In this document: positions 1-64,000 of the stretch, piece by piece
Layout of the letters: the number at the start of each line of letters is the position of its first letter
How positions within the stretch are numbered: position 1 is the stretch's first letter
Origin: Phyllobacterium endophyticum
Lineage (GTDB): Bacteria; Pseudomonadota; Alphaproteobacteria; Rhizobiales; Rhizobiaceae
Direction: 5' to 3'
Length of the DNA stretch: 64,000 nt
Assembly (NCBI RefSeq): GCF_003010935.1
Contig: NZ_PGGN01000007.1
Span: forward strand, 62,001 to 126,000
Position numbers and translations under genes: made by a program
Notes under the pieces: generated by a model
What the model saw: the letters and a program-made list of their open reading frames with translations, nothing else
What the model was told of the DNA's origin: nothing
The model's database searches: none

Positions 1-91
1 GCGTCACTGGGCCGCGACAGAGCCATTCCGCGACGCCGCAACGCTCGAGCATTTCATCGATGGCTATCGCAAGGCCGGTCTTCCGGAATGA
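1..91 (+). CDS. C-terminal end of an unidentified gene
   Basis: The frame starting at base 2 is open and ends with TGA at 89-91. It gives 29 residues ending in FIDGYRKAGLPE. Endings of this kind, with an aromatic or leucine-rich helix followed by RKAGLPE, occur at the C-terminus of rhizobial adenylate-cyclase/TPR proteins. The fragment is too short to identify the gene, and the rest lies left of the window. Confidence 0.45.
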   Translation, partial: RHWAATEPFRDAATLEHFIDGYRKAGLPE

Positions 92-115
92 CGCGTCTTG
101 TCCGGACCTGGCGAT

Positions 116-508
116 CTATTCCTCGAAGCGGCCCGTCGCATCGCGATCCTGTTCGTATCGTCTCGTGAGCGGAAACGGCGGCAACCAGGTCTCTCGCCGG
201 ACAATCCAGCTTTCATAGGTCGGGGTCAGCTGGTCAGGCGCATCGAGCGATCCCAGGTTCACTTCGATTTCGTCGCCGGTGCGGGCGAAGACAGTCGAGC
301 CGCAGCGCGGGCAGAAAAACCTTCCGGCATAGTCGCGTGTTTCGCCCTTGATCGTCACCGCCCCCTCGGGGAAAACAGCCGAAGCGTGAAAAAGCGCCCC
401 ATGATGCTTGCGGCAGTCGAGACAATGGCAGATGCCGACCCGGTATGGACGTCCCGATGCCACCATCCGGATGTTGCCGCACAGGCAACCGCCCGTATAT
501 CGGTCCAT
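116..508 (-). CDS. GFA/CENP-V-type zinc protein
   Basis: This 130-residue protein belongs to the GFA (glutathione-dependent formaldehyde-activating enzyme-like) family. The zinc-binding cysteines are all present: C8 and C10 in GGCLCG, C27/C29/C32 in CHCLDC, and C66/C69 in FCPRCGS. Length and motif order fit the single-domain family. Most members have no proven reaction, so a role in formaldehyde or thiol chemistry is only family-level knowledge. It stands alone, converging with the gene that ends at 91. Confidence 0.85.
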   Translation of the reverse strand: MDRYTGGCLCGNIRMVASGRPYRVGICHCLDCRKHHGALFHASAVFPEGAVTIKGETRDYAGRFFCPRCGSTVFARTGDEIEVNLGSLDAPDQLTPTYESWIVRRETWLPPFPLTRRYEQDRDATGRFEE

Positions 509-614
509 GTTTAATGTCCTTAGAAATTCAAGCGCCTGAAATGTTACAACGAACAGCGCTGCCCTGCAATTGCAGCGCCCCCTCGGTCAAACGCGGGGTG
601 CCTGGCATGAAGTG

Positions 615-890
615 TCAGCTTGCCGTAAGTTGCGATTGCGATACGCAGCCCTCGACATAGATATCGGCTTCCTTCGCCGCGTCTACGAACACCGAGCGTG
701 CCATGTCGCCGGTTGCGCTGCCATCCATCGCCTCGAGGCAGGCCTGCTGGGCAAGACCATGCAATCTGCCGCGCTTCCCCGGCCATTCGTTGAGCAGGAA
801 TTCCGCGGCCTCCGCCACTGATTGTATCGTCCGGAGCTTGTTCGGGAACAGTGATTCGACGGTGACAGACTTGAAGTGTACGTTTTCCAT
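615..890 (-). CDS. DUF982 domain protein
   Basis: This is a 91-residue protein with the whole DUF982 pattern: an N-terminal beta region, then WPGKRGRLHGLAQQACLEA and a C-terminal FVDAAKEADI helix. DUF982 proteins are small, cytoplasmic and almost limited to rhizobia and relatives, often in several copies per genome. No function is known. It is monocistronic here. The start is the only ATG that keeps the full domain. Confidence 0.8.
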   Translation of the reverse strand: MENVHFKSVTVESLFPNKLRTIQSVAEAAEFLLNEWPGKRGRLHGLAQQACLEAMDGSATGDMARSVFVDAAKEADIYVEGCVSQSQLTAS

Positions 891-1099
891 CGCGCTGAAA
901 CGCCGAAGCGCTGCTTATGTTCCCCTGCCCCATGCATCCTTATAGCTAGTTGAACTTGCGGCACTGTCGGCGGAATGTGAGCGTGTCATGTTCACGCAAT
1001 ACCGCTTGTGATACGTTCGCAGACCTGAAATGAATGAACAAATTCGCTCCGTTCGCGCGGCGGCGGGCGGAACCTTGAAACACCACGGGAGAAACACAA

Positions 1100-1759
1100 A
1101 TGGGCCTTCGCATCAACGACACTGCACCGGATTTCACCGCTGAAACCACGCAGGGCGAGATCCATTTCCACGACTGGATCGATGGCAGCTATGCTGTTCT
1201 GTTCAGCCATCCGAAGAATTTCACCCCGGTCTGCACGACCGAGCTCGGTTACATGGCGGGGCTCGCGCCGGAATTTGCCAAGCGCAATGCCAAGATCATC
1301 GGGATATCTGTCGATCCGGTCGAAAACCACGAAAAATGGAAAGCCGATATCAAGACCGCGACAGGTCACGAGGTCGATTACCCCCTGATCGGCGACAAGG
1401 ACCTGAAGGTGGCAAAGCTATACGACATGCTGCCTGCAGACGCCGGCGATAGTTCCGAAGGCCGCACGCCGGCCGACAATGCCACGGTACGCTCTGTATT
1501 CGTTATCGGACCCGACAAGAAGGTGAAGATGACCCTCACCTATCCTATGACCACCGGACGCAATTTCGACGAGATACTGCGTGCTATCGACAGTATCCAG
1601 CTGACCGCCAAGCATCAGGTGGCAACACCTGCGCAGTGGAAGCAGGGCGAGGACGTCATCGTCACCGCAGCCGTGTCGGACGAGGATGCAAACCAGCGCT
1701 TTGGCGGCTTCGAACGCGTCCTGCCCTATCTGCGCAAGACAAAGCAGCCCAGCGCCTGA
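1100..1759 (+). CDS. 1-Cys peroxiredoxin (Prx6 type)
   Basis: This 219-residue thiol peroxidase would reduce H2O2, organic hydroperoxides or peroxynitrite in the cytoplasm. The peroxidatic cysteine is C45 in FTPVCTTELG. There is no second cysteine anywhere in the protein, so it must be of the 1-Cys type. Length and the long C-terminal part after TYPMTTGRNFDEI fit the Prx6/AhpC-TSA C-terminal subfamily. A purine-rich GGGAGAAACACAA precedes the ATG. It is transcribed alone, with about 200 bp of leader region upstream. No OxyR gene is visible nearby. Confidence 0.93.
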   Translation: MGLRINDTAPDFTAETTQGEIHFHDWIDGSYAVLFSHPKNFTPVCTTELGYMAGLAPEFAKRNAKIIGISVDPVENHEKWKADIKTATGHEVDYPLIGDKDLKVAKLYDMLPADAGDSSEGRTPADNATVRSVFVIGPDKKVKMTLTYPMTTGRNFDEILRAIDSIQLTAKHQVATPAQWKQGEDVIVTAAVSDEDANQRFGGFERVLPYLRKTKQPSA

Positions 1760-1894
1760 TCCAACCAGCACGCAAAGAAGGCTCGTCAGCGTTCACTCGT
1801 GCCCGCTGCAGAGTGCTTGACGCTACTTTAGACTAATTGTGTTTAAATCTTCTGTCTTCTAACCTTCAGGATAGGGAATGCGGACGGATGGCCA

Positions 1895-2281
1895 ATGGCG
1901 AATAAATTGCGAATTATCCTGGCAGTGTGCTTTACGGTTGGCATGATCAGCGGCGCCTCAGCAGATATGAGAATTTCATTCGAATGGGGCCCGACCAAAA
2001 AGTGCTTCGATTCAAAGACACCACCCATGCAGTTGAGTGGTGTACCGCAAGGGACTGCAAACCTCGACATCAGAATGCAAGACCAGAATGCCAGTGACTT
2101 TAATCACGGTGGAGGAAAAATTGCGTATACAGGCGAGAATACTCTTCCATATGGAGCGGTAAGCTATCGAGGACCATGTCCACCAGCCGGACAGCACACT
2201 TATATGTTCACGGTGAAAGCCCTCGATGCCAATGGGAAGACTCTCGCTACGGCAAAAGCAAAGCGGAAGTTTCCGCAGTAG
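1895..2281 (+). CDS. small secreted PEBP/YbhB-like protein
   Basis: This is a 128-residue exported protein. The signal peptide runs to about residue 24 (hydrophobic LRIILAVCFTVGMISGASA). The mature part resembles the phosphatidylethanolamine-binding (YbhB/YbcL) family in ISFEWGPTKKC, YRGPCPPAGQHTYMF and VKALDANG. At about 104 mature residues it is clearly shorter than YbhB, and the usual DPDAP...HW ligand-site segment is replaced by a DQNASDFNHGG stretch. I see the C-terminal half of the fold well and the N-terminal half poorly. The ligand is unknown. An earlier ATG at 1888 is out of frame. Confidence 0.6.
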   Translation: MANKLRIILAVCFTVGMISGASADMRISFEWGPTKKCFDSKTPPMQLSGVPQGTANLDIRMQDQNASDFNHGGGKIAYTGENTLPYGAVSYRGPCPPAGQHTYMFTVKALDANGKTLATAKAKRKFPQ

Positions 2282-2307
2282 GCTGTTACCACAAGCGTGA
2301 CTCGGTC

Positions 2308-2883
2308 TCACATCCCGCAATTGTTCAATTGCGCAGCATAGGTCCCAGCCATTGCAGCTGTGCGTCGTGCCGTGCGCTCGATACTTGGCTTGCCTCGCCA
2401 AGTGCCGCGCGCATAGTCATTCGGACCGGCGTAATAGGCCGCATAAAGGTTATAGGCATCGTTGAGTGGAATGCCGTTCAGTTTGTGGCTCCTTGCGTGG
2501 TACCAGCCAATGAAGTGAACCGCGTCGCTGAAGTCCGTTCGCCGCGCCGTCCACCGGCCTGTTTCCCGCTGGTAGTCGGCCCAGGTACCGTCCAGTGCCT
2601 GCGAATAGCCATAGGCGGTGGAGGGCCGCGTCCAGGGAATGAACCCGAAGAGCTTGGTGCGCGGCGGCTTGACGCGCGCACGGAACCCGGATTCCGTATA
2701 GATCGTCGCCATCAGGATAGGCACCGGAACGCCGTACTCAACCTCTACTGTCTTTGCCTGCCTGTACCAATTGTTGAAGAAACCATCCCTCTGATCGAAG
2801 ACGGCACAGACATTGTTGATCTGGGTTGGCGCTGTGGCGCAGCCTGTCAGCAGCAACAACGCGATGAACATGATGCGGCGCAT
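2308..2883 (-). CDS. lytic transglycosylase-like lipoprotein
   Basis: This 191-residue lipoprotein has a signal peptide ending in the lipobox LTGC (acylated C15). The body has the SLT/lysozyme-like core: ATIYTESGFRA, with a glutamate in the position of the catalytic acid, then AYGYSQALDGTW and NLYAAYYAGPNDYARGTW. It probably cleaves peptidoglycan from the periplasmic side of a membrane. I chose the ATG at 2883 because AAGGA lies nine bases upstream and the signal peptide then begins MRRIMF. An upstream TTG in frame would spoil the signal. It converges with the PEBP-like gene, only 26 bp away. Confidence 0.8.
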   Translation of the reverse strand: MRRIMFIALLLLTGCATAPTQINNVCAVFDQRDGFFNNWYRQAKTVEVEYGVPVPILMATIYTESGFRARVKPPRTKLFGFIPWTRPSTAYGYSQALDGTWADYQRETGRWTARRTDFSDAVHFIGWYHARSHKLNGIPLNDAYNLYAAYYAGPNDYARGTWRGKPSIERTARRTAAMAGTYAAQLNNCGM

Positions 2884-2985
2884 GGGGCAAGTCCTTGTCT
2901 GGACCAACCACCTATTCCCGAATCCCTAACAGGGAGTTACCGGTTAATTCATTCGTAATGCGTTCGTTAAAAGTTGATTAAAGGT

Positions 2986-3492
2986 CTACAGACCCGCCAG
3001 CGCCTTCTCGACCACGGCGATGGACCGGCGGGCGTCGGAGTCCAACGTCGAGCCGTGGTAATAACGCACGATCAATGACAGGTTCTCATCGGCGGACCGG
3101 TTTGTGTCGTCCGATATCGTTGCCAGCGCAAATCCCGCTGTCTCGAGTTCGATAAATTCGATCCGCTCGGCAGAAAGCTCCGCCGCCTTCACCGCATCCC
3201 GTAGCATTTCGGTGTTCTTGTCCGGTCCGGGCTTCGGACCATTTTTCATTCTCTGGCGGATCGTCCGCAGCGGCGCCACGACCTCTTCCCGCCACGCGCT
3301 GACAAGGGCGATGATCTGCTCGGCTTTTGCCGGCGAAAGCGCGATGGAACCCTGCTTGAGCCATGCCGCGAACAGCAGCACAGGCACATCGACGCCATTT
3401 CTTTCCTGCAATGCCAGGCAGGCATCGGCAACGTCAGGCGCCTTGTAAAGGCGCAGCGCGAAATCCCATAGGCCGTTATTGACGTCGTGCAT
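2986..3492 (-). CDS. TIGR02444/DUF2390 family protein
   Basis: A 168-residue soluble, mostly helical protein. The N-terminal part LWDFALRLYKAPDVADACLA followed by GVDVPVLLFAAWL is the signature of the TIGR02444 family, which is widespread in Proteobacteria. No function has been established. The ATG at 3492 is preceded by GGTGGGAAAACC. Twenty-six further residues are open upstream but lack this signal. Confidence 0.75.
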   Translation of the reverse strand: MHDVNNGLWDFALRLYKAPDVADACLALQERNGVDVPVLLFAAWLKQGSIALSPAKAEQIIALVSAWREEVVAPLRTIRQRMKNGPKPGPDKNTEMLRDAVKAAELSAERIEFIELETAGFALATISDDTNRSADENLSLIVRYYHGSTLDSDARRSIAVVEKALAGL

Positions 3493-3591
3493 GGTTTTCC
3501 CACCGCGTTTGCATGGCCGGAGAATGTGATCCGCCCGCTTTATCAGCTTAGCAAGCAGGAAGAAAGGCAAACCGGATATTTCGCGTCATGT

Positions 3592-4545
3592 TCAACCGCC
3601 GTGGCCTTGCGGCAAACAAGCTTCGCAGATCGCCGCGATGTGGCGATGATCCGTGCCGCAGCAACCGCCAAGCACCCGCATCTGCGGAAATGATCCTGTC
3701 AGTCCTTTATACCATCGGCCTAGATCGGCGGGGTCGCCCGCATCGAGTACCGTTGAATCGTCGAGCTCCGCATGGCTTTTGGCGGAAGCGTTCGCCCTGA
3801 TGCCGCGCACGCGCTCAAGCCACGCTTCACCCTTGTCGAGGACACCGGCGAAATGGCTCGGGTGCGCGCAATTGATCATGTAATATGCAGGTGATCCCCC
3901 GGTTGCATCATCGACCCGGTTGATCGCATCGCCGAGCGACAAGCCGGTGACCAGCTTTCCATCGGTCTCCACAGTGAATGATATTGCGCAGGGCATCGCG
4001 TATGTTATTGCCGCACGTGCGATGCCGATCGCCTCGCTATAGTTGGTCAAGGTAAAGGCCGCGACCATGTCCGCTTCGGTTTCTGCAAAACTCTCGACCT
4101 GCGCTCCATGGTAGGTTTCCGCTTCCTCGGCGTTCATGTTTCCCGCCTTGTAGCCGTCGCCGCGCGGTCCGATCGCCCCGCTGATGACGCAGGGCGTTGC
4201 ATCCGTCTCAAACTCCGGGCGGAGTTCCAGCAGAAGACCAGCCGCATCCATGTTCACTTTCCGCAAGGCTCCGGCATCATAGCCAAGCTTGGCGCCCCAG
4301 TCCGCGTTGGCCCGCCATGTCGGCGTATCGAGGATGAAGCCGGCGTTGTGCCGCCGCGCGATCTCGAGATAGCGGCCGTAATAGTCCTTCAGGCGCTGCC
4401 TGCCTTCCGGCGTCGCCATCAAGACGAAGGATGCGAACTCCGGCAAGTCGATCCCGTCGTGGAATATGAATGTCGTCTCCATGCCGCCGTCGCTGAGAAA
4501 GGTGCTCCCGGCGAGTTGCGGCAGGTTTTGGCGGTATTTGGGCAT
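3592..4545 (-). CDS. homocysteine S-methyltransferase family protein
   Basis: This 317-residue TIM-barrel enzyme belongs to the Pfam S-methyl_trans family (MmuM-, BHMT- and MetH-N-type). The expected zinc site is present: NCAHPSHF in the middle and the GGCCGT pair near the C-terminus. The likely donor is S-methylmethionine or another methylated compound and the acceptor homocysteine, but the donor cannot be read from sequence. The ATG at 4545 is preceded by GGAAGGGAGGACAATC. It follows the HAD gene by about 50 bp on the same strand and may be co-transcribed with it. Confidence 0.85.
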   Translation of the reverse strand: MPKYRQNLPQLAGSTFLSDGGMETTFIFHDGIDLPEFASFVLMATPEGRQRLKDYYGRYLEIARRHNAGFILDTPTWRANADWGAKLGYDAGALRKVNMDAAGLLLELRPEFETDATPCVISGAIGPRGDGYKAGNMNAEEAETYHGAQVESFAETEADMVAAFTLTNYSEAIGIARAAITYAMPCAISFTVETDGKLVTGLSLGDAINRVDDATGGSPAYYMINCAHPSHFAGVLDKGEAWLERVRGIRANASAKSHAELDDSTVLDAGDPADLGRWYKGLTGSFPQMRVLGGCCGTDHRHIAAICEACLPQGHGG

Positions 4546-4596
4546 GATTGTCCTCCCTTCCATTTATTGACCGGGATTATGTTTGCCCCGGCGCCT

Positions 4597-5274
4597 TCAT
4601 GCGTCGACTGTTCTCGCCAGCGATAGAAGACCATGCTCGACGATCCCGATCTGCAGGTCCTGGTAGTCGCGTATGGTTGTGTGAGCGGTTTCGATGGGGT
4701 GCTTGTGGGTAGCCGTGATTACCATCACGTCGGCACCGGCAGCGTCGCCCGCGAGGATCCCCGGCACAGCATCCTCGAAGACGAGGCAGTCCTTGATATC
4801 GAACCCGAGCTTGCGTGCCGCAAGCAGGTAGCAATCCGGATTTGGCTTGCCGACCTTGACGTCTTCCGCGGTGACAAGATTGGCAGGCATTGAAATTCCG
4901 GCCGCCGCCAGCCGGCGCTTTGCAAGTTCAAGGGGCGATGAGGTCACGATTGTCCACTTGGCCGGTGGCAGCGCGGCCAGGAATTGCGCGGCGCCCGGCA
5001 GCGGAACTATCCCCTCGACATCGACAATTTCCGCTTCGGTGATCTTGACTGCTTCTTCTTCTGGATCGACGCCCGGAAGCCCCAGCCTGCGCACCGTATC
5101 CACGGCGCGGGCCCCATGCATCGTCGGCAGGAATGTCTTGACGTCGAGCCCTTGCCTTTCTGCCCATCTCGCCCAGACACGCTCTGCGGCCTCTGTGGAG
5201 TTTATCAGCGTCCCGTCCATATCGAACAGGAAGCCTGCATATTTCTTGTCGAAGGCAGATGATGGTTTCAGCAC
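4597..5274 (-). CDS. HAD-family sugar-phosphate phosphatase
   Basis: This is a 225-residue HAD hydrolase of the beta-phosphoglucomutase/YniC-like subclass. Motif I is FLFDMDGTL near residue 17, motif II is the serine-rich IVTSSPLE, motif III is KVGKPNPD, and motif IV is VFEDAVPG. The helical cap sits between motifs I and II. Known relatives dephosphorylate small sugar phosphates such as 2-deoxyglucose-6-phosphate or glycerol phosphate. The exact substrate is unknown. It lies upstream of the homocysteine methyltransferase-like gene on the same strand. Confidence 0.85.
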   Translation of the reverse strand: MLKPSSAFDKKYAGFLFDMDGTLINSTEAAERVWARWAERQGLDVKTFLPTMHGARAVDTVRRLGLPGVDPEEEAVKITEAEIVDVEGIVPLPGAAQFLAALPPAKWTIVTSSPLELAKRRLAAAGISMPANLVTAEDVKVGKPNPDCYLLAARKLGFDIKDCLVFEDAVPGILAGDAAGADVMVITATHKHPIETAHTTIRDYQDLQIGIVEHGLLSLARTVDA

Positions 5275-5352
5275 GATATCTCTTTCTCGTCTTTGGAGAG
5301 GCGCAACTACCCCATGGTGAGCTTCCTGGGACTATCGAAGGGCGATGCAAGT

Positions 5353-5976
5353 TCACATTTTGGATTTAGCCGATCCCCAGCGGAGTCCATCCATCAGCAG
5401 CGAGACCAGACGGCGCGAACGATCGCGCCAGTCCGGCGTATCCGGCGCCGAGTATATCCCCGACAAAGCCTGCGATATATCGCTTATATCGACGTCGCTG
5501 CGAATGGAGCCGTCGGCGACAGCAGCATCCACAAGTCGCTGCAGGGCCGTCGTAACCATGCCCGACGTATTGGCGAAGACTTCGGAATTCGCGTCGAAGA
5601 GAATGCGCAGACTATGCGCCATGCCACGCTTTGCAGCAATGTAGTCGACGAAACGCTGCATCCATTCGGACAGGGCGACGTCAGGCGCATTGTTCTGTGC
5701 CAGTTCTTCCGCCGCATCGCAGAGCGCTTCGACTTCGCGGCGATAGACGACCTCTACAAGATGCTCGCGTGTGGGAAAATGCCGGTAAAGCGTGCCGATG
5801 CCAACCTTCGCCTGACGTGCGATATCTTCAAGCGAGGCGGCGCCGCCCCGTTCGGCGAAGGCAATCGCAGCTATAGCGATCAGCTTCTCCCGATTGCGGC
5901 TGGCATCTGCCCGCAGTCGCTTGGCCTGTGCCGCTGGCGCTACTTCCTTGAACTCGGGCGGCTCCTTGCGACGCAA
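5353..5976 (-). CDS. TetR-family transcriptional regulator
   Basis: The helix-turn-helix is near the N-terminus (AASLEDIARQAKVGIGTLYRHF), followed by a TetR_C-like ligand domain. With a TTG start at 5976, preceded by GGAG seven bases upstream, the protein has 207 residues, the usual TetR length. The frame stays open to a GTG at 6048, where GGAG is directly adjacent to the start, so 6048 is a less likely alternative. The gene is divergent from the aldehyde oxidoreductase operon at 6195 and is the obvious candidate repressor of it. That link is inferred from position only. Confidence 0.85.
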   Translation of the reverse strand: MRRKEPPEFKEVAPAAQAKRLRADASRNREKLIAIAAIAFAERGGAASLEDIARQAKVGIGTLYRHFPTREHLVEVVYRREVEALCDAAEELAQNNAPDVALSEWMQRFVDYIAAKRGMAHSLRILFDANSEVFANTSGMVTTALQRLVDAAVADGSIRSDVDISDISQALSGIYSAPDTPDWRDRSRRLVSLLMDGLRWGSAKSKM

Positions 5977-6194
5977 TTTTTCAACTCCAGAGGCGATTGG
6001 GACTTGAACCGTCCGGGTCAAGCCGCTATGTTCAAGAAACGGAGGCACCTCCGATTATCTCGTATCCTCCAGACTGATACCCTATTTGGGACCCGCATGT
6101 CATGTTTTTTGCGCCTTGAACGCAACTCAACCCTGGCGGCCCCGTTGGATCTCCCAAGCATCAGGCCGTTTACGGCCTAAGGAGCAGCACGCCC

Positions 6195-6671
6195 ATGACC
6201 AATCAAATCACAATCAATCTCGATATCAATGGCAAGACGCATGCGCTCGCCGTCGAACCGCGCGTGACCCTGCTTGATGCATTGCGCGAGCATCTCGAAC
6301 TCACCGGAACCAAGAAAGGTTGCGACCAGGGCCAATGCGGAGCCTGCACCGTGCATGTCGATGGTCGACGCGTGCTTTCCTGCCTCACGCTTGCGGTCCA
6401 GGCAGAGGGACGTTCTGTCACCACCATCGAGGGGCTCTCCGCTCCGGGTGCCGATCTGCACTCGGTTCAATCCGCATTTCTCGAACATGATGCCTTTCAG
6501 TGCGGCTATTGCACCCCCGGGCAGATCATGTCGGCAGTCGCCTGCATCCGCGAAGGCCATGCCGGTTCCGACGAGGAAATACGTGAATATATGTCAGGCA
6601 ATCTTTGCCGCTGCGGCGCCTACCCGCACATTGTCGAGGCGGTACGCGAAGCTGCAAAGGTGATGTCATGA
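6195..6671 (+). CDS. paoA: aldehyde oxidoreductase, 2Fe-2S subunit (PaoA type)
   Basis: This 158-residue subunit carries two [2Fe-2S] clusters. The plant-type site is [13 protein letters not shown] with a further C in VLSCLT. The second, four-helix site is [10 protein letters not shown] plus [11 protein letters not shown]. It passes electrons from the molybdenum cofactor subunit to FAD. Unlike E. coli PaoA (YagT) it has no Tat signal: it begins directly with [11 protein letters not shown], so the complex is probably cytoplasmic. It is the first gene of a tight three-gene operon, with ATGA overlap to the next gene. Confidence 0.92.
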
Positions 6672-7651
6672 GAGATTTTTCCTATCTTCGCGCCAACTCC
6701 TTCGAGGAAGCGTCGAGTGCTGCGGCAATGCCCGCGACAATGCTGCTTGCCGGTGGCACCACTCTCATCGATCTTGCCAAGTGCGGCGTCACCAATCCCG
6801 AGCGCCTCGTCGATATCACGCACCTCGACGGCTTCGATGCGGTCACGGTCGATGCTGAAGGCGCCTCTATCGGCGCACTGGCCAAGATGAGCCGGGTCGC
6901 GGCCGATCCATCGATCCTCGAAAATTTTCCAGCCGTTTCGGAAGCGCTGTGGCAGGCCGCCTCGGCGCAGATTCGCAACATGGCGACGATCGGCGGCAAT
7001 CTTCTCCAGCGCACCCGCTGTGCCTATTTCCGCGACCCTGCAAGTTTTCCTGCTTGCAACAAACGCGTTCCGGGCAGCGGCTGCTCTGCCATGGAGGGCG
7101 TCAATCGCGGCCACGCGGTTCTAGGCACGAGCCAAGCCTGCATCGCAACCTACCCGGGGGATCTCGCTGCTGCCCTCGTCGCCTTCGATGCGATCGTGCA
7201 TCTTGGCGGGCGAAAAGTCGCCATTGACGACTTCTTCCTCCTCCCCGGCGCGACTCCGCACCAGGAACACGCCATTCAGCCGGGCGAGATGATCACCGCG
7301 ATCACGATACCCGCCTCGGTCGCTGCACGGCACTCGACCTACCTGAAAGTGCGAGACCGCCAGTCCTATGAGTTCGCGGCTGCGAGCGCGGCTGTCGGCA
7401 TCGAGCTCGAAGCGGATCGGGAAACCATTCGCGACATCCGCATAGGGCTTGGCGGCGTCGCGACGAAACCTTGGCGTGCCCGTGCGGTCGAGAATGCTCT
7501 TCGCGGAAAGGTGCTGGAGCCGGACATTGTCAAGAGCGCCAGCCGTTTAGCGGTCGAAGGCGCGATCGCCCATGGCGGCAACCACTACAAGATTGAGCTC
7601 GCCCCGCGCGTTGTCGAACGCGCCATCCTAAAATCGGGAGCTTTGGCATGA
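6668..7651 (+). CDS. paoB: aldehyde oxidoreductase, FAD/4Fe-4S subunit (PaoB type)
   Basis: A 327-residue flavoprotein subunit. The FAD-binding loops are LLAGGTTLIDLA and MATIGGNLLQRTRC. After the latter comes an insertion with cysteines (RCAYFRD, FPACNKR, PGSGCSAM) that in E. coli PaoB holds an extra [4Fe-4S] cluster. The same cysteines are visible here, which sets it apart from plain xanthine dehydrogenase FAD subunits. The ATG at 6668 overlaps the previous stop by four bases, and the next gene overlaps its end in the same way. Confidence 0.9.
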   Translation: MRDFSYLRANSFEEASSAAAMPATMLLAGGTTLIDLAKCGVTNPERLVDITHLDGFDAVTVDAEGASIGALAKMSRVAADPSILENFPAVSEALWQAASAQIRNMATIGGNLLQRTRCAYFRDPASFPACNKRVPGSGCSAMEGVNRGHAVLGTSQACIATYPGDLAAALVAFDAIVHLGGRKVAIDDFFLLPGATPHQEHAIQPGEMITAITIPASVAARHSTYLKVRDRQSYEFAAASAAVGIELEADRETIRDIRIGLGGVATKPWRARAVENALRGKVLEPDIVKSASRLAVEGAIAHGGNHYKIELAPRVVERAILKSGALA

Positions 7652-9942
7652 CCATTGTCGACACCAGAATGAAACACGGCAACGCCTCGGATGGGCTGCT
7701 CGGCGGTCGCCTTGCCCGCGTCGACGGTCCGGCCAAGATCACCGGCGCAGCCGATTATGCAATGGAATATTTTCCCGAAGGAATGGTCTACGCGGTCATC
7801 ATTGACAGCACGATCGCTTCCGGTCGCGTCGTCGCACTCGATACCGCAGCCGCCGAGGCCTGTCCCGGTGTTCTGCTTGTCCTGACCCCGGACAATGCAT
7901 TGCCCATCCGGACTGCCACGGGCTGGATGGGCGAACCACCTCCCCCCGTACCCTATGATCCGTTGGCGCGCGAGATTACCTTTGCGGGCCAGCATATCGC
8001 AGCCGTCATTGCCGAAACATTCGAGCAGGCAACAGCAGCAGCGGCACTCGTCAAGGCCACTTACGAAGAAACCACCCCGATTTCGAGTTTCGACGACCCA
8101 AGGTCTGGCGAAGGCAATCCGGTCGACATGATGACAATGGAGTGGGGCGATGCCGAAGCTGCGCTTGTCACGGCCCCTGTTCAGATCGAGCAGGAGTACC
8201 GGACACCGCGCGAATACAACGTACCAATCGAGCCGCACGGGCTCATCGCCCATTGGGAAGGCGACATGCTCACGCTTTGGGAACCGAGCCAATGGATCGA
8301 CGGAATGTCCCGCGCCTATGCCGAATGGTTCGGCATTCCGTTCGAGAACGTGCGCATGCGCTCGCCCTATATCGGCGGCGGGTTTGGTTCGAAGGCATTC
8401 CCCACGCGTTATGGCGCAGTTGCGGCAATCGCTGCAAAGATGCTTGACCGGCCGGTCAAGCTTGCCGTCACGCGCCCACAGACTTTTACCGCTTTCGGCG
8501 GACGGCCGGCTACGCGGCAGACGATTGCTCTCGGGGCCACGCGTGAAGGCAAACTCCTGTCGATCGTACATAAGGGTGCCAACGAAACTTCGATGAATGA
8601 CGTCGTTGTCGAACCCTTGGGCTCCGTTACATCGATCATGTATGCAACACCGAATTTTTCGTCGCGCCAGAACATCGTGCCGGTGAACACCGTGAAACCA
8701 GGTCCCTTGCGCGCGCCCGGAGAGAACCCCAGTGCCTTCGGCATCGAATGCGCCATCGATGAACTTGCCTACGAGGTCGGTATCGACCCGCTGGATATCC
8801 GCCTGCTCAACTATGCCGAGGAAGACCCGCACGCCAAGAAGCCGTGGTCGACGCGCCGGTTGCGTGAAGCCTATGCCGCCGGCGCCGAGGCTTTCGGCTG
8901 GGCAAAGCGCAGTCCGGGCGTGCGGTCCATGCGAGAAGGCAGGCAGCTTGTCGGCTATGGTGTCGCCGCCGGAACCTATCCGGTCAGGCGCACCCCGGGC
9001 GAGGCAATGGTCCGGATATTGAGCAACGGCACGATCGAGGTCGCCAGCAGTAGCATCGATATGGGTCAGGGCACCTATACGATACTTGCACAAACGGCGG
9101 CCGAGGCGATCGGCGTACCGGTCGAGACGGTTGTGGTAAAGCTCGGCGATTCTTCCCTTCCTCGCGCACCGGTCGCCGGCGGCTCGCAACTCGCCAACCT
9201 GATGACCGGCGCCGTGCACAAGGCAGCGCTTGCGGCCCGTGACGAGCTGATCGGCCTTGCCATCAACGATCCGAACTCGCCCTTCCGCGATTTGCAGGCG
9301 AATACGTTGACCATCGAAGGCGGGCAGATCTCATCGCCGCGGGATACGGGTTCGGCCCTCGGCATCGCCGAGGTGATGCGGCGCACCGGACGCGAGCGTA
9401 TCGAAGCTTTGCGCAATACGCTTCCGGAAGAACTCCAGGACGAAAAGGAGCGTTTCCGCAACTACACGACGATCTCGACGATGCTCTCACCAACCGAGGG
9501 CGACTATTCGTTGCACAGCTGGTGCGTGCATTTTGTCGAGGTGCGTGTTGATGCTGATTTTGGCACTGTGCGTGTTGCCCGTATGGTATCGGCACTGGAT
9601 TCAGGCCGGCTCTACAATCCGAAGCTTGCGGAAAGCCAATGGAAGGGCGGGATCATCATGGGCATCGGTCAGGCTCTTCTCGAGGAAGGACTGGTAGACC
9701 CGCGCAACGGCCATGTGATGAACAACAATCTAGGCGATTATCTCGTGCCGACCAACGCGGATATCCCGGATTTGCAGGTGATCTCCGTCGGCGTTCCCGA
9801 TACGCACGCTTCAGTACTTGGCGGCAAGGCCGTTGGCGAACTGGCCATCGTCGGGGTGGGGCCGGCCATCGCCAACGCGGTCTACCACGCAACCGGCATA
9901 CGCGTCCGCGACCTGCCTATCACGCTCGAAAAGCTGATCTAG
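7648..9942 (+). CDS. paoC: aldehyde oxidoreductase, molybdopterin subunit (PaoC type)
   Basis: This 764-residue catalytic subunit belongs to the xanthine oxidase family. Visible cofactor and active-site segments are YIGGGFGSKAF, GPLRAPGENPSAFGIE, SSIDMGQGTYT and, close to the C-terminus, GKAVGELAIVG with the catalytic glutamate. It should oxidise aldehydes to carboxylic acids with molybdopterin cytosine dinucleotide. No XdhC/PaoD-type maturation gene follows; a terminator comes directly after the stop. The TetR gene upstream points to induction by an aldehyde or aromatic substrate. Confidence 0.92.
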   Translation: MTIVDTRMKHGNASDGLLGGRLARVDGPAKITGAADYAMEYFPEGMVYAVIIDSTIASGRVVALDTAAAEACPGVLLVLTPDNALPIRTATGWMGEPPPPVPYDPLAREITFAGQHIAAVIAETFEQATAAAALVKATYEETTPISSFDDPRSGEGNPVDMMTMEWGDAEAALVTAPVQIEQEYRTPREYNVPIEPHGLIAHWEGDMLTLWEPSQWIDGMSRAYAEWFGIPFENVRMRSPYIGGGFGSKAFPTRYGAVAAIAAKMLDRPVKLAVTRPQTFTAFGGRPATRQTIALGATREGKLLSIVHKGANETSMNDVVVEPLGSVTSIMYATPNFSSRQNIVPVNTVKPGPLRAPGENPSAFGIECAIDELAYEVGIDPLDIRLLNYAEEDPHAKKPWSTRRLREAYAAGAEAFGWAKRSPGVRSMREGRQLVGYGVAAGTYPVRRTPGEAMVRILSNGTIEVASSSIDMGQGTYTILAQTAAEAIGVPVETVVVKLGDSSLPRAPVAGGSQLANLMTGAVHKAALAARDELIGLAINDPNSPFRDLQANTLTIEGGQISSPRDTGSALGIAEVMRRTGRERIEALRNTLPEELQDEKERFRNYTTISTMLSPTEGDYSLHSWCVHFVEVRVDADFGTVRVARMVSALDSGRLYNPKLAESQWKGGIIMGIGQALLEEGLVDPRNGHVMNNNLGDYLVPTNADIPDLQVISVGVPDTHASVLGGKAVGELAIVGVGPAIANAVYHATGIRVRDLPITLEKLI

Positions 9943-9960
9943 AATCCCTTCTCGGAAACA

Positions 9961-9990
9961 GAAAACCCGGCACTCGTGCCGGGTTTTCTT
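9961..9990 (+). terminator. Rho-independent terminator of the aldehyde oxidoreductase operon
   Basis: The inverted repeat AAAACCCGGCAC / GTGCCGGGTTTT has a 2-base loop and is followed by a T-rich run. It sits 19 bases after the paoC-type stop. Because the stem ends are A- and T-rich on both sides, it could also stop transcription coming from the right. Confidence 0.85.
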
Positions 9991-10008
9991 TGTCGAACAT
10001 CTTGGACA

Positions 10009-10150
10009 GAGACCATTTTGAGAATTCAGCCTGATGAGCGAGCTGGTGTGGTTTTCGAGACCCGGAGCGCAGCGGACTTATTGGTCCGTGAGCACCGGAA
10101 GCGGAGAAAATCGCATCAGATCGCCATCAGGGTGGATTGGCAAAGGTCTC
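10009..10150. repeat. Palindromic mosaic repeat, family A, copy 1
   Basis: About 142 bp, bounded by GAGACC and GGTCTC, with long imperfect arms that fold on each other (left GAATTCAGCCTGATGAG against right CATCAGGGTGGATT). The middle pairs CGGAGCGCAGCGGAC with GTCCGTGAGCACCGG. Copies 2-6 lie at 11.3, 15.1, 26.7, 28.5 and 44.2 kb. The style matches rhizobial intergenic mosaic elements (RIME-like). This copy touches the stop codon (TAG, 10151-10153) of the Tim44-like gene. Confidence 0.85.
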
Positions 10151-11179
10151 CTAGGCAGCGTCCTGAATGGCCGCAAGCTTCCATTCCGTATTGGGCTTGC
10201 GCACGAAGGTCCAGACTTCGGTCGTCTGCGAGGGCTGGTCTTCATCGCCCTTCACCACGCGTCCGGTCTGCCGGTCCACCATTGCATCGACACTCTCGTA
10301 ACGCATCGCCGTCGTTGCGTATTGCGCGTCGCCTTCCGCCCACGCCTCGGCGATGTCCGCCTGCAGCAGCTTGACGTTCGAGACGCTGTTACGCAGCCCG
10401 TCGGTCGCGTTCTGGCCGAGCTCTTCGGCGAGATACGACATGGCTTCAGGGGTCGTCAGATTGCGCAGCGTTGCGTAATCTTCCTTGCCGTAGGCCGTCT
10501 GCACTTCGGTCAGCAGCTTCTCGAACGTCTCGAGATCTTCCTGCTTGAGGCCGATCTCATCGGAAGCAGCCGAAAGACCCGGCGCAGCATAGCCCTGGCT
10601 CCCACCAACCGATCCTCGCTGTGCGGCCGTCTGGTTTGCAGCGGAGCCGATTGTCGGCACGCGCATCGGCGACACGTTCCCCGGCTCTTCATTATAGGCG
10701 CTGCGGCCAAAACCCTGCCCGCCACCGGCGACGGCCGGCGAGGACCGGCGCGAACGGAAGTAGCGCATGGCGAGCATGATCACGCCGGCAAGAATGGCGA
10801 CCTGCAGCAGCATGCCGAGCATGCCCGCCGCGCCGCCGAAGCCATAGCCAAGGAGCGCGCCGAGCAAACCACCGAGAAGCAGGCCACCCAGCAGGGAGCG
10901 GCCCATGCCGCCGAACAATCCAGGACGCTGCTGCGCCGCCTGCGGAGCCGTCGCGCCAGGCTGGTTCTGCGGCCTCGGGGTCATCGAGCGTTCTATGGGC
11001 GCAGCGGGTGCCGGTGAAGTCCGTGTCGGTGCAGGCGCCTGGAAGGTTCGCGAGCCGCGGCTACCGAAACCACCCCCGCCACGCCGGGCATCCGCCTCGT
11101 AGACAACACTGAACGATACCGCCAATCCAATGACGAGCATCGCGGCTATCCGGCCAAGGCGAGAAAGGTAAAGCGGCAT
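10151..11179 (-). CDS. Tim44-like domain membrane protein
   Basis: This is a 342-residue protein. It has an N-terminal hydrophobic segment (residues 8-28), then a Gly/Pro/Ala/Gln-rich linker. A strongly hydrophobic glycine-rich stretch follows (LLGGLLLGGLLGALLGYGFGG and LQVAILAGVIMLAM, about residues 95-145), and the C-terminal half is a Tim44-like domain (ETFEKLLTEVQTAYGKED to NTEWKLAAIQ). Alphaproteobacterial relatives of mitochondrial Tim44 have no settled role. The fold suggests a membrane-tethered binding domain. It is transcribed alone, ending at mosaic repeat copy A1. Confidence 0.85.
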   Translation of the reverse strand: MPLYLSRLGRIAAMLVIGLAVSFSVVYEADARRGGGGFGSRGSRTFQAPAPTRTSPAPAAPIERSMTPRPQNQPGATAPQAAQQRPGLFGGMGRSLLGGLLLGGLLGALLGYGFGGAAGMLGMLLQVAILAGVIMLAMRYFRSRRSSPAVAGGGQGFGRSAYNEEPGNVSPMRVPTIGSAANQTAAQRGSVGGSQGYAAPGLSAASDEIGLKQEDLETFEKLLTEVQTAYGKEDYATLRNLTTPEAMSYLAEELGQNATDGLRNSVSNVKLLQADIAEAWAEGDAQYATTAMRYESVDAMVDRQTGRVVKGDEDQPSQTTEVWTFVRKPNTEWKLAAIQDAA

Positions 11180-11299
11180 GCAGATAATCTCCTCTAAGCG
11201 TGTCGTATGACACTTCGCTCACGCATATGGTGAGGGCCAGGGAGGATTTGAAGGATTGGCAAGGAAATTTCACAGAATGAGGGTTACGAGGCGCGACGC

Positions 11300-11443
11300 G
11301 AGGCCATTCGAGAAGTCAGCCTGATGGGCCAGCTGGTGTGGTTTTCGAGAACCGAAACGCAGCGGACTTATTGGTCCGTGAGCATCGGAAGCGCTGAAAA
11401 TCGCATCAGCTGGCCCATCAGGGTGAAGCAACCGAAGGATCTC
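11300..11443. repeat. Palindromic mosaic repeat, family A, copy 2
   Basis: Same architecture as copy A1 (GTCAGCCTGATGGGCCAGCTG against CAGCTGGCCCATCAGGGTGA), but with diverged outer ends. It reaches the TGA stop (11442-11444) of the sulfite-oxidase-like gene on the minus strand. The space between 11180 and 11299 holds only the leader of the Tim44-like gene. Confidence 0.75.
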
Positions 11444-12215
11444 AGATGCCGGCGTACCACTCGTAGCCCCGGTCCTCCCAAAAGCCGCCCTTGCCCCCGG
11501 CGATGTTCCTGAAACTGTCCACGAGCTCGATTCCCATGACGTACTTTGCGTGCTTGTAGCCAAGCTGGCGCTCGACCCGCAGGCGCAGAGGCGCACCATG
11601 GGCGACCTCGAGATCCCTGCCGTTCATGCCGTAGGCAAGGATCGTCTGCGGATGCCATGCATCGACGAGGTCTATGCTTTCGTAGTAGCGGCCGCTGCCG
11701 TCAAGCGTTTGTTCGAGATCGTCCGCGCAGTGAAAAACCGCATAGCGCGCGCCGGGAGCAAGTCCGGCTTTTTCCAGAACGAGTCCGAGCGGCACGCCCA
11801 TCCATTTGCCGATGGCGCTCCAGCCTTCGACGCAATCGTGCCGCGTGATCTGGGTGCGGGATGGCATCGCCTTCAGATCGGCCAGCGAAAGGTTCAGCGG
11901 TGTTTTCACCATGCCGTTCACAACGAGCTTCCAGTCGGCGAACTTGTTTTCTGTCATGCGCGCATAATCTTCGCTGTCAGGCTGCGTCGTGCCGTTGCCC
12001 TTGAAAACCGGGGATATGTCTGCCTCGGAGAATTCGCGCGCCAACGTGTGCTGCGACATGAGCAGACGTTGTGCGCCCATCGTCAGCCCCTCGGCCTTTT
12101 GCAGGATGTCGTTGACGGCCGTGCTTTCGACCATCGCGTCGCAGCCCGTCAGCAAGCCTGTTGCCGCGACACTCGAGCCGATGAGGAAACGGCGGCGGGT
12201 AAGATCAAAGCTCAT
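11442..12215 (-). CDS. MsrP/sulfite-oxidase-like molybdoenzyme
   Basis: A 257-residue protein of the sulfite oxidase fold. The N-terminus has a twin-arginine export signal (TRRRFLIGSSVAATG, residues 6-20) followed by LLTGC, so it may be an exported lipoprotein. The molybdenum-ligating cysteine is C128 in TRHDCVEGW. Other family segments are GAPLRLRVERQLGYKHAKYV. Known relatives (MsrP/YedY) reduce methionine sulfoxide in periplasmic proteins with electrons from a membrane cytochrome b. The start ATG at 12215 overlaps the cytochrome gene by four bases. The open frame upstream is antisense-like extension and should not be added. Confidence 0.87.
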   Translation of the reverse strand: MSFDLTRRRFLIGSSVAATGLLTGCDAMVESTAVNDILQKAEGLTMGAQRLLMSQHTLAREFSEADISPVFKGNGTTQPDSEDYARMTENKFADWKLVVNGMVKTPLNLSLADLKAMPSRTQITRHDCVEGWSAIGKWMGVPLGLVLEKAGLAPGARYAVFHCADDLEQTLDGSGRYYESIDLVDAWHPQTILAYGMNGRDLEVAHGAPLRLRVERQLGYKHAKYVMGIELVDSFRNIAGGKGGFWEDRGYEWYAGI

Positions 12216-13084
12216 TTGGACACCTCGTCTTTCGGCTCGAGTTTCAATGCGTAATAGCCGGTGATCATCGATCGCAGATTGTTCCAGAAGCCCGAAACAA
12301 GCACCATGACGACATGAACGATGACGAATAGGACGATCAGCGACGCAGCGATGAAATGGATGGTGCGAGCCGATTGCCTGCCGCCGAAGACGTCGAGCAG
12401 CCATGGAAAGATCGCGTTGAATCCCGGCGACATGGTGAGGCCCGTCAATACCATCAGCGGCAGGACGATGAATACCACCGCCATATAGGTCAGCTTCTGC
12501 AAGGAATTGTAGTGCCGTGCCTTTTCGCCCTTGGGAAAACGCAACCTTGCGTGGTCTGCCACCTCCTGCGCCAGATGGCCCGGCGTCAGCTGATCTCTGG
12601 TTGGCACGAGATCGCGGCGGAAATGCCGGCCGATCAGCCCGTATAGCAGATAAACCAGACCGTTGATGACGAAGAACCAGGCGAAGAAAAAATGCCAGCG
12701 GCGGCCGGTGGCAAGATCCTGATAGCTTGGAATGGTGATCCAGGAAGGAAAGGCCCGCGGGCCAAGCTCGCCGTTCTCGGTCGAAGCGCCAAGCACCCCG
12801 GTCGTGTTCAATGACAGGCTTCCGATCCGTGTCACACCCTTGACCGTATCGCCATCCTGGACAGCCCCGATCGAGATGAATGAAGGATCGGGCAGCGCGT
12901 CGGACCCGTATTGGCCCCAATAGAGATATGGATGGGCGTTGAAGATTTGCAGGCCGCTCATCAGCAGGAAGCTCAGGCACAGGACGTTCAGCCAATGGGT
13001 GACGCGCACCGCCAGCGAATGGCGGTAGAACAGAACCTTTCCGGGCTTGGCGGTGCCGGTTGCACCTGATGTAACGCTTGTCAT
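12212..13084 (-). CDS. cytochrome b561-type membrane subunit
   Basis: This 290-residue integral membrane protein has about four to six hydrophobic helices and the histidines expected of a di-haem cytochrome b (RHSLAVRVTHWLNVL at the N-terminus, HFFFAWFFVINGLVYLLYG, HFIAASLIVLFVIVHVVMV). It should pass quinol electrons to the exported molybdoenzyme encoded downstream with ATGA overlap. The ATG at 13084 is chosen because CGGAGG lies five bases upstream. An ATG eight codons earlier lacks this. No SigF-type promoter lies directly in front of it, so transcription may come from the MXKDX gene promoter at 13.7 kb. Confidence 0.87.
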   Translation of the reverse strand: MTSVTSGATGTAKPGKVLFYRHSLAVRVTHWLNVLCLSFLLMSGLQIFNAHPYLYWGQYGSDALPDPSFISIGAVQDGDTVKGVTRIGSLSLNTTGVLGASTENGELGPRAFPSWITIPSYQDLATGRRWHFFFAWFFVINGLVYLLYGLIGRHFRRDLVPTRDQLTPGHLAQEVADHARLRFPKGEKARHYNSLQKLTYMAVVFIVLPLMVLTGLTMSPGFNAIFPWLLDVFGGRQSARTIHFIAASLIVLFVIVHVVMVLVSGFWNNLRSMITGYYALKLEPKDEVSK

Positions 13085-13120
13085 TCGAGCCTCCGTCGGC
13101 CTTTGCAAATCATGGAAGTA

Positions 13121-13256
13121 GGTTGTGCGCGGTTAGGCAAGCTCACCATCACGAGGTTCGCTCGATGCAGCGATGCACCAGGTCACGAGATCGAAACCCA
13201 AGCTCACCACAAGTGCCCGCATCCCGCATGGTGAGCCTGCCTGACCACGCACAACC
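13121..13256. repeat. Palindromic repeat, GTGCGTGGTTNG family (C), copy 1
   Basis: The left arm GGTTGTGCGCGGTTAGGCAA and the right arm (reverse complement GGTTGTGCGTGGTCAGGCAG) enclose about 75 bp. The same arm sequence recurs at 24.3 and 42.8 kb. It lies in the leader of the cytochrome b gene, directly followed by a family B element. Confidence 0.75.
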
Positions 13257-13266
13257 AATCAGTTAT

Positions 13267-13379
13267 TAGGGCCTGTTAAGATTCATGTCAGGGCGAGGCG
13301 AAAACGGTGGTTTTCGAGCACAGGAGTGCAGAAAAGTGCCGTTTACAGTCCGCCATGGCGTGAAGATCGACCGACCCTA
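13267..13379. repeat. Palindromic mosaic repeat, family B, copy 1
   Basis: A palindromic element of about 113 bp: AGATTCATGTCAGGGCG at the left, CGCCATGGCGTGAAGATC at the right, and centre CGGTGGTTTTCGAGCACAGGAG. It shares its core with family A but has different ends. Its last bases form the TAG stop codon (13377-13379) of the MXKDX gene. Together with the preceding family C element it fills the whole 290-bp gap, in which I see no gene. Confidence 0.7.
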
Positions 13380-13664
13380 GTTTGTAGTCTTCTTCTTGGG
13401 AGCCATCGTGCCCATCGCGTCAGGCTTCGCCGCATCCTTCTTCATGGAGCTACTCGACATACTATCCTTTTTCATCGCCATCGTGTCGCATTCCTTCATC
13501 ATGGAATCCTTCTTCATGGCGTCTTTTTCCATCCCGGCATGTTTCATGCAATCGGCCTTGGTCATCGGCTTGTTGGCGTCCATCGCCGATGCAATGTTCG
13601 AACCGGCAAATCCGGTTGCAAGGACGAAAGCTGAAAGCGCGACGGCGCGAGTGATGATATTCAT
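13377..13664 (-). CDS. secreted MXKDX-repeat protein
   Basis: A 95-residue exported protein. The signal peptide spans residues 1 to about 24 (ALSAFVLATGFAGSNIASA). The mature part is a low-complexity run of Met/Lys/Asp units such as MEKDAMKKDSMMKE and MKKDSMSS, the hallmark of the pentapeptide MXKDX family (TIGR02953). The methionine-rich repeat could scavenge oxidants or metals, which would suit the neighbouring methionine-sulfoxide-reductase-like enzyme. That is inference. The ATG at 13664 follows GAGGAGACAACA. A SigF-type promoter lies about 40 bp upstream. Confidence 0.82.
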   Translation of the reverse strand: MNIITRAVALSAFVLATGFAGSNIASAMDANKPMTKADCMKHAGMEKDAMKKDSMMKECDTMAMKKDSMSSSSMKKDAAKPDAMGTMAPKKKTTN

Positions 13665-13700
13665 TGTTGTCTCCTCGTTGTGAATGGTCACATGGGGAAG

Positions 13701-13726
13701 TACGAACGGGGCTCTTTTAAAGTTAC
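13701..13726 (-). promoter_or_regulatory. SigF-type ECF promoter of the MXKDX gene
   Basis: On the minus strand this reads GTAACT, 16 bases, CGTA. The -35 is at 13726-13721 and the -10 at 13704-13701. It differs from the promoter of the sigma factor gene itself by one base in each box. Confidence 0.7.
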
Positions 13727-13804
13727 AGGGCATCACGGATTGGTGATCATTCCACGCGTAATCGCCCTTGAAGGATTGACGTGCCATCAGGTTCCATTTC
13801 ATCT

Positions 13805-13830
13805 GTAACCTTTATCCCGGCTGTTGCGAA
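13805..13830 (+). promoter_or_regulatory. SigF-type ECF promoter of the sigma factor gene
   Basis: Reads GTAACC, exactly 16 bases, CGAA, identical to the consensus reported for Caulobacter SigF. It ends 16 bases before the GTG start at 13847, implying positive autoregulation with a very short leader. Confidence 0.75.
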
Positions 13831-13846
13831 TAAGGAATGAAACGGA

Positions 13847-14401
13847 GTGAATCCGGTCGAAGCACGATTGAAGGAACTGATGCTCGCGAGCCTTGATGGC
13901 GATGCGAAGAGCTATGGCGTTCTCCTGAACGATCTCGCCAGGCATCTGCGCTTTTATTTCATGCGCCGGCTGGCGGACGCGCATAAGGGTGACGCCGACG
14001 ATCTTGTGCAGGAAACCTTGATGGCGCTGCATACGCGCCGCGCCACCTATGAGGTCGACCGGCCGTTCACCGCCTGGCTGCATGCGATTGCCCGCTACAA
14101 GCTGATCGATCATTTCAGGCGCAATCGCATAAGAGCGACGGTGCCGCTTGACGATGCACAGGAGCTGTTCGCGCAGGATCAATCCGATGCGGCAGCGGAT
14201 CGAATGGATGTAGAGCGGCTCTTGCAATCGGTGCCGGCAAAGTCGCGGGACCTGATCTACCGCACGAAGATCGAGGGCCAGTCCATCGCCGAGGTGGCGC
14301 AGAGTACAGGTCTGTCGGAGGCTTCCGTAAAGGTGGGTGTACATAGGGGAATAAAGGCGATCGCAGCGAAGTTGAAAGGAGGGGCAGATGACGACAGATG
14401 A
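13847..14401 (+). CDS. sigF: ECF sigma factor, SigF (ECF16) type
   Basis: This 184-residue protein has sigma region 2 (LRFYFMRRLADAHKGDADDLVQETLMAL, ending in WLHAIARYKLIDHFRR) and region 4 (LIYRTKIEGQSIAEVAQSTGLSEASVKVGVHRGIKAI). It starts with GTG at 13847 behind AAGGAATGAAACG. An ATG at 13837 is out of frame. It overlaps the downstream NrsF-type anti-sigma gene by 14 bases. In Caulobacter the SigF/NrsF pair responds to oxidative and heavy-metal stress. The assignment rests on the partner gene, the promoter and the general region 2/4 layout. Confidence 0.85.
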   Translation: MNPVEARLKELMLASLDGDAKSYGVLLNDLARHLRFYFMRRLADAHKGDADDLVQETLMALHTRRATYEVDRPFTAWLHAIARYKLIDHFRRNRIRATVPLDDAQELFAQDQSDAAADRMDVERLLQSVPAKSRDLIYRTKIEGQSIAEVAQSTGLSEASVKVGVHRGIKAIAAKLKGGADDDR

Positions 14402-15029
14402 TCTGATTGCACGTCTGACTGGCGAACTGAAGCCGGTGCCGCGCACAGCTGTCCTTCGGCGGGTCGCAATCGGCCTTGGATCGAGCCTCGCCGCATCGGC
14501 CACTCTCATGTATTTCTGGCTCGGCATGCGGCCGGATCTGATGACTGCCATGGAAACGACGCCGTTCTGGGCGAAGTTCGTCTATACGCTCTCTTTAGCC
14601 ATTGCGGGTGCCTGGGCGCTCAAGCGTATCGCTCATCCCCTGGGCAGCATTCGTATCAATCTGGCTCTCATGGGAGCACTCATCGTCGCAATCGGCATTC
14701 TCGGCTTCATGCAACTCGCGATGGCCCCGCCCGAGGCCCATTACTACCTGCTGACGGGGCATTCGGTATCGATCTGCACGCTTAATATCGTGGTCCTGTC
14801 CCTGCCTCTGCTTGCCGGAGCATTCTGGATATTGAGTGGGCTTGCCCCCACCCGGCTGACCGTTGCGGGTGCCGCCGCAGGCCTTGCCTCCGGCGCAATC
14901 GCGTCCCTGGTCTATTCGTTTCATTGCACCGAAAGCGGAATGCCGTTCATCGCGATCTGGTACACGCTTGGCGTCCTCGTCCCGGGGCTGATCGGCGCTA
15001 TTGCCGGACGATACGTGCTGCGGTGGTAG
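14388..15029 (+). CDS. nrsF: NrsF/DUF1109 membrane anti-sigma factor
   Basis: This 213-residue integral membrane protein has about six transmembrane helices (for example SLAASATLMYFWLGM, IAGAWALKRIA, LALMGALIVAIGILGFMQLAM). It has the DUF1109 signature around LLTGHSVSICTLNIVVLSLP and SLVYSFHCTESGMPFIAIWY. The cysteines in those two segments match the conserved pair thought to sense stress in NrsF. It should hold SigF inactive at the membrane. The ATG at 14388 follows GAAAGGAGGGG inside the end of sigF, so the two are translationally coupled. Confidence 0.88.
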   Translation: MTTDDLIARLTGELKPVPRTAVLRRVAIGLGSSLAASATLMYFWLGMRPDLMTAMETTPFWAKFVYTLSLAIAGAWALKRIAHPLGSIRINLALMGALIVAIGILGFMQLAMAPPEAHYYLLTGHSVSICTLNIVVLSLPLLAGAFWILSGLAPTRLTVAGAAAGLASGAIASLVYSFHCTESGMPFIAIWYTLGVLVPGLIGAIAGRYVLRW

Positions 15030-15060
15030 CGCTTTGCCCTCCCCTTGCGGGACGGGGATT

Positions 15061-15209
15061 GAGACCTTTTGAGAATTCAGCCTGATGAGTCAGCTGGTGT
15101 GGTTTTTGGGGTCGCCCTTGCGACGAGCGCAGGGACATTTTGGTCCATGAGCACCGGAAGCGCAAAAAATCCCATCAGATGGCCATCGGGGTGGATTGGC
15201 AAAGGTCTC
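15061..15209. repeat. Palindromic mosaic repeat, family A, copy 3
   Basis: A full-length copy bounded by GAGACC (15061-15066) and GGTCTC (15204-15209), with a diverged centre (GGGGTCGCCCTTGCGACG). Its right end overlaps the TGA stop codon of iolB (15208-15210). The element therefore lies between the convergent nrsF and iolB genes and could act as a terminator in both directions. Confidence 0.85.
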
Positions 15210-16002
15210 ATTTCATCAGCCATTCATGCTCGACCGCATTGTGAAACTTCCACGTGCGCTTTGGCCCTGCCATTACATTGAGATAATAGAGATCATAGCC
15301 GTGGCAGGCAGCACAGGGATGATAGCCCTTGGGGACCATCACCACGTCGCCGTCTTCGATCGCCATCGCCTCGTCGAGCAAACGGTCGTCCGTATAGACA
15401 CGTTGGAAACCGAAGCCCTGGCGGGGATTGAAACGGTGATAGTAAGTCTCTTCGAGATATGATTCCGACGGCAGGTTATCCTGGTCGTGCTTGTGCGGCG
15501 GGTAGCTTGACGTATGGCCGCCGGGGGTGATCACCTCGACGACGAGCAGCGCGTCCGCCGGTTCGTTCTCGGGCAATATGTTGGTGACATAGCGGGTATT
15601 GGTTCCCTTGCCGCGCGTCTCCTGACTTAGGTCGTCCGGGGAAATAACCCGCACCGGCAGCCCTCCGCCCAGAGCCGGAGCTGAACACACCGCGAGTTCG
15701 ACATCTGTTTCCGCCGATACCCGCCAGTCGGAACCCTGCGGCAGATAAACCGACCAAGGCTTGCCCTCGAAAGGCGACATGCGGTTGCCGAGCAGACCAA
15801 GGTCTTCGCCATTGGCCGTTACCCTGCCCTTGCCCGTCACGAAGACCAGACAGACCTCCTTGTCGCCTGTCTCCCCGTCGACCGGCTGGCCGGCATCAAG
15901 CTTGTGCAAGTCGAAACCGACATAGGTCCAGCCAGCCGTTTCAGGCGTTACATGGGCCACGTGACCCGTGCCTTGCCTGGCCTTCAACAAGAGTTTTGAC
16001 AT
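15208..16002 (-). CDS. iolB: 5-deoxy-glucuronate isomerase IolB
   Basis: This 264-residue bicupin-type isomerase converts 5-deoxy-D-glucuronate to 5-dehydro-2-deoxy-D-gluconate in myo-inositol catabolism. Metal-site residues are visible in SSYPPHKHDQDN and in the later MVPKGYHPCAACHGYDLYYLNVMAG, with EETYYHRFNP between them. Length fits IolB. The gene sits directly after the small membrane protein (3-bp gap) at the end of the iolC-D-E-B direction of transcription. Confidence 0.93.
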   Translation of the reverse strand: MSKLLLKARQGTGHVAHVTPETAGWTYVGFDLHKLDAGQPVDGETGDKEVCLVFVTGKGRVTANGEDLGLLGNRMSPFEGKPWSVYLPQGSDWRVSAETDVELAVCSAPALGGGLPVRVISPDDLSQETRGKGTNTRYVTNILPENEPADALLVVEVITPGGHTSSYPPHKHDQDNLPSESYLEETYYHRFNPRQGFGFQRVYTDDRLLDEAMAIEDGDVVMVPKGYHPCAACHGYDLYYLNVMAGPKRTWKFHNAVEHEWLMK

Positions 16003-16005
16003 GGT

Positions 16006-16248
16006 TTACTCCTTATCGGGTCCAAGGTCTGCCGGCTTGCCGGCATCAGCAGGGGTGACAGGCTCCGAAGCATCGAAGACGATGAAGAATTGCCATATGC
16101 CATATGCGGCAAAAGCCAGAACCATGATGCCCCAGAAAGGCGTCCCCGTGGCAAACTCGAAGATTGCCCAGGCAATGCAGAATGCCACGACTGCTATGCG
16201 GCGCCATAGCGGACGAAACCAGGGGTGATTACTGTCTTTGTTCATGTT
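16006..16248 (-). CDS. small membrane protein of the inositol operon
   Basis: An 80-residue protein with two transmembrane helices (RIAVVAFCIAWAIFEFATG and FWGIMVLAFAAYGIWQFFI) and a charged, proline-rich C-terminal tail. I do not recognise a named family. It lies between iolE (11-bp gap) and iolB (3-bp gap) on the same strand, so it is certainly in the operon. The ATG at 16248 is preceded by AAAGGTGGG. An in-frame TTG five codons earlier overlaps the iolE stop. It could be a membrane accessory factor, but nothing in the sequence shows its role. Confidence 0.7.
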   Translation of the reverse strand, partial: NMNKDSNHPWFRPLWRRIAVVAFCIAWAIFEFATGTPFWGIMVLAFAAYGIWQFFIVFDASEPVTPADAGKPADLGPDKE

Positions 16249-16259
16249 GAACCCACCTT

Positions 16260-17177
16260 TCAACCCTTGGGGAAACCTTGAGTCTCGACCGTATAGCCAG
16301 CGGCAGTCATGACCCGCATCAGTTCCTTATATCCGACTTGCGCCATCTTGAGCGGTGGATTTTTCTTCGGATCCTGTTCAGCCTCGACCACGAACCAGCC
16401 TTCATAGCCGTAATCGGCAAACTTTTGGACGATTGCACCGAAATCCAGCGAGCCGTCACCCGGTACGGTGAAGGCGCCGAGGGCAACCGAGTCGAGGAAG
16501 GACTGCCTCGAGCGGTCCAGACCGTCGATGACAGGCATGCGGACATCCTTGACATGCACGTGGTTGATCCGCCGGTGATGATTGTCGATTGCGCGTAGTA
16601 CATCGCCGCCGGCGAAGGCCAGATGGCCGGCATCCAGCAGGAGCGGAATACCCTCGCCGGAATATTTCATGAAGGCGTCGAGCTCCGGTTCGGTTTCGAC
16701 GACTGCCGCCATGTGGTGATGGTAGGAGAGCGGCATGCCCTGCTGTGCGCACCATTCACCGAACTCGGTGACCTTGCGAGCATAGGCCTTCATCTCCTCG
16801 TCGCCGAGTTTCGGTTTGGTAGCCAGGGGCCTGGACCGATCGCCCTGTATCGAGCGGCCGACCTCGCCGTAGACGATGCATGGCGCGTTCACGGCCTTGA
16901 AAAGGTCGATCATCGGCTGGATGCGGTCCTTGTTCTTCGCCAGCTCCTCGTCAACCAGCGTGCCCGAGAACCAGCCGCCGCACAGCGTAACATCCGCCTC
17001 CCGCAGGATCGGCAGCATCACATCCGGATCGTTGGGAAATCGGCGGCCCATTTCCATGCCGGTAAAGCCCGCAGAACGCGATTGGCGAAGGCACTCCTCC
17101 AGCGAGACGTCGTCACTGAGCTCCGCGAGATCATCGTTCCACCATGCGATCGGGGACATACCCAGTTTTGCCTTCAC
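16260..17177 (-). CDS. iolE: inosose dehydratase IolE
   Basis: This 305-residue TIM-barrel enzyme of the AP-endonuclease-2 fold dehydrates scyllo-inosose to the 3,5/4-trihydroxycyclohexa-1,2-dione intermediate. Metal-binding residues are seen in LLLDAGHLAFAGGD, INHVHVKDVRM and WFVVEAEQDP. The GTG at 17177 is taken as the start because TTGGAGA stands just upstream. An in-frame TTG four codons earlier overlaps that ribosome site. It is separated from iolD by a palindromic repeat. Confidence 0.92.
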   Translation of the reverse strand: MKAKLGMSPIAWWNDDLAELSDDVSLEECLRQSRSAGFTGMEMGRRFPNDPDVMLPILREADVTLCGGWFSGTLVDEELAKNKDRIQPMIDLFKAVNAPCIVYGEVGRSIQGDRSRPLATKPKLGDEEMKAYARKVTEFGEWCAQQGMPLSYHHHMAAVVETEPELDAFMKYSGEGIPLLLDAGHLAFAGGDVLRAIDNHHRRINHVHVKDVRMPVIDGLDRSRQSFLDSVALGAFTVPGDGSLDFGAIVQKFADYGYEGWFVVEAEQDPKKNPPLKMAQVGYKELMRVMTAAGYTVETQGFPKG

Positions 17178-17223
17178 GTCATTCTCCAATAATAAGGTTA
17201 CTTTTGTGCTTGCCCATTCATCA

Positions 17224-17336
17224 CCCCCTCATCCGGCCACTGCGCGGCCACCTGAGAAGAATAGCACTTCATCGCCGCGCTCCATTCTTCTCCTCGTGGG
17301 GAGAAGGTGGCCGCACAGCGGCCGGATGAGCGGGCC
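17224..17336. repeat. Palindromic repeat, CTCATCCGGCC family (D)
   Basis: The left arm CTCATCCGGCCACTGCGCGG and the right arm (CCGCACAGCGGCCGGATGAG) enclose an inner hairpin AGAAGAAT / ATTCTTCT and a CTCCTCGTGGGGAG loop. This is a common rhizobial intergenic palindrome. It lies 25 bp past the iolD stop, between iolD and iolE. Confidence 0.8.
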
Positions 17337-17361
17337 AATTGTGATTTGCATTCGATATCAG

Positions 17362-19212
17362 CTAGTTCCCGGCCGACCTCAGCTTGATCGCTTCCTCATA
17401 GGCCTTGCGCTTGGCATTGACCTCGCTTCGCACGCTGACCTCAGGCACCGCGACGTCCCACCACGCCCCGCCCTCCTCCGTCGAAATCAGTGGATCGGTG
17501 TCGATGACTATCAAGGTGGTGCGGTCGTTCTGCTTGGCCCGTGCGAGCGCGCTTTCGAGTTCTGCGATCGAGGCGACCTTCTCCGAGATGGCGCCAAGGC
17601 TGCGGGCGTGTGCGGCAAAATCGATATCCGGCAGGACCTCGTGTCTGGCGTCCTTGAGCAGATTGTTGAAGTTCGCTCCGCCTGTGCCCATCTGCAGCCG
17701 GTTGATACAGCCATAGCCGCGATTGTCCAGCAGCACGATATTGATCTTGTGTCCGAGCATGACGGAGGTGGCGATTTCCGAGTTCAGCATCAGATACGAG
17801 CCGTCGCCGATCATGACGACGACCTCTTCGTCGGGTTTTGCCATTTTGGTGCCCAGCCCGCCGGCGATCTCGTATCCCATGCAGGAGAAACCATACTCGG
17901 CATGATAAGAACCGGGTGCTCCCGCCTGCCATAGCTTGTGCATCTCGCCGGGCAACCCCCCTGCCGCGTGCAGCACCGTCGCCTCAGCGCCCATTGCCCT
18001 TTGTACCGCGCCGATCACTTGCGCGTCGGAAGGCAGCGCGGCGTTGGTGGGGCCGGTGACCTTGGCGGCGGCCTTCTGCCATTCCGTCTTGCCATTGCGG
18101 GCGTTTTCGGTCCAGCTCTGCGGTGCCTTGTAGTCCTTCAATCCGGCGGAAAGCTCAAGCAGGCCTTCCCTGGCATCGGCGACAAGTGGCAACGCACGAT
18201 GCTTAGTCGCATCGAAAGGCTGCACATTCAGCCCAATGAAGGTTTTCGCTGCGTTCTGGAACAATGCCCATGAGCCGGTGGTGAAATCCTGAAGGCGCGT
18301 GCCAACCGCCACGATCACGTCCGCTTCCTGCGCCAGGCGGTTGGCTGCGGAAGTTCCGGTGACGCCCACAGCTGCCATGTTGAGCGGATGGTTGTCGGGC
18401 AGCGACGACTTGCCGCCCTGCGTTTCGCAAACCGGAATACCGGCAGCCTCGGCAAATTCCGCCAGCTCTTTCGAAGCCTGCGAGTAGATGACGCCGCCGC
18501 CGGCGATGACCAGCGGTTTCTTGGCTGATTTGAGTGCAGCGATGGCGGCCGCCAGTTCTTCCCGGTCCGGCCTTGGCCGCCGCTGCGCCCAGGTTCGTTC
18601 CTCGAAGAAGCTTTCGGGATAATCGTAGGCCTCCGCCTGCACATCCTGACACAGAGCCAGCGTCACGGGGCCGCATTCTGCCGGATCGGTCAGAACTGCC
18701 ATGGCGCGGGCCAACGCCGGGATAATCTGCTCGGGACGGGTAATGCGGTCGAAATAGCGCGACACGGGCCTGAAACAATCATTGGCCGAAACCGTGCCGT
18801 CGCTAAAGCTCTCCACCTGCTGCAGGACCGGATCGGGAAGCCGGTTGGCGAATACATCGCCAGGTAAAAGCAGAACCGGCAGGCGGTTGACATGCGCCAG
18901 CGCCGCAGCGGTCAGCATGTTCGTTGCACCCGGTCCTACGGAGCTCGTCACCGCCATCATGCGGCGGCGGAAGCTCGCCTTGGCATAAGCGATGGCGGCA
19001 TGGGCCATGGCCTGTTCGTTGTGCGCGCGATATGTCGGAAGTTCCTCACGGACCTGATAGAGCGCCTCGCCGATGCCGGCGACATTGCCGTGGCCGAAGA
19101 TAGCCCAGACGCCCGCAAACACCGGCACTTTCCTGCCGTCGATCATTGTCATCTGCCGGGTCAGAAACCGGGTCAATGCCTGCGCCATGGTCAGGCGTAT
19201 CGTCTTGGTCAT
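17362..19212 (-). CDS. iolD: THcHDO hydrolase IolD
   Basis: This 616-residue thiamine-diphosphate enzyme hydrolyses 3D-(3,5/4)-trihydroxycyclohexane-1,2-dione to 5-deoxyglucuronate, opening the inositol ring. The TPP-binding motif is GDGSYLMLNSEIATSVMLGHK near residue 450. The N-terminal TPP-enzyme domain contains GVWAIFGHGNVAGIGEAL with the invariant glutamate further on. Length is typical for IolD. A palindromic repeat separates it from iolC upstream and another from iolE downstream. Confidence 0.94.
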   Translation of the reverse strand: MTKTIRLTMAQALTRFLTRQMTMIDGRKVPVFAGVWAIFGHGNVAGIGEALYQVREELPTYRAHNEQAMAHAAIAYAKASFRRRMMAVTSSVGPGATNMLTAAALAHVNRLPVLLLPGDVFANRLPDPVLQQVESFSDGTVSANDCFRPVSRYFDRITRPEQIIPALARAMAVLTDPAECGPVTLALCQDVQAEAYDYPESFFEERTWAQRRPRPDREELAAAIAALKSAKKPLVIAGGGVIYSQASKELAEFAEAAGIPVCETQGGKSSLPDNHPLNMAAVGVTGTSAANRLAQEADVIVAVGTRLQDFTTGSWALFQNAAKTFIGLNVQPFDATKHRALPLVADAREGLLELSAGLKDYKAPQSWTENARNGKTEWQKAAAKVTGPTNAALPSDAQVIGAVQRAMGAEATVLHAAGGLPGEMHKLWQAGAPGSYHAEYGFSCMGYEIAGGLGTKMAKPDEEVVVMIGDGSYLMLNSEIATSVMLGHKINIVLLDNRGYGCINRLQMGTGGANFNNLLKDARHEVLPDIDFAAHARSLGAISEKVASIAELESALARAKQNDRTTLIVIDTDPLISTEEGGAWWDVAVPEVSVRSEVNAKRKAYEEAIKLRSAGN

Positions 19213-19250
19213 GTCAGTCTCCTCCCGGTCAAATCCTTCGGCGATCGCTT

Positions 19251-19396
19251 TGGGGTGCGTTGAGATTCAGGTCAGGACGCGTCGAAAATGGTGGTTTTCG
19301 AGAACCGGAGCGCAGTGAACTTTCGGGTTCATGAGCACCGGAGCGCAGAAAAGCGCCATTTGCAGGCCGCCCTGGCATGAATACCAACACACCCCA
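19251..19396. repeat. Palindromic mosaic repeat, family B, copy 2
   Basis: The arms are TGGGGTGCGTTGAGATTCAG at the left and, as reverse complement, TGGGGTGTGTTGGTATTCAT at the right. The core is the ACCGGAGCGCAGTGAAC / GTTCATGAGCACCGG hairpin. It ends one base before the iolC stop codon (19398-19400). Confidence 0.8.
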
Positions 19397-19397
19397 G

Positions 19398-21326
19398 CTA
19401 TGCCGCTTGTTTGCTGCGGCTGGCAAGCCAGGCCTTGGTCAGTTTTTCGAAACGATCGGCCATGTCGCCGATCGCGGCTTCATCGGAGAGCCTGCCGGCA
19501 AGCCAGCCCTCGGCAGCGTCCATGAAGATCGTGCGGCCGACGGCGAAACCTTTGACCACCGGCGCATTGGCAGTCGCACCAAAAGCAGCCTCAAGCTCGT
19601 CATGTGGCGCCTCGAGCCCGAGCAGCACGACACCGCGGCACCAGGGATCATGCTTTTCGATCACCGCCTCGATCTTCTTCCACGCACCCGCCGAAGCCTG
19701 CGGCTCAAGTTTCCACCAATCCGGCTTGATGCCAAGGGCGTAAAGTTCTTCAAGTGCCTGCGGAATGGTGTTGTCGTCGAGCTTGCCGTGCTTGCCGGCA
19801 ATGATTTCGATCAGCAATTCGCGGCCGACCTTGCGTGCTGCCTCGAACAGCGTGCGCAATTTCTGCTGTTGCTCCGTTTTCAGTGCGGCCGGATCGTCCG
19901 GACGATAGAAGCACAGGCACTTGATGCAATGGTCCACAGGCCATTCTGCCAGCTGCGAGCCGATATCCTGCGAAAACTCGAAGCGCAGGGGGCGCGACCC
20001 CGGAAGCTCCACCGGCCGTCCAAGCCAGTCGAAATCGTGACGCGCAAATTCGAACATCGCCTCCCTGCCGAACTTCTCGTCAAGCAGCATCCCATATCCG
20101 CTTCGGCCACCCGCAACCTTTGCCGCCGCCTTCACCGCCAGTTCCTTGAATGCGCGTATCCTTGCCGGATCGGCGCCAACTTTCTGGGCCAGTTCCTCCA
20201 GTTGCACGCGGTGATCGATGGCAAAGGTCATCATCGAAGGTATGTCCTGGCGCCGCGTCGTCGCCCAATGAATGTGGTTGATCGCCTCATCCTTCCGCAG
20301 GGCATGCTGGGTGCTGCCATGTTTCAGAAAATATTGCAGTTCCTCGAATGTCGGGATTTCCGGCGAGCAAAGCAGCCGCGACACGGCGAAGGCGCCGCAT
20401 GCATTGGCCCAGGTCGCCGCCGTTGCCAGCGGTTCGCCGCCCAGCCAGCCGCGCAGAAAACCGGACATGAACGCATCGCCCGCGCCGAGGACATTGAACA
20501 CCTCGATCGGGAAACCCTTGCCGACGATACCATCCTCGAGATCGTCCGAGATTGCGCCCTCGTAAACGATGCAGCCCATAGGCCCGCGCTTCAGGACGAT
20601 TGTACCGCTCGACAGGGCGCGGATCGTCTTCAGGGCGCTGAGAAGATCAGCCTCGCCCGACGCGATAAGGACCTCCTCCTCGGTGCCGACGATCAGGTCG
20701 CAATCGGTAAGCACGGTCTTCAGATGGTTCGACACCGCGTCGGAGGCTATGTAGCGGCTGTCTCCGTCGCCATGGCCGGCGAGACCCCACAGGTTGGGAC
20801 GGTAGTCGATATCGAACACCACCTTGCCACCCGCCTCCTTCATCAGGCGGATGGCCTTGCGTTGCGCCGCATCGGGTTTGGGTTTTGAGAAGTGCGTGCC
20901 GGTCACGACGATGGCGCGCGCCGAGCGGATGAACTCCGGATCGACATCGCCCTCATCGAGCGCCATGTCTGCGCAGTTCTCGCGATAGAAGATGAGCGGA
21001 AAGCTCCTGTCGTTCTCAACCGAGAGGATAACCAGCGCCGACAGCCGCTCTGGGTCGGTGATGACGCCGCCGGTCGCAACCCCCTCCCGTACCATTTGCT
21101 CGCGGATATACCGGCCCATCTGTTCGTCGCCAACGCGCGATAGCAGCGCCGAGCGCAGGCCGAGCCGCGCCGTGCCGATGGCGATATTCGCCGGACAGCC
21201 GCCGACAGACTTGGCAAACGAAGCGATATCCTCCAGCCTGGAGCCGATCTGCTGGCCGTAAAGGTCCACGGACGAGCGGCCGATGGTAATGACATCGAGC
21301 GCGTGGCCCGTATCAGCTCTGTCCAT
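19398..21326 (-). CDS. iolC: 5-dehydro-2-deoxygluconokinase IolC fused to DUF2090
   Basis: This 642-residue two-domain protein has a PfkB sugar-kinase domain at residues 1 to about 320 (SVGGCPANIAIGTARLG; ATP-site NVLGAGDAFMSGFLRGWL). A DUF2090 TIM-barrel domain follows, from about 330 to the end (MTFAIDHRVQLEEL, WPVDHCIKCLCFYRPDD, VKGFAVGRTIF). The kinase phosphorylates 5-dehydro-2-deoxygluconate. DUF2090 resembles class I/II sugar-phosphate aldolases and may do the next step in the absence of iolJ. The ATG at 21326 follows GGGAGGATATT. It is the first gene of the iolC-D-E-x-B series. Confidence 0.92.
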   Translation of the reverse strand: MDRADTGHALDVITIGRSSVDLYGQQIGSRLEDIASFAKSVGGCPANIAIGTARLGLRSALLSRVGDEQMGRYIREQMVREGVATGGVITDPERLSALVILSVENDRSFPLIFYRENCADMALDEGDVDPEFIRSARAIVVTGTHFSKPKPDAAQRKAIRLMKEAGGKVVFDIDYRPNLWGLAGHGDGDSRYIASDAVSNHLKTVLTDCDLIVGTEEEVLIASGEADLLSALKTIRALSSGTIVLKRGPMGCIVYEGAISDDLEDGIVGKGFPIEVFNVLGAGDAFMSGFLRGWLGGEPLATAATWANACGAFAVSRLLCSPEIPTFEELQYFLKHGSTQHALRKDEAINHIHWATTRRQDIPSMMTFAIDHRVQLEELAQKVGADPARIRAFKELAVKAAAKVAGGRSGYGMLLDEKFGREAMFEFARHDFDWLGRPVELPGSRPLRFEFSQDIGSQLAEWPVDHCIKCLCFYRPDDPAALKTEQQQKLRTLFEAARKVGRELLIEIIAGKHGKLDDNTIPQALEELYALGIKPDWWKLEPQASAGAWKKIEAVIEKHDPWCRGVVLLGLEAPHDELEAAFGATANAPVVKGFAVGRTIFMDAAEGWLAGRLSDEAAIGDMADRFEKLTKAWLASRSKQAA

Positions 21327-21385
21327 AATATCCTCCCGATAGACTGATAAACACCGGCGCAACCGGGCCGGGAATTTTCCTATAT

Positions 21386-21429
21386 GAAATAATAATTCTA
21401 TCAAATCGTCAATATGGAATATCTGTTCT
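21386..21429. promoter_or_regulatory. Two candidate IolR sites in front of iolC
   Basis: GAAA-TAATAA-TTCT at 21386-21399 and GGAA-TATCTG-TTCT at 21416-21429 each differ by one or two bases from GGAA-N6-TTCC, the motif reported for Sinorhizobium IolR. They are 30 bp apart, 60-100 bp upstream of the iolC start. Confidence 0.5.
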
Positions 21430-21464
21430 TTCTACTTGATAGCGTATTTCCAGTTTGATTTGTA

Positions 21465-21478
21465 AATGTACGTACATT
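21465..21478. promoter_or_regulatory. Palindromic operator of the toxin-antitoxin pair
   Basis: AATGTACGTACATT is a perfect 14-bp palindrome 30 bp upstream of the antitoxin start. This is where a ribbon-helix-helix antitoxin would autoregulate. Confidence 0.6.
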
Positions 21479-21508
21479 ATAATTACAAGAAACAATTCAG
21501 GAGGTCGC

Positions 21509-21811
21509 ATGCCACGCACAAGCCAGTTTCCGAAGGCAGATACATTCAACCTCCGGATTGACTCTGATTTGAAGGCTGCCTTTACGCAAGCAACCGAGGC
21601 CGAGGACAAGCCTGCTGCTCAGGTAATTCGTGACTTCATGCGGAGTTATGTTGAACGCCAGCGGCGCAAAGCATTTGAACTTGAAGCGCGACGGCAATCG
21701 CTGGCAATTGCAAGAAGGTCCCGCAACTCATCGACAGATGAGTACGTCTCCCTCCTAGAACTGGAAGCTTTGTTTGAGGAAACCGCTGTCGATGACGATA
21801 GCACCAAATGA
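21509..21811 (+). CDS. ribbon-helix-helix antitoxin
   Basis: This 100-residue protein has an N-terminal ribbon-helix-helix DNA-binding segment (FNLRIDSDLKAAFTQATEAE, then VIRDFMRSYVE) and a charged C-terminal part (LLELEALFEETAVDDD) that probably wraps the toxin. The ATG at 21509 has an excellent CAGGAGGTCGC in front. Eighteen open codons upstream are ignored. It overlaps the toxin gene by four bases. Codon use is more AT-rich than the flanking iol genes, consistent with an acquired module. Confidence 0.82.
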   Translation: MPRTSQFPKADTFNLRIDSDLKAAFTQATEAEDKPAAQVIRDFMRSYVERQRRKAFELEARRQSLAIARRSRNSSTDEYVSLLELEALFEETAVDDDSTK

Positions 21812-22143
21812 AGCGTGGCGATTTGGTAACGATCGTCGTCAATGGTGATTACGGTAAACCGCGTCCAGCGTTCATCCTGCAATCGGATGCATTCGAGTTG
21901 CTTCCCTCAGTAACAGTACTCCAAATTACGAGTGACGTTCACGATGAACACCTTGCCCGCATAACAGTTAACCCGTCGCTCGAAAATGGCTTGCGTGAGC
22001 GTTCACAGGTGATGATCGATCGTGCCATGACAGTACCGCGAACAAAAGTGGGGCGGGTGTTCGGACATTTGGATAACGAGACGATAGCCAACATCAACAA
22101 AGCGGTAATGCTGTTTTTAGGGCTGGGGGCGAGCCCCGTCTAA
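21808..22143 (+). CDS. PemK/MazF-family toxin
   Basis: This 111-residue protein has the MazF/CcdB fold pattern: MKRGDLVTIVVNGDYGKPRPAFILQS at the N-terminus, a central ITVNPSLENGLRERSQVMIDRAMTVPRTKVG and a C-terminal helix. Family members are ribosome-independent mRNA endonucleases neutralised by their antitoxin. It overlaps the antitoxin gene (ATGA) and, tail to tail, the RpiR gene by four bases. Confidence 0.85.
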   Translation: MKRGDLVTIVVNGDYGKPRPAFILQSDAFELLPSVTVLQITSDVHDEHLARITVNPSLENGLRERSQVMIDRAMTVPRTKVGRVFGHLDNETIANINKAVMLFLGLGASPV

Positions 22144-22973
22144 AAACTCCGCCTTTTCTCGGCCACGCTCACCGTCAGTGCCATGGCGAGTGCCATCGTT
22201 CCAGACAGTGACCTGAATCCCGAAAAATCTCCTTCCGCCGCCTCGAACCATACTTTGGCCGACTGGGCCAGCGGCGAGAACGCGCTGTCGGTGATGGCGA
22301 CGACAGGGACATTCCGCGCCGCCAGCGCCGCCGCGTGCTCGATCGTCGCCGAGGCATATGGCGAGAAGCTGATCGCGATGGCAGCGTCCGTCGGCTTGGC
22401 GAATGACAGGATTTCCGGGTCGATACCCGCCGTCGATTCGATCAGCTGGTTGCGGATTTTCAACTTGCCGAAAGCATAGGCCATGTAAGCGGTAATCGGG
22501 TAGGAACGCCGCCTCGCCAGAAGATAGATCGTTTCTGCACCGGCCAGTATGTCCACGGCGCTCGTCAACACGTCCTCCTCGACATTGTGTGAGATCGTCT
22601 CGATCGAATGGCTGGCAGCAGTCAGGAAGCCGTTGAGTATGACCCGGTTCTTCGAAAGGCCGTGTGTATCACCGCGCAGCGCCGACAAGCGCTCTTCGTA
22701 GGAAACCTGACGCTCACGCAGCCGCTCCCTGAATACCGATTGCAGGCTGGTAAATCCGTCGAATCCCAGATGCTGGGCAAAGCGGATCAAAGTCGAAGGC
22801 TGCACGCCGGCCGTCTGGGCGATGCTTGCTGCCGTACCGAAGGCTATTTCGTCAGGATTGCTCAAGGCATAAGCCGCGATCTGCGCCAGGCGCTTTGGCA
22901 GCGCCTCGCGACGATCGAGGATCATCGTGCGCAAGGCATCGAAATCCCGGGGTAGCGACATCTCGTTGTCCAT
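22140..22973 (-). CDS. RpiR/MurR-family regulator, probable IolR
   Basis: A 277-residue regulator. The N-terminal HTH_6 domain contains FGTAASIAQTAGVQPSTLIRFAQHLGF and the C-terminal SIS domain contains YLLARRRSYPITAYMAYAF and AIAISFSPYASATIEHAALA. In rhizobia an RpiR-type protein called IolR represses inositol genes and releases DNA on binding a catabolic intermediate. Its position inside the iol cluster, divergent from a Gfo/Idh gene, supports the same role. Near-consensus sites for such a protein occur at 21.4, 23.0 and 29.7 kb. Confidence 0.85.
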   Translation of the reverse strand: MDNEMSLPRDFDALRTMILDRREALPKRLAQIAAYALSNPDEIAFGTAASIAQTAGVQPSTLIRFAQHLGFDGFTSLQSVFRERLRERQVSYEERLSALRGDTHGLSKNRVILNGFLTAASHSIETISHNVEEDVLTSAVDILAGAETIYLLARRRSYPITAYMAYAFGKLKIRNQLIESTAGIDPEILSFAKPTDAAIAISFSPYASATIEHAAALAARNVPVVAITDSAFSPLAQSAKVWFEAAEGDFSGFRSLSGTMALAMALTVSVAEKRRSF

Positions 22974-23042
22974 GCTTCTTCACCCCCGAATCGTTGCCTC
23001 GCCGCCACTTCATGATCTCAGGTAAAATATTTATATCAAGGC

Positions 23043-23056
23043 GGATCAGTTATTCC
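23043..23056. promoter_or_regulatory. Candidate IolR site between the regulator and the Gfo/Idh gene
   Basis: GGAT-CAGTTA-TTCC, one base from GGAA-N6-TTCC. It is 73 bp upstream of the dehydrogenase gene and 70 bp upstream of the regulator gene, so it could control both. Confidence 0.45.
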
Positions 23057-23128
23057 ATTTACCCCTGTTATAGATTATTTCAATCAATGACCGCAAGCGA
23101 CGGGCCGGGCTGAATCGGGAGAGAGCAT

Positions 23129-24238
23129 ATGTTAGGCGTGGGGTTGATCGGAACAGGCTTCATGGGCAAGTGCCACGCGCTGGCGTGGAATTCGGTCCGT
23201 GCGGTCTTCGGCGATGTGCCGGCGGTACGGCTGGTTCATCTCGGCGAGGCCAATACCGAGCTCGCCGTTCGCCGTGCCAACGAATTCGGGTTCCAGAAGG
23301 CTTCAGGCGATTGGCGGGCTGTCATCGACGATTCGGAAGTCGATGTGGTCTCCATCACCACGCCCAACCAGTTCCACCCGGAAATGGCGATTGCCGCGCT
23401 CAACGCGGGCAAGCATGTCTGGTGCGAGAAGCCCATGGCGCCAACATTCGGCGACGCGCAAGCCATGCTCGCGGCGGCCCGCCAGTCCGGCAAGGTCGCG
23501 GCGCTTGGCTACAACTACACGCAGGGACCGGCCATCCGTCACATCCGCAAGCTGCTCGCCGAGAAGATCATCGGCGAGGTCAATCATCTGCGCATCGAGA
23601 TGGATGAGGACTTCATGGCCGATCCCGACGCGGTGTTTTTCTGGAAACACGAGGCGATATCCGGCTACGGGGCGCTCGACGATTTTGCCGTCCACCCGCT
23701 ATCGCTGCTGTTCACGCTCTTCGGCCGGGTCAGCCGCGTCATGTGCGACATGTCGAAGCCCTACGCGACCCGCAAGACGGCTGCCGGTACCGACCGCGCC
23801 GTCGAGACCTATGACAGCGCCAGCGTCCTTATGCATATGGAAAATGGCGTGCCGGGCACCTTGCAGGTCAATCGTTCGGCCTGGGGCCGCAAGGGCCGCA
23901 TCGCGTTGCAGATATTCGGCTCGAAAGGCTCTATCCTCTTCGATCAGGAACGCGCTAACGAGTTCCAGCTCTATGTTACGGCCGACCGCCTGACCGAGCA
24001 GGGTTACCGCACAATTTTGACGGCACCGCATCATGAGCCCTATGGACAATTCATCCCGGCGCCGGGCCATGGCCTTGGCTTCAACGATCTGAAAATCATC
24101 GAGTGCCACGAACTGATCAAGCGCATCAACGGCCAGCCAGCCCATCTGATCGAATTCGCAGACGGCCTCGAAATAGAGCGTACCGTGCATGCGATGGCGC
24201 GTTCGTTTCACGAACAGCGCTGGGTCGATGTGCGGTAG
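23129..24238 (+). CDS. Gfo/Idh/MocA oxidoreductase (inositol-type)
   Basis: This 369-residue NAD(P)-dependent dehydrogenase has the Rossmann motif VGLIGTGFMGKCHA at the N-terminus and the catalytic EKPMAP lysine segment near residue 100. The C-terminal alpha/beta domain includes DDFAVHPLSLLFTLFGRV with a likely active-site histidine. Its place in the iol region suggests oxidation of an inositol isomer (scyllo- or D-chiro-inositol) or reduction of inosose, alongside the separate iolG. MocA of rhizopine catabolism is in the same family. A GGGAGAGAGCAT precedes the ATG. Confidence 0.85.
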   Translation: MLGVGLIGTGFMGKCHALAWNSVRAVFGDVPAVRLVHLGEANTELAVRRANEFGFQKASGDWRAVIDDSEVDVVSITTPNQFHPEMAIAALNAGKHVWCEKPMAPTFGDAQAMLAAARQSGKVAALGYNYTQGPAIRHIRKLLAEKIIGEVNHLRIEMDEDFMADPDAVFFWKHEAISGYGALDDFAVHPLSLLFTLFGRVSRVMCDMSKPYATRKTAAGTDRAVETYDSASVLMHMENGVPGTLQVNRSAWGRKGRIALQIFGSKGSILFDQERANEFQLYVTADRLTEQGYRTILTAPHHEPYGQFIPAPGHGLGFNDLKIIECHELIKRINGQPAHLIEFADGLEIERTVHAMARSFHEQRWVDVR

Positions 24239-24279
24239 AGAACTTACCTGTCAGCTATTTAGGCAGTTGCGGGATATTG

Positions 24280-24405
24280 GTGCGTGGTTCGACGGGGCTC
24301 ACCATGAGGGAGATTGTTGTGCTGCAAGACAATCACCAGCGCCGCAAAAACTGGCTATCTGCGATCATCAACCTCCCTCATGGTGAGCCCTGTCGAACCA
24401 CGCAC
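24280..24405. repeat. Palindromic repeat, GTGCGTGGTTCG family (C), copy 2
   Basis: Nearly perfect 35-bp inverted arms (GTGCGTGGTTCGACGGGGCT at the left, its complement at the right with one mismatch) flank about 55 bp. It lies between the convergent Gfo/Idh and iolG genes and would form a strong hairpin on either strand, so it can serve as a bidirectional terminator. Confidence 0.85.
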
Positions 24406-24432
24406 GACTCACTTGCAAGGTGACGTAATCAA

Positions 24433-25422
24433 CTAAACCCTGATCGTCCGGTCTTCTTTCACTGATCTCAACGCAGCATCGGCCAGTGCCAGTGCAATCA
24501 ACCCATCCTCGCCGCTCGGCGCAGCTTTCACACCTGCGGCTATGGCATTGATGAACGCCGTGATCTCGTTGGCGTAAGCTTCCGTATAGCGCGTCATGAA
24601 GAAGTCATGCAGCGGCGGGCGGGTATAGCCGCTGCCATTGGCGATTTCGATTGAGACCGGCCGCTGGTTTTCCGCCGCGACCATGCCCTTTGAGCCATGC
24701 ACCTCTATCCGCTGGTCATAACCATAGGTCGCGCGGCGGGAATTGGAGATCAGGCACTGCTTGCCCGATGCTGTGACGAGGATCACACTGACGCTGTCAT
24801 AATCTCCAAGCTCGCCGATCGCCTTGTCCACCAGCACCGAGGCATGCGCGGTAACGGCCACCGGGTCTTCACCGAGCAGAAACCTCGCCATGTCGAAATC
24901 ATGGATCGTCATGTCGCGAAAGATACCGCCGGAACGGCTGATATAGTCAGCCGGCGGTGCTCCCGGATCGCGCGAGGTAATGGTGACCATTTCGACATCG
25001 CCGATCTCGCCGTCATCGATAGCTTTGCGAACAGCGGCAAAGTGCGGATCGAAACGCCGGTTGAAACCGACCATCAGCGTGGCATTCGTCTGCCGGACCA
25101 CGCCAAGGCACTCCTCGACGCGCTCGACATCGAGATCGATGGGCTTTTCGCAAAAGATCGCCTTGCCTGCACGGGCGAAGCGTTCGATCAGGTCCGCATG
25201 CGTGTCTGTCGGTGTGCAGATAATCACCGCATCGATGTCCGACGCCTGCTCGATTTCGTCGATGGAGCGGATTTCGCAGCCATGTGCGGCGGCAAGGTCC
25301 TGGGCCGCCTTTTCGAAAGCGTCGGCGACTGCGACGAGTTTCGCCTCGCTGTTCGATGTTACTGCCTTAGCGTGGACCTTGCCGATACGGCCTGCGCCAA
25401 GCAGACCAAAACGTACAGTCAT
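24433..25422 (-). CDS. iolG: inositol 2-dehydrogenase IolG
   Basis: This 329-residue enzyme oxidises myo-inositol to scyllo-inosose with NAD. The Rossmann motif is FGLLGAGRIGKVHA, and the catalytic residues are the EKPIDLD lysine near residue 95 plus the DMTIHDFDMARFLLG segment with the proton-relay Asp/His. Length and the VGFNRRFDPHF motif fit IolG better than other family members. It is the last gene of the transporter operon (binding protein, ATPase, permease, iolG), separated from the permease gene by a composite palindrome. Confidence 0.92.
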   Translation of the reverse strand: MTVRFGLLGAGRIGKVHAKAVTSNSEAKLVAVADAFEKAAQDLAAAHGCEIRSIDEIEQASDIDAVIICTPTDTHADLIERFARAGKAIFCEKPIDLDVERVEECLGVVRQTNATLMVGFNRRFDPHFAAVRKAIDDGEIGDVEMVTITSRDPGAPPADYISRSGGIFRDMTIHDFDMARFLLGEDPVAVTAHASVLVDKAIGELGDYDSVSVILVTASGKQCLISNSRRATYGYDQRIEVHGSKGMVAAENQRPVSIEIANGSGYTRPPLHDFFMTRYTEAYANEITAFINAIAAGVKAAPSGEDGLIALALADAALRSVKEDRTIRV

Positions 25423-25490
25423 TTCTTACCTCTTGAAGAGCCCGGAACCAGACCGGGCGTTATTGATTGTTCTGGCCAGCAATGCCGCGC

Positions 25491-25669
25491 TTATCTCCTC
25501 CCTTGTGGGGGAGAAAGGATTTTCCTGGATTTAGTGTCTTTACTAAATCCTTGGAAAATCCAAGAGAGGGGAAAAGGCCAATGGCAAATCCCCTCTCTTG
25601 CGATTTCTAGCACTTAGCCGGGGGCTAAGATGCTGAAATCGCTTTCTCTCCCACAAGGGGAGAGATAAC
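25491..25669. repeat. Composite palindromic element (E) with three inner hairpins
   Basis: An outer stem TATCTCCTCCCTTGTGGGGG / CCCACAAGGGGAGAGATA encloses three tandem hairpins. They are GGATTTTCC...GGAAAATCC with an inner GGATTTAGT/ACTAAATCC (about 25518-25561), AGAGAGGGG...CCCCTCTCT (about 25563-25599), and CGATTTC...GAAATCG with TTAGCC/GGCTAA inside (about 25601-25641). It ends 10 bp from the permease stop codon. Confidence 0.8.
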
Positions 25670-25679
25670 CAGCGCACAA

Positions 25680-26708
25680 CTAAACTTTGCGCTTCTTCTG
25701 GCGGTACACATCCACGATGACCGCTGTAACAATGATCACTCCCTTGATGATCTCCTGATAGTAGGCGTCAACGCGCAGGAACGTGAAGCCCGAAATCATC
25801 ACGCCGAGAATGATGGCGCCGATGACCGTGCCGGTGATCCGTCCGATGCCGCCGGTCAGCGATGTTCCGCCAATGACGGCAGCGGCAATCGCATCCAGTT
25901 CGTAGGTTACCCCCATTCCGGCCTGGGCGGTCTGAGCCCGTGCGGCCGTCACGATGCCAGCAAGCCCCGCCAGCAGTCCCGCTATGGCATAGACCTTGAT
26001 CAGATGGCGCTCGATATCGATGCCTGACACACGCGCCGCCTGCTCGTTGGCGCCAATGGCATAGGTGAATTTTCCGTACCGCGTATACCGAAGGGCAACG
26101 TGGAAGATCAGTGCGACTACGAGGAACACGACAACCGGCCAGATGCTCGTACCGATGAAGTTGAACTGGTCCGTCAACCCCGATACGGGCGAACCTTTCG
26201 TGTACCATTTGGCCACGCCGCGAGCGGAGACCATCATGCCGAGCGTAGCGATGAAGGGCGGTATCTTGGTGTAGGCGATCAACCAGCCGTTGACGATCCC
26301 GGCAAGCAGCCCGATACCGAGGCCGATACCGATGGGGATAAAGAACGGAAGGTCCGTCAACGCCGGATAGACCGGCCGCGCCCAGGTGGAGGCCTGGGCG
26401 AAACTTGCCGCGACCATCGCCGTCATTCCGACGACGGAGCCCGAGGAAAGGTCGATGCCGCCGGTAATGATCACCTGGGTGACGCCGACGGCGATAATGC
26501 CTATCACCGAGACTTGCAGGATGATGATCCGCAGGCGCTGGACGTTCATCAGGAAGCTTTGACCCGCGAATATCCATCCGAGGATTTCGAAGACGAGCGC
26601 AATGCCGACCAGCACCAGCAGGATGTTCACCTCGGGCGGCAGCCGCCGGCGGTGCCTGCGCCCGAGTGCCGGTGTTGTTACCTTGGCCGTCACCTGCTCG
26701 CTTGTCAT
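25680..26708 (-). CDS. iatP: inositol ABC transporter permease
   Basis: A 342-residue CUT2-type (RbsC-like) permease with about nine hydrophobic helices. The family loop AIGGNEQA is seen as [15 protein letters not shown]. Other typical segments are [14 protein letters not shown] and [19 protein letters not shown]. With the binding protein and ATPase encoded upstream it should import myo-inositol. The ATG at 26708 follows GGAGGAATTTATA. Confidence 0.9.
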
Positions 26709-26734
26709 TATAAATTCCTCCAAATATCTAGGCA

Positions 26735-26878
26735 AACAACCGTTTAAGAATTCAGCCTGACGAGATGGCTGGTGCGGTTTTTGAGAACAAGAACGCAGCG
26801 GACGTTAAAGTCCGTGAGCACCGGAAGCGCAAAAAATCGCATCAGAGAACCGTCAGGGCGGATTATCAAACGGTTGTT
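26735..26878. repeat. Palindromic mosaic repeat, family A, copy 4
   Basis: The ends are AACAACCGTTTAAGAATTCA and its near-complement AAACGGTTGTT, different from the GAGACC ends of other copies. The inner arms (TTCAGCCTGACGAG, CCGTCAGGGCGGATT) and centre are the same. It runs into the TGA stop (26878-26880) of the transporter ATPase gene. Confidence 0.8.
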
Positions 26879-28419
26879 CATTTCGATGCCAACTCCATCA
26901 CCTTGACCTGGGTTGCCTCGGCGCGGTCGAGAAAGCCGGTTACCCGGCCCTCATGCATCACCATGATCCGGTCGCTCATGCCCAGCACTTCCGGCATTTC
27001 CGAGGAAATCATGATCACGGCGACGCCTTGCTTGGCGAGCTGCGATACGAGGCGGTGGATCTCCGCCTTGGCACCGACGTCGATGCCACGCGTCGGCTCG
27101 TCGAGAATAAGGATTTTCGGATTGGTCAGGAGCCAGCGGCCGATCAACACCTTCTGCTGATTGCCGCCGGAAAGGTTTTCCACCCTCTCCTCCATGTTCG
27201 GCGTCTTCACGCGGAGCGTTGCACTCATGGCTTCGCAGGCTTCGGTGATACCCTTTTCCTGCACGAACCCGTACTTGACGAAACGATCCTGCAGGACTGC
27301 GATCTGCATGTTTTCGAGAACATCGAGGATAAGCAGACAGCCGGTTTCCTTGCGGTCTTCCGTGATGAAAGCCATGCCGTGACTGATCGCCTGCGTCGGC
27401 GAGTTCATCTTTATCGCCTTCCCCTTGATCTCGATCGTTCCGCTCGTCGCCGGCGTTACCCCGAAAATGGTTTCGGCGACGTTCGAACGGCCCGAGCCGA
27501 CCAGGCCGGCAACGCCGAGAATCTCGCCGGCTCTTACGTCGAACGACACGTTCCGGAATACGTTCTTCAGCGAGAGGTCCTTGACCGAAAGCACGACGTC
27601 GCCGATGGGCACCTCCTCTTTCGGAAACATCTGGGTGATCTCGCGCCCGACCATCATCTTGATGATGTCGTCGCGTGTCACATCGGTAGACGCATGCGTG
27701 CCGATATAGCGCCCGTCGCGGAACACCGAGAACTCGTCCGCGATCTCGAAAAGCTCGTTCATCTTGTGGGTGATGTAGACGATGCCGATCCCCTGCTCGC
27801 GCAAACTGCGGATGATCTCGAACAGGTGCGCCACTTCGCGCTCCGTCAGCGCCGAGGTCGGCTCATCCATGATCAGGACATCGGATTCGTACGAAACCGC
27901 CTTGGCGATCTCTACCATCTGGCGGTTGGCGACGGAGAGGTCGCGCACCTGGCTTTCCGGGTCGAGCGCGATATTCAGGCGCTGGAAAAGCTCGGTCGTC
28001 ATCTCGTACATCTTGCCATGGTCGACAAAGCCGAAGGCATTCTTCGGTTCGCGGCGAATCCAGATGTTTTCCGCCACCGTCATGAACGGCATCAGGTTGA
28101 GTTCCTGGTGGATCATGGCGATGCCATTTTCCAGCGCATCCAGCGGCGATTTGAGCCGGATCGGTATGCCTTTCAGATAGACGTCGCCCTGATCTGGAAT
28201 ATATATTCCAGCGAGAATCTTCATCAGAGTGGATTTACCGGCACCATTCTCGCCCATCAGCGCGTGAACTGTCCCGCGCTTCAGCCGGAACTGCACATTG
28301 TCCAGCGCCAGAACACCGGGAAATTCCTTGCGCACATTTTCAGCGTTCAGGAGATATTCCGCTTGCGGTATGGCACCACTGGCGCGCACCGCCGCCATGG
28401 TCGAGGGACTGACTGCCAT
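26878..28419 (-). CDS. iatA: inositol ABC transporter ATPase
   Basis: This 513-residue ATPase has two tandem ABC domains, as in RbsA/XylG. The first has Walker [11 protein letters not shown], signature [14 protein letters not shown] and Walker [11 protein letters not shown]. The second keeps [29 protein letters not shown] and [11 protein letters not shown]. As usual in this family, the second Walker A is degenerate. The ATG at 28419 is chosen because GGGAGGAG lies six bases upstream. It is separated from the binding protein gene and from the permease gene by family A repeats. Confidence 0.92.
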
Positions 28420-28500
28420 GATCATCTCCTCCCAGAGAGGCTTACTTATATGCCGGAACACAGCAGTTTAATGCGTTCCGGTCCAAAATTAAGCGCGGTG

Positions 28501-28644
28501 GAGGCCTTTTGAGAATTCAGCCTGACGAGGCAGGTGGTGCGGTTTTCGAGAACCGGAGCGCAGTGGACTTTTTTCGTCCATGAGCACCGGAAGCGCAGCA
28601 AAACCGCATCAGATGCCCGTCAGGGTGGATTGGTAAAGGTCTCC
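28501..28644. repeat. Palindromic mosaic repeat, family A, copy 5
   Basis: A full copy (GGCCTTTTGAGAATTCAG at the left to GATTGGTAAAGGTCTCC at the right; centre CCGGAGCGCAGTGGAC / GTCCATGAGCACCGG). It ends at the base before the TGA stop (28645-28647) of the binding-protein gene, in the position where E. coli malE-malF carries REP elements. Confidence 0.85.
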
Positions 28645-29574
28645 TCAGTTCGACTTCTGATACTTCGACAGGTTCTCCGGCGTCACCAGTTCAAACGGCA
28701 CATAGACCTTGGTCTCGACCTTTTCGCCTTTCGAAAGCTTGAGCGCTGCATCGACCGCGCCCTTGCCCTGACCGGCAGCGTTCTGGAACACAGTCACGTC
28801 GAGGTCGCCGGCTGCCATGGCGGCAAGCGCGTCCTGCGTTGCATCGACGCCGCCAACGACGACACTGTCCATCGACCGGCCCGCAGCCTTGAGGGCCTGG
28901 ATTGCGCCGATGGCCATTTCATCGTTGTTCGAGACGACCGCGTCGAATTCCAGTCCGGCAGAAAGCCAGTTGGTCATCAGGTCGGACCCTTCGGTACGCG
29001 ACCAGTTGGCGGTCTGCTCCTCGACGATTTCAAGCCCCTTGCACTCGTCGGTCGCAATCACGTCATGCACGTCCTTGGTGCGCTGGCGGGCTGCCTGGTT
29101 GGAAAGTTCGCCCATCATGACAACGATCTTGCCCTTGCCCTTCAGAAGCCTGCAGACTTCCTTTGTCTCCAGCGTGCCGGATTCCACTTCATTGGAAGCC
29201 ACGAAAGCCTGCTTTTCCGGGAGGCTGTCGACATTTGCCGGTTCGCGGTTGACGTAGACGAGCGGAATGCCCGCATCGGCGGCGATCTTCGACATGGCAG
29301 CGGTCGCGTCCGTGTCAACGGCATTGACGATGATCGCATCGACCTTCGACGCGATGAAATTCTGTATCTGGCTCTGCTGCTTGGCAACGTCGTTCTGCGC
29401 GTCTTCCACCTGCAATGTGACGCCGTCCAATGTCTTGGCATAGTCCTGCATGCCGTTGCGCAACACGGTGAGGAAGTTATCGTCGAACTTCGCCATCGAG
29501 ACACCGATATTGGCAGCCGAGGCGGATCCGACCATCAAGGCCGATACAGCCACTCCCATCAAGAACTTTTTCAT
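28645..29574 (-). CDS. ibpA: inositol-binding periplasmic protein
   Basis: A 309-residue periplasmic-binding protein of the RbsB/Peripla_BP_4 type. Residues 1-20 are a signal peptide ending in GSASA. The mature N-terminus is ANIGVSMAKFDDNFLTVL, and sugar-pocket segments include VDAIIVNAVDTD and VVSNNDEMAIGAIQAL. It fits rhizobial and Caulobacter inositol-binding proteins in genome context. The ATG at 29574 follows GGAGGAGAAGAA. It is the first gene of the transporter-iolG operon. Confidence 0.9.
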   Translation of the reverse strand: MKKFLMGVAVSALMVGSASAANIGVSMAKFDDNFLTVLRNGMQDYAKTLDGVTLQVEDAQNDVAKQQSQIQNFIASKVDAIIVNAVDTDATAAMSKIAADAGIPLVYVNREPANVDSLPEKQAFVASNEVESGTLETKEVCRLLKGKGKIVVMMGELSNQAARQRTKDVHDVIATDECKGLEIVEEQTANWSRTEGSDLMTNWLSAGLEFDAVVSNNDEMAIGAIQALKAAGRSMDSVVVGGVDATQDALAAMAAGDLDVTVFQNAAGQGKGAVDAALKLSKGEKVETKVYVPFELVTPENLSKYQKSN

Positions 29575-29729
29575 TTCTTCTCCTCCACAAGCGGTGCCCG
29601 GCTGCACCTGTTTTAATCCGGCTTCGTCACCCCGTTCATTGCAAGCCTCACCTGTCCCTGGCTGGCAATATCCGGACATGAAGAGTGCGTGACTTCTCTC
29701 ACGCGAATCCGATTCTGAATACCCATTAC

Positions 29730-29773
29730 GGAATATACGAACCGTTGGGATCAGTTTCTGAAATATTTATTCC
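29730..29773. promoter_or_regulatory. Two candidate IolR sites in front of the inositol transporter operon
   Basis: GGAA-TATACG-AACC (29730-29743) and GAAA-TATTTA-TTCC (29760-29773) are again 30 bp apart centre to centre, as at iolC. The rest of the 348-bp gap (29575-29922) shows no gene. A CTTGCACTGCTGTGCAAG hairpin lies near 29836, ahead of the cyclase gene. Confidence 0.5.
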
Positions 29774-29922
29774 ATTTTAACGGGAAAGCGTCAAGCGGAT
29801 TTGAGGCTGAAGGGCCAATTAATAAGCCGCTCAGGCTTGCACTGCTGTGCAAGCTCAGCGCGTCCCGTCGCGCTCAAACGAATACAGTGTGTGTGCATTT
29901 GAATTCGGTGTAGAATACCGCC

Positions 29923-31332
29923 ATGAGTGAAGCTCAGTCCTTGTTTGCTTTGTTGCGCCAGTCTGCCGGCGCTGAAGTCGTCGACGCAATCGAGCGGCTT
30001 GTGCGCGACGCGCCCGATCGCAAGCTAAGCCGTATCAATACGCTTGCCTTCGCCGCCCATGAAGGGCTCGGCGAAGAGCCGACGATCAATGCTTTTCTCC
30101 ATGCCTCCCGTCTCGGGCTGTTCGAGATATCTTGGAATGTTCTGTGTCCCGGCTGTGGCGGGGTCCTTGACGCCAATACTTCGCTTAAAACCGTGCAGAG
30201 CGATGAATATACCTGCGCACTCTGTGCCGCCGGGTATGAGCCAACCCTCGATGAGATGGTCGAGGTAACCTTTACGGTCAGTCCGCGCGTGCGACGCATC
30301 GAAGCTCACAACCCGCATCAATTGCCTCCTCTCGAATATTTCCGCCAGATCTATTGGGGCTCCGGCATCGATCTGCCGGAAGACGATTTCGAAGCCAGGG
30401 TCGACGAGTTCGTGCTTGAGACGCTTGAATTGCCCCCTGGAGAAAAGGCCGTGATTTCCATTCACCTGCCGGAGGCATTCGTCGTGCTCTTCGAGCCCGT
30501 GACGCACGCGGCACAGTTCCTCGACGTGAGCGGCGAGCCGACGAAGGAGCGGCAAACCCTCTCGCTGGTCTTCGACCGCGCCCACCGGCACAGTGAAACG
30601 ATCAGGCTGCACCCGGGTCCCTTGCGTATCTCCGTTGAGAACCATACCGGGGTTCGCACTTTGCCCTCGGTCTGCTTAGCCAATGACGCTCTTCATGCGC
30701 TGCTGGGTCGCCGCCGTCCTTTCCTCACGGCCAAGCGCCTCCTGTCGAACCAGACCTTCCGCGACATCTACCGCACGGATACGATCGACGTTGACCAGCG
30801 GCTGAGGATCACCAGTCTTACCTTCCTCTTTACCGATTTGCGCGGTTCGACCGCCCTTTACGAGCGGGTGGGCGACCTTGCGGCTTTCGATCTCGTGAAA
30901 GCGCATTTCGCCATTCTCAACGAGATAGTCAGTGCGGAGGCAGGCGCTGTCGTGAAAACGATAGGGGACGCGGTAATGGCAACCTTCCCGGCGCCCGAGC
31001 GCGCGTTGATCGCCGCAATGCGTATGCGCGAGGCCATGCTGCGGCTCAACAGGGAACGCGGCAATGAGGACCTGCTCCTGAAGATTGGCATCCATGAAGG
31101 ACCCTGCATTGCCGTCAGCCTCAATGAACGCCAGGACTATTTCGGGCAGACGGTCAACATTGCCTCGCGCGTGCAGCAACTTGCCACCTCGCATGAGATT
31201 TTCGCCACGGGATCCGTGCTTGATGACCCTCGCGCCTCCCGGCTTCTGGCACAGCAAGGCCTGACTCCCATGTCGCAGAACGTCATGCTCCGCGGCATTT
31301 CGGATCAAATCAGCGTCTATACGATTCCGTAA
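29923..31332 (+). CDS. class III adenylate/guanylate cyclase with zinc-ribbon N-terminus
   Basis: A 469-residue cytoplasmic protein. The N-terminal 280 residues form a DUF5939-like module containing a zinc ribbon (LCPGCGG near residue 75 and CALCAAG near 104). The C-terminal class III cyclase domain starts near residue 300 with TFLFTDLRGSTALYERVGD, which holds the metal-binding aspartate, and continues with VKTIGDAVMATF and FGQTVNIASRVQQL. It should make cAMP. The substrate-selecting residues were not resolved by eye. It is transcribed alone, divergent from the inositol transporter. Confidence 0.88.
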   Translation: MSEAQSLFALLRQSAGAEVVDAIERLVRDAPDRKLSRINTLAFAAHEGLGEEPTINAFLHASRLGLFEISWNVLCPGCGGVLDANTSLKTVQSDEYTCALCAAGYEPTLDEMVEVTFTVSPRVRRIEAHNPHQLPPLEYFRQIYWGSGIDLPEDDFEARVDEFVLETLELPPGEKAVISIHLPEAFVVLFEPVTHAAQFLDVSGEPTKERQTLSLVFDRAHRHSETIRLHPGPLRISVENHTGVRTLPSVCLANDALHALLGRRRPFLTAKRLLSNQTFRDIYRTDTIDVDQRLRITSLTFLFTDLRGSTALYERVGDLAAFDLVKAHFAILNEIVSAEAGAVVKTIGDAVMATFPAPERALIAAMRMREAMLRLNRERGNEDLLLKIGIHEGPCIAVSLNERQDYFGQTVNIASRVQQLATSHEIFATGSVLDDPRASRLLAQQGLTPMSQNVMLRGISDQISVYTIP

Positions 31333-31362
31333 AGCCGCGTATTCGGCGTCATTGGGCGAATG

Positions 31363-31992
31363 TCACTTGCGCGTTGCCAAGGCGGCCGTCACGCCAAGAC
31401 CGATGAATGACGTTCCGGCGAACCAGCGCTGCAGGCGCAGGAACCGCCGGTTGCGGCGCAGGAAATCGCCTGCTGCCCCGGCAATCAGCGCGAATATCCC
31501 GTCGCTGATAATGCCGAGAACCATGAAGGTCAGGCCAAGAACGAGTATCTGCCAATGCAGCGCGCCACGCGCCGGATCGACGAATTGCGGCAGGAAAGCC
31601 AGGAAAAAGATCGCGGTCTTCGGATTGAACAGATTGACCACGAAGCCGTCGCGGAAAACACGGCGCAGCGGCTCGGCAGGCACAGCGGGCGCTTCGGGGT
31701 GTGGATCCTTGGCGAGCAAGGTTCGAATGCCGATCCAGACAAGATAGGCGGCACCGAGATATTTCACGACGGCAAAGGCAAGCGCAGATGACATGATCAA
31801 CGCCGAAAGCCCGACAGCGGCCGCTGTGATATGGACGATCGTGCCAAGATGGATACCCAGCACAGATACCAGCCCCGCCGCCTTACCCTGTTCGACTGAC
31901 CGTGCCACGATATAAAGCACAGCGGGACCTGGCGTCAGCAAAAGTACCAGGGACGCCATCACGAACAGGCCCCACAAAGTCAGATCCGGCAT
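31363..31992 (-). CDS. LysE-family exporter
   Basis: A 209-residue membrane protein with about six helices. The family start MPDLTLWGLFVMASLVLLLTPGP and the following YIVARSVEQGKAAGLVSVLGIHLG are typical of LysE/RhtB amino-acid exporters. NLFNPKTAIFFLAFLPQFVDP in the middle confirms it. The exported substrate (homoserine lactone, threonine, leucine or other) cannot be told. The ATG at 31992 gives the proper start; the frame is open further upstream. It follows selO by about 60 bp on the same strand. Confidence 0.9.
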   Translation of the reverse strand: MPDLTLWGLFVMASLVLLLTPGPAVLYIVARSVEQGKAAGLVSVLGIHLGTIVHITAAAVGLSALIMSSALAFAVVKYLGAAYLVWIGIRTLLAKDPHPEAPAVPAEPLRRVFRDGFVVNLFNPKTAIFFLAFLPQFVDPARGALHWQILVLGLTFMVLGIISDGIFALIAGAAGDFLRRNRRFLRLQRWFAGTSFIGLGVTAALATRK

Positions 31993-32053
31993 GATATCTC
32001 TCCGCTTCGGTCGTAAACGCTTCAGCGGAGCAAGCCACAGGGTCGCCCGCCCG

Positions 32054-33547
32054 TCAAGTTCCGCAAAATGTCTGAAGCACACGTTCCTGCGGCTTGGGTG
32101 GCTCCGAAAACTGTGTCCTGTCCGGTTGCTCGTCGAACGGTTTGCCAAGCACATCCAGAAGCGTGTGGAACGGAGTAAAATCCTGATGCTGCACCGCTGC
32201 CTGGATGACCTCCTCCACCCGGTGATTACGCGGAATGAATAGCGGGTTGACCCGGCGCATGGCCGTGCGCCGCTCGGAGCCGGTCTGAACCTCGCGCGCC
32301 GTGCGCTCGCGCCATTGCGCCAGCCAATCCTGAACCGCCGATGTCCCGGCAAGCAGGCTGGACACCTTGTCGTCACCTTCGGCCGCATCGTTCAGATAGC
32401 GGAACGTCAGCGTGAAGTCGGCATGGTTGGCCGCCATGATGTCTAACAGCGCTTTGACGAGTGCAAGATCGTCCTCCTCCTCGGTGAACAGGCCGATCTT
32501 CTTGCGCATGCCAGCGAGAAATGCCGCCTCGAACCTTGGGGCGAATGCATCGAGCGCCTCCTGCGCAAGGGCGACCGCCTCGTCCTGATCCTCGGCGATC
32601 AGCGGCAGCAATGCCTCGGCAAGGCGCACAAGGTTCCATTGCGCCACCGGCCCCTGATTGCCATAGGCGTAGCGGCCGGCGCGATCGATCGAGCTGAATA
32701 CGGTAGCCGGGTCGTATTCGTCCATGAAGGCGCAGGGGCCGTAGTCGATCGTCTCCCCCGCAATGGACATGTTATCCGTGTTCATCACGCCATGGATGAA
32801 ACCGACGAGCATCCACCGCGCCACCAGTGCGGCTTGGGCAGAAATCACGGCGCTGAGCAATGCAATGTACGGGTTCTGGTCATGCGCCACGTCCGGATAG
32901 TGCCGCGCTATGACGTGATCTGCCAAAGCGCGAAGACCGTCTATATCGCGCCTTGCAGCGAAAAACTGAAACGTGCCGATTCTGATATGACTGGAGGCGA
33001 CGCGTGTCAGCACGGCGCCGGGCAGAGCCGTCTCCCGAGCCACGGTTTCGCCGGTCAACACCGCGGCGAGAGCGCGGGTCGTCGGGATGCCGAGCGCGGC
33101 CATGGCCTCGCTGACAATATATTCGCGCAGCACCGGCCCAACCGCTGCGCGGCCATCGCCGCCGCGCGAATAGGGCGTGCGGCCTGAGCCTTTCAGCTGT
33201 ATGTCACGGCGCACACCTGCCCTGTCGATCACCTCGCCCAGGAGTATCGCGCGCCCGTCTCCGAGCTGCGGTACGAAATGGCCGAACTGGTGGCCGGCAT
33301 AGGCGACTGCTATCGGTTCCGCACCGTCGGGAATACGATTCCCGGCAAGGACCTCGATGCCATGCGAACTTGCCAGCCATTCGGCATCGAGCCGCAGGTC
33401 CCGCGCCAGCTTCTTGTTCAATTTGATAAGGCGCGGCGCACTGACAGGCGTCGGTGATATCCGCGCGAAGAAATTTTCCGGTAGGCGGGCGTAAGTGTTC
33501 TCGAATGGCAGGGGCGTTGCGGCAGCCTGTGCTGTTACAGTTTGCAT
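32054..33547 (-). CDS. selO: protein adenylyltransferase SelO (YdiU)
   Basis: This 497-residue pseudokinase-fold enzyme transfers AMP to Ser/Thr/Tyr of target proteins and takes part in redox homeostasis. Family segments are AVAYAGHQFGHFVPQLGDGRA, IQLKGSGRTPYSRGGDGRA and MNTDNMSIAGETIDYGPCAFMD. Unlike selenocysteine-containing eukaryotic forms it ends in an ordinary CGT. The ATG at 33547 follows GGAGATGAAGGACTGAAG. The cyclase gene upstream ends 2 bp away, so the two are co-transcribed. Confidence 0.93.
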   Translation of the reverse strand: MQTVTAQAAATPLPFENTYARLPENFFARISPTPVSAPRLIKLNKKLARDLRLDAEWLASSHGIEVLAGNRIPDGAEPIAVAYAGHQFGHFVPQLGDGRAILLGEVIDRAGVRRDIQLKGSGRTPYSRGGDGRAAVGPVLREYIVSEAMAALGIPTTRALAAVLTGETVARETALPGAVLTRVASSHIRIGTFQFFAARRDIDGLRALADHVIARHYPDVAHDQNPYIALLSAVISAQAALVARWMLVGFIHGVMNTDNMSIAGETIDYGPCAFMDEYDPATVFSSIDRAGRYAYGNQGPVAQWNLVRLAEALLPLIAEDQDEAVALAQEALDAFAPRFEAAFLAGMRKKIGLFTEEEDDLALVKALLDIMAANHADFTLTFRYLNDAAEGDDKVSSLLAGTSAVQDWLAQWRERTAREVQTGSERRTAMRRVNPLFIPRNHRVEEVIQAAVQHQDFTPFHTLLDVLGKPFDEQPDRTQFSEPPKPQERVLQTFCGT

Positions 33548-33549
33548 CT

Positions 33550-34818
33550 TCAGTCCTTCATCTCCTCCGCTTCGCATTGCCCCAAAAATGCGAAGACCTC
33601 GACGGGTTCACCGACACCCCTGATCGGATATGAGCCCAGGCTTTCCACGCTTGATCGGCATGCGGCCATGTCGGCGAAGGCCTTTGACAGGAGAACCGGC
33701 CGCTTGATCTCCTTGGTCAGGTTTTCGAGCCGCGACGCAATATTGACGGCAGGACCGATGACGGTGAAATCGAGGCGCTTGCGCGAGCCGATATTTCCAT
33801 ACATCACGTCGCCGACATGAACGCCGATGCCGTAGCCGAGCGGCTTGCGCCCCGCTTCGACATGGCCGCGGTTCAGAGCCGCCATTTCCGCCTGCGCCTC
33901 GCTGATCGCGTGGAGAAGATCGGTACAGGCCGTCGGTTTCGATAGCGGAAAGATCGCCAGCAACCCGTCGCCCATGAACTTCAATATTTCCCCGCCATGT
34001 TTCTCGATAGGCTCGGACATCGCATCGAAATAGCCGTTCAGAAGCTCGATCACGTCATCGCGCGGCCATATGTCGGAGATGGCGGTAAAATCGCGCAGGT
34101 CGCAGATCATGATCGCGGCCCCGACAGTCACGCCGCTGCCGCGCGTGGTCGCCCCGGCAAGGATTTGCTCGCTCGCATGCGGACCGACATAGGTCTCGAG
34201 CAGCGTGCGCGCCAGGCGGTTTTTCAACCTGATCTCGCTGACAAGGGAAAAAGCCGGAATGAGGTTGGCGAGAAATGCCATGTCGTCGATGCTGAAGCCG
34301 CCCGGCTCGTCACTGGCGAAGCTGATGACGTGACGCTTGCCGAGCGTATGGTCAAGCGGCCAGGCGACGTAGTCGGTCAGACCGCTTGTTCGCAGGTCGT
34401 CATAAAAACTGTGATCGGAACCATCGTCCGTACCCTCTGACAGTCTCCAGCGAACTTCGTCCGCCCCGCTGTTGATCTTCTGAACGGGGCTGTTCAGATA
34501 TTCCGGCGTTTCCTCGACACCGTAGTCGAAAGTGCGGATTTCGGTTTCCGCCATGCCCTTGCGCCACAGGATTCGCGCCCCCAGCCATTGCGGGTTCATC
34601 GTCCTGAAATGCAGCGAGGCGCGCGCGACCGGAAGCCCCGCCTCGAGTAGCCTGTCGAGCATCTCCACGAAAATGTTGTCGATGAAGCGTTCGTCCCGGG
34701 TCCCGGTCACCAACCAGTCCAGGATTTTTCTTCTGTGCACGGGCCAAAGCCTCCCGTTCGTATCGGTCGGACCGGAAATCGTGTTCAACAACGCTGGCAC
34801 CTGCAAAAGCTCCACCAA
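33550..34818 (-). CDS. class III adenylate cyclase with N-terminal sensor region
   Basis: This 422-residue protein has a roughly 200-residue N-terminal region (ILDWLVTGTRDERFIDNIFVEMLDRL onward), as in many rhizobial cyclases. The catalytic domain follows with IMICDLRDFTAISDIWP, LKFMGDGLLAIFPL and RLDFTVIGPAVNIASRLE. The start is uncertain: TTG at 34818 or GTG at 34815, and no good ribosome site is seen. It probably makes cAMP and forms a unit with selO. Confidence 0.87.
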   Translation of the reverse strand: MVELLQVPALLNTISGPTDTNGRLWPVHRRKILDWLVTGTRDERFIDNIFVEMLDRLLEAGLPVARASLHFRTMNPQWLGARILWRKGMAETEIRTFDYGVEETPEYLNSPVQKINSGADEVRWRLSEGTDDGSDHSFYDDLRTSGLTDYVAWPLDHTLGKRHVISFASDEPGGFSIDDMAFLANLIPAFSLVSEIRLKNRLARTLLETYVGPHASEQILAGATTRGSGVTVGAAIMICDLRDFTAISDIWPRDDVIELLNGYFDAMSEPIEKHGGEILKFMGDGLLAIFPLSKPTACTDLLHAISEAQAEMAALNRGHVEAGRKPLGYGIGVHVGDVMYGNIGSRKRLDFTVIGPAVNIASRLENLTKEIKRPVLLSKAFADMAACRSSVESLGSYPIRGVGEPVEVFAFLGQCEAEEMKD

Positions 34819-34957
34819 TTCTCATCTGCGTCCACCAGTAGCATCGGCCCCGTCGCTGCGAACGAACGGCCGGCACATTTGGTAGACGACACCCGGGTAG
34901 AATGTGGGCCATCGGCAGGCAATTTAAAAGGTGTAAGCGCGAATGAAACGAGCCTCG

Positions 34958-35785
34958 TCAGATCAGCCCGGCTCTGATCCTGTCCATGCTGGCGGATATT
35001 GCACCGGAGTGGTCATCCATGTGCTGTATTTGCGGGGCGAACGGCTCGAACGAAAACAGGCCGTTATAGCCCAGCTTCAGCAGCGAGCGCATCTGCCCGA
35101 TATTATCCAGGCGGTCATCCTCGTCCACGAGGACCCGATGCGGATCGCGCATATCGCTGACGCTCACATCAGGATCGGTGACCCCCGATATATGAACGAG
35201 GCCCGTCATCGCCGGGTAAAGTTCGGGCTCACCCGCAAGGTGATGATGGAACGTGTCGTGTACCAGCTTGAACCGGCCTTCCCCGCCGATCGCCTCGATC
35301 GCGTCCACTGCCTCGCGCTTTGAGCGCAGCGAACAAATCTCGAACCCAAGCGGTTCGACGAAGCCAAGGATGCCCCGCTCTTCGAGGATCGGCTTCAATG
35401 CTGCAAGCGCAGCGCGCAGGTTGGCCTGACGCTCGCCCTCAGCCTGCCCGGAGCCGTCGTTGACCGGAACCAGAACCAGCGCCTTGGCACCCACGTCGCG
35501 CGCATAATCGGCAAGCTCGATCGCCTCTCTTTCGCGTTCCGGCATCCATTCGTTGAAACGCTGCAATGCATTGATCGTCGCGATGCGAACCCCTGCCTCC
35601 TGCGCCGCCGCCTTCACCTCGGACGGCGACGTTCCATCCACGATCGCATTTCCTTCGAGGTCGTTGCGTATCTCGACATCGCCGAGGCCGAGCGATCTTG
35701 CCAGGCGGAAAAATTCGGCCGGCACCATTCTCGGCGCGGCGATATGATTGATCCCGAAGACAGGGTGAGAAATCGTGTCGTTCAT
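34958..35785 (-). CDS. iolI: IolI-like inosose isomerase (TIM barrel)
   Basis: This 275-residue protein of the AP-endonuclease-2/xylose-isomerase-like fold has a metal site visible as VEPLGFE, LVHDTFHHHLAG, VHISGVTD and FSFEPF. Length and pattern fit IolI (2-keto-myo-inositol isomerase). Rhizopine protein MocC belongs to the same superfamily and remains an alternative. It is convergent with the cyclase side and lies downstream of the LacI-type regulator on the same strand, 300 bp apart, with a palindromic operator in between. Confidence 0.8.
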   Translation of the reverse strand: MNDTISHPVFGINHIAAPRMVPAEFFRLARSLGLGDVEIRNDLEGNAIVDGTSPSEVKAAAQEAGVRIATINALQRFNEWMPEREREAIELADYARDVGAKALVLVPVNDGSGQAEGERQANLRAALAALKPILEERGILGFVEPLGFEICSLRSKREAVDAIEAIGGEGRFKLVHDTFHHHLAGEPELYPAMTGLVHISGVTDPDVSVSDMRDPHRVLVDEDDRLDNIGQMRSLLKLGYNGLFSFEPFAPQIQHMDDHSGAISASMDRIRAGLI

Positions 35786-35896
35786 CCGGTGCACCTACAG
35801 TTTGAAGCGATGCTCGCGCCGGTTGCAATGGCCGATGCAAGTGGCCGCAACCATCTGTCGACAGGGCGACTGCGTCAATCGTCGTCGAGGCAGAAA

Positions 35897-35912
35897 ACCT
35901 ATCATCTCTGAT
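35897..35912. promoter_or_regulatory. Palindromic operator CTATCA-N4-TGATAG
   Basis: The 16-bp inverted repeat lies 112 bp upstream of the iolI-like gene. The same half-sites recur next to the LacI gene at 37.1 kb. The remaining part of the 302-bp gap (35786-36087) shows no coding signal. Confidence 0.6.
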
Positions 35913-36087
35913 AGATTCCAATGCAGGACCCGAAAGAGTTCAACAATGAGCCGATCCCGTATGGGTCTGTACGGGTCAGAGCCGGTTTGGCAGCAGTTTT
36001 CGCGGTTCTTGCACGAGAATGGCATTATTTCGCGCAGCTTTTTCCATCCACGCGAGCAATTTGGTTGCGTCCGCGTGTAAGCTGCCT

Positions 36088-37119
36088 TCAGATGTTCTCT
36101 GGCAGGAAGATATCGAATGGCAAAAAGGTTTGTCCTGGCGCATTCGCCGCACCGCGCTCGATGGCGTGTCCCATCAATTCGACAAGCTCCCGGCACAGTC
36201 TCGGCAGGGGTGTCGCGAGGACCATCGTGACGATCTTGTCCGCCAGCGCCGCCCTTGATTCCGGGGTGATTTCGTTGACGATCATCACCGGCGGCTGTTC
36301 CATTTGCGCCTCGCGAATTGCGGCGATGGCGCCTTCCATTCCGCCGCCTGCCACGTAGCATCCCGCAAGGTCCGGGTGGCGGCGGAGGAGTTCGGACATG
36401 GCCTCACTGGTAATCTGGCGCGTCTCCAGATTGACCATTGTGTCGAGAACCGTGAACTCCGGCGCCTCTTCGCGGAAGAACGCGCGAAAGCCGATCTCGC
36501 GCAGTTCATGCCCGTGAAAGCGATGACTTCCCACGAAAAGCGCGACTTTTCCGGGCTTTTTGGCGGCGTTCGCGATCATCCATGCCGCCGTTCGCCCTGC
36601 CTTGCGGTTGTTGACGCCGACATAACCTTCGCGAATCCCGGCGGCGCAATCCGTCAGCATCGAGAAAACCGGTATGTTTCTCGCCTTCATCTCATGCACG
36701 GCTGCCGTGATGGAGGGGTGGTCCGGTGCGACCACGCCTATCGCGCGGCAGCGTCCGGTCAGAGATTTCAGCTTGGCGACAATCTCGTCCGGCGCTTGCG
36801 ATGCACAATACTCTATCGCAGCAGCGCCGCGAAAATTCACCGCCTGACTGACCGCACTCGCGATCTCCCGGGCAAATTCCTGATAGAAATAATGGCCCGG
36901 CTTCTGCAGCAGGAAACCCAGCCTGTATTCAGGCAATTCCTGGCGCATGCGCTGGCGGATCAACCCGGCCGCGTGATAGCCGATGCTGTTGGCTGCCTCA
37001 TACACCCGCCGCGCCGTCTCTTCGCGCACCGGCAACCGTCCGTTCAGGACCCGGTCCACCGTCGCCACACCCACGCCCGCCGCCCGCGCCAGATCGGAGA
37101 TTGTCGGCCGTTTTGCCAC
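36088..37119 (-). CDS. LacI-family regulator
   Basis: A 343-residue regulator. The LacI helix-turn-helix with hinge opens the protein (RPTISDLARAAGVGVATVDRV, then ARRVYEAANSIGYH). A Peripla_BP_4-type sensor follows, including VVAPDHPSITAAVHEM, VGVNNRKAGRTAAWMI and CYVAGGGMEGAIAAI. The GTG at 37119 is taken as start because GGAG precedes it by nine bases and the HTH then lies at the N-terminus. It is divergent from mocDEF and precedes iolI, with palindromic sites at both, so it probably controls both transcripts in response to an inositol-like ligand. Confidence 0.87.
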   Translation of the reverse strand: MAKRPTISDLARAAGVGVATVDRVLNGRLPVREETARRVYEAANSIGYHAAGLIRQRMRQELPEYRLGFLLQKPGHYFYQEFAREIASAVSQAVNFRGAAAIEYCASQAPDEIVAKLKSLTGRCRAIGVVAPDHPSITAAVHEMKARNIPVFSMLTDCAAGIREGYVGVNNRKAGRTAAWMIANAAKKPGKVALFVGSHRFHGHELREIGFRAFFREEAPEFTVLDTMVNLETRQITSEAMSELLRRHPDLAGCYVAGGGMEGAIAAIREAQMEQPPVMIVNEITPESRAALADKIVTMVLATPLPRLCRELVELMGHAIERGAANAPGQTFLPFDIFLPENI

Positions 37120-37132
37120 CTTATGCGCTCCA

Positions 37133-37190
37133 TGATAGAAACTATCAGCCTTTCTACCTATCTCTGATTGAAAATGATAGGATTTTATCA
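37133..37190. promoter_or_regulatory. Divergent operator region lacI-type/mocDEF
   Basis: TGATAG-AAA-CTATCA at 37133-37147 is a perfect inverted repeat. TGATAG-GATT-TTATCA at 37175-37190 is an imperfect second one. They use the same half-sites as the operator at 35.9 kb and lie between the two divergent start codons. Confidence 0.6.
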
Positions 37191-37253
37191 CCGGCGATTG
37201 AGGCAAGTTGCAGCAACACGTATCTTCGGATGACTGACTGAGGAGGTCTGGAG

Positions 37254-38354
37254 ATGAATTCTGCGTCGTTTACCATGCCGACAAAACGCGATTACAGCCT
37301 GATCGGCCGCGACGCCCGGCTGGCTGTGGAAACCGGCCTTGCTGCCGCGCAATGGTATCACACCGAAATTCCCCGCAAAGAGATGAAAGAGCTGATGAAG
37401 CGGTCCGATGGCCCGGCCATCCGCGACACGGCCATATGGCTCGGCTGCATGGCGGTCCTCGGAGGCCTTGGCGTTTACTTCTGGGGATCGTGGCTTTGCG
37501 TACCGTTCTTTCTTGGCTATGGCGTCCTCTACGGTTCGGCATCGGACAGCCGCTGGCATGAATGCGGTCACGGCACTGCCTTCAAGACGCGCTGGATGAA
37601 TGATGCCGTCTATCAGGTTGCCTGTTTCATGATCATGCGCAATCCCGTTACCTGGCGCTGGAGCCACACCCGGCACCATACGGACACGGTTATCGTCGGT
37701 CGCGATCCGGAAATCGCCGTCATGCGCCCACCGGATCTCCTGCGTGTCGCATTGAATTTTTTCGGTATTCTCGATGCCTGGCACGCCATGAGCGACCTGA
37801 TCCGCAATGCTGCGGGGATTGTAAGCGCCGAGGAAAAAACCTTCGTCCCCGAGCAGGAGCAGCCAAGGCTCGTACAGATCGCGCGCATATGGGCTGCCAT
37901 TTATGCGGCAACGATCGCGCTTTCATTGTACCTCGGCACGATCCTGCCGCTGATGCTGATCGGCCTGCCGCGGCTCTATGGCGCCTGGCATCATGTCCTG
38001 ACGGGCCTGCTGCAGCACGGCGGCCTTGCCGACAATGTTATCGATCATCGGCTCAATAGCCGGACCGTTCTGATGAACCCGGTCAGCCGGTTCATCTACT
38101 GGAACATGAATTACCACGTCGAACATCACATGTTCCCGATGGTGCCGTATCACGCGCTACCCCGGTTGCACGCGCTGATCAAGCATGATCTGCCGGCGGC
38201 CAACCCGTCCATTCTGCACGGCTACCGCGAAATGATACCGGCATTTCTGCGCCAGTTGCGCAATGAGGACTATTTCCTCAAGCGGGAATTGCCAGCGACA
38301 GCCAGGCCTTACCGCGACGAGCTACATAGCGAACGGGCGGCAGCAGCGGAATGA
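37254..38354 (+). CDS. mocD: MocD-like fatty-acid-desaturase-type oxygenase
   Basis: A 366-residue membrane di-iron oxygenase. The three histidine boxes are HECGH (102-106), HTRHH (138-142) and NYHVEHH (about 283-289), with hydrophobic helices around residues 62-97 and 215-245. In Sinorhizobium rhizopine catabolism MocD, with ferredoxin MocE and reductase MocF, O-demethylates 3-O-methyl-scyllo-inosamine. The same three genes follow in the same order here. The start has a clear GAGGAGGTCTGGAG. An ordinary lipid desaturase is the alternative, but the neighbours speak against it. Confidence 0.82.
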   Translation: MNSASFTMPTKRDYSLIGRDARLAVETGLAAAQWYHTEIPRKEMKELMKRSDGPAIRDTAIWLGCMAVLGGLGVYFWGSWLCVPFFLGYGVLYGSASDSRWHECGHGTAFKTRWMNDAVYQVACFMIMRNPVTWRWSHTRHHTDTVIVGRDPEIAVMRPPDLLRVALNFFGILDAWHAMSDLIRNAAGIVSAEEKTFVPEQEQPRLVQIARIWAAIYAATIALSLYLGTILPLMLIGLPRLYGAWHHVLTGLLQHGGLADNVIDHRLNSRTVLMNPVSRFIYWNMNYHVEHHMFPMVPYHALPRLHALIKHDLPAANPSILHGYREMIPAFLRQLRNEDYFLKRELPATARPYRDELHSERAAAAE

Positions 38355-38382
38355 TTGTTATTATACCGAGGGAGATTTGATC

Positions 38383-38697
38383 GTGAGCAACTGGATAGAG
38401 GCGTGCGCGCCGGACGATATCGACGAAGAAGATGTCATGCGTTTTGACCACGCCGGAAAGACCTTTGCGATCTATCGAAGTCCCGACGATGAGTTTTTTG
38501 CGACAGATGGGCTCTGCACCCATGAACACATCCACCTCGCCGATGGTCTGGTCATGGATGAAATCATCGAGTGTCCCAAACATAACGGCCGTTTCAATTA
38601 TAAGACGGGCGAGGCCAAGGGCGCTCCCGTTTGCGTCAACCTCAGGACTTATCCGGTCAAGGTCGAGTCGGGCAAAGTTCTCATCGAGTTGGGTTAG
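38383..38697 (+). CDS. mocE: Rieske ferredoxin MocE
   Basis: This 104-residue soluble Rieske [2Fe-2S] ferredoxin has ligands C45/H47 (CTHEH) and C64/H67 (CPKHNGRF). It would shuttle electrons from the flavoprotein reductase encoded next to the di-iron oxygenase encoded before. The GTG at 38383 is preceded by GAGGGAGATTTGATC. Longer readings in the frame overlap mocD and lack a ribosome site. It is 28 bp after mocD and 5 bp before mocF. Confidence 0.87.
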   Translation: MSNWIEACAPDDIDEEDVMRFDHAGKTFAIYRSPDDEFFATDGLCTHEHIHLADGLVMDEIIECPKHNGRFNYKTGEAKGAPVCVNLRTYPVKVESGKVLIELG

Positions 38698-38702
38698 CGG
38701 TC

Positions 38703-39935
38703 ATGAAGATGGGAATGGTCATCATCGGCGCCGGTGAATGTGGCGTTCGCGCAGCGTTCGCTCTGCGGGAGAGTGGCTACGAAGGGCCGGTCACCCTGAT
38801 CGGGGCGGAACGGCATCTGCCCTATGAGCGCCCACCTCTTTCCAAGGATACGATGGTTTCGCAGGACCACCCGGCGCGCCGGACCATAGCCGCCGAAGCC
38901 CTCTTCAACGAGAGGAACATCGCTTTCATCGGCAGTTCGACAGCGTCGTCGATTGACAGGGGGAACAAGCTGGTCAAGCTTGAAGACGACCGGCAAGTTC
39001 CCTATGAACGGCTTCTGCTGGCGACGGGCGCCATACCCCGTGCTTTGCCCCCTGCCACCAACAGCAGGCATTGCTTCACCCTTCGCAGCTTTGAGGATGC
39101 GCTTGCGATCCGCGCGCGACTGCGGCCGGGGGCGCGGATCGTCATTGTTGGTGGCGGCTTCATAGGGCTTGAACTTGCCGCGAGTGCCCGTCAGCGAGGC
39201 GCATCGGTTACAGTCATCGAGCCGCAAGGCCGGATCATGATGCGCGGTGTACCGGAGGAAATTGCCAAGGTCATCGACACGCGCCATCGGGATGCCGGTG
39301 TGGAGATCCTTTGCGACACGGGAGCTGTCTCCTTTACCGACACCGTCAACAATGTTGCCGTAAGCTTGTCCAACGGAAATGTCATCCTTGCGGATCTCGC
39401 AATCATCGGAATCGGCGCGACGCCGGTCACTGCGCTGGCGGAATCGGCAGGCCTCGAAACGGGCAACGGTATCATCGTCAATGACCGGTTGCAGACGAGC
39501 GATGCTGAAATCTACGCGGCCGGCGATTGCTGCATCTTTCCGCTCGCTCTTTATGGCGGCCGCCGGGTGCGTCTGGAAGCCTGGCGTAACGCGCAGGAAC
39601 AGGGTTCGCTTGCTGCACGCAACATGCTCGGAGCGAAGGAACAGTATCAGTCCGTCCCCTGGTTTTGGTCGGATCAATATGAGCTTGGGCTGCAGGTCGC
39701 CGGCCTTCCGGATGAGGGCAAGCAGACGATCCGCCGCGATGTTGGAGAGGCGGCTTTCATCCTTTTCCATCTCGCCGGCGACGGCCGCCTCGTTGCCGCC
39801 AGTGGCATCGGACCAGGCAATTCGGTCGGGAAAGACATCAGGCTCGCTGAGATGCTGATTGCACGTGGGGCGAGACCGGACCCCGGCCAGCTGGCGGCAT
39901 CGAATGTAAAGCTTAAATCGCTGCTTGCAGCTTAG
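38703..39935 (+). CDS. mocF: ferredoxin reductase MocF
   Basis: This 410-residue FAD/NAD(P)H-dependent ferredoxin reductase is of the putidaredoxin-reductase type. FAD binding is VIIGAGECGVRAAFALRE at the N-terminus, NAD binding is VIVGGGFIGLELAASARQRG near residue 145, and the second FAD motif is DAEIYAAGDCC near 270. The ATG at 38703 directly follows mocE. It completes the MocDEF electron chain. It overlaps the convergent gbcB-type gene by four bases. Confidence 0.87.
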   Translation: MKMGMVIIGAGECGVRAAFALRESGYEGPVTLIGAERHLPYERPPLSKDTMVSQDHPARRTIAAEALFNERNIAFIGSSTASSIDRGNKLVKLEDDRQVPYERLLLATGAIPRALPPATNSRHCFTLRSFEDALAIRARLRPGARIVIVGGGFIGLELAASARQRGASVTVIEPQGRIMMRGVPEEIAKVIDTRHRDAGVEILCDTGAVSFTDTVNNVAVSLSNGNVILADLAIIGIGATPVTALAESAGLETGNGIIVNDRLQTSDAEIYAAGDCCIFPLALYGGRRVRLEAWRNAQEQGSLAARNMLGAKEQYQSVPWFWSDQYELGLQVAGLPDEGKQTIRRDVGEAAFILFHLAGDGRLVAASGIGPGNSVGKDIRLAEMLIARGARPDPGQLAASNVKLKSLLAA

Positions 39936-41023
39936 GCCTCTACCTCGACATTTCCCAAAGGCTTGGAGCAGCATGCAAGGATGTATCCCTCATCGATCTC
40001 GTCATCGAGAATGCCGCCATTGTGATCCATGTCGACATCGCCGGATGTCTTCATGACCCTGCACGTGCCGCACAGGCCCGATTCACACGCGGCCGCAATC
40101 CGGATACCTGCGCCTCGCGCAGCTTTCAGGATCGTTTCTCCCGGTGCACATGGCACGTCCATGCCCGACATCGAAAAGGTGACTATCGCTGCGGCTTCAA
40201 GGCTCTTGGTCGAGATCGCGTCCATCATCGGCAGAACCGGTTCGGCGGCGGGGCCGAAACTCTCCTGATGATAGTTGGCCATATCGAAGCCTGAGGCTTC
40301 GAGCATCGTGCGCACGTCGCGCATGAAGCTTTCCGGCCCGCAGCAGAAAATCGTCCGATCTTTGAAGTCTGGCGCAAGTAGCGGCAGTCTTGCTTCCTCC
40401 AGTCGACCGCGAATACCGGTCCAGACTTGCCCCATCTCGTGTTCCTTGATCAGGAAGGCGAGCTTCAGGTTCGGCATGCAGCTTGTCAGGTATTCGAGTT
40501 CGCGTCGGAAGATAATATCGCTGGGGCGGCGCGCGCAGGTCACGAAATTGATGTCGCTTTGCGGCGCACAATCATGCATCCAGCGCGTCATCGACATCAT
40601 TGGGGTGATACCGGAACCCGCCGAGATGAACAGGTACTTGTCGCCCGGATGCTTGCGCATGGAGAAGTCGCCGAGCGGCCCGAATGCCTTGAGCCGTGCG
40701 CCGGGGGTCAGTTGATCCAGCATCCAGCGCGTGCCGATGCTGCCATCCTGCGCTTTCACAGTCACCGCGATGGTGAATGGCCGCGATGGGCTCGAAGACA
40801 GCGTGTAGGTGCGCAAAACCGCTTCGGGCTGCACCGGCAATTCGAATGTCATGAACTGGCCCGGCTCGTAGCGGAACCAGTTCTGGTTGTCCGACTTGAA
40901 CGTGAATGTCTTCACATTGGGCGCTTCCTCGATGACCGACAGGCACTCCAGCAGATGCAGCCGGTCGTTCCATGGCTGCATCTGGTCAAGGTGCGGGTAG
41001 CTCTGGGGAAGGCCCATATTCAT
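39932..41023 (-). CDS. gbcB: GbcB-type ferredoxin-NAD(P)H reductase
   Basis: A 363-residue reductase with an FNR-type flavin domain (YEPGQFMTFELP, RTYTLSSSPSRPFTIAVT), an NAD domain (LFISAGSGITPMMSMTRW, FCCGPESFM) and a C-terminal plant-type [2Fe-2S] domain (CESGLCGTCRVM). This is the domain order of the reductase partner of glycine betaine monooxygenase. The ATG at 41023 overlaps the gbcA stop as TGATG. A GTG one codon earlier is possible. It delivers electrons to the Rieske oxygenase encoded just upstream. Confidence 0.87.
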   Translation of the reverse strand: MNMGLPQSYPHLDQMQPWNDRLHLLECLSVIEEAPNVKTFTFKSDNQNWFRYEPGQFMTFELPVQPEAVLRTYTLSSSPSRPFTIAVTVKAQDGSIGTRWMLDQLTPGARLKAFGPLGDFSMRKHPGDKYLFISAGSGITPMMSMTRWMHDCAPQSDINFVTCARRPSDIIFRRELEYLTSCMPNLKLAFLIKEHEMGQVWTGIRGRLEEARLPLLAPDFKDRTIFCCGPESFMRDVRTMLEASGFDMANYHQESFGPAAEPVLPMMDAISTKSLEAAAIVTFSMSGMDVPCAPGETILKAARGAGIRIAAACESGLCGTCRVMKTSGDVDMDHNGGILDDEIDEGYILACCSKPLGNVEVEA

Positions 41024-42264
41024 CACGCCACTCTGCTGAGTTTCTTGTCGCCGGAGAGCCGCGTTTCCATCGAATTGCTATACCATTCCAGGAACTGCAG
41101 CACACCGCCTTCATGCTCGACCGAATATGGACCGGGCTCATAGGCGGGCGAGCGAATGCCGAAGGCGTTCTCTTCAACGATGCGGCGATCCTGGTTGTTC
41201 GTTTCGAGCCAGACATGGGTCAGTTCTTCGATATTGTAGTCGACCCCTTCGACGGCATCCTTGTGAACAAGCCACTTGGTCGTGACCTGCGTTTCATTGG
41301 GACCAAGCGGCAAAACGCGGAAGGAAATCGCGTGATCGCCGAGAACGTGGTTCCACGAGGACGGATAGTGGTAGAGCAGCAGCGAACCTATCTGCTTTGC
41401 GTTTACATCATCGCTGAGCTGGCGGGCGACGGCACGCTTGCCGCTGATCGTATAGCTCTCCGCCTCGCTAAGCAGTGGCACGCGCGTTGCTCGATACTGG
41501 CCGTCTTCCGCAATACGGAACACGCTTGGCAAGCCGACCGCCTCGCACTTTTCCCAATGCGCAACCATCTCCGGATCCTCTCTGGAACCTTGAATGCCCG
41601 TAGCACTTGGCGCTTCGGGAAATGTCTTGCACAGTTCCGGATGATTGGCGACGCAGTGGTAGCATTCGCGATTATTTTCCCAGACGAGCTTCCAATTGCC
41701 TTTTTCGACAATCGAACTCTGGAACGCGATCTTGGTTTCGCTGAGCCGATGCGGCGCCAGATAAGGTTCGAGCAGGGCCCGTGTGGGGCCAAAATCGGGG
41801 GCAACAGCTGCTAGGCAAATGAAGACATAACCGCGCACACTTTCGCAATGCACCGGCTTCAAACTGTGTTGGCTGGCGTCGAAATCGTCGCCCATCTGGC
41901 GGGCGAACAGCAGCCGGCCATCCAGTTCATAGGTCCATTGATGGTAGGGGCAGACCAGTTTCGCCGCAGTTCCCTTTTCCGCCGAGCACACGCGCGACCC
42001 GCGATGGCGGCATGAATTGTGAAAGGCCCTGATCTGTTTCTGGCGGTCACGCACAATGACGATCGGATAGTCGCCGACCTGAACCGTGAAGAAATTTCCC
42101 GGCTTCGCCACCTCGCAATCATGACCTATGAACAGCCAGTCGCGATAGAAGATGTTCTCCATGTCAAGACGGAAATAGTCCGGATCGGAGTAGAAAGCCT
42201 GTTCAAGACCGTAGCCGGGTTTGCGGTTCCTGAGATTCCGGAGCAATTCGTTCGTTAAGTCCAT
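41023..42264 (-). CDS. gbcA: Rieske oxygenase, glycine betaine demethylase type (GbcA)
   Basis: This 413-residue oxygenase has a Rieske centre at C85/H87 and C105/H108 (CRHRG, CPYHQW) and a mononuclear iron site at H203/H208 in NNRECYHCVANHPEL. The C-terminal half closely follows Pseudomonas GbcA as I remember it (QVTTKWLVHKDAVEGVDY; AYEPGPYS). It would remove a methyl group from glycine betaine, or from a related betaine such as stachydrine, as formaldehyde. GAGGACAGGAC precedes the ATG. A cobalamin riboswitch lies in the leader. No dimethylglycine or sarcosine oxidase genes accompany it here. Confidence 0.85.
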   Translation of the reverse strand: MDLTNELLRNLRNRKPGYGLEQAFYSDPDYFRLDMENIFYRDWLFIGHDCEVAKPGNFFTVQVGDYPIVIVRDRQKQIRAFHNSCRHRGSRVCSAEKGTAAKLVCPYHQWTYELDGRLLFARQMGDDFDASQHSLKPVHCESVRGYVFICLAAVAPDFGPTRALLEPYLAPHRLSETKIAFQSSIVEKGNWKLVWENNRECYHCVANHPELCKTFPEAPSATGIQGSREDPEMVAHWEKCEAVGLPSVFRIAEDGQYRATRVPLLSEAESYTISGKRAVARQLSDDVNAKQIGSLLLYHYPSSWNHVLGDHAISFRVLPLGPNETQVTTKWLVHKDAVEGVDYNIEELTHVWLETNNQDRRIVEENAFGIRSPAYEPGPYSVEHEGGVLQFLEWYSNSMETRLSGDKKLSRVA

Positions 42265-42389
42265 GTCCTGTCCTCGCCCTTATAGCCGCGAAAGAACTGA
42301 CTGGTGGTGAAGGAGAAGAAGCTCCGCGCAAGTCAAACATCGCCTGCACAAAATCATGCTCCTTGATCGCCCACCGCGATCAGTTGGTT

Positions 42390-42735
42390 TGTCCACCTCG
42401 AGGCTGGTTTCCGGGCTCTGGAGTTGCCGTTCTGGCCTCACGGCGCCTTCCCGGGATGCACCCAGTGGCTGTTTTGCCGCGTTCACTCCACTACCGTTGC
42501 GGGGGCAGCACCGGGTTTAGGATGTGGATAAATTTGGAACCAGGGCGAGCCGAAAACGGTGCTTTGTGATAACCGGAGCCGAGTGGACATAAAGCCCGTG
42601 AGCACCGAAGCGCAGAAAGCATCATTTGCAGGCCGCCATGTTCCGGATTTGCACATCCTGACCGGCTTCCCAATTCTCCGCTTTCTCCCTGAAAGCGGCA
42701 CCTCAAGTGTCCCGATAAGAGCACCAGATATGAAA
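42390..42735 (-). promoter_or_regulatory. Cobalamin riboswitch interrupted by a mosaic repeat
   Basis: On the minus strand the 5' part is at about 42735-42662. It has GGTGCCGCTTTC, the paired GAAAGCGG, then GGGAAGCCGG. The 3' part is at about 42516-42390. It has CCCGGTGCTGCCCCCGCAAC, GCCACTGGGTGCATCCC, GGGAAGGCGC and GAGCCCGGAAACCAGCC. These are the conserved cobalamin-riboswitch boxes in the right order. Between the halves, in the loop of the hairpin that normally joins GGGAA and GCTGCCCC, lies a 145-bp family B element. The aptamer ends about 125 nt before the gbcA start. Whether it still works is unknown. Confidence 0.8.
42517..42661. repeat. Palindromic mosaic repeat, family B, copy 3 (inside the riboswitch)
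   Basis: The ends are TTAGGATGTGGATAAATTTG and, as reverse complement, TCAGGATGTGCAAATCCGGA. The core has GGGCGAGCCGAAAACGGTG and ACCGGAGCCGAGTGGAC...GTGAGCACCGAAGCGCAGAAAG as in copies B1 and B2. Removing it joins GCCGG to ACCCGGTGC, restoring a normal riboswitch hairpin. Confidence 0.8.
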
Positions 42736-42807
42736 AAAGAATAGGCGCGGAAACGACATCGCATTTACGCAAGGCGACACGGTGTCGTTTCGTGTTGCAA
42801 GGCCCTT

Positions 42808-42866
42808 GTGCGTGGTTCGACGGGGCTCACCACGCACGGCAGTCGCGCAACCAGCTAAAGGTTGCC
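42808..42866. repeat. Degenerate family C palindrome and small hairpin
   Basis: GTGCGTGG...CCACGCAC (42808-42837) keeps one arm of the family C element folded onto a short remnant of the other. Next to it GCAACC...GGTTGC (42848-42865) forms a second hairpin just past the stop of the fuconate dehydratase gene. Together they may end that transcript. Confidence 0.55.
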
Positions 42867-42871
42867 TTAGA

Positions 42872-44149
42872 CTAGGCTTGGTACAAATATTTTCTTATCG
42901 ATTCCAGCTTCATTTCTATTGAGAAGCCCGGCAGGGTTGGCGGCATATAGGCCGCATCCCGGATATTGCAGGGATCGACAAAATGTTCGTGCAGATGATC
43001 GACATATTCGATCACCCTGCCCTCCTTGGATCCGGAGACGGCGATATAGTCGATCATCGACAGATGCTGCACATATTCGCAAAGGCCGACACCGCCCGCA
43101 TGAGGCCAGACCGGCAGATTATATTTCGCCGCCATCAGCAGCACGGCCAGTACCTCGTTGAGCCCGCCCATGCGGCACGAATCGATCTGAACGACGTCGA
43201 TGGCGCCTTCGGCGATGAACTGCTTGAACATGATGCGATTCTGGCACATCTCGCCGGTGGCAACCTTCACCGGGCTGATGGCTTGCCGGATCTTGCGGTG
43301 CCCCGCCACGTCGTCCGGGCTCGTCGGCTCCTCGATGAAGAAGGGCTTGACGAATGCCAGCCGGCTTACCCAGTCTATCGCCTCGTTGACTTCCCAGACC
43401 TGATTGGCGTCGATCATCAGGATACGATCCGGGCCAATTACCTCCCGCGCGATGGTCAGGCGGCGGATATCGTCTTCAAGGTCGCGACCGACCTTCATCT
43501 TGATATGGTTGAAGCCTGAGTCGATAGCTTCCTGGCAGAGACGGCGCAGCTTGTCGTCGGAATATCCCAGCCAGCCGGCCGACGTCGTGTAGCATGGATA
43601 ACCTGTCGCGTTCAGGTCGGCGATACGGTCCTGCTTGCCGGCTTCGGCCTTGCGCAATATTCCGAGCGCTTCGTCGCGTGTCAGCACGTCCGTGAGATAA
43701 CGGAAGTCGACGATGTCGACGATCTCCTCCGGCGTCATTTCGCCCACAAGCTGCCAGACCGGCTTCTTCGCTTCCTTGGCCAGCAGGTCCCAGACCGCGT
43801 TGACCACAGCGCCTGTCGCAAGGTGCATCGCTCCCTTGTCCGGTCCGATCCAGCGCAACTGGCTGTCGCCCGTGATAAAACGCCAGAAGCGGCCGGGATT
43901 CTCCTTCACCCAATCGAGCTCAAGCCCGATGACGAGATGTTTCAATGCATCGATCGCGAGACAGACGATTTCATTGCCGCGCCCGATGGTGAAGGTCAGC
44001 CCATGGCCGGCGAGCCCATCCGCATCCGTGTCGAGGACCACGTAGGCGGCGGAATAATCCGGATCGGGATTCATAGCATCCGACCCGTCGAGGCTCTGCG
44101 AGGTGGGAAACCGGATATCGAAAACGCGAAGATCGGTGATGCGGGTCAT
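42872..44149 (-). CDS. L-fuconate dehydratase-type enolase-superfamily enzyme
   Basis: This 425-residue enzyme of the mandelate-racemase subgroup has the KxK base in NHIKMKVGRD. Metal ligands are in LMIDANQVWEV, FIEEPTSPDD and ATGEMCQNR, and the histidine is in VWPHAGGVGL. Length, the N-terminal RFPTSQSLDGSDAMNPDPDYS and SGWLGYSDD match L-fuconate dehydratase (FucD). It should convert L-fuconate, and perhaps L-galactonate or D-arabinonate, to the 2-keto-3-deoxy acid. It is the last gene of a ten-gene operon starting with the ABC transporter. Confidence 0.88.
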   Translation of the reverse strand: MTRITDLRVFDIRFPTSQSLDGSDAMNPDPDYSAAYVVLDTDADGLAGHGLTFTIGRGNEIVCLAIDALKHLVIGLELDWVKENPGRFWRFITGDSQLRWIGPDKGAMHLATGAVVNAVWDLLAKEAKKPVWQLVGEMTPEEIVDIVDFRYLTDVLTRDEALGILRKAEAGKQDRIADLNATGYPCYTTSAGWLGYSDDKLRRLCQEAIDSGFNHIKMKVGRDLEDDIRRLTIAREVIGPDRILMIDANQVWEVNEAIDWVSRLAFVKPFFIEEPTSPDDVAGHRKIRQAISPVKVATGEMCQNRIMFKQFIAEGAIDVVQIDSCRMGGLNEVLAVLLMAAKYNLPVWPHAGGVGLCEYVQHLSMIDYIAVSGSKEGRVIEYVDHLHEHFVDPCNIRDAAYMPPTLPGFSIEMKLESIRKYLYQA

Positions 44150-44165
44150 AAATTTTACTCCAATA

Positions 44166-44304
44166 GAGACATTTGAGAATTCAGCTTGATGAGGCAGTTG
44201 GTGCGGTTTTCGGGAACCGGAGCGCAGTGGACATTTTCGTCCATGAGCACCGGAAGCGGAGAAAATCGCATCAGATGGCCATCAGGATGGATTGGCAAAG
44301 TCTC
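44166..44304. repeat. Palindromic mosaic repeat, family A, copy 6
   Basis: A full copy from GAGACATTTGAGAATTCAG to GGATTGGCAAAGTCTC, with centre CCGGAGCGCAGTGGAC / GTCCATGAGCACCGG. Its right end overlaps the TAG stop (44304-44306) of the SDR gene. Confidence 0.85.
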
Positions 44305-45038
44305 TAGACGGTCCAGCCACCATCGATGTTATATGCCTGCCCCGTTGTGTATGTTGCACCTGCGAGATAGACGGCCAGATCGGCGATCTCGTCAGGCAAG
44401 CCGAGGCGGCCCATCGGCTGGCGGGCGATAAAGGCTGCCCGCGTCGCGTCATAGTCGCCGCCCGCGCGCATGCGCTGTTCGAGTGACGGGCTTTTCACCG
44501 TGCCCGGACAAATGGCGTTGCATCGGATACCCTGCGTTATATAGTCGGCGGCGACAGCCTTGGTGAGGCCGAGAACGGCGGCTTTGGTCACGCCATAGGC
44601 AAATCGGTTGGGCACACCTTTGACGCTGCTCGCAACCGACGACATGTTGACGATGGCGCCATCCTTGCGCTCGATCATGCCGGGGAGCACTGCCCTGATG
44701 GTGCGGATCATCGCGCGGACATTGAGGTCCAGCGCAAAGTCCAGGTCCGCGTCCGGCATTTCGAGGATCGAGCCGCCATGCACGAACCCGGCACAGTTGA
44801 ACAGCACGTCGATCGGCCCAATTTCGCCAACCACCTGATTGACTTCATCCGTTTTCAGCACGTCGAGCTTGCGCGGCTTGATCGCCGCATCATTCGGCAA
44901 TGCATCGAGCAGTTGCTGGTTTATGTCTGTGGCGTGCACGATCGCGCCTTCGCGGGCGAATGCAAGCACCGAAGCACGGCCGATGCCCTGCCCTGCGGCT
45001 GTTATCAAAACTCGCTTGCCTTCAAGCTTACCAGTCAT
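44304..45038 (-). CDS. SDR dehydrogenase (2-keto-3-deoxy-L-fuconate dehydrogenase type)
   Basis: This 244-residue classical short-chain dehydrogenase has NAD-binding TAAGQGIGRASV, NCAG near residue 80, the serine in NMSSVASS and the catalytic YGVTK. The overall sequence resembles Xanthomonas 2-keto-3-deoxy-L-fuconate dehydrogenase and the mammalian BDH2 group. It would oxidise the product of the neighbouring dehydratase to the 2,4-diketo acid, which then needs a hydrolase not present in this window. An alternative role is L-fucose dehydrogenase. Confidence 0.82.
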   Translation of the reverse strand: MTGKLEGKRVLITAAGQGIGRASVLAFAREGAIVHATDINQQLLDALPNDAAIKPRKLDVLKTDEVNQVVGEIGPIDVLFNCAGFVHGGSILEMPDADLDFALDLNVRAMIRTIRAVLPGMIERKDGAIVNMSSVASSVKGVPNRFAYGVTKAAVLGLTKAVAADYITQGIRCNAICPGTVKSPSLEQRMRAGGDYDATRAAFIARQPMGRLGLPDEIADLAVYLAGATYTTGQAYNIDGGWTV

Positions 45039-45057
45039 TGCAAATCTCCATTCGGCT

Positions 45058-45513
45058 TTATGTGGCCTTGCTCTTGCGCTCGGCTATCAGAATATGGTCG
45101 GCGGCGAGCACGACCTCGTCGCGTTGATTGATGACCTCGCAGCGCTCGACAACACGCCCGCTGCCTTGACGTTTCGGATCATCATCCTTGGCGCTTATTG
45201 TTACGCGCGTGCGGATCGTATCGCCAATGAAAACCGGCCTGACAAAGCGCAGGCGATCATATCCATAGGAAAACGCCACCGGATTGATAAGGCTCGCTGT
45301 CAGTCCCACGCCTATTGAAAAGATCATCGTGCCATGGGCAACACGCTGTCCGAACGGTGTGGTTTTTGCAAACTCCGCATCCATGTGATGCGGAAAGAAA
45401 TCGCCCGTATGACCGGCATGGACCACGAAATCAGTCTCGGTGATGGTGCGACCGGTTGTGATGCGTACATGGCCGAGCTCATAATCCTCGAAGTAGATCG
45501 CTTGTTCGGACAT
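45058..45513 (-). CDS. MaoC-family (hot-dog) hydratase-like protein
   Basis: A 151-residue single hot-dog protein. The hydratase-2 motif is seen as [20 protein letters not shown] and [17 protein letters not shown], with the Asp/His dyad (D and H in TGDFFPHH). MaoC proteins usually hydrate enoyl-CoA in fatty-acid or PHA metabolism, so its place inside a deoxy-sugar operon, 6 bp from the Gfo/Idh gene and 19 bp from the SDR gene, is unusual. The substrate is unknown. Confidence 0.82.
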
Positions 45514-45519
45514 ATGGGT

Positions 45520-46596
45520 CTAAGCCTCCGGCTGTTGCGCGAGCGGCGTTGCGGGGGCCGCGCTGGACTGGTACGCCGCTTCGACCAACGCCATTGTATG
45601 CCACGCATCTTCAACGGAACTGACCAGATCCTTGTCCTCGCCGCCGGCAAATCGCTGCAGATTGGCCATCCGTCCGACAAAGGCGTCGGGAAACCAGGAA
45701 CCCTGCAAGGGGACGTTGATCCAGTCGGAAGCGCCCTTCGGATAGATCATCAGTTCATCCGGTTCGCCGCGCGGGTAATCGAGGTTGACGCCGAGTTTCA
45801 CATAGGCTGCGCCTTCGGTACCGCTTACGCGGAATTCGCAGGCCTGGAACCTGCGACCGAACTTGTGGTCGTGATTGATCGAAAGCGAGCAGCGAACCCG
45901 GTCACCGTAGTCGAGGATCGCACTTGTTCGCGTCTGCGCCACGGCATGATTGGGATGGCCCAGCGTTTTGGCATGGACGCTAAGCGGATTGCCAAGGATT
46001 TGCCGGATCAGATCAATGTAGTGGATCGAGTGCATGGCGATTTCGACGCGCGGCAAGCCATTCAGGAACGGCCATAGAGACCAGGGCGTATCCAGCGCAA
46101 GCCACGCATCGAAATCGACAACTTCGCCGAGCCAGCCTCGCGCAATCGCGTCCTTCAGCGCCAGCATCATAGGGGCGAACCGCAGCTGGAAATTGACGGC
46201 CGCAGAAATATTGCGGTCACGGCAGATGCGGAGGATTTCGGACGCTTCGGCAAGATCGCTGCCCATCGGCTTCTGGATCAACGCGAACGATCCCTCGGGC
46301 AGGGCTCTCAGAACATCCGCGTGACGTGCAGGTGGCGTGGCAAGGTCGAAGATGGCGTTTTCCACGTCCGCCGCTTCCGCAATCGACGGATAGGCTGTCA
46401 CGCCCCAGGCTTCGGCCAATTTCCGCGCCTTGGCCTGATCGGGGTCGTAAAGCCCTGCGATCGGAAACCCGCCCTTCCTGTATGCCGGATAATGCGCATC
46501 GCCAACAATACTGCCCGCGCCGAAGGTCACGATCGGGCGTGGCTTTGCCGCGGGCGGCCAACTCTGCTGCAGGATTGCTGGGTCGAAATTCATCAT
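45520..46596 (-). CDS. Gfo/Idh/MocA oxidoreductase of the deoxyhexose operon
   Basis: This 358-residue dehydrogenase has the Rossmann region VTFGAGSIVGDAHYPAY followed by AGLYDPDQAKARKLAEAWG. The lysine motif is IQKPMGSDLAEA in place of the usual EKP, and the C-terminal substrate domain contains AMHSIHYIDLIRQILG. It is a candidate for the first oxidation step of the imported sugar. The start is ATG at 46596 or the adjacent ATG at 46593, behind AAGGACCGC. The long open frame upstream overlaps the mutarotase gene and is not used. Confidence 0.82.
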   Translation of the reverse strand: MMNFDPAILQQSWPPAAKPRPIVTFGAGSIVGDAHYPAYRKGGFPIAGLYDPDQAKARKLAEAWGVTAYPSIAEAADVENAIFDLATPPARHADVLRALPEGSFALIQKPMGSDLAEASEILRICRDRNISAAVNFQLRFAPMMLALKDAIARGWLGEVVDFDAWLALDTPWSLWPFLNGLPRVEIAMHSIHYIDLIRQILGNPLSVHAKTLGHPNHAVAQTRTSAILDYGDRVRCSLSINHDHKFGRRFQACEFRVSGTEGAAYVKLGVNLDYPRGEPDELMIYPKGASDWINVPLQGSWFPDAFVGRMANLQRFAGGEDKDLVSSVEDAWHTMALVEAAYQSSAAPATPLAQQPEA

Positions 46597-46607
46597 GCGG
46601 TCCTTGC

Positions 46608-46937
46608 TCAATCGAGATGGAAGACTTCTTCCATCATGGCCCACCATTCGCCTTCGGCCCGCGTGGGGAGCGGTACCTGACAAGGCATGCATACGGCCCA
46701 CCATTGCCTGTTCTTCGGGTCCGCCGACATTCTGGCCATATCGGCTGCGAAGTCGGTGCCGTGATACTCCCATGTCCCGAACAGGACGTTCTCCGGCTCA
46801 CGCAGGAAGATCGTGTAATTGCGGATGTTGCAGCTTGAAATCAGATCGAGGATCTCCGGCCACACCGCTGCATGCAGGCGCTTGTACTCGGCGACCTTCG
46901 CGGCGTTCAGCCCGATCATCATTCCCATTCGTTGCAT
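46608..46937 (-). CDS. L-rhamnose/L-fucose mutarotase (RhaM family)
   Basis: This 109-residue small ferredoxin-like-fold protein has the RhaM family pattern: YKRLHAAVWPEILDLI with the active-site histidine, IRNYTIFLREPENVLFGTWEY and QWWAVCMPCQVPLP. It equilibrates alpha and beta anomers of the incoming 6-deoxy-hexose. It lies 2 bp from the upstream enolase-superfamily gene in the same operon, so the transported sugar is probably a free L-6-deoxyhexose or a similar pyranose. Confidence 0.87.
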   Translation of the reverse strand: MQRMGMMIGLNAAKVAEYKRLHAAVWPEILDLISSCNIRNYTIFLREPENVLFGTWEYHGTDFAADMARMSADPKNRQWWAVCMPCQVPLPTRAEGEWWAMMEEVFHLD

Positions 46938-46939
46938 CG

Positions 46940-48052
46940 TCAGACCCTTATCTCGGTGGTGAATTCGCTGACGCTTCTTGCCTTGACCGCCCCCCAGTCC
47001 CAGTCGATACCGATGCCCGGTTCCGATGGAGCAATGGCATAGCCATTCTCGGTGCGCATCTGCGTATGCGTGAGATCATCGAGTTGCGGGATATATTCGA
47101 CATATTTGCCATTCTGCACGGCGCAGGTCAGGCTTACATGCAATTCCATCAGGAAATGCGGACAGACCGGCATGTCGAAGGCTTCTGCTGCATGCGCCAC
47201 CTTGAGCCAAGGCGTAATTCCGCCGATGCGGCCGACATCCACCTGAACGATGGAGCAGGCTCGCTTTTGCATATATTCGCGGAAATGCCGTATGGAATAA
47301 AGCGACTCGCCGATTGCGATCGGCGTCTGCGTCGCCGACGAAAGGCGCACATGACCGTCTATATCGTCCGCCGGAAGCGGCTCCTCGAACCAGGCAAGAT
47401 CGATGTCGCGTAGCACCTGCGAACGGCGAATGGCTTCGTCCAGTGTGAAGCCCTGATTGGCGTCAGTCATGATCTCGAAGCCCGATCCAACCGCGTCGCG
47501 GACCGCCGATAGCCGGTTCAGATCCTCGGAGCCATGCGGGCGGCCGATCTTGACTTTCGCGCCTTTGAAGCCCTTGGCTTGCGCCTGCAGCGCGTCTTCG
47601 ACAAGCGCCTGCTTCTCGATATGAAGCCAGCCGCCTTCGGTCGTATAAAGCGGGCAGCGATCCTTCGCCCCGCCGGCGAGCTTCCACAGCGGCAGGTTCT
47701 GCTTCTTCGCGCGCAGATCCCACAACGCTATGTCTACCGCCGCAATGGCGATCGCCGTGATTGCTCCGATGGTCGTCGCATGGGTCGCGAATTCCAGATC
47801 GCGCCATATCGCCTCGATCTGGTCAGCGTCCTTGCCAAGCAGGCGCGGCGCCAGGTGATCGGAAAGCAGCCGCATGACGGAAGAGCCGCCGGTTCCGATC
47901 GTATAACTATAGCCGGTGCCGACAGCGCCATCACTATCGGTGATCGTGACGATCGGCGTTTCCTGGCTGACAAAGCTTTGTATCGCATCGGTCCGCAGCA
48001 CTTTCGGCGGCAGATCCACCATACGCAGCTCGACTCTTTCAATCTTTGCCAT
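46940..48052 (-). CDS. mandelate racemase/muconate lactonizing family enzyme
   Basis: A 370-residue second enolase-superfamily protein. The KxK motif is in GAKVKIGRP, metal ligands are in IMTDANQGFTLDE, WFEEPLPADD and AIGESLYS, and the catalytic base histidine is in VCPHFLMELH. It differs from the fuconate dehydratase at the other end of the operon and is closer to general MR-type acid-sugar dehydratases. It may act on the C-4 epimeric or another hexonate, giving the operon a wider substrate range. Confidence 0.82.
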   Translation of the reverse strand: MAKIERVELRMVDLPPKVLRTDAIQSFVSQETPIVTITDSDGAVGTGYSYTIGTGGSSVMRLLSDHLAPRLLGKDADQIEAIWRDLEFATHATTIGAITAIAIAAVDIALWDLRAKKQNLPLWKLAGGAKDRCPLYTTEGGWLHIEKQALVEDALQAQAKGFKGAKVKIGRPHGSEDLNRLSAVRDAVGSGFEIMTDANQGFTLDEAIRRSQVLRDIDLAWFEEPLPADDIDGHVRLSSATQTPIAIGESLYSIRHFREYMQKRACSIVQVDVGRIGGITPWLKVAHAAEAFDMPVCPHFLMELHVSLTCAVQNGKYVEYIPQLDDLTHTQMRTENGYAIAPSEPGIGIDWDWGAVKARSVSEFTTEIRV

Positions 48053-48057
48053 CGCAC

Positions 48058-49155
48058 TTAACTCCGCAGCGTCTTGCCGGTTTCAGGCGAGAACAGATGT
48101 GCCTGCGACAGGTCGAAACTGAATCTTACCACTTCACCAGCATCCATGGGACGTGGATTGAGCATGCGCGACACCCACTCGCGCTCGGCCATCGTTACGA
48201 AAAGCAGCGTCTCATTGCCCAGCGGTTCCGTTATCGAGACCGGCAGTTCCATCTCGTGCACGTCCGTGGCCTCACCGGAATTCAATCCGTGGCCGGTTGG
48301 ATACATGTCGTCGGGACGCAGGCCGAAAATCACCCTGTCACCCGCCGAAACCCTGCTGCGGAATTCAATCGGCAGTGGCAGGGTCTGCCCACCAGCAAAC
48401 ACCAGCTTTCCATCCGCGATAGTCGCCTCGTTCAGGTTCATGGGCGGTGAACCGATGAAACCGGCAACGAAGCGTGTCGCCGGCCGTTTGAACACTTCCT
48501 CAGGCGTGCCCACCTGCTCGATATGACCATCACGCATGATAACGATACGGTCGGACAGCGTCATCGCTTCCACCTGATCATGCGTTACATAGATCATCGT
48601 TGCCTGCACTCGCGCGTGCAAACGCTTGATTTCGGTACGCACCTGCGTGCGCAGCTTCGCATCAAGGTTTGAGAGCGGCTCGTCAAACAGGAATACGTCC
48701 GGCTTTCGTACAATTGCCCGGCCCATGGCCACGCGCTGACGCTGGCCGCCGGAGAGTTGCGACGGACGGCGGTCCATATACTTGTCGAGATCGAGAATCG
48801 CCGCAGCTTCGTTGACGCGGGTATCGATTTCGCTCTGTGCGACTTTACCGATCTTGAGCGAGAAGCCCATGTTCTCGCGCACTGTCATGTGCGGATAGAG
48901 CGCATAGGACTGGAACACCATCGATATGTTGCGCGCCCGCGGCGGCAGATCATTGACCGGCCTGCCGCCGATTTCGACGACGCCGCCGCTGATGTCTTCG
49001 AGCCCGGCGATCATGCGCAACGTCGTGGATTTTCCGCAGCCGGACGGGCCGACCAGGGCGATGAATTCGCGGTCCTTGACCTCAAGGTCGATGCCATGGA
49101 CCACATCGACATTGCCATAACTCTTGACGAGCTTTTTGAGTGTTACGGGAGCCAT
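48058..49155 (-). CDS. CUT1 ABC transporter ATPase (UgpC/MsmK type)
   Basis: A 365-residue ATPase with Walker A GPSGCGKSTT, signature LSGGQRQRVAMGRA, Walker B VFLFDEPLSNLDA and switch HDQVEAMTL. A C-terminal TOBE regulatory domain runs from about residue 235 (VIFGLRPDDM, VSITEPLGNETLLFV). It energises the two permeases encoded upstream. The ATG at 49155 is the start; 35 open codons before it lie in the leader. It is 5 bp from the downstream enolase-family gene. Confidence 0.92.
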   Translation of the reverse strand: MAPVTLKKLVKSYGNVDVVHGIDLEVKDREFIALVGPSGCGKSTTLRMIAGLEDISGGVVEIGGRPVNDLPPRARNISMVFQSYALYPHMTVRENMGFSLKIGKVAQSEIDTRVNEAAAILDLDKYMDRRPSQLSGGQRQRVAMGRAIVRKPDVFLFDEPLSNLDAKLRTQVRTEIKRLHARVQATMIYVTHDQVEAMTLSDRIVIMRDGHIEQVGTPEEVFKRPATRFVAGFIGSPPMNLNEATIADGKLVFAGGQTLPLPIEFRSRVSAGDRVIFGLRPDDMYPTGHGLNSGEATDVHEMELPVSITEPLGNETLLFVTMAEREWVSRMLNPRPMDAGEVVRFSFDLSQAHLFSPETGKTLRS

Positions 49156-49272
49156 GACAAAAGCCTTTCTCGACCATAGTGGCCGTATTCTGTTTCTCGG
49201 CTGGCGAGACAATCCACGCGGAAGGTGGCGAGGTCGATGTGGTTCATCGGACGAAGGCACCTGACAAAGTGG

Positions 49273-50139
49273 TTAACCTTTCACCGCGCCGAACGTCAGT
49301 CCGGATACGAGATGCTTCTGAATGATAAACGTTAAAGTCAGCGCCGGAATGATCATCACCACTGCGAGCGCGCACATTCCGCGCCAGTCGATGGTGAATT
49401 CCGACGTGTAGTCGAGAAGTCCTACGGGCAGCGTCTTTGAATTGACCGAGCGGGTGATCTGCGATGCCAGCGCATACTCGTTCCACGAGGTAAGAAAGGC
49501 GAAAATGCCGGCCGAGGCAATGCCGGGCCCGGCCAACGGAAATTCCACCTGCCAGAACGCCTGCCACCTCGTGCATCCGTCGATCTGGGCCGCTTCCGCC
49601 AGATCCTTTGGCACCTGCCGGAAGAACCCGTCGATAAGCCAGATCGTGAATGGCACGTTCAGCGCCACGTAGATGAGGATCATCGCGAAATGCGTATCGA
49701 TGACGCCGACGCGGGCAAAGATCATGAACAGCGGCAGCGATAATGCGATACCGGGCACAGCCCGCGTCAGCATGAAACCGAGGAACACTCCCGACTTGCC
49801 CTTGAACTTGAAGCGGGCAAAGGCGTAACCGCCTGCCATGCCGATGATCAATGCAATGATTGTCGAGGTGATCGAGATGATCAGCGAGTTGCGGAAATAT
49901 TCCCACACGGGAATGCCGCCCTGCCCTGCACCGCCGAACATCGCACGGTATGCGTCGAGCGATATGTCGCGCGGTATCCACACGGGTGGTTTCGCCATGA
50001 TTTCCACCGTGGGTCGCAGGGAACTCAAGACGATCCACAGGCCTGGCAGACATATGACGAGCATTGCGAGGAACAGGCCAACAAGGTGCAGCACTTTCAG
50101 GCCGCGACGTTTCAGACGGTGAGAACTATTATGATCCAT
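49273..50139 (-). CDS. CUT1 ABC transporter permease 2 (MalG type)
   Basis: This 288-residue permease has six predicted helices. The EAA loop is DLAEAAQIDGCTRWQAFWQVEFPLAGPG, the usual contact site for the ATPase. Its start at 50139 is 1 bp from the end of the preceding permease gene. It is followed by a 117-bp gap without an evident structure before the ATPase gene. Confidence 0.9.
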   Translation of the reverse strand: MDHNSSHRLKRRGLKVLHLVGLFLAMLVICLPGLWIVLSSLRPTVEIMAKPPVWIPRDISLDAYRAMFGGAGQGGIPVWEYFRNSLIISITSTIIALIIGMAGGYAFARFKFKGKSGVFLGFMLTRAVPGIALSLPLFMIFARVGVIDTHFAMILIYVALNVPFTIWLIDGFFRQVPKDLAEAAQIDGCTRWQAFWQVEFPLAGPGIASAGIFAFLTSWNEYALASQITRSVNSKTLPVGLLDYTSEFTIDWRGMCALAVVMIIPALTLTFIIQKHLVSGLTFGAVKG

Positions 50140-50140
50140 C

Positions 50141-51037
50141 TTACCACTCCGCTCCGATTTGCTGGCGTGCGGCCGCAAGTTTCCTGAAGAAATACACGGT
50201 GAACAGGATCGAAAGCAGGATCGCAATATAGGCCATGGCGTTTGCAAGGCCCATGCGCGCATCACTATAGGCCGTGCGTCCAACAAGCGTCCACAAGAGT
50301 TCGGTACGTTTCGCCGGTCCGCCGTCCGTCATGATCTTTACAATGTCATAGGCCCGCGCAACGTCGAGCGAACGGATAGTCATGGCGATAAAGGCAAAAG
50401 GCATCAGGTAGGGCCAGGTGACATAGCGGAATGTCTGCCATGGTGTGCAACCATCGACCCGAGCCGCTTCCACAGGCTCCTGGGGCATGGCCAGCAGTCC
50501 TGCGAGGATAAGAATGGCAAAGACGGAAGTCGACGACCACACTTCAGCGACGATGATTGAAAACAGTGCGAGATTGCCGTCGATCAGCCAGGGTATGGCG
50601 CTCGTGGTCACGCCCAGGGACTGTAGCGCGTTGTTGACGAAGCCAATATTGTCGTTGAACAGGAACTTGAACTGAAAGCCGACGAGCACGGGCGAAAACA
50701 TCATCGGAAACATCATCAACGTACGCAGGATCCGCTGGCCGCGCGTTGCCTTGTTGACCAGCATGGCAAGGCCGAGACCGAGGAACATCTCCGCATTGAG
50801 CGCAATCGTCAGGAGCACGACCGTACGCCCGAACGCCGTCCAGAATTCGTAGTTGGTCAGCACGCTGACATAGTTGCGAAAGCCGATGAAAACCCAGATC
50901 GATTCCGGCTTCGTCAGCCGAAAAGGCGTGAAGCTCGAATAGAGCGAAAACAACAGCGGCAGCACGATCACGGCGGCAAGGACGATGATCGCAGGCAGCA
51001 GCAGGAGCGTCGGCGCGGATAATTTGGGAAGTTTCAT
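50141..51037 (-). CDS. CUT1 ABC transporter permease 1 (MalF type)
   Basis: This 298-residue permease has six helices, beginning with LLLPAIIVLAAVIVLPLLF. The EAA loop is PVEAARVDGCTPWQTFRYVTWPYL. It forms the membrane channel with permease 2. It lies 173 bp after the binding-protein gene, a gap that contains a strong hairpin. Confidence 0.9.
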   Translation of the reverse strand: MKLPKLSAPTLLLLPAIIVLAAVIVLPLLFSLYSSFTPFRLTKPESIWVFIGFRNYVSVLTNYEFWTAFGRTVVLLTIALNAEMFLGLGLAMLVNKATRGQRILRTLMMFPMMFSPVLVGFQFKFLFNDNIGFVNNALQSLGVTTSAIPWLIDGNLALFSIIVAEVWSSTSVFAILILAGLLAMPQEPVEAARVDGCTPWQTFRYVTWPYLMPFAFIAMTIRSLDVARAYDIVKIMTDGGPAKRTELLWTLVGRTAYSDARMGLANAMAYIAILLSILFTVYFFRKLAAARQQIGAEW

Positions 51038-51168
51038 CTGAAGTATCGGCCTTCGGTCTCTGCGGTTGCCATCCCTTGTCCACCCGTGTGGGTTCGAGGC
51101 TGCGCAGCGCAGGGCGGGGACTTGGTCATGTGATGCGCGATGGGCAATTCCCGTTCGGGACTTGCTCC

Positions 51169-51193
51169 ACCCTCCTCCCCACGGGGGGAGGGT
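51169..51193. repeat. GC-rich hairpin after the binding-protein gene
   Basis: ACCCTCCTCCCC / GGGGGGAGGGTT lies about 18 bp past the stop of the binding-protein gene, between it and permease 1. It resembles the core of element E. It probably protects the upstream message and reduces read-through, raising binding protein over permease. Confidence 0.6.
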
Positions 51194-51210
51194 TCAGAGC
51201 GCAACAGCGT

Positions 51211-52527
51211 TTAGAGCTTGCCCGCATCCTGAAGGATGTCGGTCGCCTTCTTGGCCGCCGTATCAAGCGCTTCCTTCGACGTCTTGTCGCCGAGGATTGC
51301 CGCTTGCAGTTCCGGATAGACCGCGTTCGAAATCTCGATCCATTCGGCCAGAGGTGGAACCGGGAATGCGTTCTTGGCTTCTTCCTGAAACGCATTCAGC
51401 ACTTCGGTCTTGTAAGGATCGCTCTTGGCCTGCTCGATGTCCCATGCCCAGACCGCAGTGCGCGTCGGCAAAGGTCCTGCCTTTGCTTCGAGCTTCTGGC
51501 TGTCCTCGTTGGTCAGCCACCAGACGAGCGAAGCCGCGGCTTCCTTGTTTGCGCAAGCCTCCGTTACGGAGAAGCCATGATGACCCGACCAGCCAGTCCG
51601 CTTGCCGGATGAACCTGCGGGTGCAACCTTGACGCCAACATTGCCGGCAACTTTCGACGATTTGGGATCGTTGAAGAAACTCGCCCAGCCTGGCCAATCC
51701 AGATTGATCGCGATCGAGCCCGATGCAAAACCCTGGCCGAGATCGTCCCAGAGATAGTTGGTCGTGCCGGCGGGCACAGCTTTCGCCTTGTAGAGGTTGA
51801 CGAACCAGTCGAGTGCTTTGACGCCGGCCTCGGAGTTGAATGCGGGTTTGCCATCCTTGTCGATATATTCGCCGCCTTCGGCAATCAGCATCTCATAGAA
51901 GCGCCCGTTGATCGCCTCTTCCTTGCCAGCGAATTGCGTGCCGTAGAAGTCTGGTGCCTTGGTGAAGAAGATCGCCTGGTCGCTTACCTGCTGCCAGGTA
52001 TCCGGCGGCGTCAGGTCATAGCCATACTTTTCCTTGAAAGCCTTCTTGTTGGCCTCGTCTGCATAGATGCTCTTCTGGTAATAAAGCGCCGATACGTCGA
52101 ACTGCGCGCGCGGCAGCATGACGAGCTTGCCGTCCAGCGTCGACGACTTGATATTCGTTGGAACGAAAGCGGCAATTTCTTCCGCCGGAACCAGCTTGTT
52201 CAGATCGGTATAAATATCCGGATATTGCGGCGCGAAGGACGAGTGATTTGAACCGACGCACCAGTTCAGGCTTCCCGAAGCAATGTCGGATTTTATTTCC
52301 TTGTCGAGTTCGAAATGGTTCTTCTTCGACAGGATGTTGACCTTGGCTCCGGTCAACTTTTCCCATTCGCCAATGCGCTCGTAAAGCGGCTCGTATTGCT
52401 GCCCGCCGATTAGCTTGGCGTCGACCGTAACACCCTCGAACTTGCCCGGCAGATCAGCTGCCATGACAGTTTGAGCGCTGAAAATGGCGATGACGCCAGC
52501 TGAGACGCCGGCCAATAGAGTTTTCAT
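51211..52527 (-). CDS. CUT1 sugar-binding periplasmic protein
   Basis: A 438-residue extracellular solute-binding protein of family 1. The signal peptide ends at about residue 23 (VSAGVIAIFSAQTVMA). Typical segments are YERIGEWEKLTGAKVNIL at the N-terminus and SVTEACANKEAAASLVWWL near the middle. GGGAGGGAAACC precedes the ATG at 52527. It is the first gene of the ten-gene operon. The ligand is inferred from the downstream enzymes to be a 6-deoxy-hexose, an oligosaccharide of it, or the corresponding aldonate. Confidence 0.9.
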   Translation of the reverse strand: MKTLLAGVSAGVIAIFSAQTVMAADLPGKFEGVTVDAKLIGGQQYEPLYERIGEWEKLTGAKVNILSKKNHFELDKEIKSDIASGSLNWCVGSNHSSFAPQYPDIYTDLNKLVPAEEIAAFVPTNIKSSTLDGKLVMLPRAQFDVSALYYQKSIYADEANKKAFKEKYGYDLTPPDTWQQVSDQAIFFTKAPDFYGTQFAGKEEAINGRFYEMLIAEGGEYIDKDGKPAFNSEAGVKALDWFVNLYKAKAVPAGTTNYLWDDLGQGFASGSIAINLDWPGWASFFNDPKSSKVAGNVGVKVAPAGSSGKRTGWSGHHGFSVTEACANKEAAASLVWWLTNEDSQKLEAKAGPLPTRTAVWAWDIEQAKSDPYKTEVLNAFQEEAKNAFPVPPLAEWIEISNAVYPELQAAILGDKTSKEALDTAAKKATDILQDAGKL

Positions 52528-52584
52528 GGTTTCCCTCCCGTGATCGAGCGGCCGCTCCCCGGCTCTCGCAATTCGTGCAACACT

Positions 52585-52635
52585 CACATATGAGCGTTTC
52601 ATTCATATACAAACATTTCTGTGCTTGAGCGTCAA
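52585..52635 (-). promoter_or_regulatory. Promoter and IclR-type operator of the deoxyhexose operon
   Basis: On the minus strand TTGACG (52635-52630) and TTGTAT (52612-52607) are spaced 17 bp. The -10 overlaps ATATGA-N9-TCATAT. The + strand segment CACATATGAGCGTTTCATTC continuing to ATATAC (52585-52610) matches 22 of 26 bases of a segment in front of the IclR gene at 63.56 kb. Confidence 0.6.
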
Positions 52636-52810
52636 GCGTGGAAAGCTCGGATGTGGTGAATACTCCAGGTTGTGGTCAAGCCCCGAAGAACCCACCCTTG
52701 AAACCTGAACGGTCGAGAGAGCTATACAATTGCGGCGCGCGGCTCCGCCCCAAGCGGAAGCGCACACTTCCACCGGCAATGCGAGTCAGGGGTACTTTGC
52801 TGAATTGGTT

Positions 52811-53839
52811 CTAGGAAAGGGCGGCGCGAAGAAGCCGGATAGCGTCGTCGAACGCGTCTGACGCTGCGCCGATACAACCAGCGACGTTGATAAAAGGATG
52901 AACAAGGCCGGAGTAACGTTTGAGCACGACAGGAACGCCGGCTTTTTCCAGCAGGCGAGCGTATTCTTCGCCTTCGTCCCTTAGCGGATCAAAACCCGCG
53001 ACCAGAATAGCTGCGGGAGCCACGCCTTTCACGTCGCCGAGAATGGGGGAAGCGCGCGGGTCAAGCGCGTCGGAAGGCGCATTGAGATAGAGGTCCGTAT
53101 ACCATTCCATCTTTGGCTTCTCGAGAAAAAAGCCCAAGGGAAACAATTCGTAGGAGCGCCGTTGGCTGCTCATGTCGAGCCACGGAACCCATAGTAATTG
53201 GTAGCATGGCGGGTATTCATCGTCGCGGGTCTGCTGGGCAACCACCGCCGCAAGATTGCCGCCCGCGCTGTCGCCGCCGACAGCAACGCGCCGTGGATCA
53301 ATATCGAGCTCTTTGGCTCGATTGACGATCTCGCGAAATGCTGCGACGCCATCATTGACACCCGCCGGGAACCGATGTTCCGGCGCCAGTCTGTAGTCGA
53401 CTGCGATGACGATGCATTCGGCTTTCAGGGCAAGCCGCCGACAGGGAAGGTCATGCGATTGAAGCGAGCCGGCGACGTGTCCTCCACCATGATAAAAGAC
53501 CAGAACCGGAGCCGGAACCGTGAGTTGCTTCGGCCGGTAGGCACGAGCTTCTATCGGACCATTCGGCCCGGAGAATTGCAGCGGGCTGGAGATCACCTCG
53601 GCACTTGCCGGATGTGAAAGCCACCCTCCCTGTTCATCTGCTTCGCGCCGGGATTCTTCAACACTTGGCAACGCACCTTCCTTGGCACCAACCAGCTTGA
53701 TGACATATTGCACCTGAAGATCGAGCGTCTGGCCATCTATGACAACAGGCGGCCCAGCGACAAGGCGCATCAACCATTTCGGCGAACGTGAAATCGTTCG
53801 AACGGCTATCTTCTGAATGCGACTGCTAAAGGTTTCCAC
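52811..53839 (-). CDS. alpha/beta hydrolase, HSL-type esterase
   Basis: This 342-residue hydrolase of the hormone-sensitive-lipase group has the oxyanion motif FYHGGGHVAGS, the nucleophile elbow GGDSAGGNLAA, the aspartate in VAGFDPLRDEG and the histidine in YSGLVHPFINV. It hydrolyses short- to medium-chain esters. There is no signal peptide. The GTG at 53839 is taken as start (AGGA eight bases upstream); a TTG two codons earlier is possible. It is divergent from the ceramidase gene across a 374-bp AT-rich gap and may belong to that lipid-degradation block. Confidence 0.87.
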   Translation of the reverse strand: METFSSRIQKIAVRTISRSPKWLMRLVAGPPVVIDGQTLDLQVQYVIKLVGAKEGALPSVEESRREADEQGGWLSHPASAEVISSPLQFSGPNGPIEARAYRPKQLTVPAPVLVFYHGGGHVAGSLQSHDLPCRRLALKAECIVIAVDYRLAPEHRFPAGVNDGVAAFREIVNRAKELDIDPRRVAVGGDSAGGNLAAVVAQQTRDDEYPPCYQLLWVPWLDMSSQRRSYELFPLGFFLEKPKMEWYTDLYLNAPSDALDPRASPILGDVKGVAPAAILVAGFDPLRDEGEEYARLLEKAGVPVVLKRYSGLVHPFINVAGCIGAASDAFDDAIRLLRAALS

Positions 53840-54076
53840 GCTCAATATCCTGGCTCAACGACTGTGTCGTAGCATAAGTATTTGTAATAAAACGATGATC
53901 TGAAACATGAGTAGTCAAAACAATGGTGTTGCAATAAACGGTTGCACCTCCAGTCCATGCTTTGGATATCGCGACGCCGGGATGGGCACACCGGCCGCGC
54001 CACCTGTTGCATCTTGAAGAAGGCTTCTTCGTTTCATTGCAATACTCGAATGTCCAAGATTTCCCGGCTGTTTCAC

Positions 54077-54114
54077 AGGTTAAAAACGGCCAGCAGAAGG
54101 TTAATTTCGGCCAA
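54077..54114. promoter_or_regulatory. Tandem AraC-type operator in front of the ceramidase gene
   Basis: AGGTTA-AAAA-CGGCCAG (54077-54093) and AGGTTA-ATTT-CGGCCAA (54098-54114) are direct repeats exactly 21 bp apart. The same pair occurs at 56.8 and 62.3 kb. The remaining part of the 374-bp gap (53840-54213) is AT-rich. It has a TTGACA at 54151 but no gene I can support. Confidence 0.75.
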
Positions 54115-54213
54115 CAGTACAAAAACCATTTAGAAGCTCCCATGCCGGGATTGACACATTGAAACGGATCAAACTTAGCTGGCGAATTCTCATGTATTTT
54201 AAGAGGAGGAGCT

Positions 54214-56547
54214 ATGTTGAGATTAATTTACAAATTCACCAAACGCGGCATTGCCGCCATTTTATTATCTGTCCTGTTCATGCAAAGTCATGCCCTTGCG
54301 GCTGATGAAGCAGTTTTGATCCACCGTGATGCCGAGCAACAGCCATATCGTTTTGGCATAGGCAAGGCGGATATCACGGGTCCCGCCGCTGAAAACGGCA
54401 TGCTTGGCTTCGGCGGAGAACAAAGCACCGCCGGCATCCACATGCGGCAATGGGCCCGCGCCTTCATTATCCAGGGGCAAGGCGCCAACGCCGGGAGTCC
54501 GTTGGTCTATGTCAATACCGACCTTCAATCCGTGTCCATGTCGGTGCGCCAGGGCGTCTTGGCCAAGCTCAAGGTAAAATATCGGGCCACCGACGGCACA
54601 GCGCTTTATGGCGAGAACAACGTCATGCTGGCGGCAACGCATACCCATTCCGCCCCCGGCGGTTTTTCCCATTATGCAATATTAAACATTTTAACTCGCG
54701 GTTTCCAGAAACAGACTTACGATGCCATTGTCGATGGTATCGTGAGAGCTGTAGATCACGCGCATGAAAACATGAGAGAAGGCCGGCTCTATTACGGCAC
54801 TGGCAAGCTTTATGGCGCCAGCGCAAATCGCGCACTCATACCATTCGGCCTGAACAGTCTCAGTCAGGAGGATAAAGACTATTACAAGAATGGCGTCGAT
54901 CCGCAGATGACCGTTCTGAAATTCGTGGACTCTGAAAAGAAGATAAGGGGTGTCATCACCTGGTTTGCCGTACACACCACTTCCGTCGGCCCGACCAGTC
55001 ATTTGATCTCGCCGGACAATAAGGGTTATGCCCAATATTATTGGGAGCGTTTCGAAAGCAGGAGGGATCCCGGTCTCTATGCGGATGATTTCGTCGCCGC
55101 GTTCGCACAAAGCAACGCTGGCGACATTTCACCAAATCTTGCCATACCGCTGCTCGACGACAAGGGCAAGGAAGTGCCGCGCAGCAAGAAAGAGCTGATC
55201 GCGTTCAATACTTGTCCCGGGGTTACCAACCCCGCCGCATGGAAAATGCCTCATCCAAATCCCGCTTGTCAATTCGAGAATGCCAGAAGGAATGGCATGC
55301 TGCAGTTTCAGACGGCCCTGAACATTGTCATGGGCAGAGAGACCGCCGGCGAAAAGGAACATCCGCTGGAAGAAGTTCGCGGCGCACTGGAAAGCCGCTT
55401 CCGCTATGTGGATTTTCCCGCTTTGCGCATAGCGAAAACCGATTCGGACGAGATACCGGTAAAGCCGGAGGCAAAGGCCGCCTTATGCGAGGCCGTACTG
55501 GGCGCATCGTTTAGAAGGGGAAGCCCTGAAGATAACCCGCCAACGACCCTTCCGGAGTGGTTACTCAGGGGTCTAGGGGAAAAACTGGACTTCTTCTTCG
55601 GCGGCTCTCCCCCTGCTGGGTTGAAAAGATGCCATGATACGAAAGAATTGTGGCTCAATACCGGAGGGAAGAAACCCTATCCCTGGACGGCCAATATCGT
55701 GCCGGTTCAATTATTCCAGATCGGGCAGATGGCCGTGCTTGGCGGTCCGGGAGAGTATACCGTGACGTCCGCTTTGAAAATTCGCCGGCAGGTCGCGGAG
55801 GTTTTCAAGAATAATCCCAACGCCAGACATGACATCAAGCATATTGTACTCAATGGCTATGCCAATGATTATATCGGCTATATCACAACCAGGAGAGAAT
55901 ACTCGAAAGACCAGTACGAAGCCGGGCATACGATTTTTGGTCCGGGTGAAAACCGCGCCTTCATCGAGCTTTTCGCTGGCCTCGCAACCGATTTGAGCAA
56001 GGGCGAGAAAAGCGTCAGTACGGGGACACCTCCGGATTTGTCAGCCAAGCAACTGAACTTTCAGACCGGCGTGGTGTTTGATTCAATATACATAGATCCA
56101 ACGTTTGATCCGTCAAAGATTAGGTTCAGTTTGATTCCTTTCCTGATCGATACCGGGATAAGAGTAATAACCCACGATTTCGGCTACGTATTGACGCAGC
56201 CGAAGGCCACGTACAAGCGAGGGAATATTGTCAAGACATCGTTCGTTACCGGCCATCCCAAGAACAATCTGCGGACCGAAGGAACATTCCTGCAAGTTCT
56301 TTTCATTCCAAATGGCAAGACGGAAAAGGACGCGCAGATCGTTGCCACGGATGATGACTTCAACACCAAATACGCATGGGAGCGCGTGGGTATTATTGCG
56401 GGTTCGCAAGCGACCACTACGTGGGAGATACCCATGGATGCGCAGCCCGGTAGATATTTTATCAGGCACTACGGCGATTGGAAGGAACTCGGTTCAGGCC
56501 TGATTCGGGAACTTAAAGGGACGACCAATACCTTCAAAGTAGAATAG
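54214..56547 (+). CDS. secreted neutral ceramidase
   Basis: This 777-residue enzyme has a signal peptide ending at about residue 29 (AILLSVLFMQSHALA), so it acts outside the cytoplasm. It hydrolyses the amide bond of ceramide to sphingosine and a fatty acid. Zinc-site histidines lie in ATHTHSAPGGFSHY (H143, H145) and WFAVHTTS (H254). The nucleophile serine is S306 in NAGDISPN. The last 150 residues form the immunoglobulin-like C-terminal domain. GAGGAGGAGCT precedes the ATG. Base composition is visibly more AT-rich than its neighbours, suggesting transfer. Neutral ceramidases are uncommon in rhizobial relatives. Confidence 0.93.
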   Translation: MLRLIYKFTKRGIAAILLSVLFMQSHALAADEAVLIHRDAEQQPYRFGIGKADITGPAAENGMLGFGGEQSTAGIHMRQWARAFIIQGQGANAGSPLVYVNTDLQSVSMSVRQGVLAKLKVKYRATDGTALYGENNVMLAATHTHSAPGGFSHYAILNILTRGFQKQTYDAIVDGIVRAVDHAHENMREGRLYYGTGKLYGASANRALIPFGLNSLSQEDKDYYKNGVDPQMTVLKFVDSEKKIRGVITWFAVHTTSVGPTSHLISPDNKGYAQYYWERFESRRDPGLYADDFVAAFAQSNAGDISPNLAIPLLDDKGKEVPRSKKELIAFNTCPGVTNPAAWKMPHPNPACQFENARRNGMLQFQTALNIVMGRETAGEKEHPLEEVRGALESRFRYVDFPALRIAKTDSDEIPVKPEAKAALCEAVLGASFRRGSPEDNPPTTLPEWLLRGLGEKLDFFFGGSPPAGLKRCHDTKELWLNTGGKKPYPWTANIVPVQLFQIGQMAVLGGPGEYTVTSALKIRRQVAEVFKNNPNARHDIKHIVLNGYANDYIGYITTRREYSKDQYEAGHTIFGPGENRAFIELFAGLATDLSKGEKSVSTGTPPDLSAKQLNFQTGVVFDSIYIDPTFDPSKIRFSLIPFLIDTGIRVITHDFGYVLTQPKATYKRGNIVKTSFVTGHPKNNLRTEGTFLQVLFIPNGKTEKDAQIVATDDDFNTKYAWERVGIIAGSQATTTWEIPMDAQPGRYFIRHYGDWKELGSGLIRELKGTTNTFKVE

Positions 56548-56554
56548 TCTCGGG

Positions 56555-56587
56555 AAATGGCCATCCGGGCTAACGGGTGGCCATTTT
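56555..56587 (+). terminator. Terminator of the ceramidase gene
   Basis: AAATGGCCATCC / GGGTGGCCATTT with TTT following, eight bases after the stop. The ceramidase gene is therefore probably its own transcript. Confidence 0.75.
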
Positions 56588-56793
56588 GATCTGCTTGCGA
56601 CCCGGCCTGGTGCTTTTTCAAACGATCGGTTTGGGGAGGAAGTTTACGCTTGGCTAAAAGCAGTTTATTCTAAAGCACCAGAGTTATCAGTATTATCGAG
56701 AAAAAAGTATACTATACTTATGATTGCAAACCGCTCCTCCAAACACCCCGCCTCTCCTCGGTCAACTCGGATGCGCCGCAATTTTTTGCTTGC

Positions 56794-56831
56794 TTGGCCG
56801 CATTTAACCTTTGTTTGGCCGAAGATAACCT
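56794..56831. promoter_or_regulatory. Tandem AraC-type operator in front of the MFS/oxidase/lyase operon
   Basis: TTGGCCG-CATT-TAACCT (56794-56810) and TTGGCCG-AAGA-TAACCT (56815-56831) are both perfect to AGGTTA-N4-CGGCCAA read on the minus strand, 21 bp apart. The surrounding 440-bp gap (56548-56987) holds a terminator at its start and an AT-rich stretch near 56690 with a GTATACTATAC palindrome, but no gene. Confidence 0.75.
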
Positions 56832-57002
56832 GTGAATTTTTGAGAAGTTGCAGAAGATAGCCCAGGAAATCTCAACGGAGCAGCAGATGCTGGATGGATG
56901 TTCCGTTGAGTTGATCTGACACCGAAGGGATAACGGCGCGAAACAGATTCCGGACAGTCGGGGTCCGCTACCGGCCGTAAACAGCTAGTGAGTGAAGCAA
57001 GT

Positions 57003-58193
57003 ATGGCTCTACAAAAGGCACACACCGACTGGCTGACGGGAAACCCCACGAAAGTCCAACAATGGGCCGCCCTTTGGATCGGGTCGGCAGGCATGCAAAT
57101 CTTTGGCCTGCAGCCGATCCTTCTCGGGGCGCTATACGCCGAGAAACGGGTGAACTTCGATGAACTCGCACTGATAGCAACCGCCGAACTCATCATGGTG
57201 GCACTCGGTTCTGTCATCGCGGGCTTTTTGTTTCCGACGACACACCTGCGCGCCAGATCTGCCTTGCTGCTCGTCCTTCTTGGCGCCTTGAACTATGCGG
57301 TCATTCTTGCGGCGGCGCCGGGCGAGCTTTTGCTGGTCAGGTCTCTTGCTGGACTTGTCGAGGGAGCGATGGTCGCAATCTCGGTCGAACTGATCGCCCG
57401 CTCTTGTCGTCCTGAACGGCTCGGCGGCATGTTCATTGGCCTGCAAACTTTTGCCCAGTGCATTCTCGCAGCGCTGATCGCAGTTTTTGTCGTTCCCGAG
57501 TTCGGATCGAATGGCGGATTTCTCGTGCTTGCCGCCGTGTGCGTCCTTTCGCTCGCGATCGCTCCCCTCGTTCCGGCCGAATATGGCAAGCTCATCCGGC
57601 CCGTGGCCGGCAAAGAGGGAATATACACACTCAAATCAGCCTTGGCACTTCTCGCCATCTTCACATTTTTTCTTTTCATCGGGGCGATCTGGGCTTTCCT
57701 CGAACCGCTCGGCGTAGGCAGCGGCATAGATGTCCAGACGATAGGCCTCCTGGTTTCGGCCAGCCTGGCGGTTCAGGTTTCGGGTGCGATATGTGCCACT
57801 TGGCTGGAAAGATCCATCGACTACCGGATTAGCATTGTCGCATGCACATTGTTGGCGATCGCCGCCTGTCTCGCGCTCGCAACCGATCCGGGTCTGACAA
57901 CGTTCAGCGCAGCCGCGCTGTCTATTGCATTCATCTGGATGTTCATCACGCCCTACCAGATCGGTCTGACGATCGCCGCCGATCCCTCGCGCAGCACCGC
58001 CCTGCTTTTGCCGGCGGCGCAGCTTCTTGGGGCTGCCCTTGGACCAATTGCGGCCTCACTCCTGATCGTCGGTGATGATGCCAGCCTCGTTCCATGGTTT
58101 GCTGTCGGCGCCCTCCTCTCCAGCCTCACGCTTTTAATGCTCCTTATCGTTTATTCTCGCGGTTCGGCCATAACAGAAGGAAAACTGTCATGA
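57003..58193 (+). CDS. MFS transporter of the sphingoid-base operon
   Basis: A 396-residue major-facilitator protein with twelve hydrophobic segments. The typical inter-helix regions are present but weak: helix 1 begins around WIGSAGMQIFGLQPILLGAL, and the helix 4-5 region is LVRSLAGLVEGAMVAISVELIARS. The start is ATG 57003; a GTG at 56988 is in frame. It is translationally coupled to the FAD oxidase (ATGA), so its substrate should be the same compound, perhaps sphingosine, a breakdown product such as an amino alcohol, or a fatty acid. The substrate cannot be read from sequence. Confidence 0.82.
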   Translation: MALQKAHTDWLTGNPTKVQQWAALWIGSAGMQIFGLQPILLGALYAEKRVNFDELALIATAELIMVALGSVIAGFLFPTTHLRARSALLLVLLGALNYAVILAAAPGELLLVRSLAGLVEGAMVAISVELIARSCRPERLGGMFIGLQTFAQCILAALIAVFVVPEFGSNGGFLVLAAVCVLSLAIAPLVPAEYGKLIRPVAGKEGIYTLKSALALLAIFTFFLFIGAIWAFLEPLGVGSGIDVQTIGLLVSASLAVQVSGAICATWLERSIDYRISIVACTLLAIAACLALATDPGLTTFSAAALSIAFIWMFITPYQIGLTIAADPSRSTALLLPAAQLLGAALGPIAASLLIVGDDASLVPWFAVGALLSSLTLLMLLIVYSRGSAITEGKLS

Positions 58194-59485
58194 ATGTAGC
58201 CTTGCCGCGCGAACATTGGCAAAACTGGTCCGGCTACGTAAGCGCCAGGCCCTTGTCGCTTCGCCAGCCAACCGAACTTGAGCAGCTTGGCGATCTGATC
58301 AAGTCGTCACCGGGACCTGTGCGGTTTGTCGGCACGGGCCATTCATTCACGCCGCTCGTTCAAAGCCAGGGCACCATCCTTTCCCTTGACCATTTCGATG
58401 CGCTGGTTTCCCACGATCCGGCTGCGCTTCAGTCACGCATAGGTGCAGGCATCGAGATCGGAGCGCTTACGAGGAAGCTGCATCGCATTGGTCAGGCGCT
58501 GCCTAATATGGGGGATATCGACAAGCAGACGTTTGGTGGAGCGCTCGCAACTTCAACGCATGGTTCGGGCATAGGTCTCGGCGCCTATCCCACGCAATTG
58601 CGTGCCATGCAGATCGTTGATGGCAGGGGCGTCGTTCGAGAATTCAACAGCGGCGACCATTTCGATGAAATGGCGGCGATGGGGGCGTCGCTTGGCGTTT
58701 TTGGCGGCGTAACCGAGGTAACTATCCAGAATATCCTGCCTTATCGCCTGCACCGGCATCGTTGGGCTCAGTGCATCAAAGAGGTCCTTGACCAATTCGA
58801 AAGCATGATGACCGCGCACAGATCGTCGGAGTTTTACTACATACCCTTCTCCGGACAAGCCATATTCCTTTCGAGCGACATTACAGACGCGCCCATATCC
58901 ACTCGCCCCCCCCAGAAGGACGATGACGGGGTGGTTACACTGCGCAGATTGCGCACGTTCCTGCTTCGCTTCCCTTGGCTTCGTGCCAGATTGATCGGAT
59001 CCGCCATCAGCCGTCTTGCCGGGGAAGATTATGTGGGTGAGTGGCTCGATGTCTATGCCTCTGAACGCAACGTGAAGTTCAACGAGATGGAATATCACGT
59101 GCCTTTCGAGGAAGGCGCCGCAACTGTCCGGAAGATAATCTCCTTGCTCGAGAACGACTTTCCCCACGTCTATTTCCCGCTCGAGGTACGCGTCGTTGCG
59201 CCGGACGAAATCTGGCTCAGTCCGTTTTACCAGCGTGCCAGCTGCTCCATAGCCATACATCACGATGCCGCCGAAGATCCTCAGCCATTCTTCAGAGCCG
59301 CAGAGAAAATCTTCCTTGCTCACGGCGGAAGGCCGCATTGGGGAAAAATGCACAATCTGAAGGCGAAGGAACTCAGTACGCTCTATCCCCGCTGGGCGGA
59401 TGCCATGGCGGTGCGCCGCGACATGGACCCGGACAATCGTTTCGTAACTCCCTATATTGCAGGCCTCCTGGGAATGGAACTTTGA
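58190..59485 (+). CDS. FAD-dependent alcohol oxidase, ALO/gulonolactone oxidase type
   Basis: This 431-residue VAO-fold flavoprotein has an N-terminal FAD domain with FVGTGHSFTPL (H51 in the position of the covalent flavin histidine) and GGALATSTHGSGIG. The C-terminal ALO-type domain ends with HWGKMH (383-388). Relatives oxidise a primary or lactol hydroxyl of sugars and alditols. Between a ceramidase and a lyase that acts on beta-hydroxy-amino compounds, it is a good candidate to oxidise the C-1 hydroxyl of a sphingoid base. That is inference. The P. aeruginosa sphingosine regulon also contains an oxidoreductase (SphC). AGAAGGAAAACTGTC precedes the ATG. Confidence 0.85.
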   Translation: MNVALPREHWQNWSGYVSARPLSLRQPTELEQLGDLIKSSPGPVRFVGTGHSFTPLVQSQGTILSLDHFDALVSHDPAALQSRIGAGIEIGALTRKLHRIGQALPNMGDIDKQTFGGALATSTHGSGIGLGAYPTQLRAMQIVDGRGVVREFNSGDHFDEMAAMGASLGVFGGVTEVTIQNILPYRLHRHRWAQCIKEVLDQFESMMTAHRSSEFYYIPFSGQAIFLSSDITDAPISTRPPQKDDDGVVTLRRLRTFLLRFPWLRARLIGSAISRLAGEDYVGEWLDVYASERNVKFNEMEYHVPFEEGAATVRKIISLLENDFPHVYFPLEVRVVAPDEIWLSPFYQRASCSIAIHHDAAEDPQPFFRAAEKIFLAHGGRPHWGKMHNLKAKELSTLYPRWADAMAVRRDMDPDNRFVTPYIAGLLGMEL

Positions 59486-60651
59486 ACACCGATACCTACT
59501 TTGCTGCACTTTCGAGCGCGCTTGATCTTGCGGGGATGCATAGGCCAAGCCTTGTCCTCGACCTTGATCGCCTTGACGGCAATATCAGCGTCGTCAAGGA
59601 ATGCCTGGCGCCCAATCTGGCGCTGCGGCTGGTCGACAAGTCCCTGCCAAGCCTCCCCTTGCTGAAGCACCTCGCCAATGCCTGTGGCACGGACCGCATC
59701 ATGACGTTTCATCTGCCGGTTACGGCAGCCGTGCTTGCGGCGATGCCTGCCGCAACAGTTCTGCTCGGCAAGCCCATGCCAGGTGCGGCCGCCCGTCAGG
59801 CACTGTCAACAGGCGTTCTGAGCCGGATCGACAACCCGTTGGCGCGAATAACCTGGCTCGTCGATACGGATGAAAGATTGTCAGCCTATGGCGAACTCGC
59901 CGAGCAACTCGGGCAAGATTTCGCCTTCTGTTTCGAAGTGGATGTCGGTCTGCACCGCGGCGGCTACCCCGACGCGCCCGCCTTGAGCCGAGCTTTGGAG
60001 CAGCTCAAGAGATACCCCCGGCTGAAATGCCGGGGAATCATGGCCTATGAGGCGCAGATCAACCGTATCCCGGGACTTCTAGGAGGCCCCAAGAAAGCCT
60101 TGGCGAAGACACGAACGCTGTTGGGAGGTTTCCTTGCATGTCTCGGGCAGGATCAGCGCTCCATACTCAATATCGGCGGCAGTTCAACTGCTCTTCTCTA
60201 TGATCCCGACATTGAGGCAAACGACGTCTCCTTAGGGTCTGCATTCCTGCTGCCGAGCGATTTCGATGTCCCCAGTCTGGCGCGGCTAAAGCCTCCCCTC
60301 TTCATCGCGGCTCCGGTGTTGAAGGTGGTCGATCCGATCCTGCCCGGCCTGGATAAGCGGACATGGATCATGCAGATGCTGGGCCTGGCGCCAAAGCGGG
60401 GTTGCTATCTCTATGGCGGCAAGTGGATGGCCGAACCTGTGCATCCGGACGGCATGAAGACTGACAAGATGTTTGGACTGTCCTCAAACCAGCAATTCAT
60501 GGCGCTACCAGCGGGGTCCACGCTAAAGCCGGACGATTTTGCGTTTCTGCGACCCACGCAGAGCGAATCGGTGCTGCAACAATTCGGCTCGCTGGTCATC
60601 TACAGCAAGGGAACGATCACCGCCGAGTGGGAAACGCTTGGTCCCGCATGA
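59482..60651 (+). CDS. fold-III PLP enzyme, D-threonine-aldolase-like
   Basis: This 389-residue protein has an alanine-racemase-type N-terminal barrel. PSLVLDLDRLDGNI leads to LRLVDKSLPSLPLLKHLA, where the lysine should bind PLP. FCFEVDVGLHRGGYP and LNIGGSSTALLY follow. Relatives (D-threonine aldolase, D-serine dehydratase) cleave or dehydrate beta-hydroxy-alpha-amino acids. Their C-terminal metal ligands (His in EEHG, His/Cys in PNHxC) appear here as SSNQQ and PTQSES, so the metal site seems lost. The start is TTG 59482, overlapping the previous stop. A protein of this kind belongs to the Pseudomonas sphBCD operon. Confidence 0.82.
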   Translation: MNTDTYFAALSSALDLAGMHRPSLVLDLDRLDGNISVVKECLAPNLALRLVDKSLPSLPLLKHLANACGTDRIMTFHLPVTAAVLAAMPAATVLLGKPMPGAAARQALSTGVLSRIDNPLARITWLVDTDERLSAYGELAEQLGQDFAFCFEVDVGLHRGGYPDAPALSRALEQLKRYPRLKCRGIMAYEAQINRIPGLLGGPKKALAKTRTLLGGFLACLGQDQRSILNIGGSSTALLYDPDIEANDVSLGSAFLLPSDFDVPSLARLKPPLFIAAPVLKVVDPILPGLDKRTWIMQMLGLAPKRGCYLYGGKWMAEPVHPDGMKTDKMFGLSSNQQFMALPAGSTLKPDDFAFLRPTQSESVLQQFGSLVIYSKGTITAEWETLGPA

Positions 60652-60743
60652 GCAGGCTTCGGCTACCAGCCGGCTGGATCATGCTCCAGCCCCTCGCGTC
60701 TGCCAGGAACACGGCCAGTAGTGGCGAATTTGCGCCCGGGCCA

Positions 60744-62174
60744 TCAGCGAGCGAATAACTTCACCATGGTGTTCGCCAACCGGCCATAGGGCGGCTTGAA
60801 CTTGTCTGTCAACGGCGCTCGCGCCTGGAAGAGAACAGGCATTGCCTTGCTGAAGGTCACAAAGCCTTCACGGGCGTGGTAGTGACCCATGCCGCTTGCC
60901 CCGACACCGCCAAATGGCAGGTTATTGCAGGCAACGTGCAGCAGTGTATCGTTCACGCAAACGCCGCCCGCAACGACATTCCCGAGCATTTTCTCGACTT
61001 CGCGCTTGTCATCGCTAAAGCAATAGAAAGAAAGCGGACGCGGTTTCCCGAGAATATAGGCGATTGCTTCATCCGGCGTACTGTATGTCTTGACCACCAG
61101 TATCGGTCCGAAAATCTCCTCCTGCATGATCCGGCAATCTTCGCCGGGGTCAATGACCAGCGTCGGCTCCAGAAGGCGTTCGCTCGTTGCCTTTGCCTGA
61201 TCGGTAAATCCGACGAGCGTGAGGACCTCGACGCCTTTCCCGCGGGCTTCATCGATGAGCGCGCGCAGGCGCCTGTACTGGCCTTCGTTCACAATGTGAG
61301 TATAGTCGGGGTTCGCATCTATCTGGGCATAGCGTGCGGCCACTTCAGCGCGGATCGCCTCGACGAACTCGCTTTTTCTGGCAAGCGGAACGAGCGCGTA
61401 GTCGGGCGCGATACATGTTTGCCCGGCGTTGAAAAGCTTGCCCGAAACTATCCGCGAAACCGCTTTTCCGAAACGCGCTGCCTCGCCGACATACGCAGGA
61501 GATTTTCCGCCAAGTTCCAAAGTAACGGGAGTAAGGTTGGGTGCGGCCGCAGCCATGACCTTCTTGCCGACCTCCGTGGAGCCGGTAAACAGCAAATGAT
61601 CGAAAGGCAGGCCCGCAAACGCCCTGCCTGTCTCCGCATCGCCCAATGCCACCGCCACTCTGTCATCCGGAAACACGTCGGCGAGGAGCGCCCGCAGGAA
61701 CTCGCTCGTCTTTGGGGTATGCTCCGACGGCTTGAGATAGACGTGATTGCCCGCGGCGATGGCCGTGGCAATCGGTATCAGGGCCAGGCTGACCGGATAG
61801 TTCCAGGGAGCAATGATCCCGATGACGCCGAGCGGAACGTATCGGACCTGCGCCTTCGCCGGCCACATACGCCAACCGGCCGAACGATGATCTGTTTTCA
61901 TCCAGGACTTCAGATGCGCCAGCATGTGGTCGATCTCGTTGAACACGCTCATCCCGTCGCCAAGCATGCTCTCATGGCTTGAACGATGCCCGAAATCGGC
62001 GCTGATCGCTTGGACCATCAGGTCGAGGCGCTCTTTCAAGGCGGACCGCAGACGTTTGAGATCATCGCGACGCTGGTCATGATCAGGCCTGCGCTCGATC
62101 CAGGCCGTGCGTAGCCGTGCCAGGGTTGCCTCAAGCTCGTTTGCTTCCGATTCGACAGTCATCCTGATCGTCAC
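60744..62174 (-). CDS. aldehyde dehydrogenase (coniferyl/fatty aldehyde type)
   Basis: This 476-residue NAD(P)-dependent aldehyde dehydrogenase has the catalytic glutamate in TLELGGKSPAY, the catalytic cysteine in NAGQTCIAPDY, and the NAD loop FTGSTEVGKKVM. The C-terminal NLPFGGVGASGMGHYHAREGF is typical of the coniferyl-aldehyde/ALDH3-like group, which often uses long-chain aldehydes. The GTG at 62174 is preferred (GGAGGAGAACAGA in front) over the ATG at 62162. In this block it would oxidise the fatty aldehyde released from the sphingoid base. It is divergent from the AraC gene and shares its operator region. Confidence 0.87.
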   Translation of the reverse strand: MTIRMTVESEANELEATLARLRTAWIERRPDHDQRRDDLKRLRSALKERLDLMVQAISADFGHRSSHESMLGDGMSVFNEIDHMLAHLKSWMKTDHRSAGWRMWPAKAQVRYVPLGVIGIIAPWNYPVSLALIPIATAIAAGNHVYLKPSEHTPKTSEFLRALLADVFPDDRVAVALGDAETGRAFAGLPFDHLLFTGSTEVGKKVMAAAAPNLTPVTLELGGKSPAYVGEAARFGKAVSRIVSGKLFNAGQTCIAPDYALVPLARKSEFVEAIRAEVAARYAQIDANPDYTHIVNEGQYRRLRALIDEARGKGVEVLTLVGFTDQAKATSERLLEPTLVIDPGEDCRIMQEEIFGPILVVKTYSTPDEAIAYILGKPRPLSFYCFSDDKREVEKMLGNVVAGGVCVNDTLLHVACNNLPFGGVGASGMGHYHAREGFVTFSKAMPVLFQARAPLTDKFKPPYGRLANTMVKLFAR

Positions 62175-62255
62175 TCTGTTCTCCTCCGCAAACCCGCTTC
62201 GCTGGCGTTCGATATGCCGGAACCCCATGATTGCCTGTTTGATGCGCGCCTTCCA

Positions 62256-62293
62256 AGGTTCCGCACGGCCACATGGGGGTGAATAACGGTCAA
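62256..62293. promoter_or_regulatory. Tandem AraC-type operator between the ALDH and AraC genes
   Basis: AGGTTC-CGCA-CGGCCAC (62256-62272, 11 of 13 consensus bases) and GGGTGA-ATAA-CGGTCAA (62277-62293, 10 of 13), again exactly 21 bp apart. It can serve either divergent gene. Confidence 0.65.
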
Positions 62294-62369
62294 CGAGCGC
62301 TCTAAGCGCTTTATATTGCGCTCAAACGTGCAATATTGATAGCGACATGGTTCCATATCGGAACCCGGA

Positions 62370-63416
62370 ATGCGGAACACTTGCATGCATTATTCCAGCG
62401 AAAAGATCCATTCGTCCGCGGAGTTGCGGGCGTTGCTCGCTTTTGCCCTGGAAAACCAGATTACCGCAGAAGCCATACTTTCCAACACTGGCCTTGAACA
62501 ACAGGAACTCGCCAAGCCGGGCACATTGATTTCTATTTCACAGATGTTCACGGCCATCCAGAATGCGCTTTCCAGTTCGAACGATCCGCACCTTGGACTG
62601 AAGCTTGGTCTGAAGATGCAGATCACCGCTTATGGAATGTTTGGCTATGCTCTTGTGAGCAGCACGACGGTGCGAGCCGCCTGTCATTTTGCCGAAAAGT
62701 ACCAGGCTTTGACAATGCCTATGAGCACCCAGAAATTTAGGGAAACGAAGACCCATGGCATATGGTCGGTGGATCCCGATGTCGATGGCTCGTCAGATCC
62801 GCGCGTGTATAAGTTCAAGGTCGAACATGTGCTGGGCACTATTCTTTCATTTGCGAAAGATATCGTGGACCCGTCCGTCAAGCCTGCCGCGATCCGGTTG
62901 CGTTATCCAAAACCGCGCGATACTTCATTCTATGACGATATTTTCGACTGTGAAATCCAGTATGAGCAACCCGTAAATGAACTTCTCGTCCATCTGGATT
63001 TGCTGAATGCGATACCACGTCGTGCAGAAGAGATGACATTTTCGACGGTGCGCCAACTTTGCGATGAGATAGTCGGCCGTATGAATCAGTCGACGGGTTT
63101 GACCGGGAGGCTTCGACAGATTTTTATCGAAAGTGCCGGTTCTTTCCCTCCAATCAATGAGGCGTGCGGCCAATTGGGTGTCAGTGCCCGCACGTTGCGG
63201 CGCAAGCTGAGCGAGGAAGGAAGTTCATACCAGGCACTGCTGGATGAAACCCGGCTGTCGATCGCGAAGAAATATCTCAGGGACACTGAACTGACCATCG
63301 ACGAGATCGCCCACCGGCTCAACTATAGCGACGCGTCGAACTTCAGGCACGCCTTCCGAAGGTGGACGAGTATTGCGCCCACCGATTATCGGAATGGAGC
63401 CCTGCAACCCGATTGA
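62370..63416 (+). CDS. AraC-family regulator, probable SphR-like sphingoid sensor
   Basis: A 348-residue regulator. The N-terminal two thirds form an Arabinose_bd/OruR-type ligand domain (FTAIQNALSSSNDPHLGLKLG, AYGMFGYALVSSTTVRAACHF). The C-terminal double HTH includes NEACGQLGVSARTLRRKL and LTIDEIAHRLNYSDASNFRHAFRRW. SphR of Pseudomonas, which binds sphingosine, has the same layout. The start is ATG 62370 or ATG 62385; the second has GGAA seven bases upstream. It is divergent from the aldehyde dehydrogenase. Its likely sites are the 21-bp-spaced repeats found at three promoters in this block. Confidence 0.85.
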   Translation: MRNTCMHYSSEKIHSSAELRALLAFALENQITAEAILSNTGLEQQELAKPGTLISISQMFTAIQNALSSSNDPHLGLKLGLKMQITAYGMFGYALVSSTTVRAACHFAEKYQALTMPMSTQKFRETKTHGIWSVDPDVDGSSDPRVYKFKVEHVLGTILSFAKDIVDPSVKPAAIRLRYPKPRDTSFYDDIFDCEIQYEQPVNELLVHLDLLNAIPRRAEEMTFSTVRQLCDEIVGRMNQSTGLTGRLRQIFIESAGSFPPINEACGQLGVSARTLRRKLSEEGSSYQALLDETRLSIAKKYLRDTELTIDEIAHRLNYSDASNFRHAFRRWTSIAPTDYRNGALQPD

Positions 63417-63559
63417 GCTGGGTAGACCACAGCATTGCCGTTTCAGAATTGACGATAGTGTTTCTGCTCGCCGCAGCAGAACTTGCGATCTGGTCATCCT
63501 GTTAGGTTGATGTTCCAACAGCTCCAATCCGCCGGCGCAGGCGCTTGGCAAGCTATTCT

Positions 63560-63654
63560 CACATATAAGATATTCATTCATATACGAATCTACCGGTGCT
63601 TGACCGTCGCACGTCGAAATTGCATCGTATCGGCAACGTCTTCGTATATGAATG
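63560..63654. promoter_or_regulatory. Promoter and operators of the IclR gene
   Basis: CACATATAAGATATTCATTC continuing to ATATAC (63560-63585) is followed by CATTCATATACGAA (63575-63588) and its exact inverted copy TTCGTATATGAATG (63641-63654). TTGACC at 63600 could be a -35. The first segment matches the promoter of the sugar operon at 52.6 kb. The stretch 63417-63559 shows nothing recognisable. Confidence 0.6.
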
Positions 63655-63675
63655 GGGGCTAGGGGAGACTTGAAC

Positions 63676-64000
63676 ATGGTAGAGGACGACGACAGCGATC
63701 GTTATCGCGCGCCTGCGCTTGACAAGGGTTTGGATATACTCGAGCTGCTTTCCGGCATCGATGGAGGTCTCACGCAAGCGGAAATCGCCAAGTTTCTCGG
63801 CCGCAGTCCCAATGAATTCTATCGCATGCTGGATCGCCTTGTCCGCCGCGGATACGTTACCCGGCTTGAGGGTGACCGCTATTCCCTGACGCTGAAATTG
63901 TTCGGTCTTGCCCAGTTGCATGCCCCTGTCCGCCGTCTTGCTTCCTATGCGACACCGCTGATGCGTGAACTCGCGGTAATATCGAAACAGGCCAACCAGC
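63676..64000 (+). CDS. IclR-family regulator (N-terminal part)
   Basis: The first 108 residues of a regulator that runs out of the window. The IclR winged helix is complete: PALDKGLDILELLSGIDGG, then LTQAEIAKFLGRSPNEFYRML and RRGYVTRLEGDRYSLTLKLF. The ligand-binding domain begins at the right edge. The ATG at 63676 follows GGGGAGACTTGAAC. Shared operator sequences suggest it controls itself and the deoxyhexose operon that starts at 52.5 kb. Confidence 0.87.
   Translation, partial: MVEDDDSDRYRAPALDKGLDILELLSGIDGGLTQAEIAKFLGRSPNEFYRMLDRLVRRGYVTRLEGDRYSLTLKLFGLAQLHAPVRRLASYATPLMRELAVISKQANQ

Follow-up and report, generated by a model that had tools for sequence, protein, structure and literature searches.

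The gene cluster at positions 52811–63416 of a 64,000-nucleotide stretch of the 5.5-Mb Phyllobacterium endophyticum genome (the whole stretch is hereafter called the window) seems to extend a partly understood Pseudomonas system for sphingoid bases rather than to found a separate kind. From sequence comparisons, we lean toward viewing it as a version of the SphR/SphBCD system that works in the cytoplasm; it is best read as departing from SphBCD in where it acts, in how its substrate is transported and, probably, in its electron acceptor, with a core enzyme pair and proposed chemistry that were already known. The gene set looks able to sense, import and cut ceramide-derived sphingoid bases. That it forms a complete, oxygen-dependent, phosphate-free cytoplasmic pathway for these bases, in which a D-type Gln-x-Glu lyase would cut an oxidized D-amino base, is possible and should be held tentatively.

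Like P. aeruginosa SphR/SphA/SphBCD/CerN, the cluster pairs an ALO-type oxidase with an adjacent Ala_racemase_N-type pyridoxal phosphate (PLP) enzyme and, as in the SphBCD system, these are accompanied by a ceramidase, an AraC regulator and an operator of two TGNCC...CC direct repeats. The same Pseudomonas genes were found to be induced by sphingomyelin in the accessible text of Okino and Ito 2016 (PMC5150637). As far as the accessible text of DiGianivittorio et al. 2025 (PMC11893366) goes, sphBC, not sphD, is needed for normal growth with sphingosine, the level of which falls in cultures of the wild type and builds up when sphBC is missing; the mechanism of SphC and SphB is named there as an open question, and the product of SphC and the role of SphD are left unsettled.

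All of the genes named in the initial annotation were present and correctly placed, as judged from domain, family and structure matches. The annotation had described them as a self-contained cluster, a word that does not stand for a single operon here. An HSL-family esterase gene (52811–53845, minus strand; PF07859, E = 7.7e-70) is followed by a gene for a neutral ceramidase, probably secreted (54214–56547, plus strand), which is its own unit. The latter is separated by 440 bp from the gene of a major facilitator superfamily (MFS) permease, a proposed sphingoid-base importer (56988–58193, plus strand; PF07690, 46 bits only), and has a terminator-like hairpin on its 3' side (identified by eye), so the cluster comprises three transcription units. 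The MFS gene overlaps that of an ALO-family FAD oxidase (58190–59485, plus strand; TIGR01679, 534.5 bits), which in turn overlaps that of a fold-III PLP enzyme related to SphD (59482–60651, plus strand; PF01168, E = 3.4e-12), here called the lyase. The most likely start of the oxidase is 58190, in an ATGA overlap with the MFS stop, rather than the first ATG of the reading frame (58094), and the lyase most likely starts at a TTG at 59482, overlapping the oxidase stop; these overlaps suggest that the three genes form one coupled operon. Beyond them lie two divergent genes, one for a class-3 or fatty-aldehyde-type aldehyde dehydrogenase (ALDH; 60744–62228, minus strand; PF00171), whose start is probably near 62162 when judged by eye against congeners, and one for an SphR-like AraC-family regulator (62370–63416, plus strand; PF12625 and HTH_18). 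Solved relatives of the ALDH include the fatty aldehyde dehydrogenase 4qgk (E = 2.6e-83), and the MFS protein had no solved relative at E 0.01.

The ceramidase was matched over its full length by PF04734 (E = 5.3e-138, 461 bits) and PF17048 (139 bits), and it aligned with structure 2zws at E = 3.2e-173. We take 2zws to be the Pseudomonas neutral ceramidase, with zinc ligands H97, H204, E411 and Y448; all four are kept, as H143, H254, E514 and Y556. The score against NCBIfam NF041649 was 382 bits, under the 1200-bit cut-off of that model, and a signal-like stretch is visible by eye at the N-terminus.

A candidate SphR-like direct-repeat operator precedes each of the three transcription units. 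Two sites, at 54078–54113 (minus strand, between esterase and ceramidase) and at 56795–56830 (plus strand, ~158 bp ahead of the MFS start), share the pattern TGGCCG(N4)TAACC followed by a 6-bp spacer and a second half-site, with a repeat period of 21 bp. At up to three mismatches, this pattern occurred at 2 places in the 5.5-Mb genome, both in the cluster, compared to 0 matches for the reversed pattern in the genome and 0 in 100 shuffles of the window; because the pattern was derived from the same two sites, this shows their mutual likeness and absence elsewhere and is not a blind test. The published SphR site consists of two copies of TGNCCSNNRNNSNCC, 6–8 bp apart, and the cluster sites match this layout except for an A at position 12. 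A third copy at 62257–62292 (minus strand, between ALDH and AraC genes) is further from the pattern and differs at 2 positions from the published consensus for SphR; that consensus by itself gave 7 matches in the window versus 4.0 expected (not significant). With a matrix built from nine congener sites, the three cluster sites were the only ones above 14 bits in the 64-kb window, scoring 36.6 (the top match), 32.0 and 30.9 bits, respectively; the congener sites had themselves been selected by a similar but less strict pattern, so this test is not fully independent. The first site faces the esterase, which may therefore be a member of the regulon, and the ceramidase is the other candidate target; no second operator facing the ceramidase was found with this matrix in the window.

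The AraC protein was the only full-length match in the genome to a Pseudomonas-type SphR query (87 bits; the next scored 25). It is 61–64% identical to the regulator adjoining the same genes in five congeners, and the ALDH is 74–76% identical to its counterparts there. Compared to a pseudomonad locus (L164, used in place of P. aeruginosa itself), the oxidase and lyase are each ~38% and the regulator ~24% identical. Regulator and operator are thus predicted to be of the SphR type, at 24% identity and with an imperfect fit to the consensus. Elsewhere, the congener matrix ranked a site ahead of the cytochrome gene at the top in 2 of 6 pseudomonad loci, and no SphR-like site stood out at seven other loci (L066, L129, L126, L092, L076, L079 and L080).

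The oxidase falls in the same sequence family as the aldonolactone oxidoreductases and xylitol oxidase 2vfr, its nearest solved relative (E = 1.5e-41), with which it probably shares FAD-dependent alcohol oxidation. According to the accessible text of PMC11099136, Ala113 of GalDH, an enzyme with cytochrome c as acceptor, controls the use of oxygen, and oxygen-using ALO and GULO carry Gly at this position. Comparison of the wild-type and A113G GalDH chains placed this gatekeeper in the motif PNM[G/A]DID; a placement at the FGG/LAG motif was rejected on the same comparison. The corresponding residue is Gly108 in the Phyllobacterium oxidase and Ala in pseudomonad locus L164, and Gly here fits an ALO-type oxidase that would use oxygen, although 2vfr, unlike the cluster enzyme, has Ala and is nonetheless an oxidase.

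Several further features set the cluster apart from P. aeruginosa SphBCD, including the MFS permease, the Gly gatekeeper, an ALDH within the cluster and a linked ceramidase. In the SphBCD system a cytochrome c gene, sphB, lies upstream of the oxidase. Here, three cytochrome queries gave no match at E 1e-3 within positions 52000–64000, an interval that contains only two CxxCH words, both in another frame, inside the MFS and PLP genes. SphC is Tat-exported in Pseudomonas (accessible text of PMC6085387), whereas a pattern check found no Tat-like signal on the lyase or on the oxidase taken from its start at 58190; this agrees with the annotated arrangement of a putatively unexported oxidase and lyase beside a permease. 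Such apparently unexported, cytochrome-free enzymes might lend themselves to expression and assay in soluble form, which would make the chemistry directly testable.

We compared the gatekeeper across related loci, sampled as the best 80 of at least 547 named loci plus 42 further stretches, with genes located by tblastn. Among the matches listed, 107 loci carried both genes and entered the comparison; 101 of these were distinct. The gatekeeper of the 38 distinct cytochrome-linked loci (a gap row, L125, was left out) was Pro in 32, Ala in 4, Ser in 2 and Gly in none, while the 62 distinct loci without cytochrome had Gly in 55, Pro in 5, Ser in 1 and Ala in 1, again among the matches listed. A separate test for CxxCH upstream of the oxidase returned the same cytochrome labels except at L125. 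Kinship confounds this association: on a quick, unrooted tree built without a mixture model, there were 5 changes in Gly and 6 in the cytochrome label, and of four supported independent pairs a mean of 1.7 differed as expected, 0 the opposite way and 2.3 not at all. The pattern thus amounts to about five changes and four well-supported pairs, too few for significance. Pro also occurs at the gatekeeper position in VAO-family oxidases. Because a Tat-like pattern was present on some Gly oxidases as well (for example, L026 and L134), Gly is not a strict marker of the cytoplasm. If upheld by better sampling, the gatekeeper–cytochrome pattern would mirror, in naturally occurring enzymes, the Ala/Gly switch of the vitamin C enzymes, as described in the accessible part of PMC11099136.

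Like D-threonine aldolase, BhcC and D-serine dehydratase, the lyase is a fold-III PLP enzyme in which the PLP lysine and a carboxylate-binding arginine align. Its matches to solved structures included 6qkb (E = 2.8e-16) and 4v15 (E = 5.8e-12), and a profile alignment to eleven relatives, some of the D-threonine aldolase type and others of the D-serine dehydratase type, covered 338 columns (probability 98.9); a PLP lysine and a fold-III barrel of the D-threonine aldolase type are therefore predicted. The PLP lysine (Lys53) and Arg159 were present in 41/41 aligned members. The metal ligands of the D-threonine aldolase AxDTA are His347 and Asp349 in the accessible text of PMC4401734. Unlike the three reference enzymes, which have His-x-Asp or His-x-Cys at these positions, the cluster lyase has Gln360-x-Glu362 in place of the aldolase metal site, with Gln360 conserved in 40/41 and Glu362 in 41/41 members, and PF14031 was unmatched in a domain search of the lyase. 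Position 192 is Gln in the cluster lyase and His in the other 40 of the 41 members. Observations that count against the favored reading include the unconserved AxDTA metal ligands, Gln192 and the dispensability of sphD in Pseudomonas.

In the proposed mechanism, the ceramidase would cut ceramide outside the cell, the free sphingoid base would cross the inner membrane via the MFS protein, and the AraC protein, once bound to the base, would activate the three units. With direct use of oxygen, the FAD enzyme would then convert the C-1 alcohol to an aldehyde and perhaps to an acid. Because the oxidized C-1 outranks C-3, CIP rules indicate that natural (2S,3R)-sphinganine would become a (2R,3R), D-configured compound, and a D-configured beta-hydroxy-alpha-amino product would explain a lyase with the D-threonine aldolase fold rather than an L-type one. 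Such a product would fit a D-type enzyme at C-2 but would be the C-3 epimer that AxDTA disfavors, given its preference for (2R,3S) over (2R,3R) in the accessible account of that enzyme. Cleavage between C-2 and C-3 by the lyase would release a fatty aldehyde together with glycine (or aminoacetaldehyde), and the fatty-aldehyde-type dehydrogenase would turn the fatty aldehyde into a fatty acid for beta-oxidation. This PLP-dependent cut to a fatty aldehyde would resemble the sphingosine-1-phosphate route; unlike that route, a domain search of the cluster genes found neither a sphingoid kinase nor a fold-I lyase.

Sphingosine-1-phosphate lyase makes a retro-aldol cut of a phosphorylated amino alcohol, a precedent for a direct cut in which the cluster lyase would act on the unoxidized base, releasing ethanolamine and a fatty aldehyde, while the oxidase served another step. 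We consider this highly improbable, since the genes of oxidase and lyase are coupled and since Arg159, invariant among the aligned members, aligns with AxDTA Arg157, which holds the substrate carboxylate in a modeled complex (in the accessible account of AxDTA). The annotation had presented the oxidation-first, phosphate-free route as not yet worked out. The accessible text of LaBauve and Wargo 2014 (PMC3900636) already contains its two steps for SphC and SphD, so the route is a published hypothesis. Among the matches listed in a literature search that covered few subscription papers or preprints, nothing on this route was found beyond the Pseudomonas papers.

The relatives of the cluster bear on its substrate. 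Four congener Phyllobacterium loci have the order FadL-MFS-oxidase-lyase with ALDH and AraC genes, and the fifth has the same genes reordered; operator sites lie on each side in four of these loci and a single site is present in one. An operator of the FadL type seen in congeners was not found in the P. endophyticum genome, which encodes two FadL relatives elsewhere. Among the matches listed, the clade of the cluster (lyase at least 45% identical) comprised 36 distinct loci, none with a detectable cytochrome; relatives of the MFS protein occurred at 27 of these and at 0 of the 65 other distinct loci. At six loci that are pseudomonad by layout (L162–L165, L169 and L170), both enzymes carried a Tat-like pattern, a cytochrome was present and an AraC gene lay close by.

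Ceramidase is linked to the lyase at the level of genomes. The lyase occurred in 15/385 sampled genomes of the class and in 10/149 relatives' genomes (the genome under study included in both), and all 4 of the 385 class genomes with a full-length ceramidase were among those 15 (P = 1.5e-6; P = 3.9e-5 without the genome under study), with limited independence because three of the four belong to one family. Any ceramidase match was found in 12 class genomes, 5 of which had the lyase; the eight with partial matches, one of them with the lyase (G175), were left out of the test. In a phylum sample, ceramidase was matched at both model ends in 5/398 genomes, three with the lyase (G000, G533 and G695) and two without (G590 and G540). 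Without the genome under study, 2 of 4 ceramidase genomes were among the 22/397 with the lyase (P = 0.016); this count left out G646 and G659, whose matches were partial and which lacked the lyase. The two lyase-less ceramidase genomes count against the favored reading, as does the absence of ceramidase from the five congeners that have the trio with AraC and ALDH genes.

The substrate of the trio might instead be a different amino alcohol or a different beta-hydroxy amino compound, for which N-acyl amino alcohols, alditol-like compounds and amino sugars are candidates, with the ceramidase a chance neighbor. Consistent with this, a xylitol oxidase is the closest match to the oxidase among solved structures, other amide hydrolases accompany related loci (amidase PF01425 at L050, with relatives in L060–L062, and penicillin-amidase type PF01804 at L052) and, among the matches listed, ceramidase was found near the oxidase–lyase pair at only 2 of 101 distinct loci in stretches of up to 20 kb (adjacent to it at L066 and L129). 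We nevertheless judge another substrate quite unlikely, given the SphR-like operator common to the trio and the ceramidase/esterase region, the FadL channel in congeners and the genome-level co-occurrence. The annotation had named a trio usually lacking ceramidase or AraC partners, and serving another substrate, as grounds for abandoning its view. These grounds are half borne out, by the scarcity of nearby ceramidases and by a TetR gene at 6 of 9 clade loci scanned (one to three neighbors each); no other substrate was found, and the co-occurrence points the opposite way. Its assignment to sphingoid bases is upheld by the operator layout, the sole full-length SphR relative in the genome, the ceramidase co-occurrence and the FadL-type channel in five congeners.

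The same module could serve detoxification, with the oxidase alone inactivating toxic bases and the lyase an accessory or side-product enzyme. In Pseudomonas, sphBC is protective and sphD dispensable for growth (accessible text of PMC11893366), several relatives of the cluster adjoin TetR genes, nearly all lack a nearby ceramidase (among the matches listed) and the cluster lyase has the odd residue Gln192. We hold this rather unlikely: the ALDH, permease and ceramidase fit catabolism, and the oxidase adjoins the lyase in 13 of 14 other class relatives, the exception (L014/L030) having none nearby. This objection is weakened by loci with a lyase and no detectable ALO gene, which numbered 13 among the best 80 of at least 547.

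Amide hydrolases of two families are encoded at loci in other genomes that carry relatives of the ALO-family FAD oxidase and the fold-III PLP lyase, a relative of SphD. Amidase-signature enzymes (PF01425) occur near oxidase-lyase sets of a second form at L050/L061 (Phyllobacterium sp. OV277), L060 and L062 and share 61-63% identity across genera; they are possibly a different N-deacylating partner for this second form. A penicillin-amidase-type acylase (PF01804) is encoded downstream of the oxidase and lyase in Pseudohoeflea suaedae (L052 11512-14010; same locus as L067).

TetR-family genes lie close to the oxidase-lyase set at L060, L062, L069, L073, L081 and L172, where the TetR protein is probably a different sensor of the same or a related substrate. 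Locus L045 has two SphR-like direct-repeat operator sites (14416-14451 and 18150-18185), 3.7 kb apart and differing by one base, the second close to an acyltransferase gene. Between them, a GMC-like gene, recognized by its likeness to the GMC gene of L046, reads as two overlapping ORFs.

Among the best 80 of 547 lyase matches, 13 had no detectable ALO neighbor within the stretch of at most 20 kb examined around each (L083, L085-L089, L093, L095, L099, L101 and L103-L105, from Thalassolituus, Oleispira and others), and another oxidase may serve these relatives. Based on pattern matching only, the PLP enzyme itself carries a Tat-like N-terminus at the pseudomonad-type locus L164 (9192-10466) and many other Tat-type loci, which would make it periplasmic; a term search found no mention of SphD in a paper covering Tat export of Pseudomonas SphC (PMC6085387).

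In the window lyase (59482-60651, forward strand), residue 192 is Gln, compared to His in the 40 other aligned relatives; the enzyme may be altered or a base misread. The leftward genes at 46940-52602, named by eye as an enolase-superfamily enzyme, an ABC ATPase, two permeases and a binding protein, form a sugar-type uptake cluster apparently unrelated to the sphingoid-base genes.
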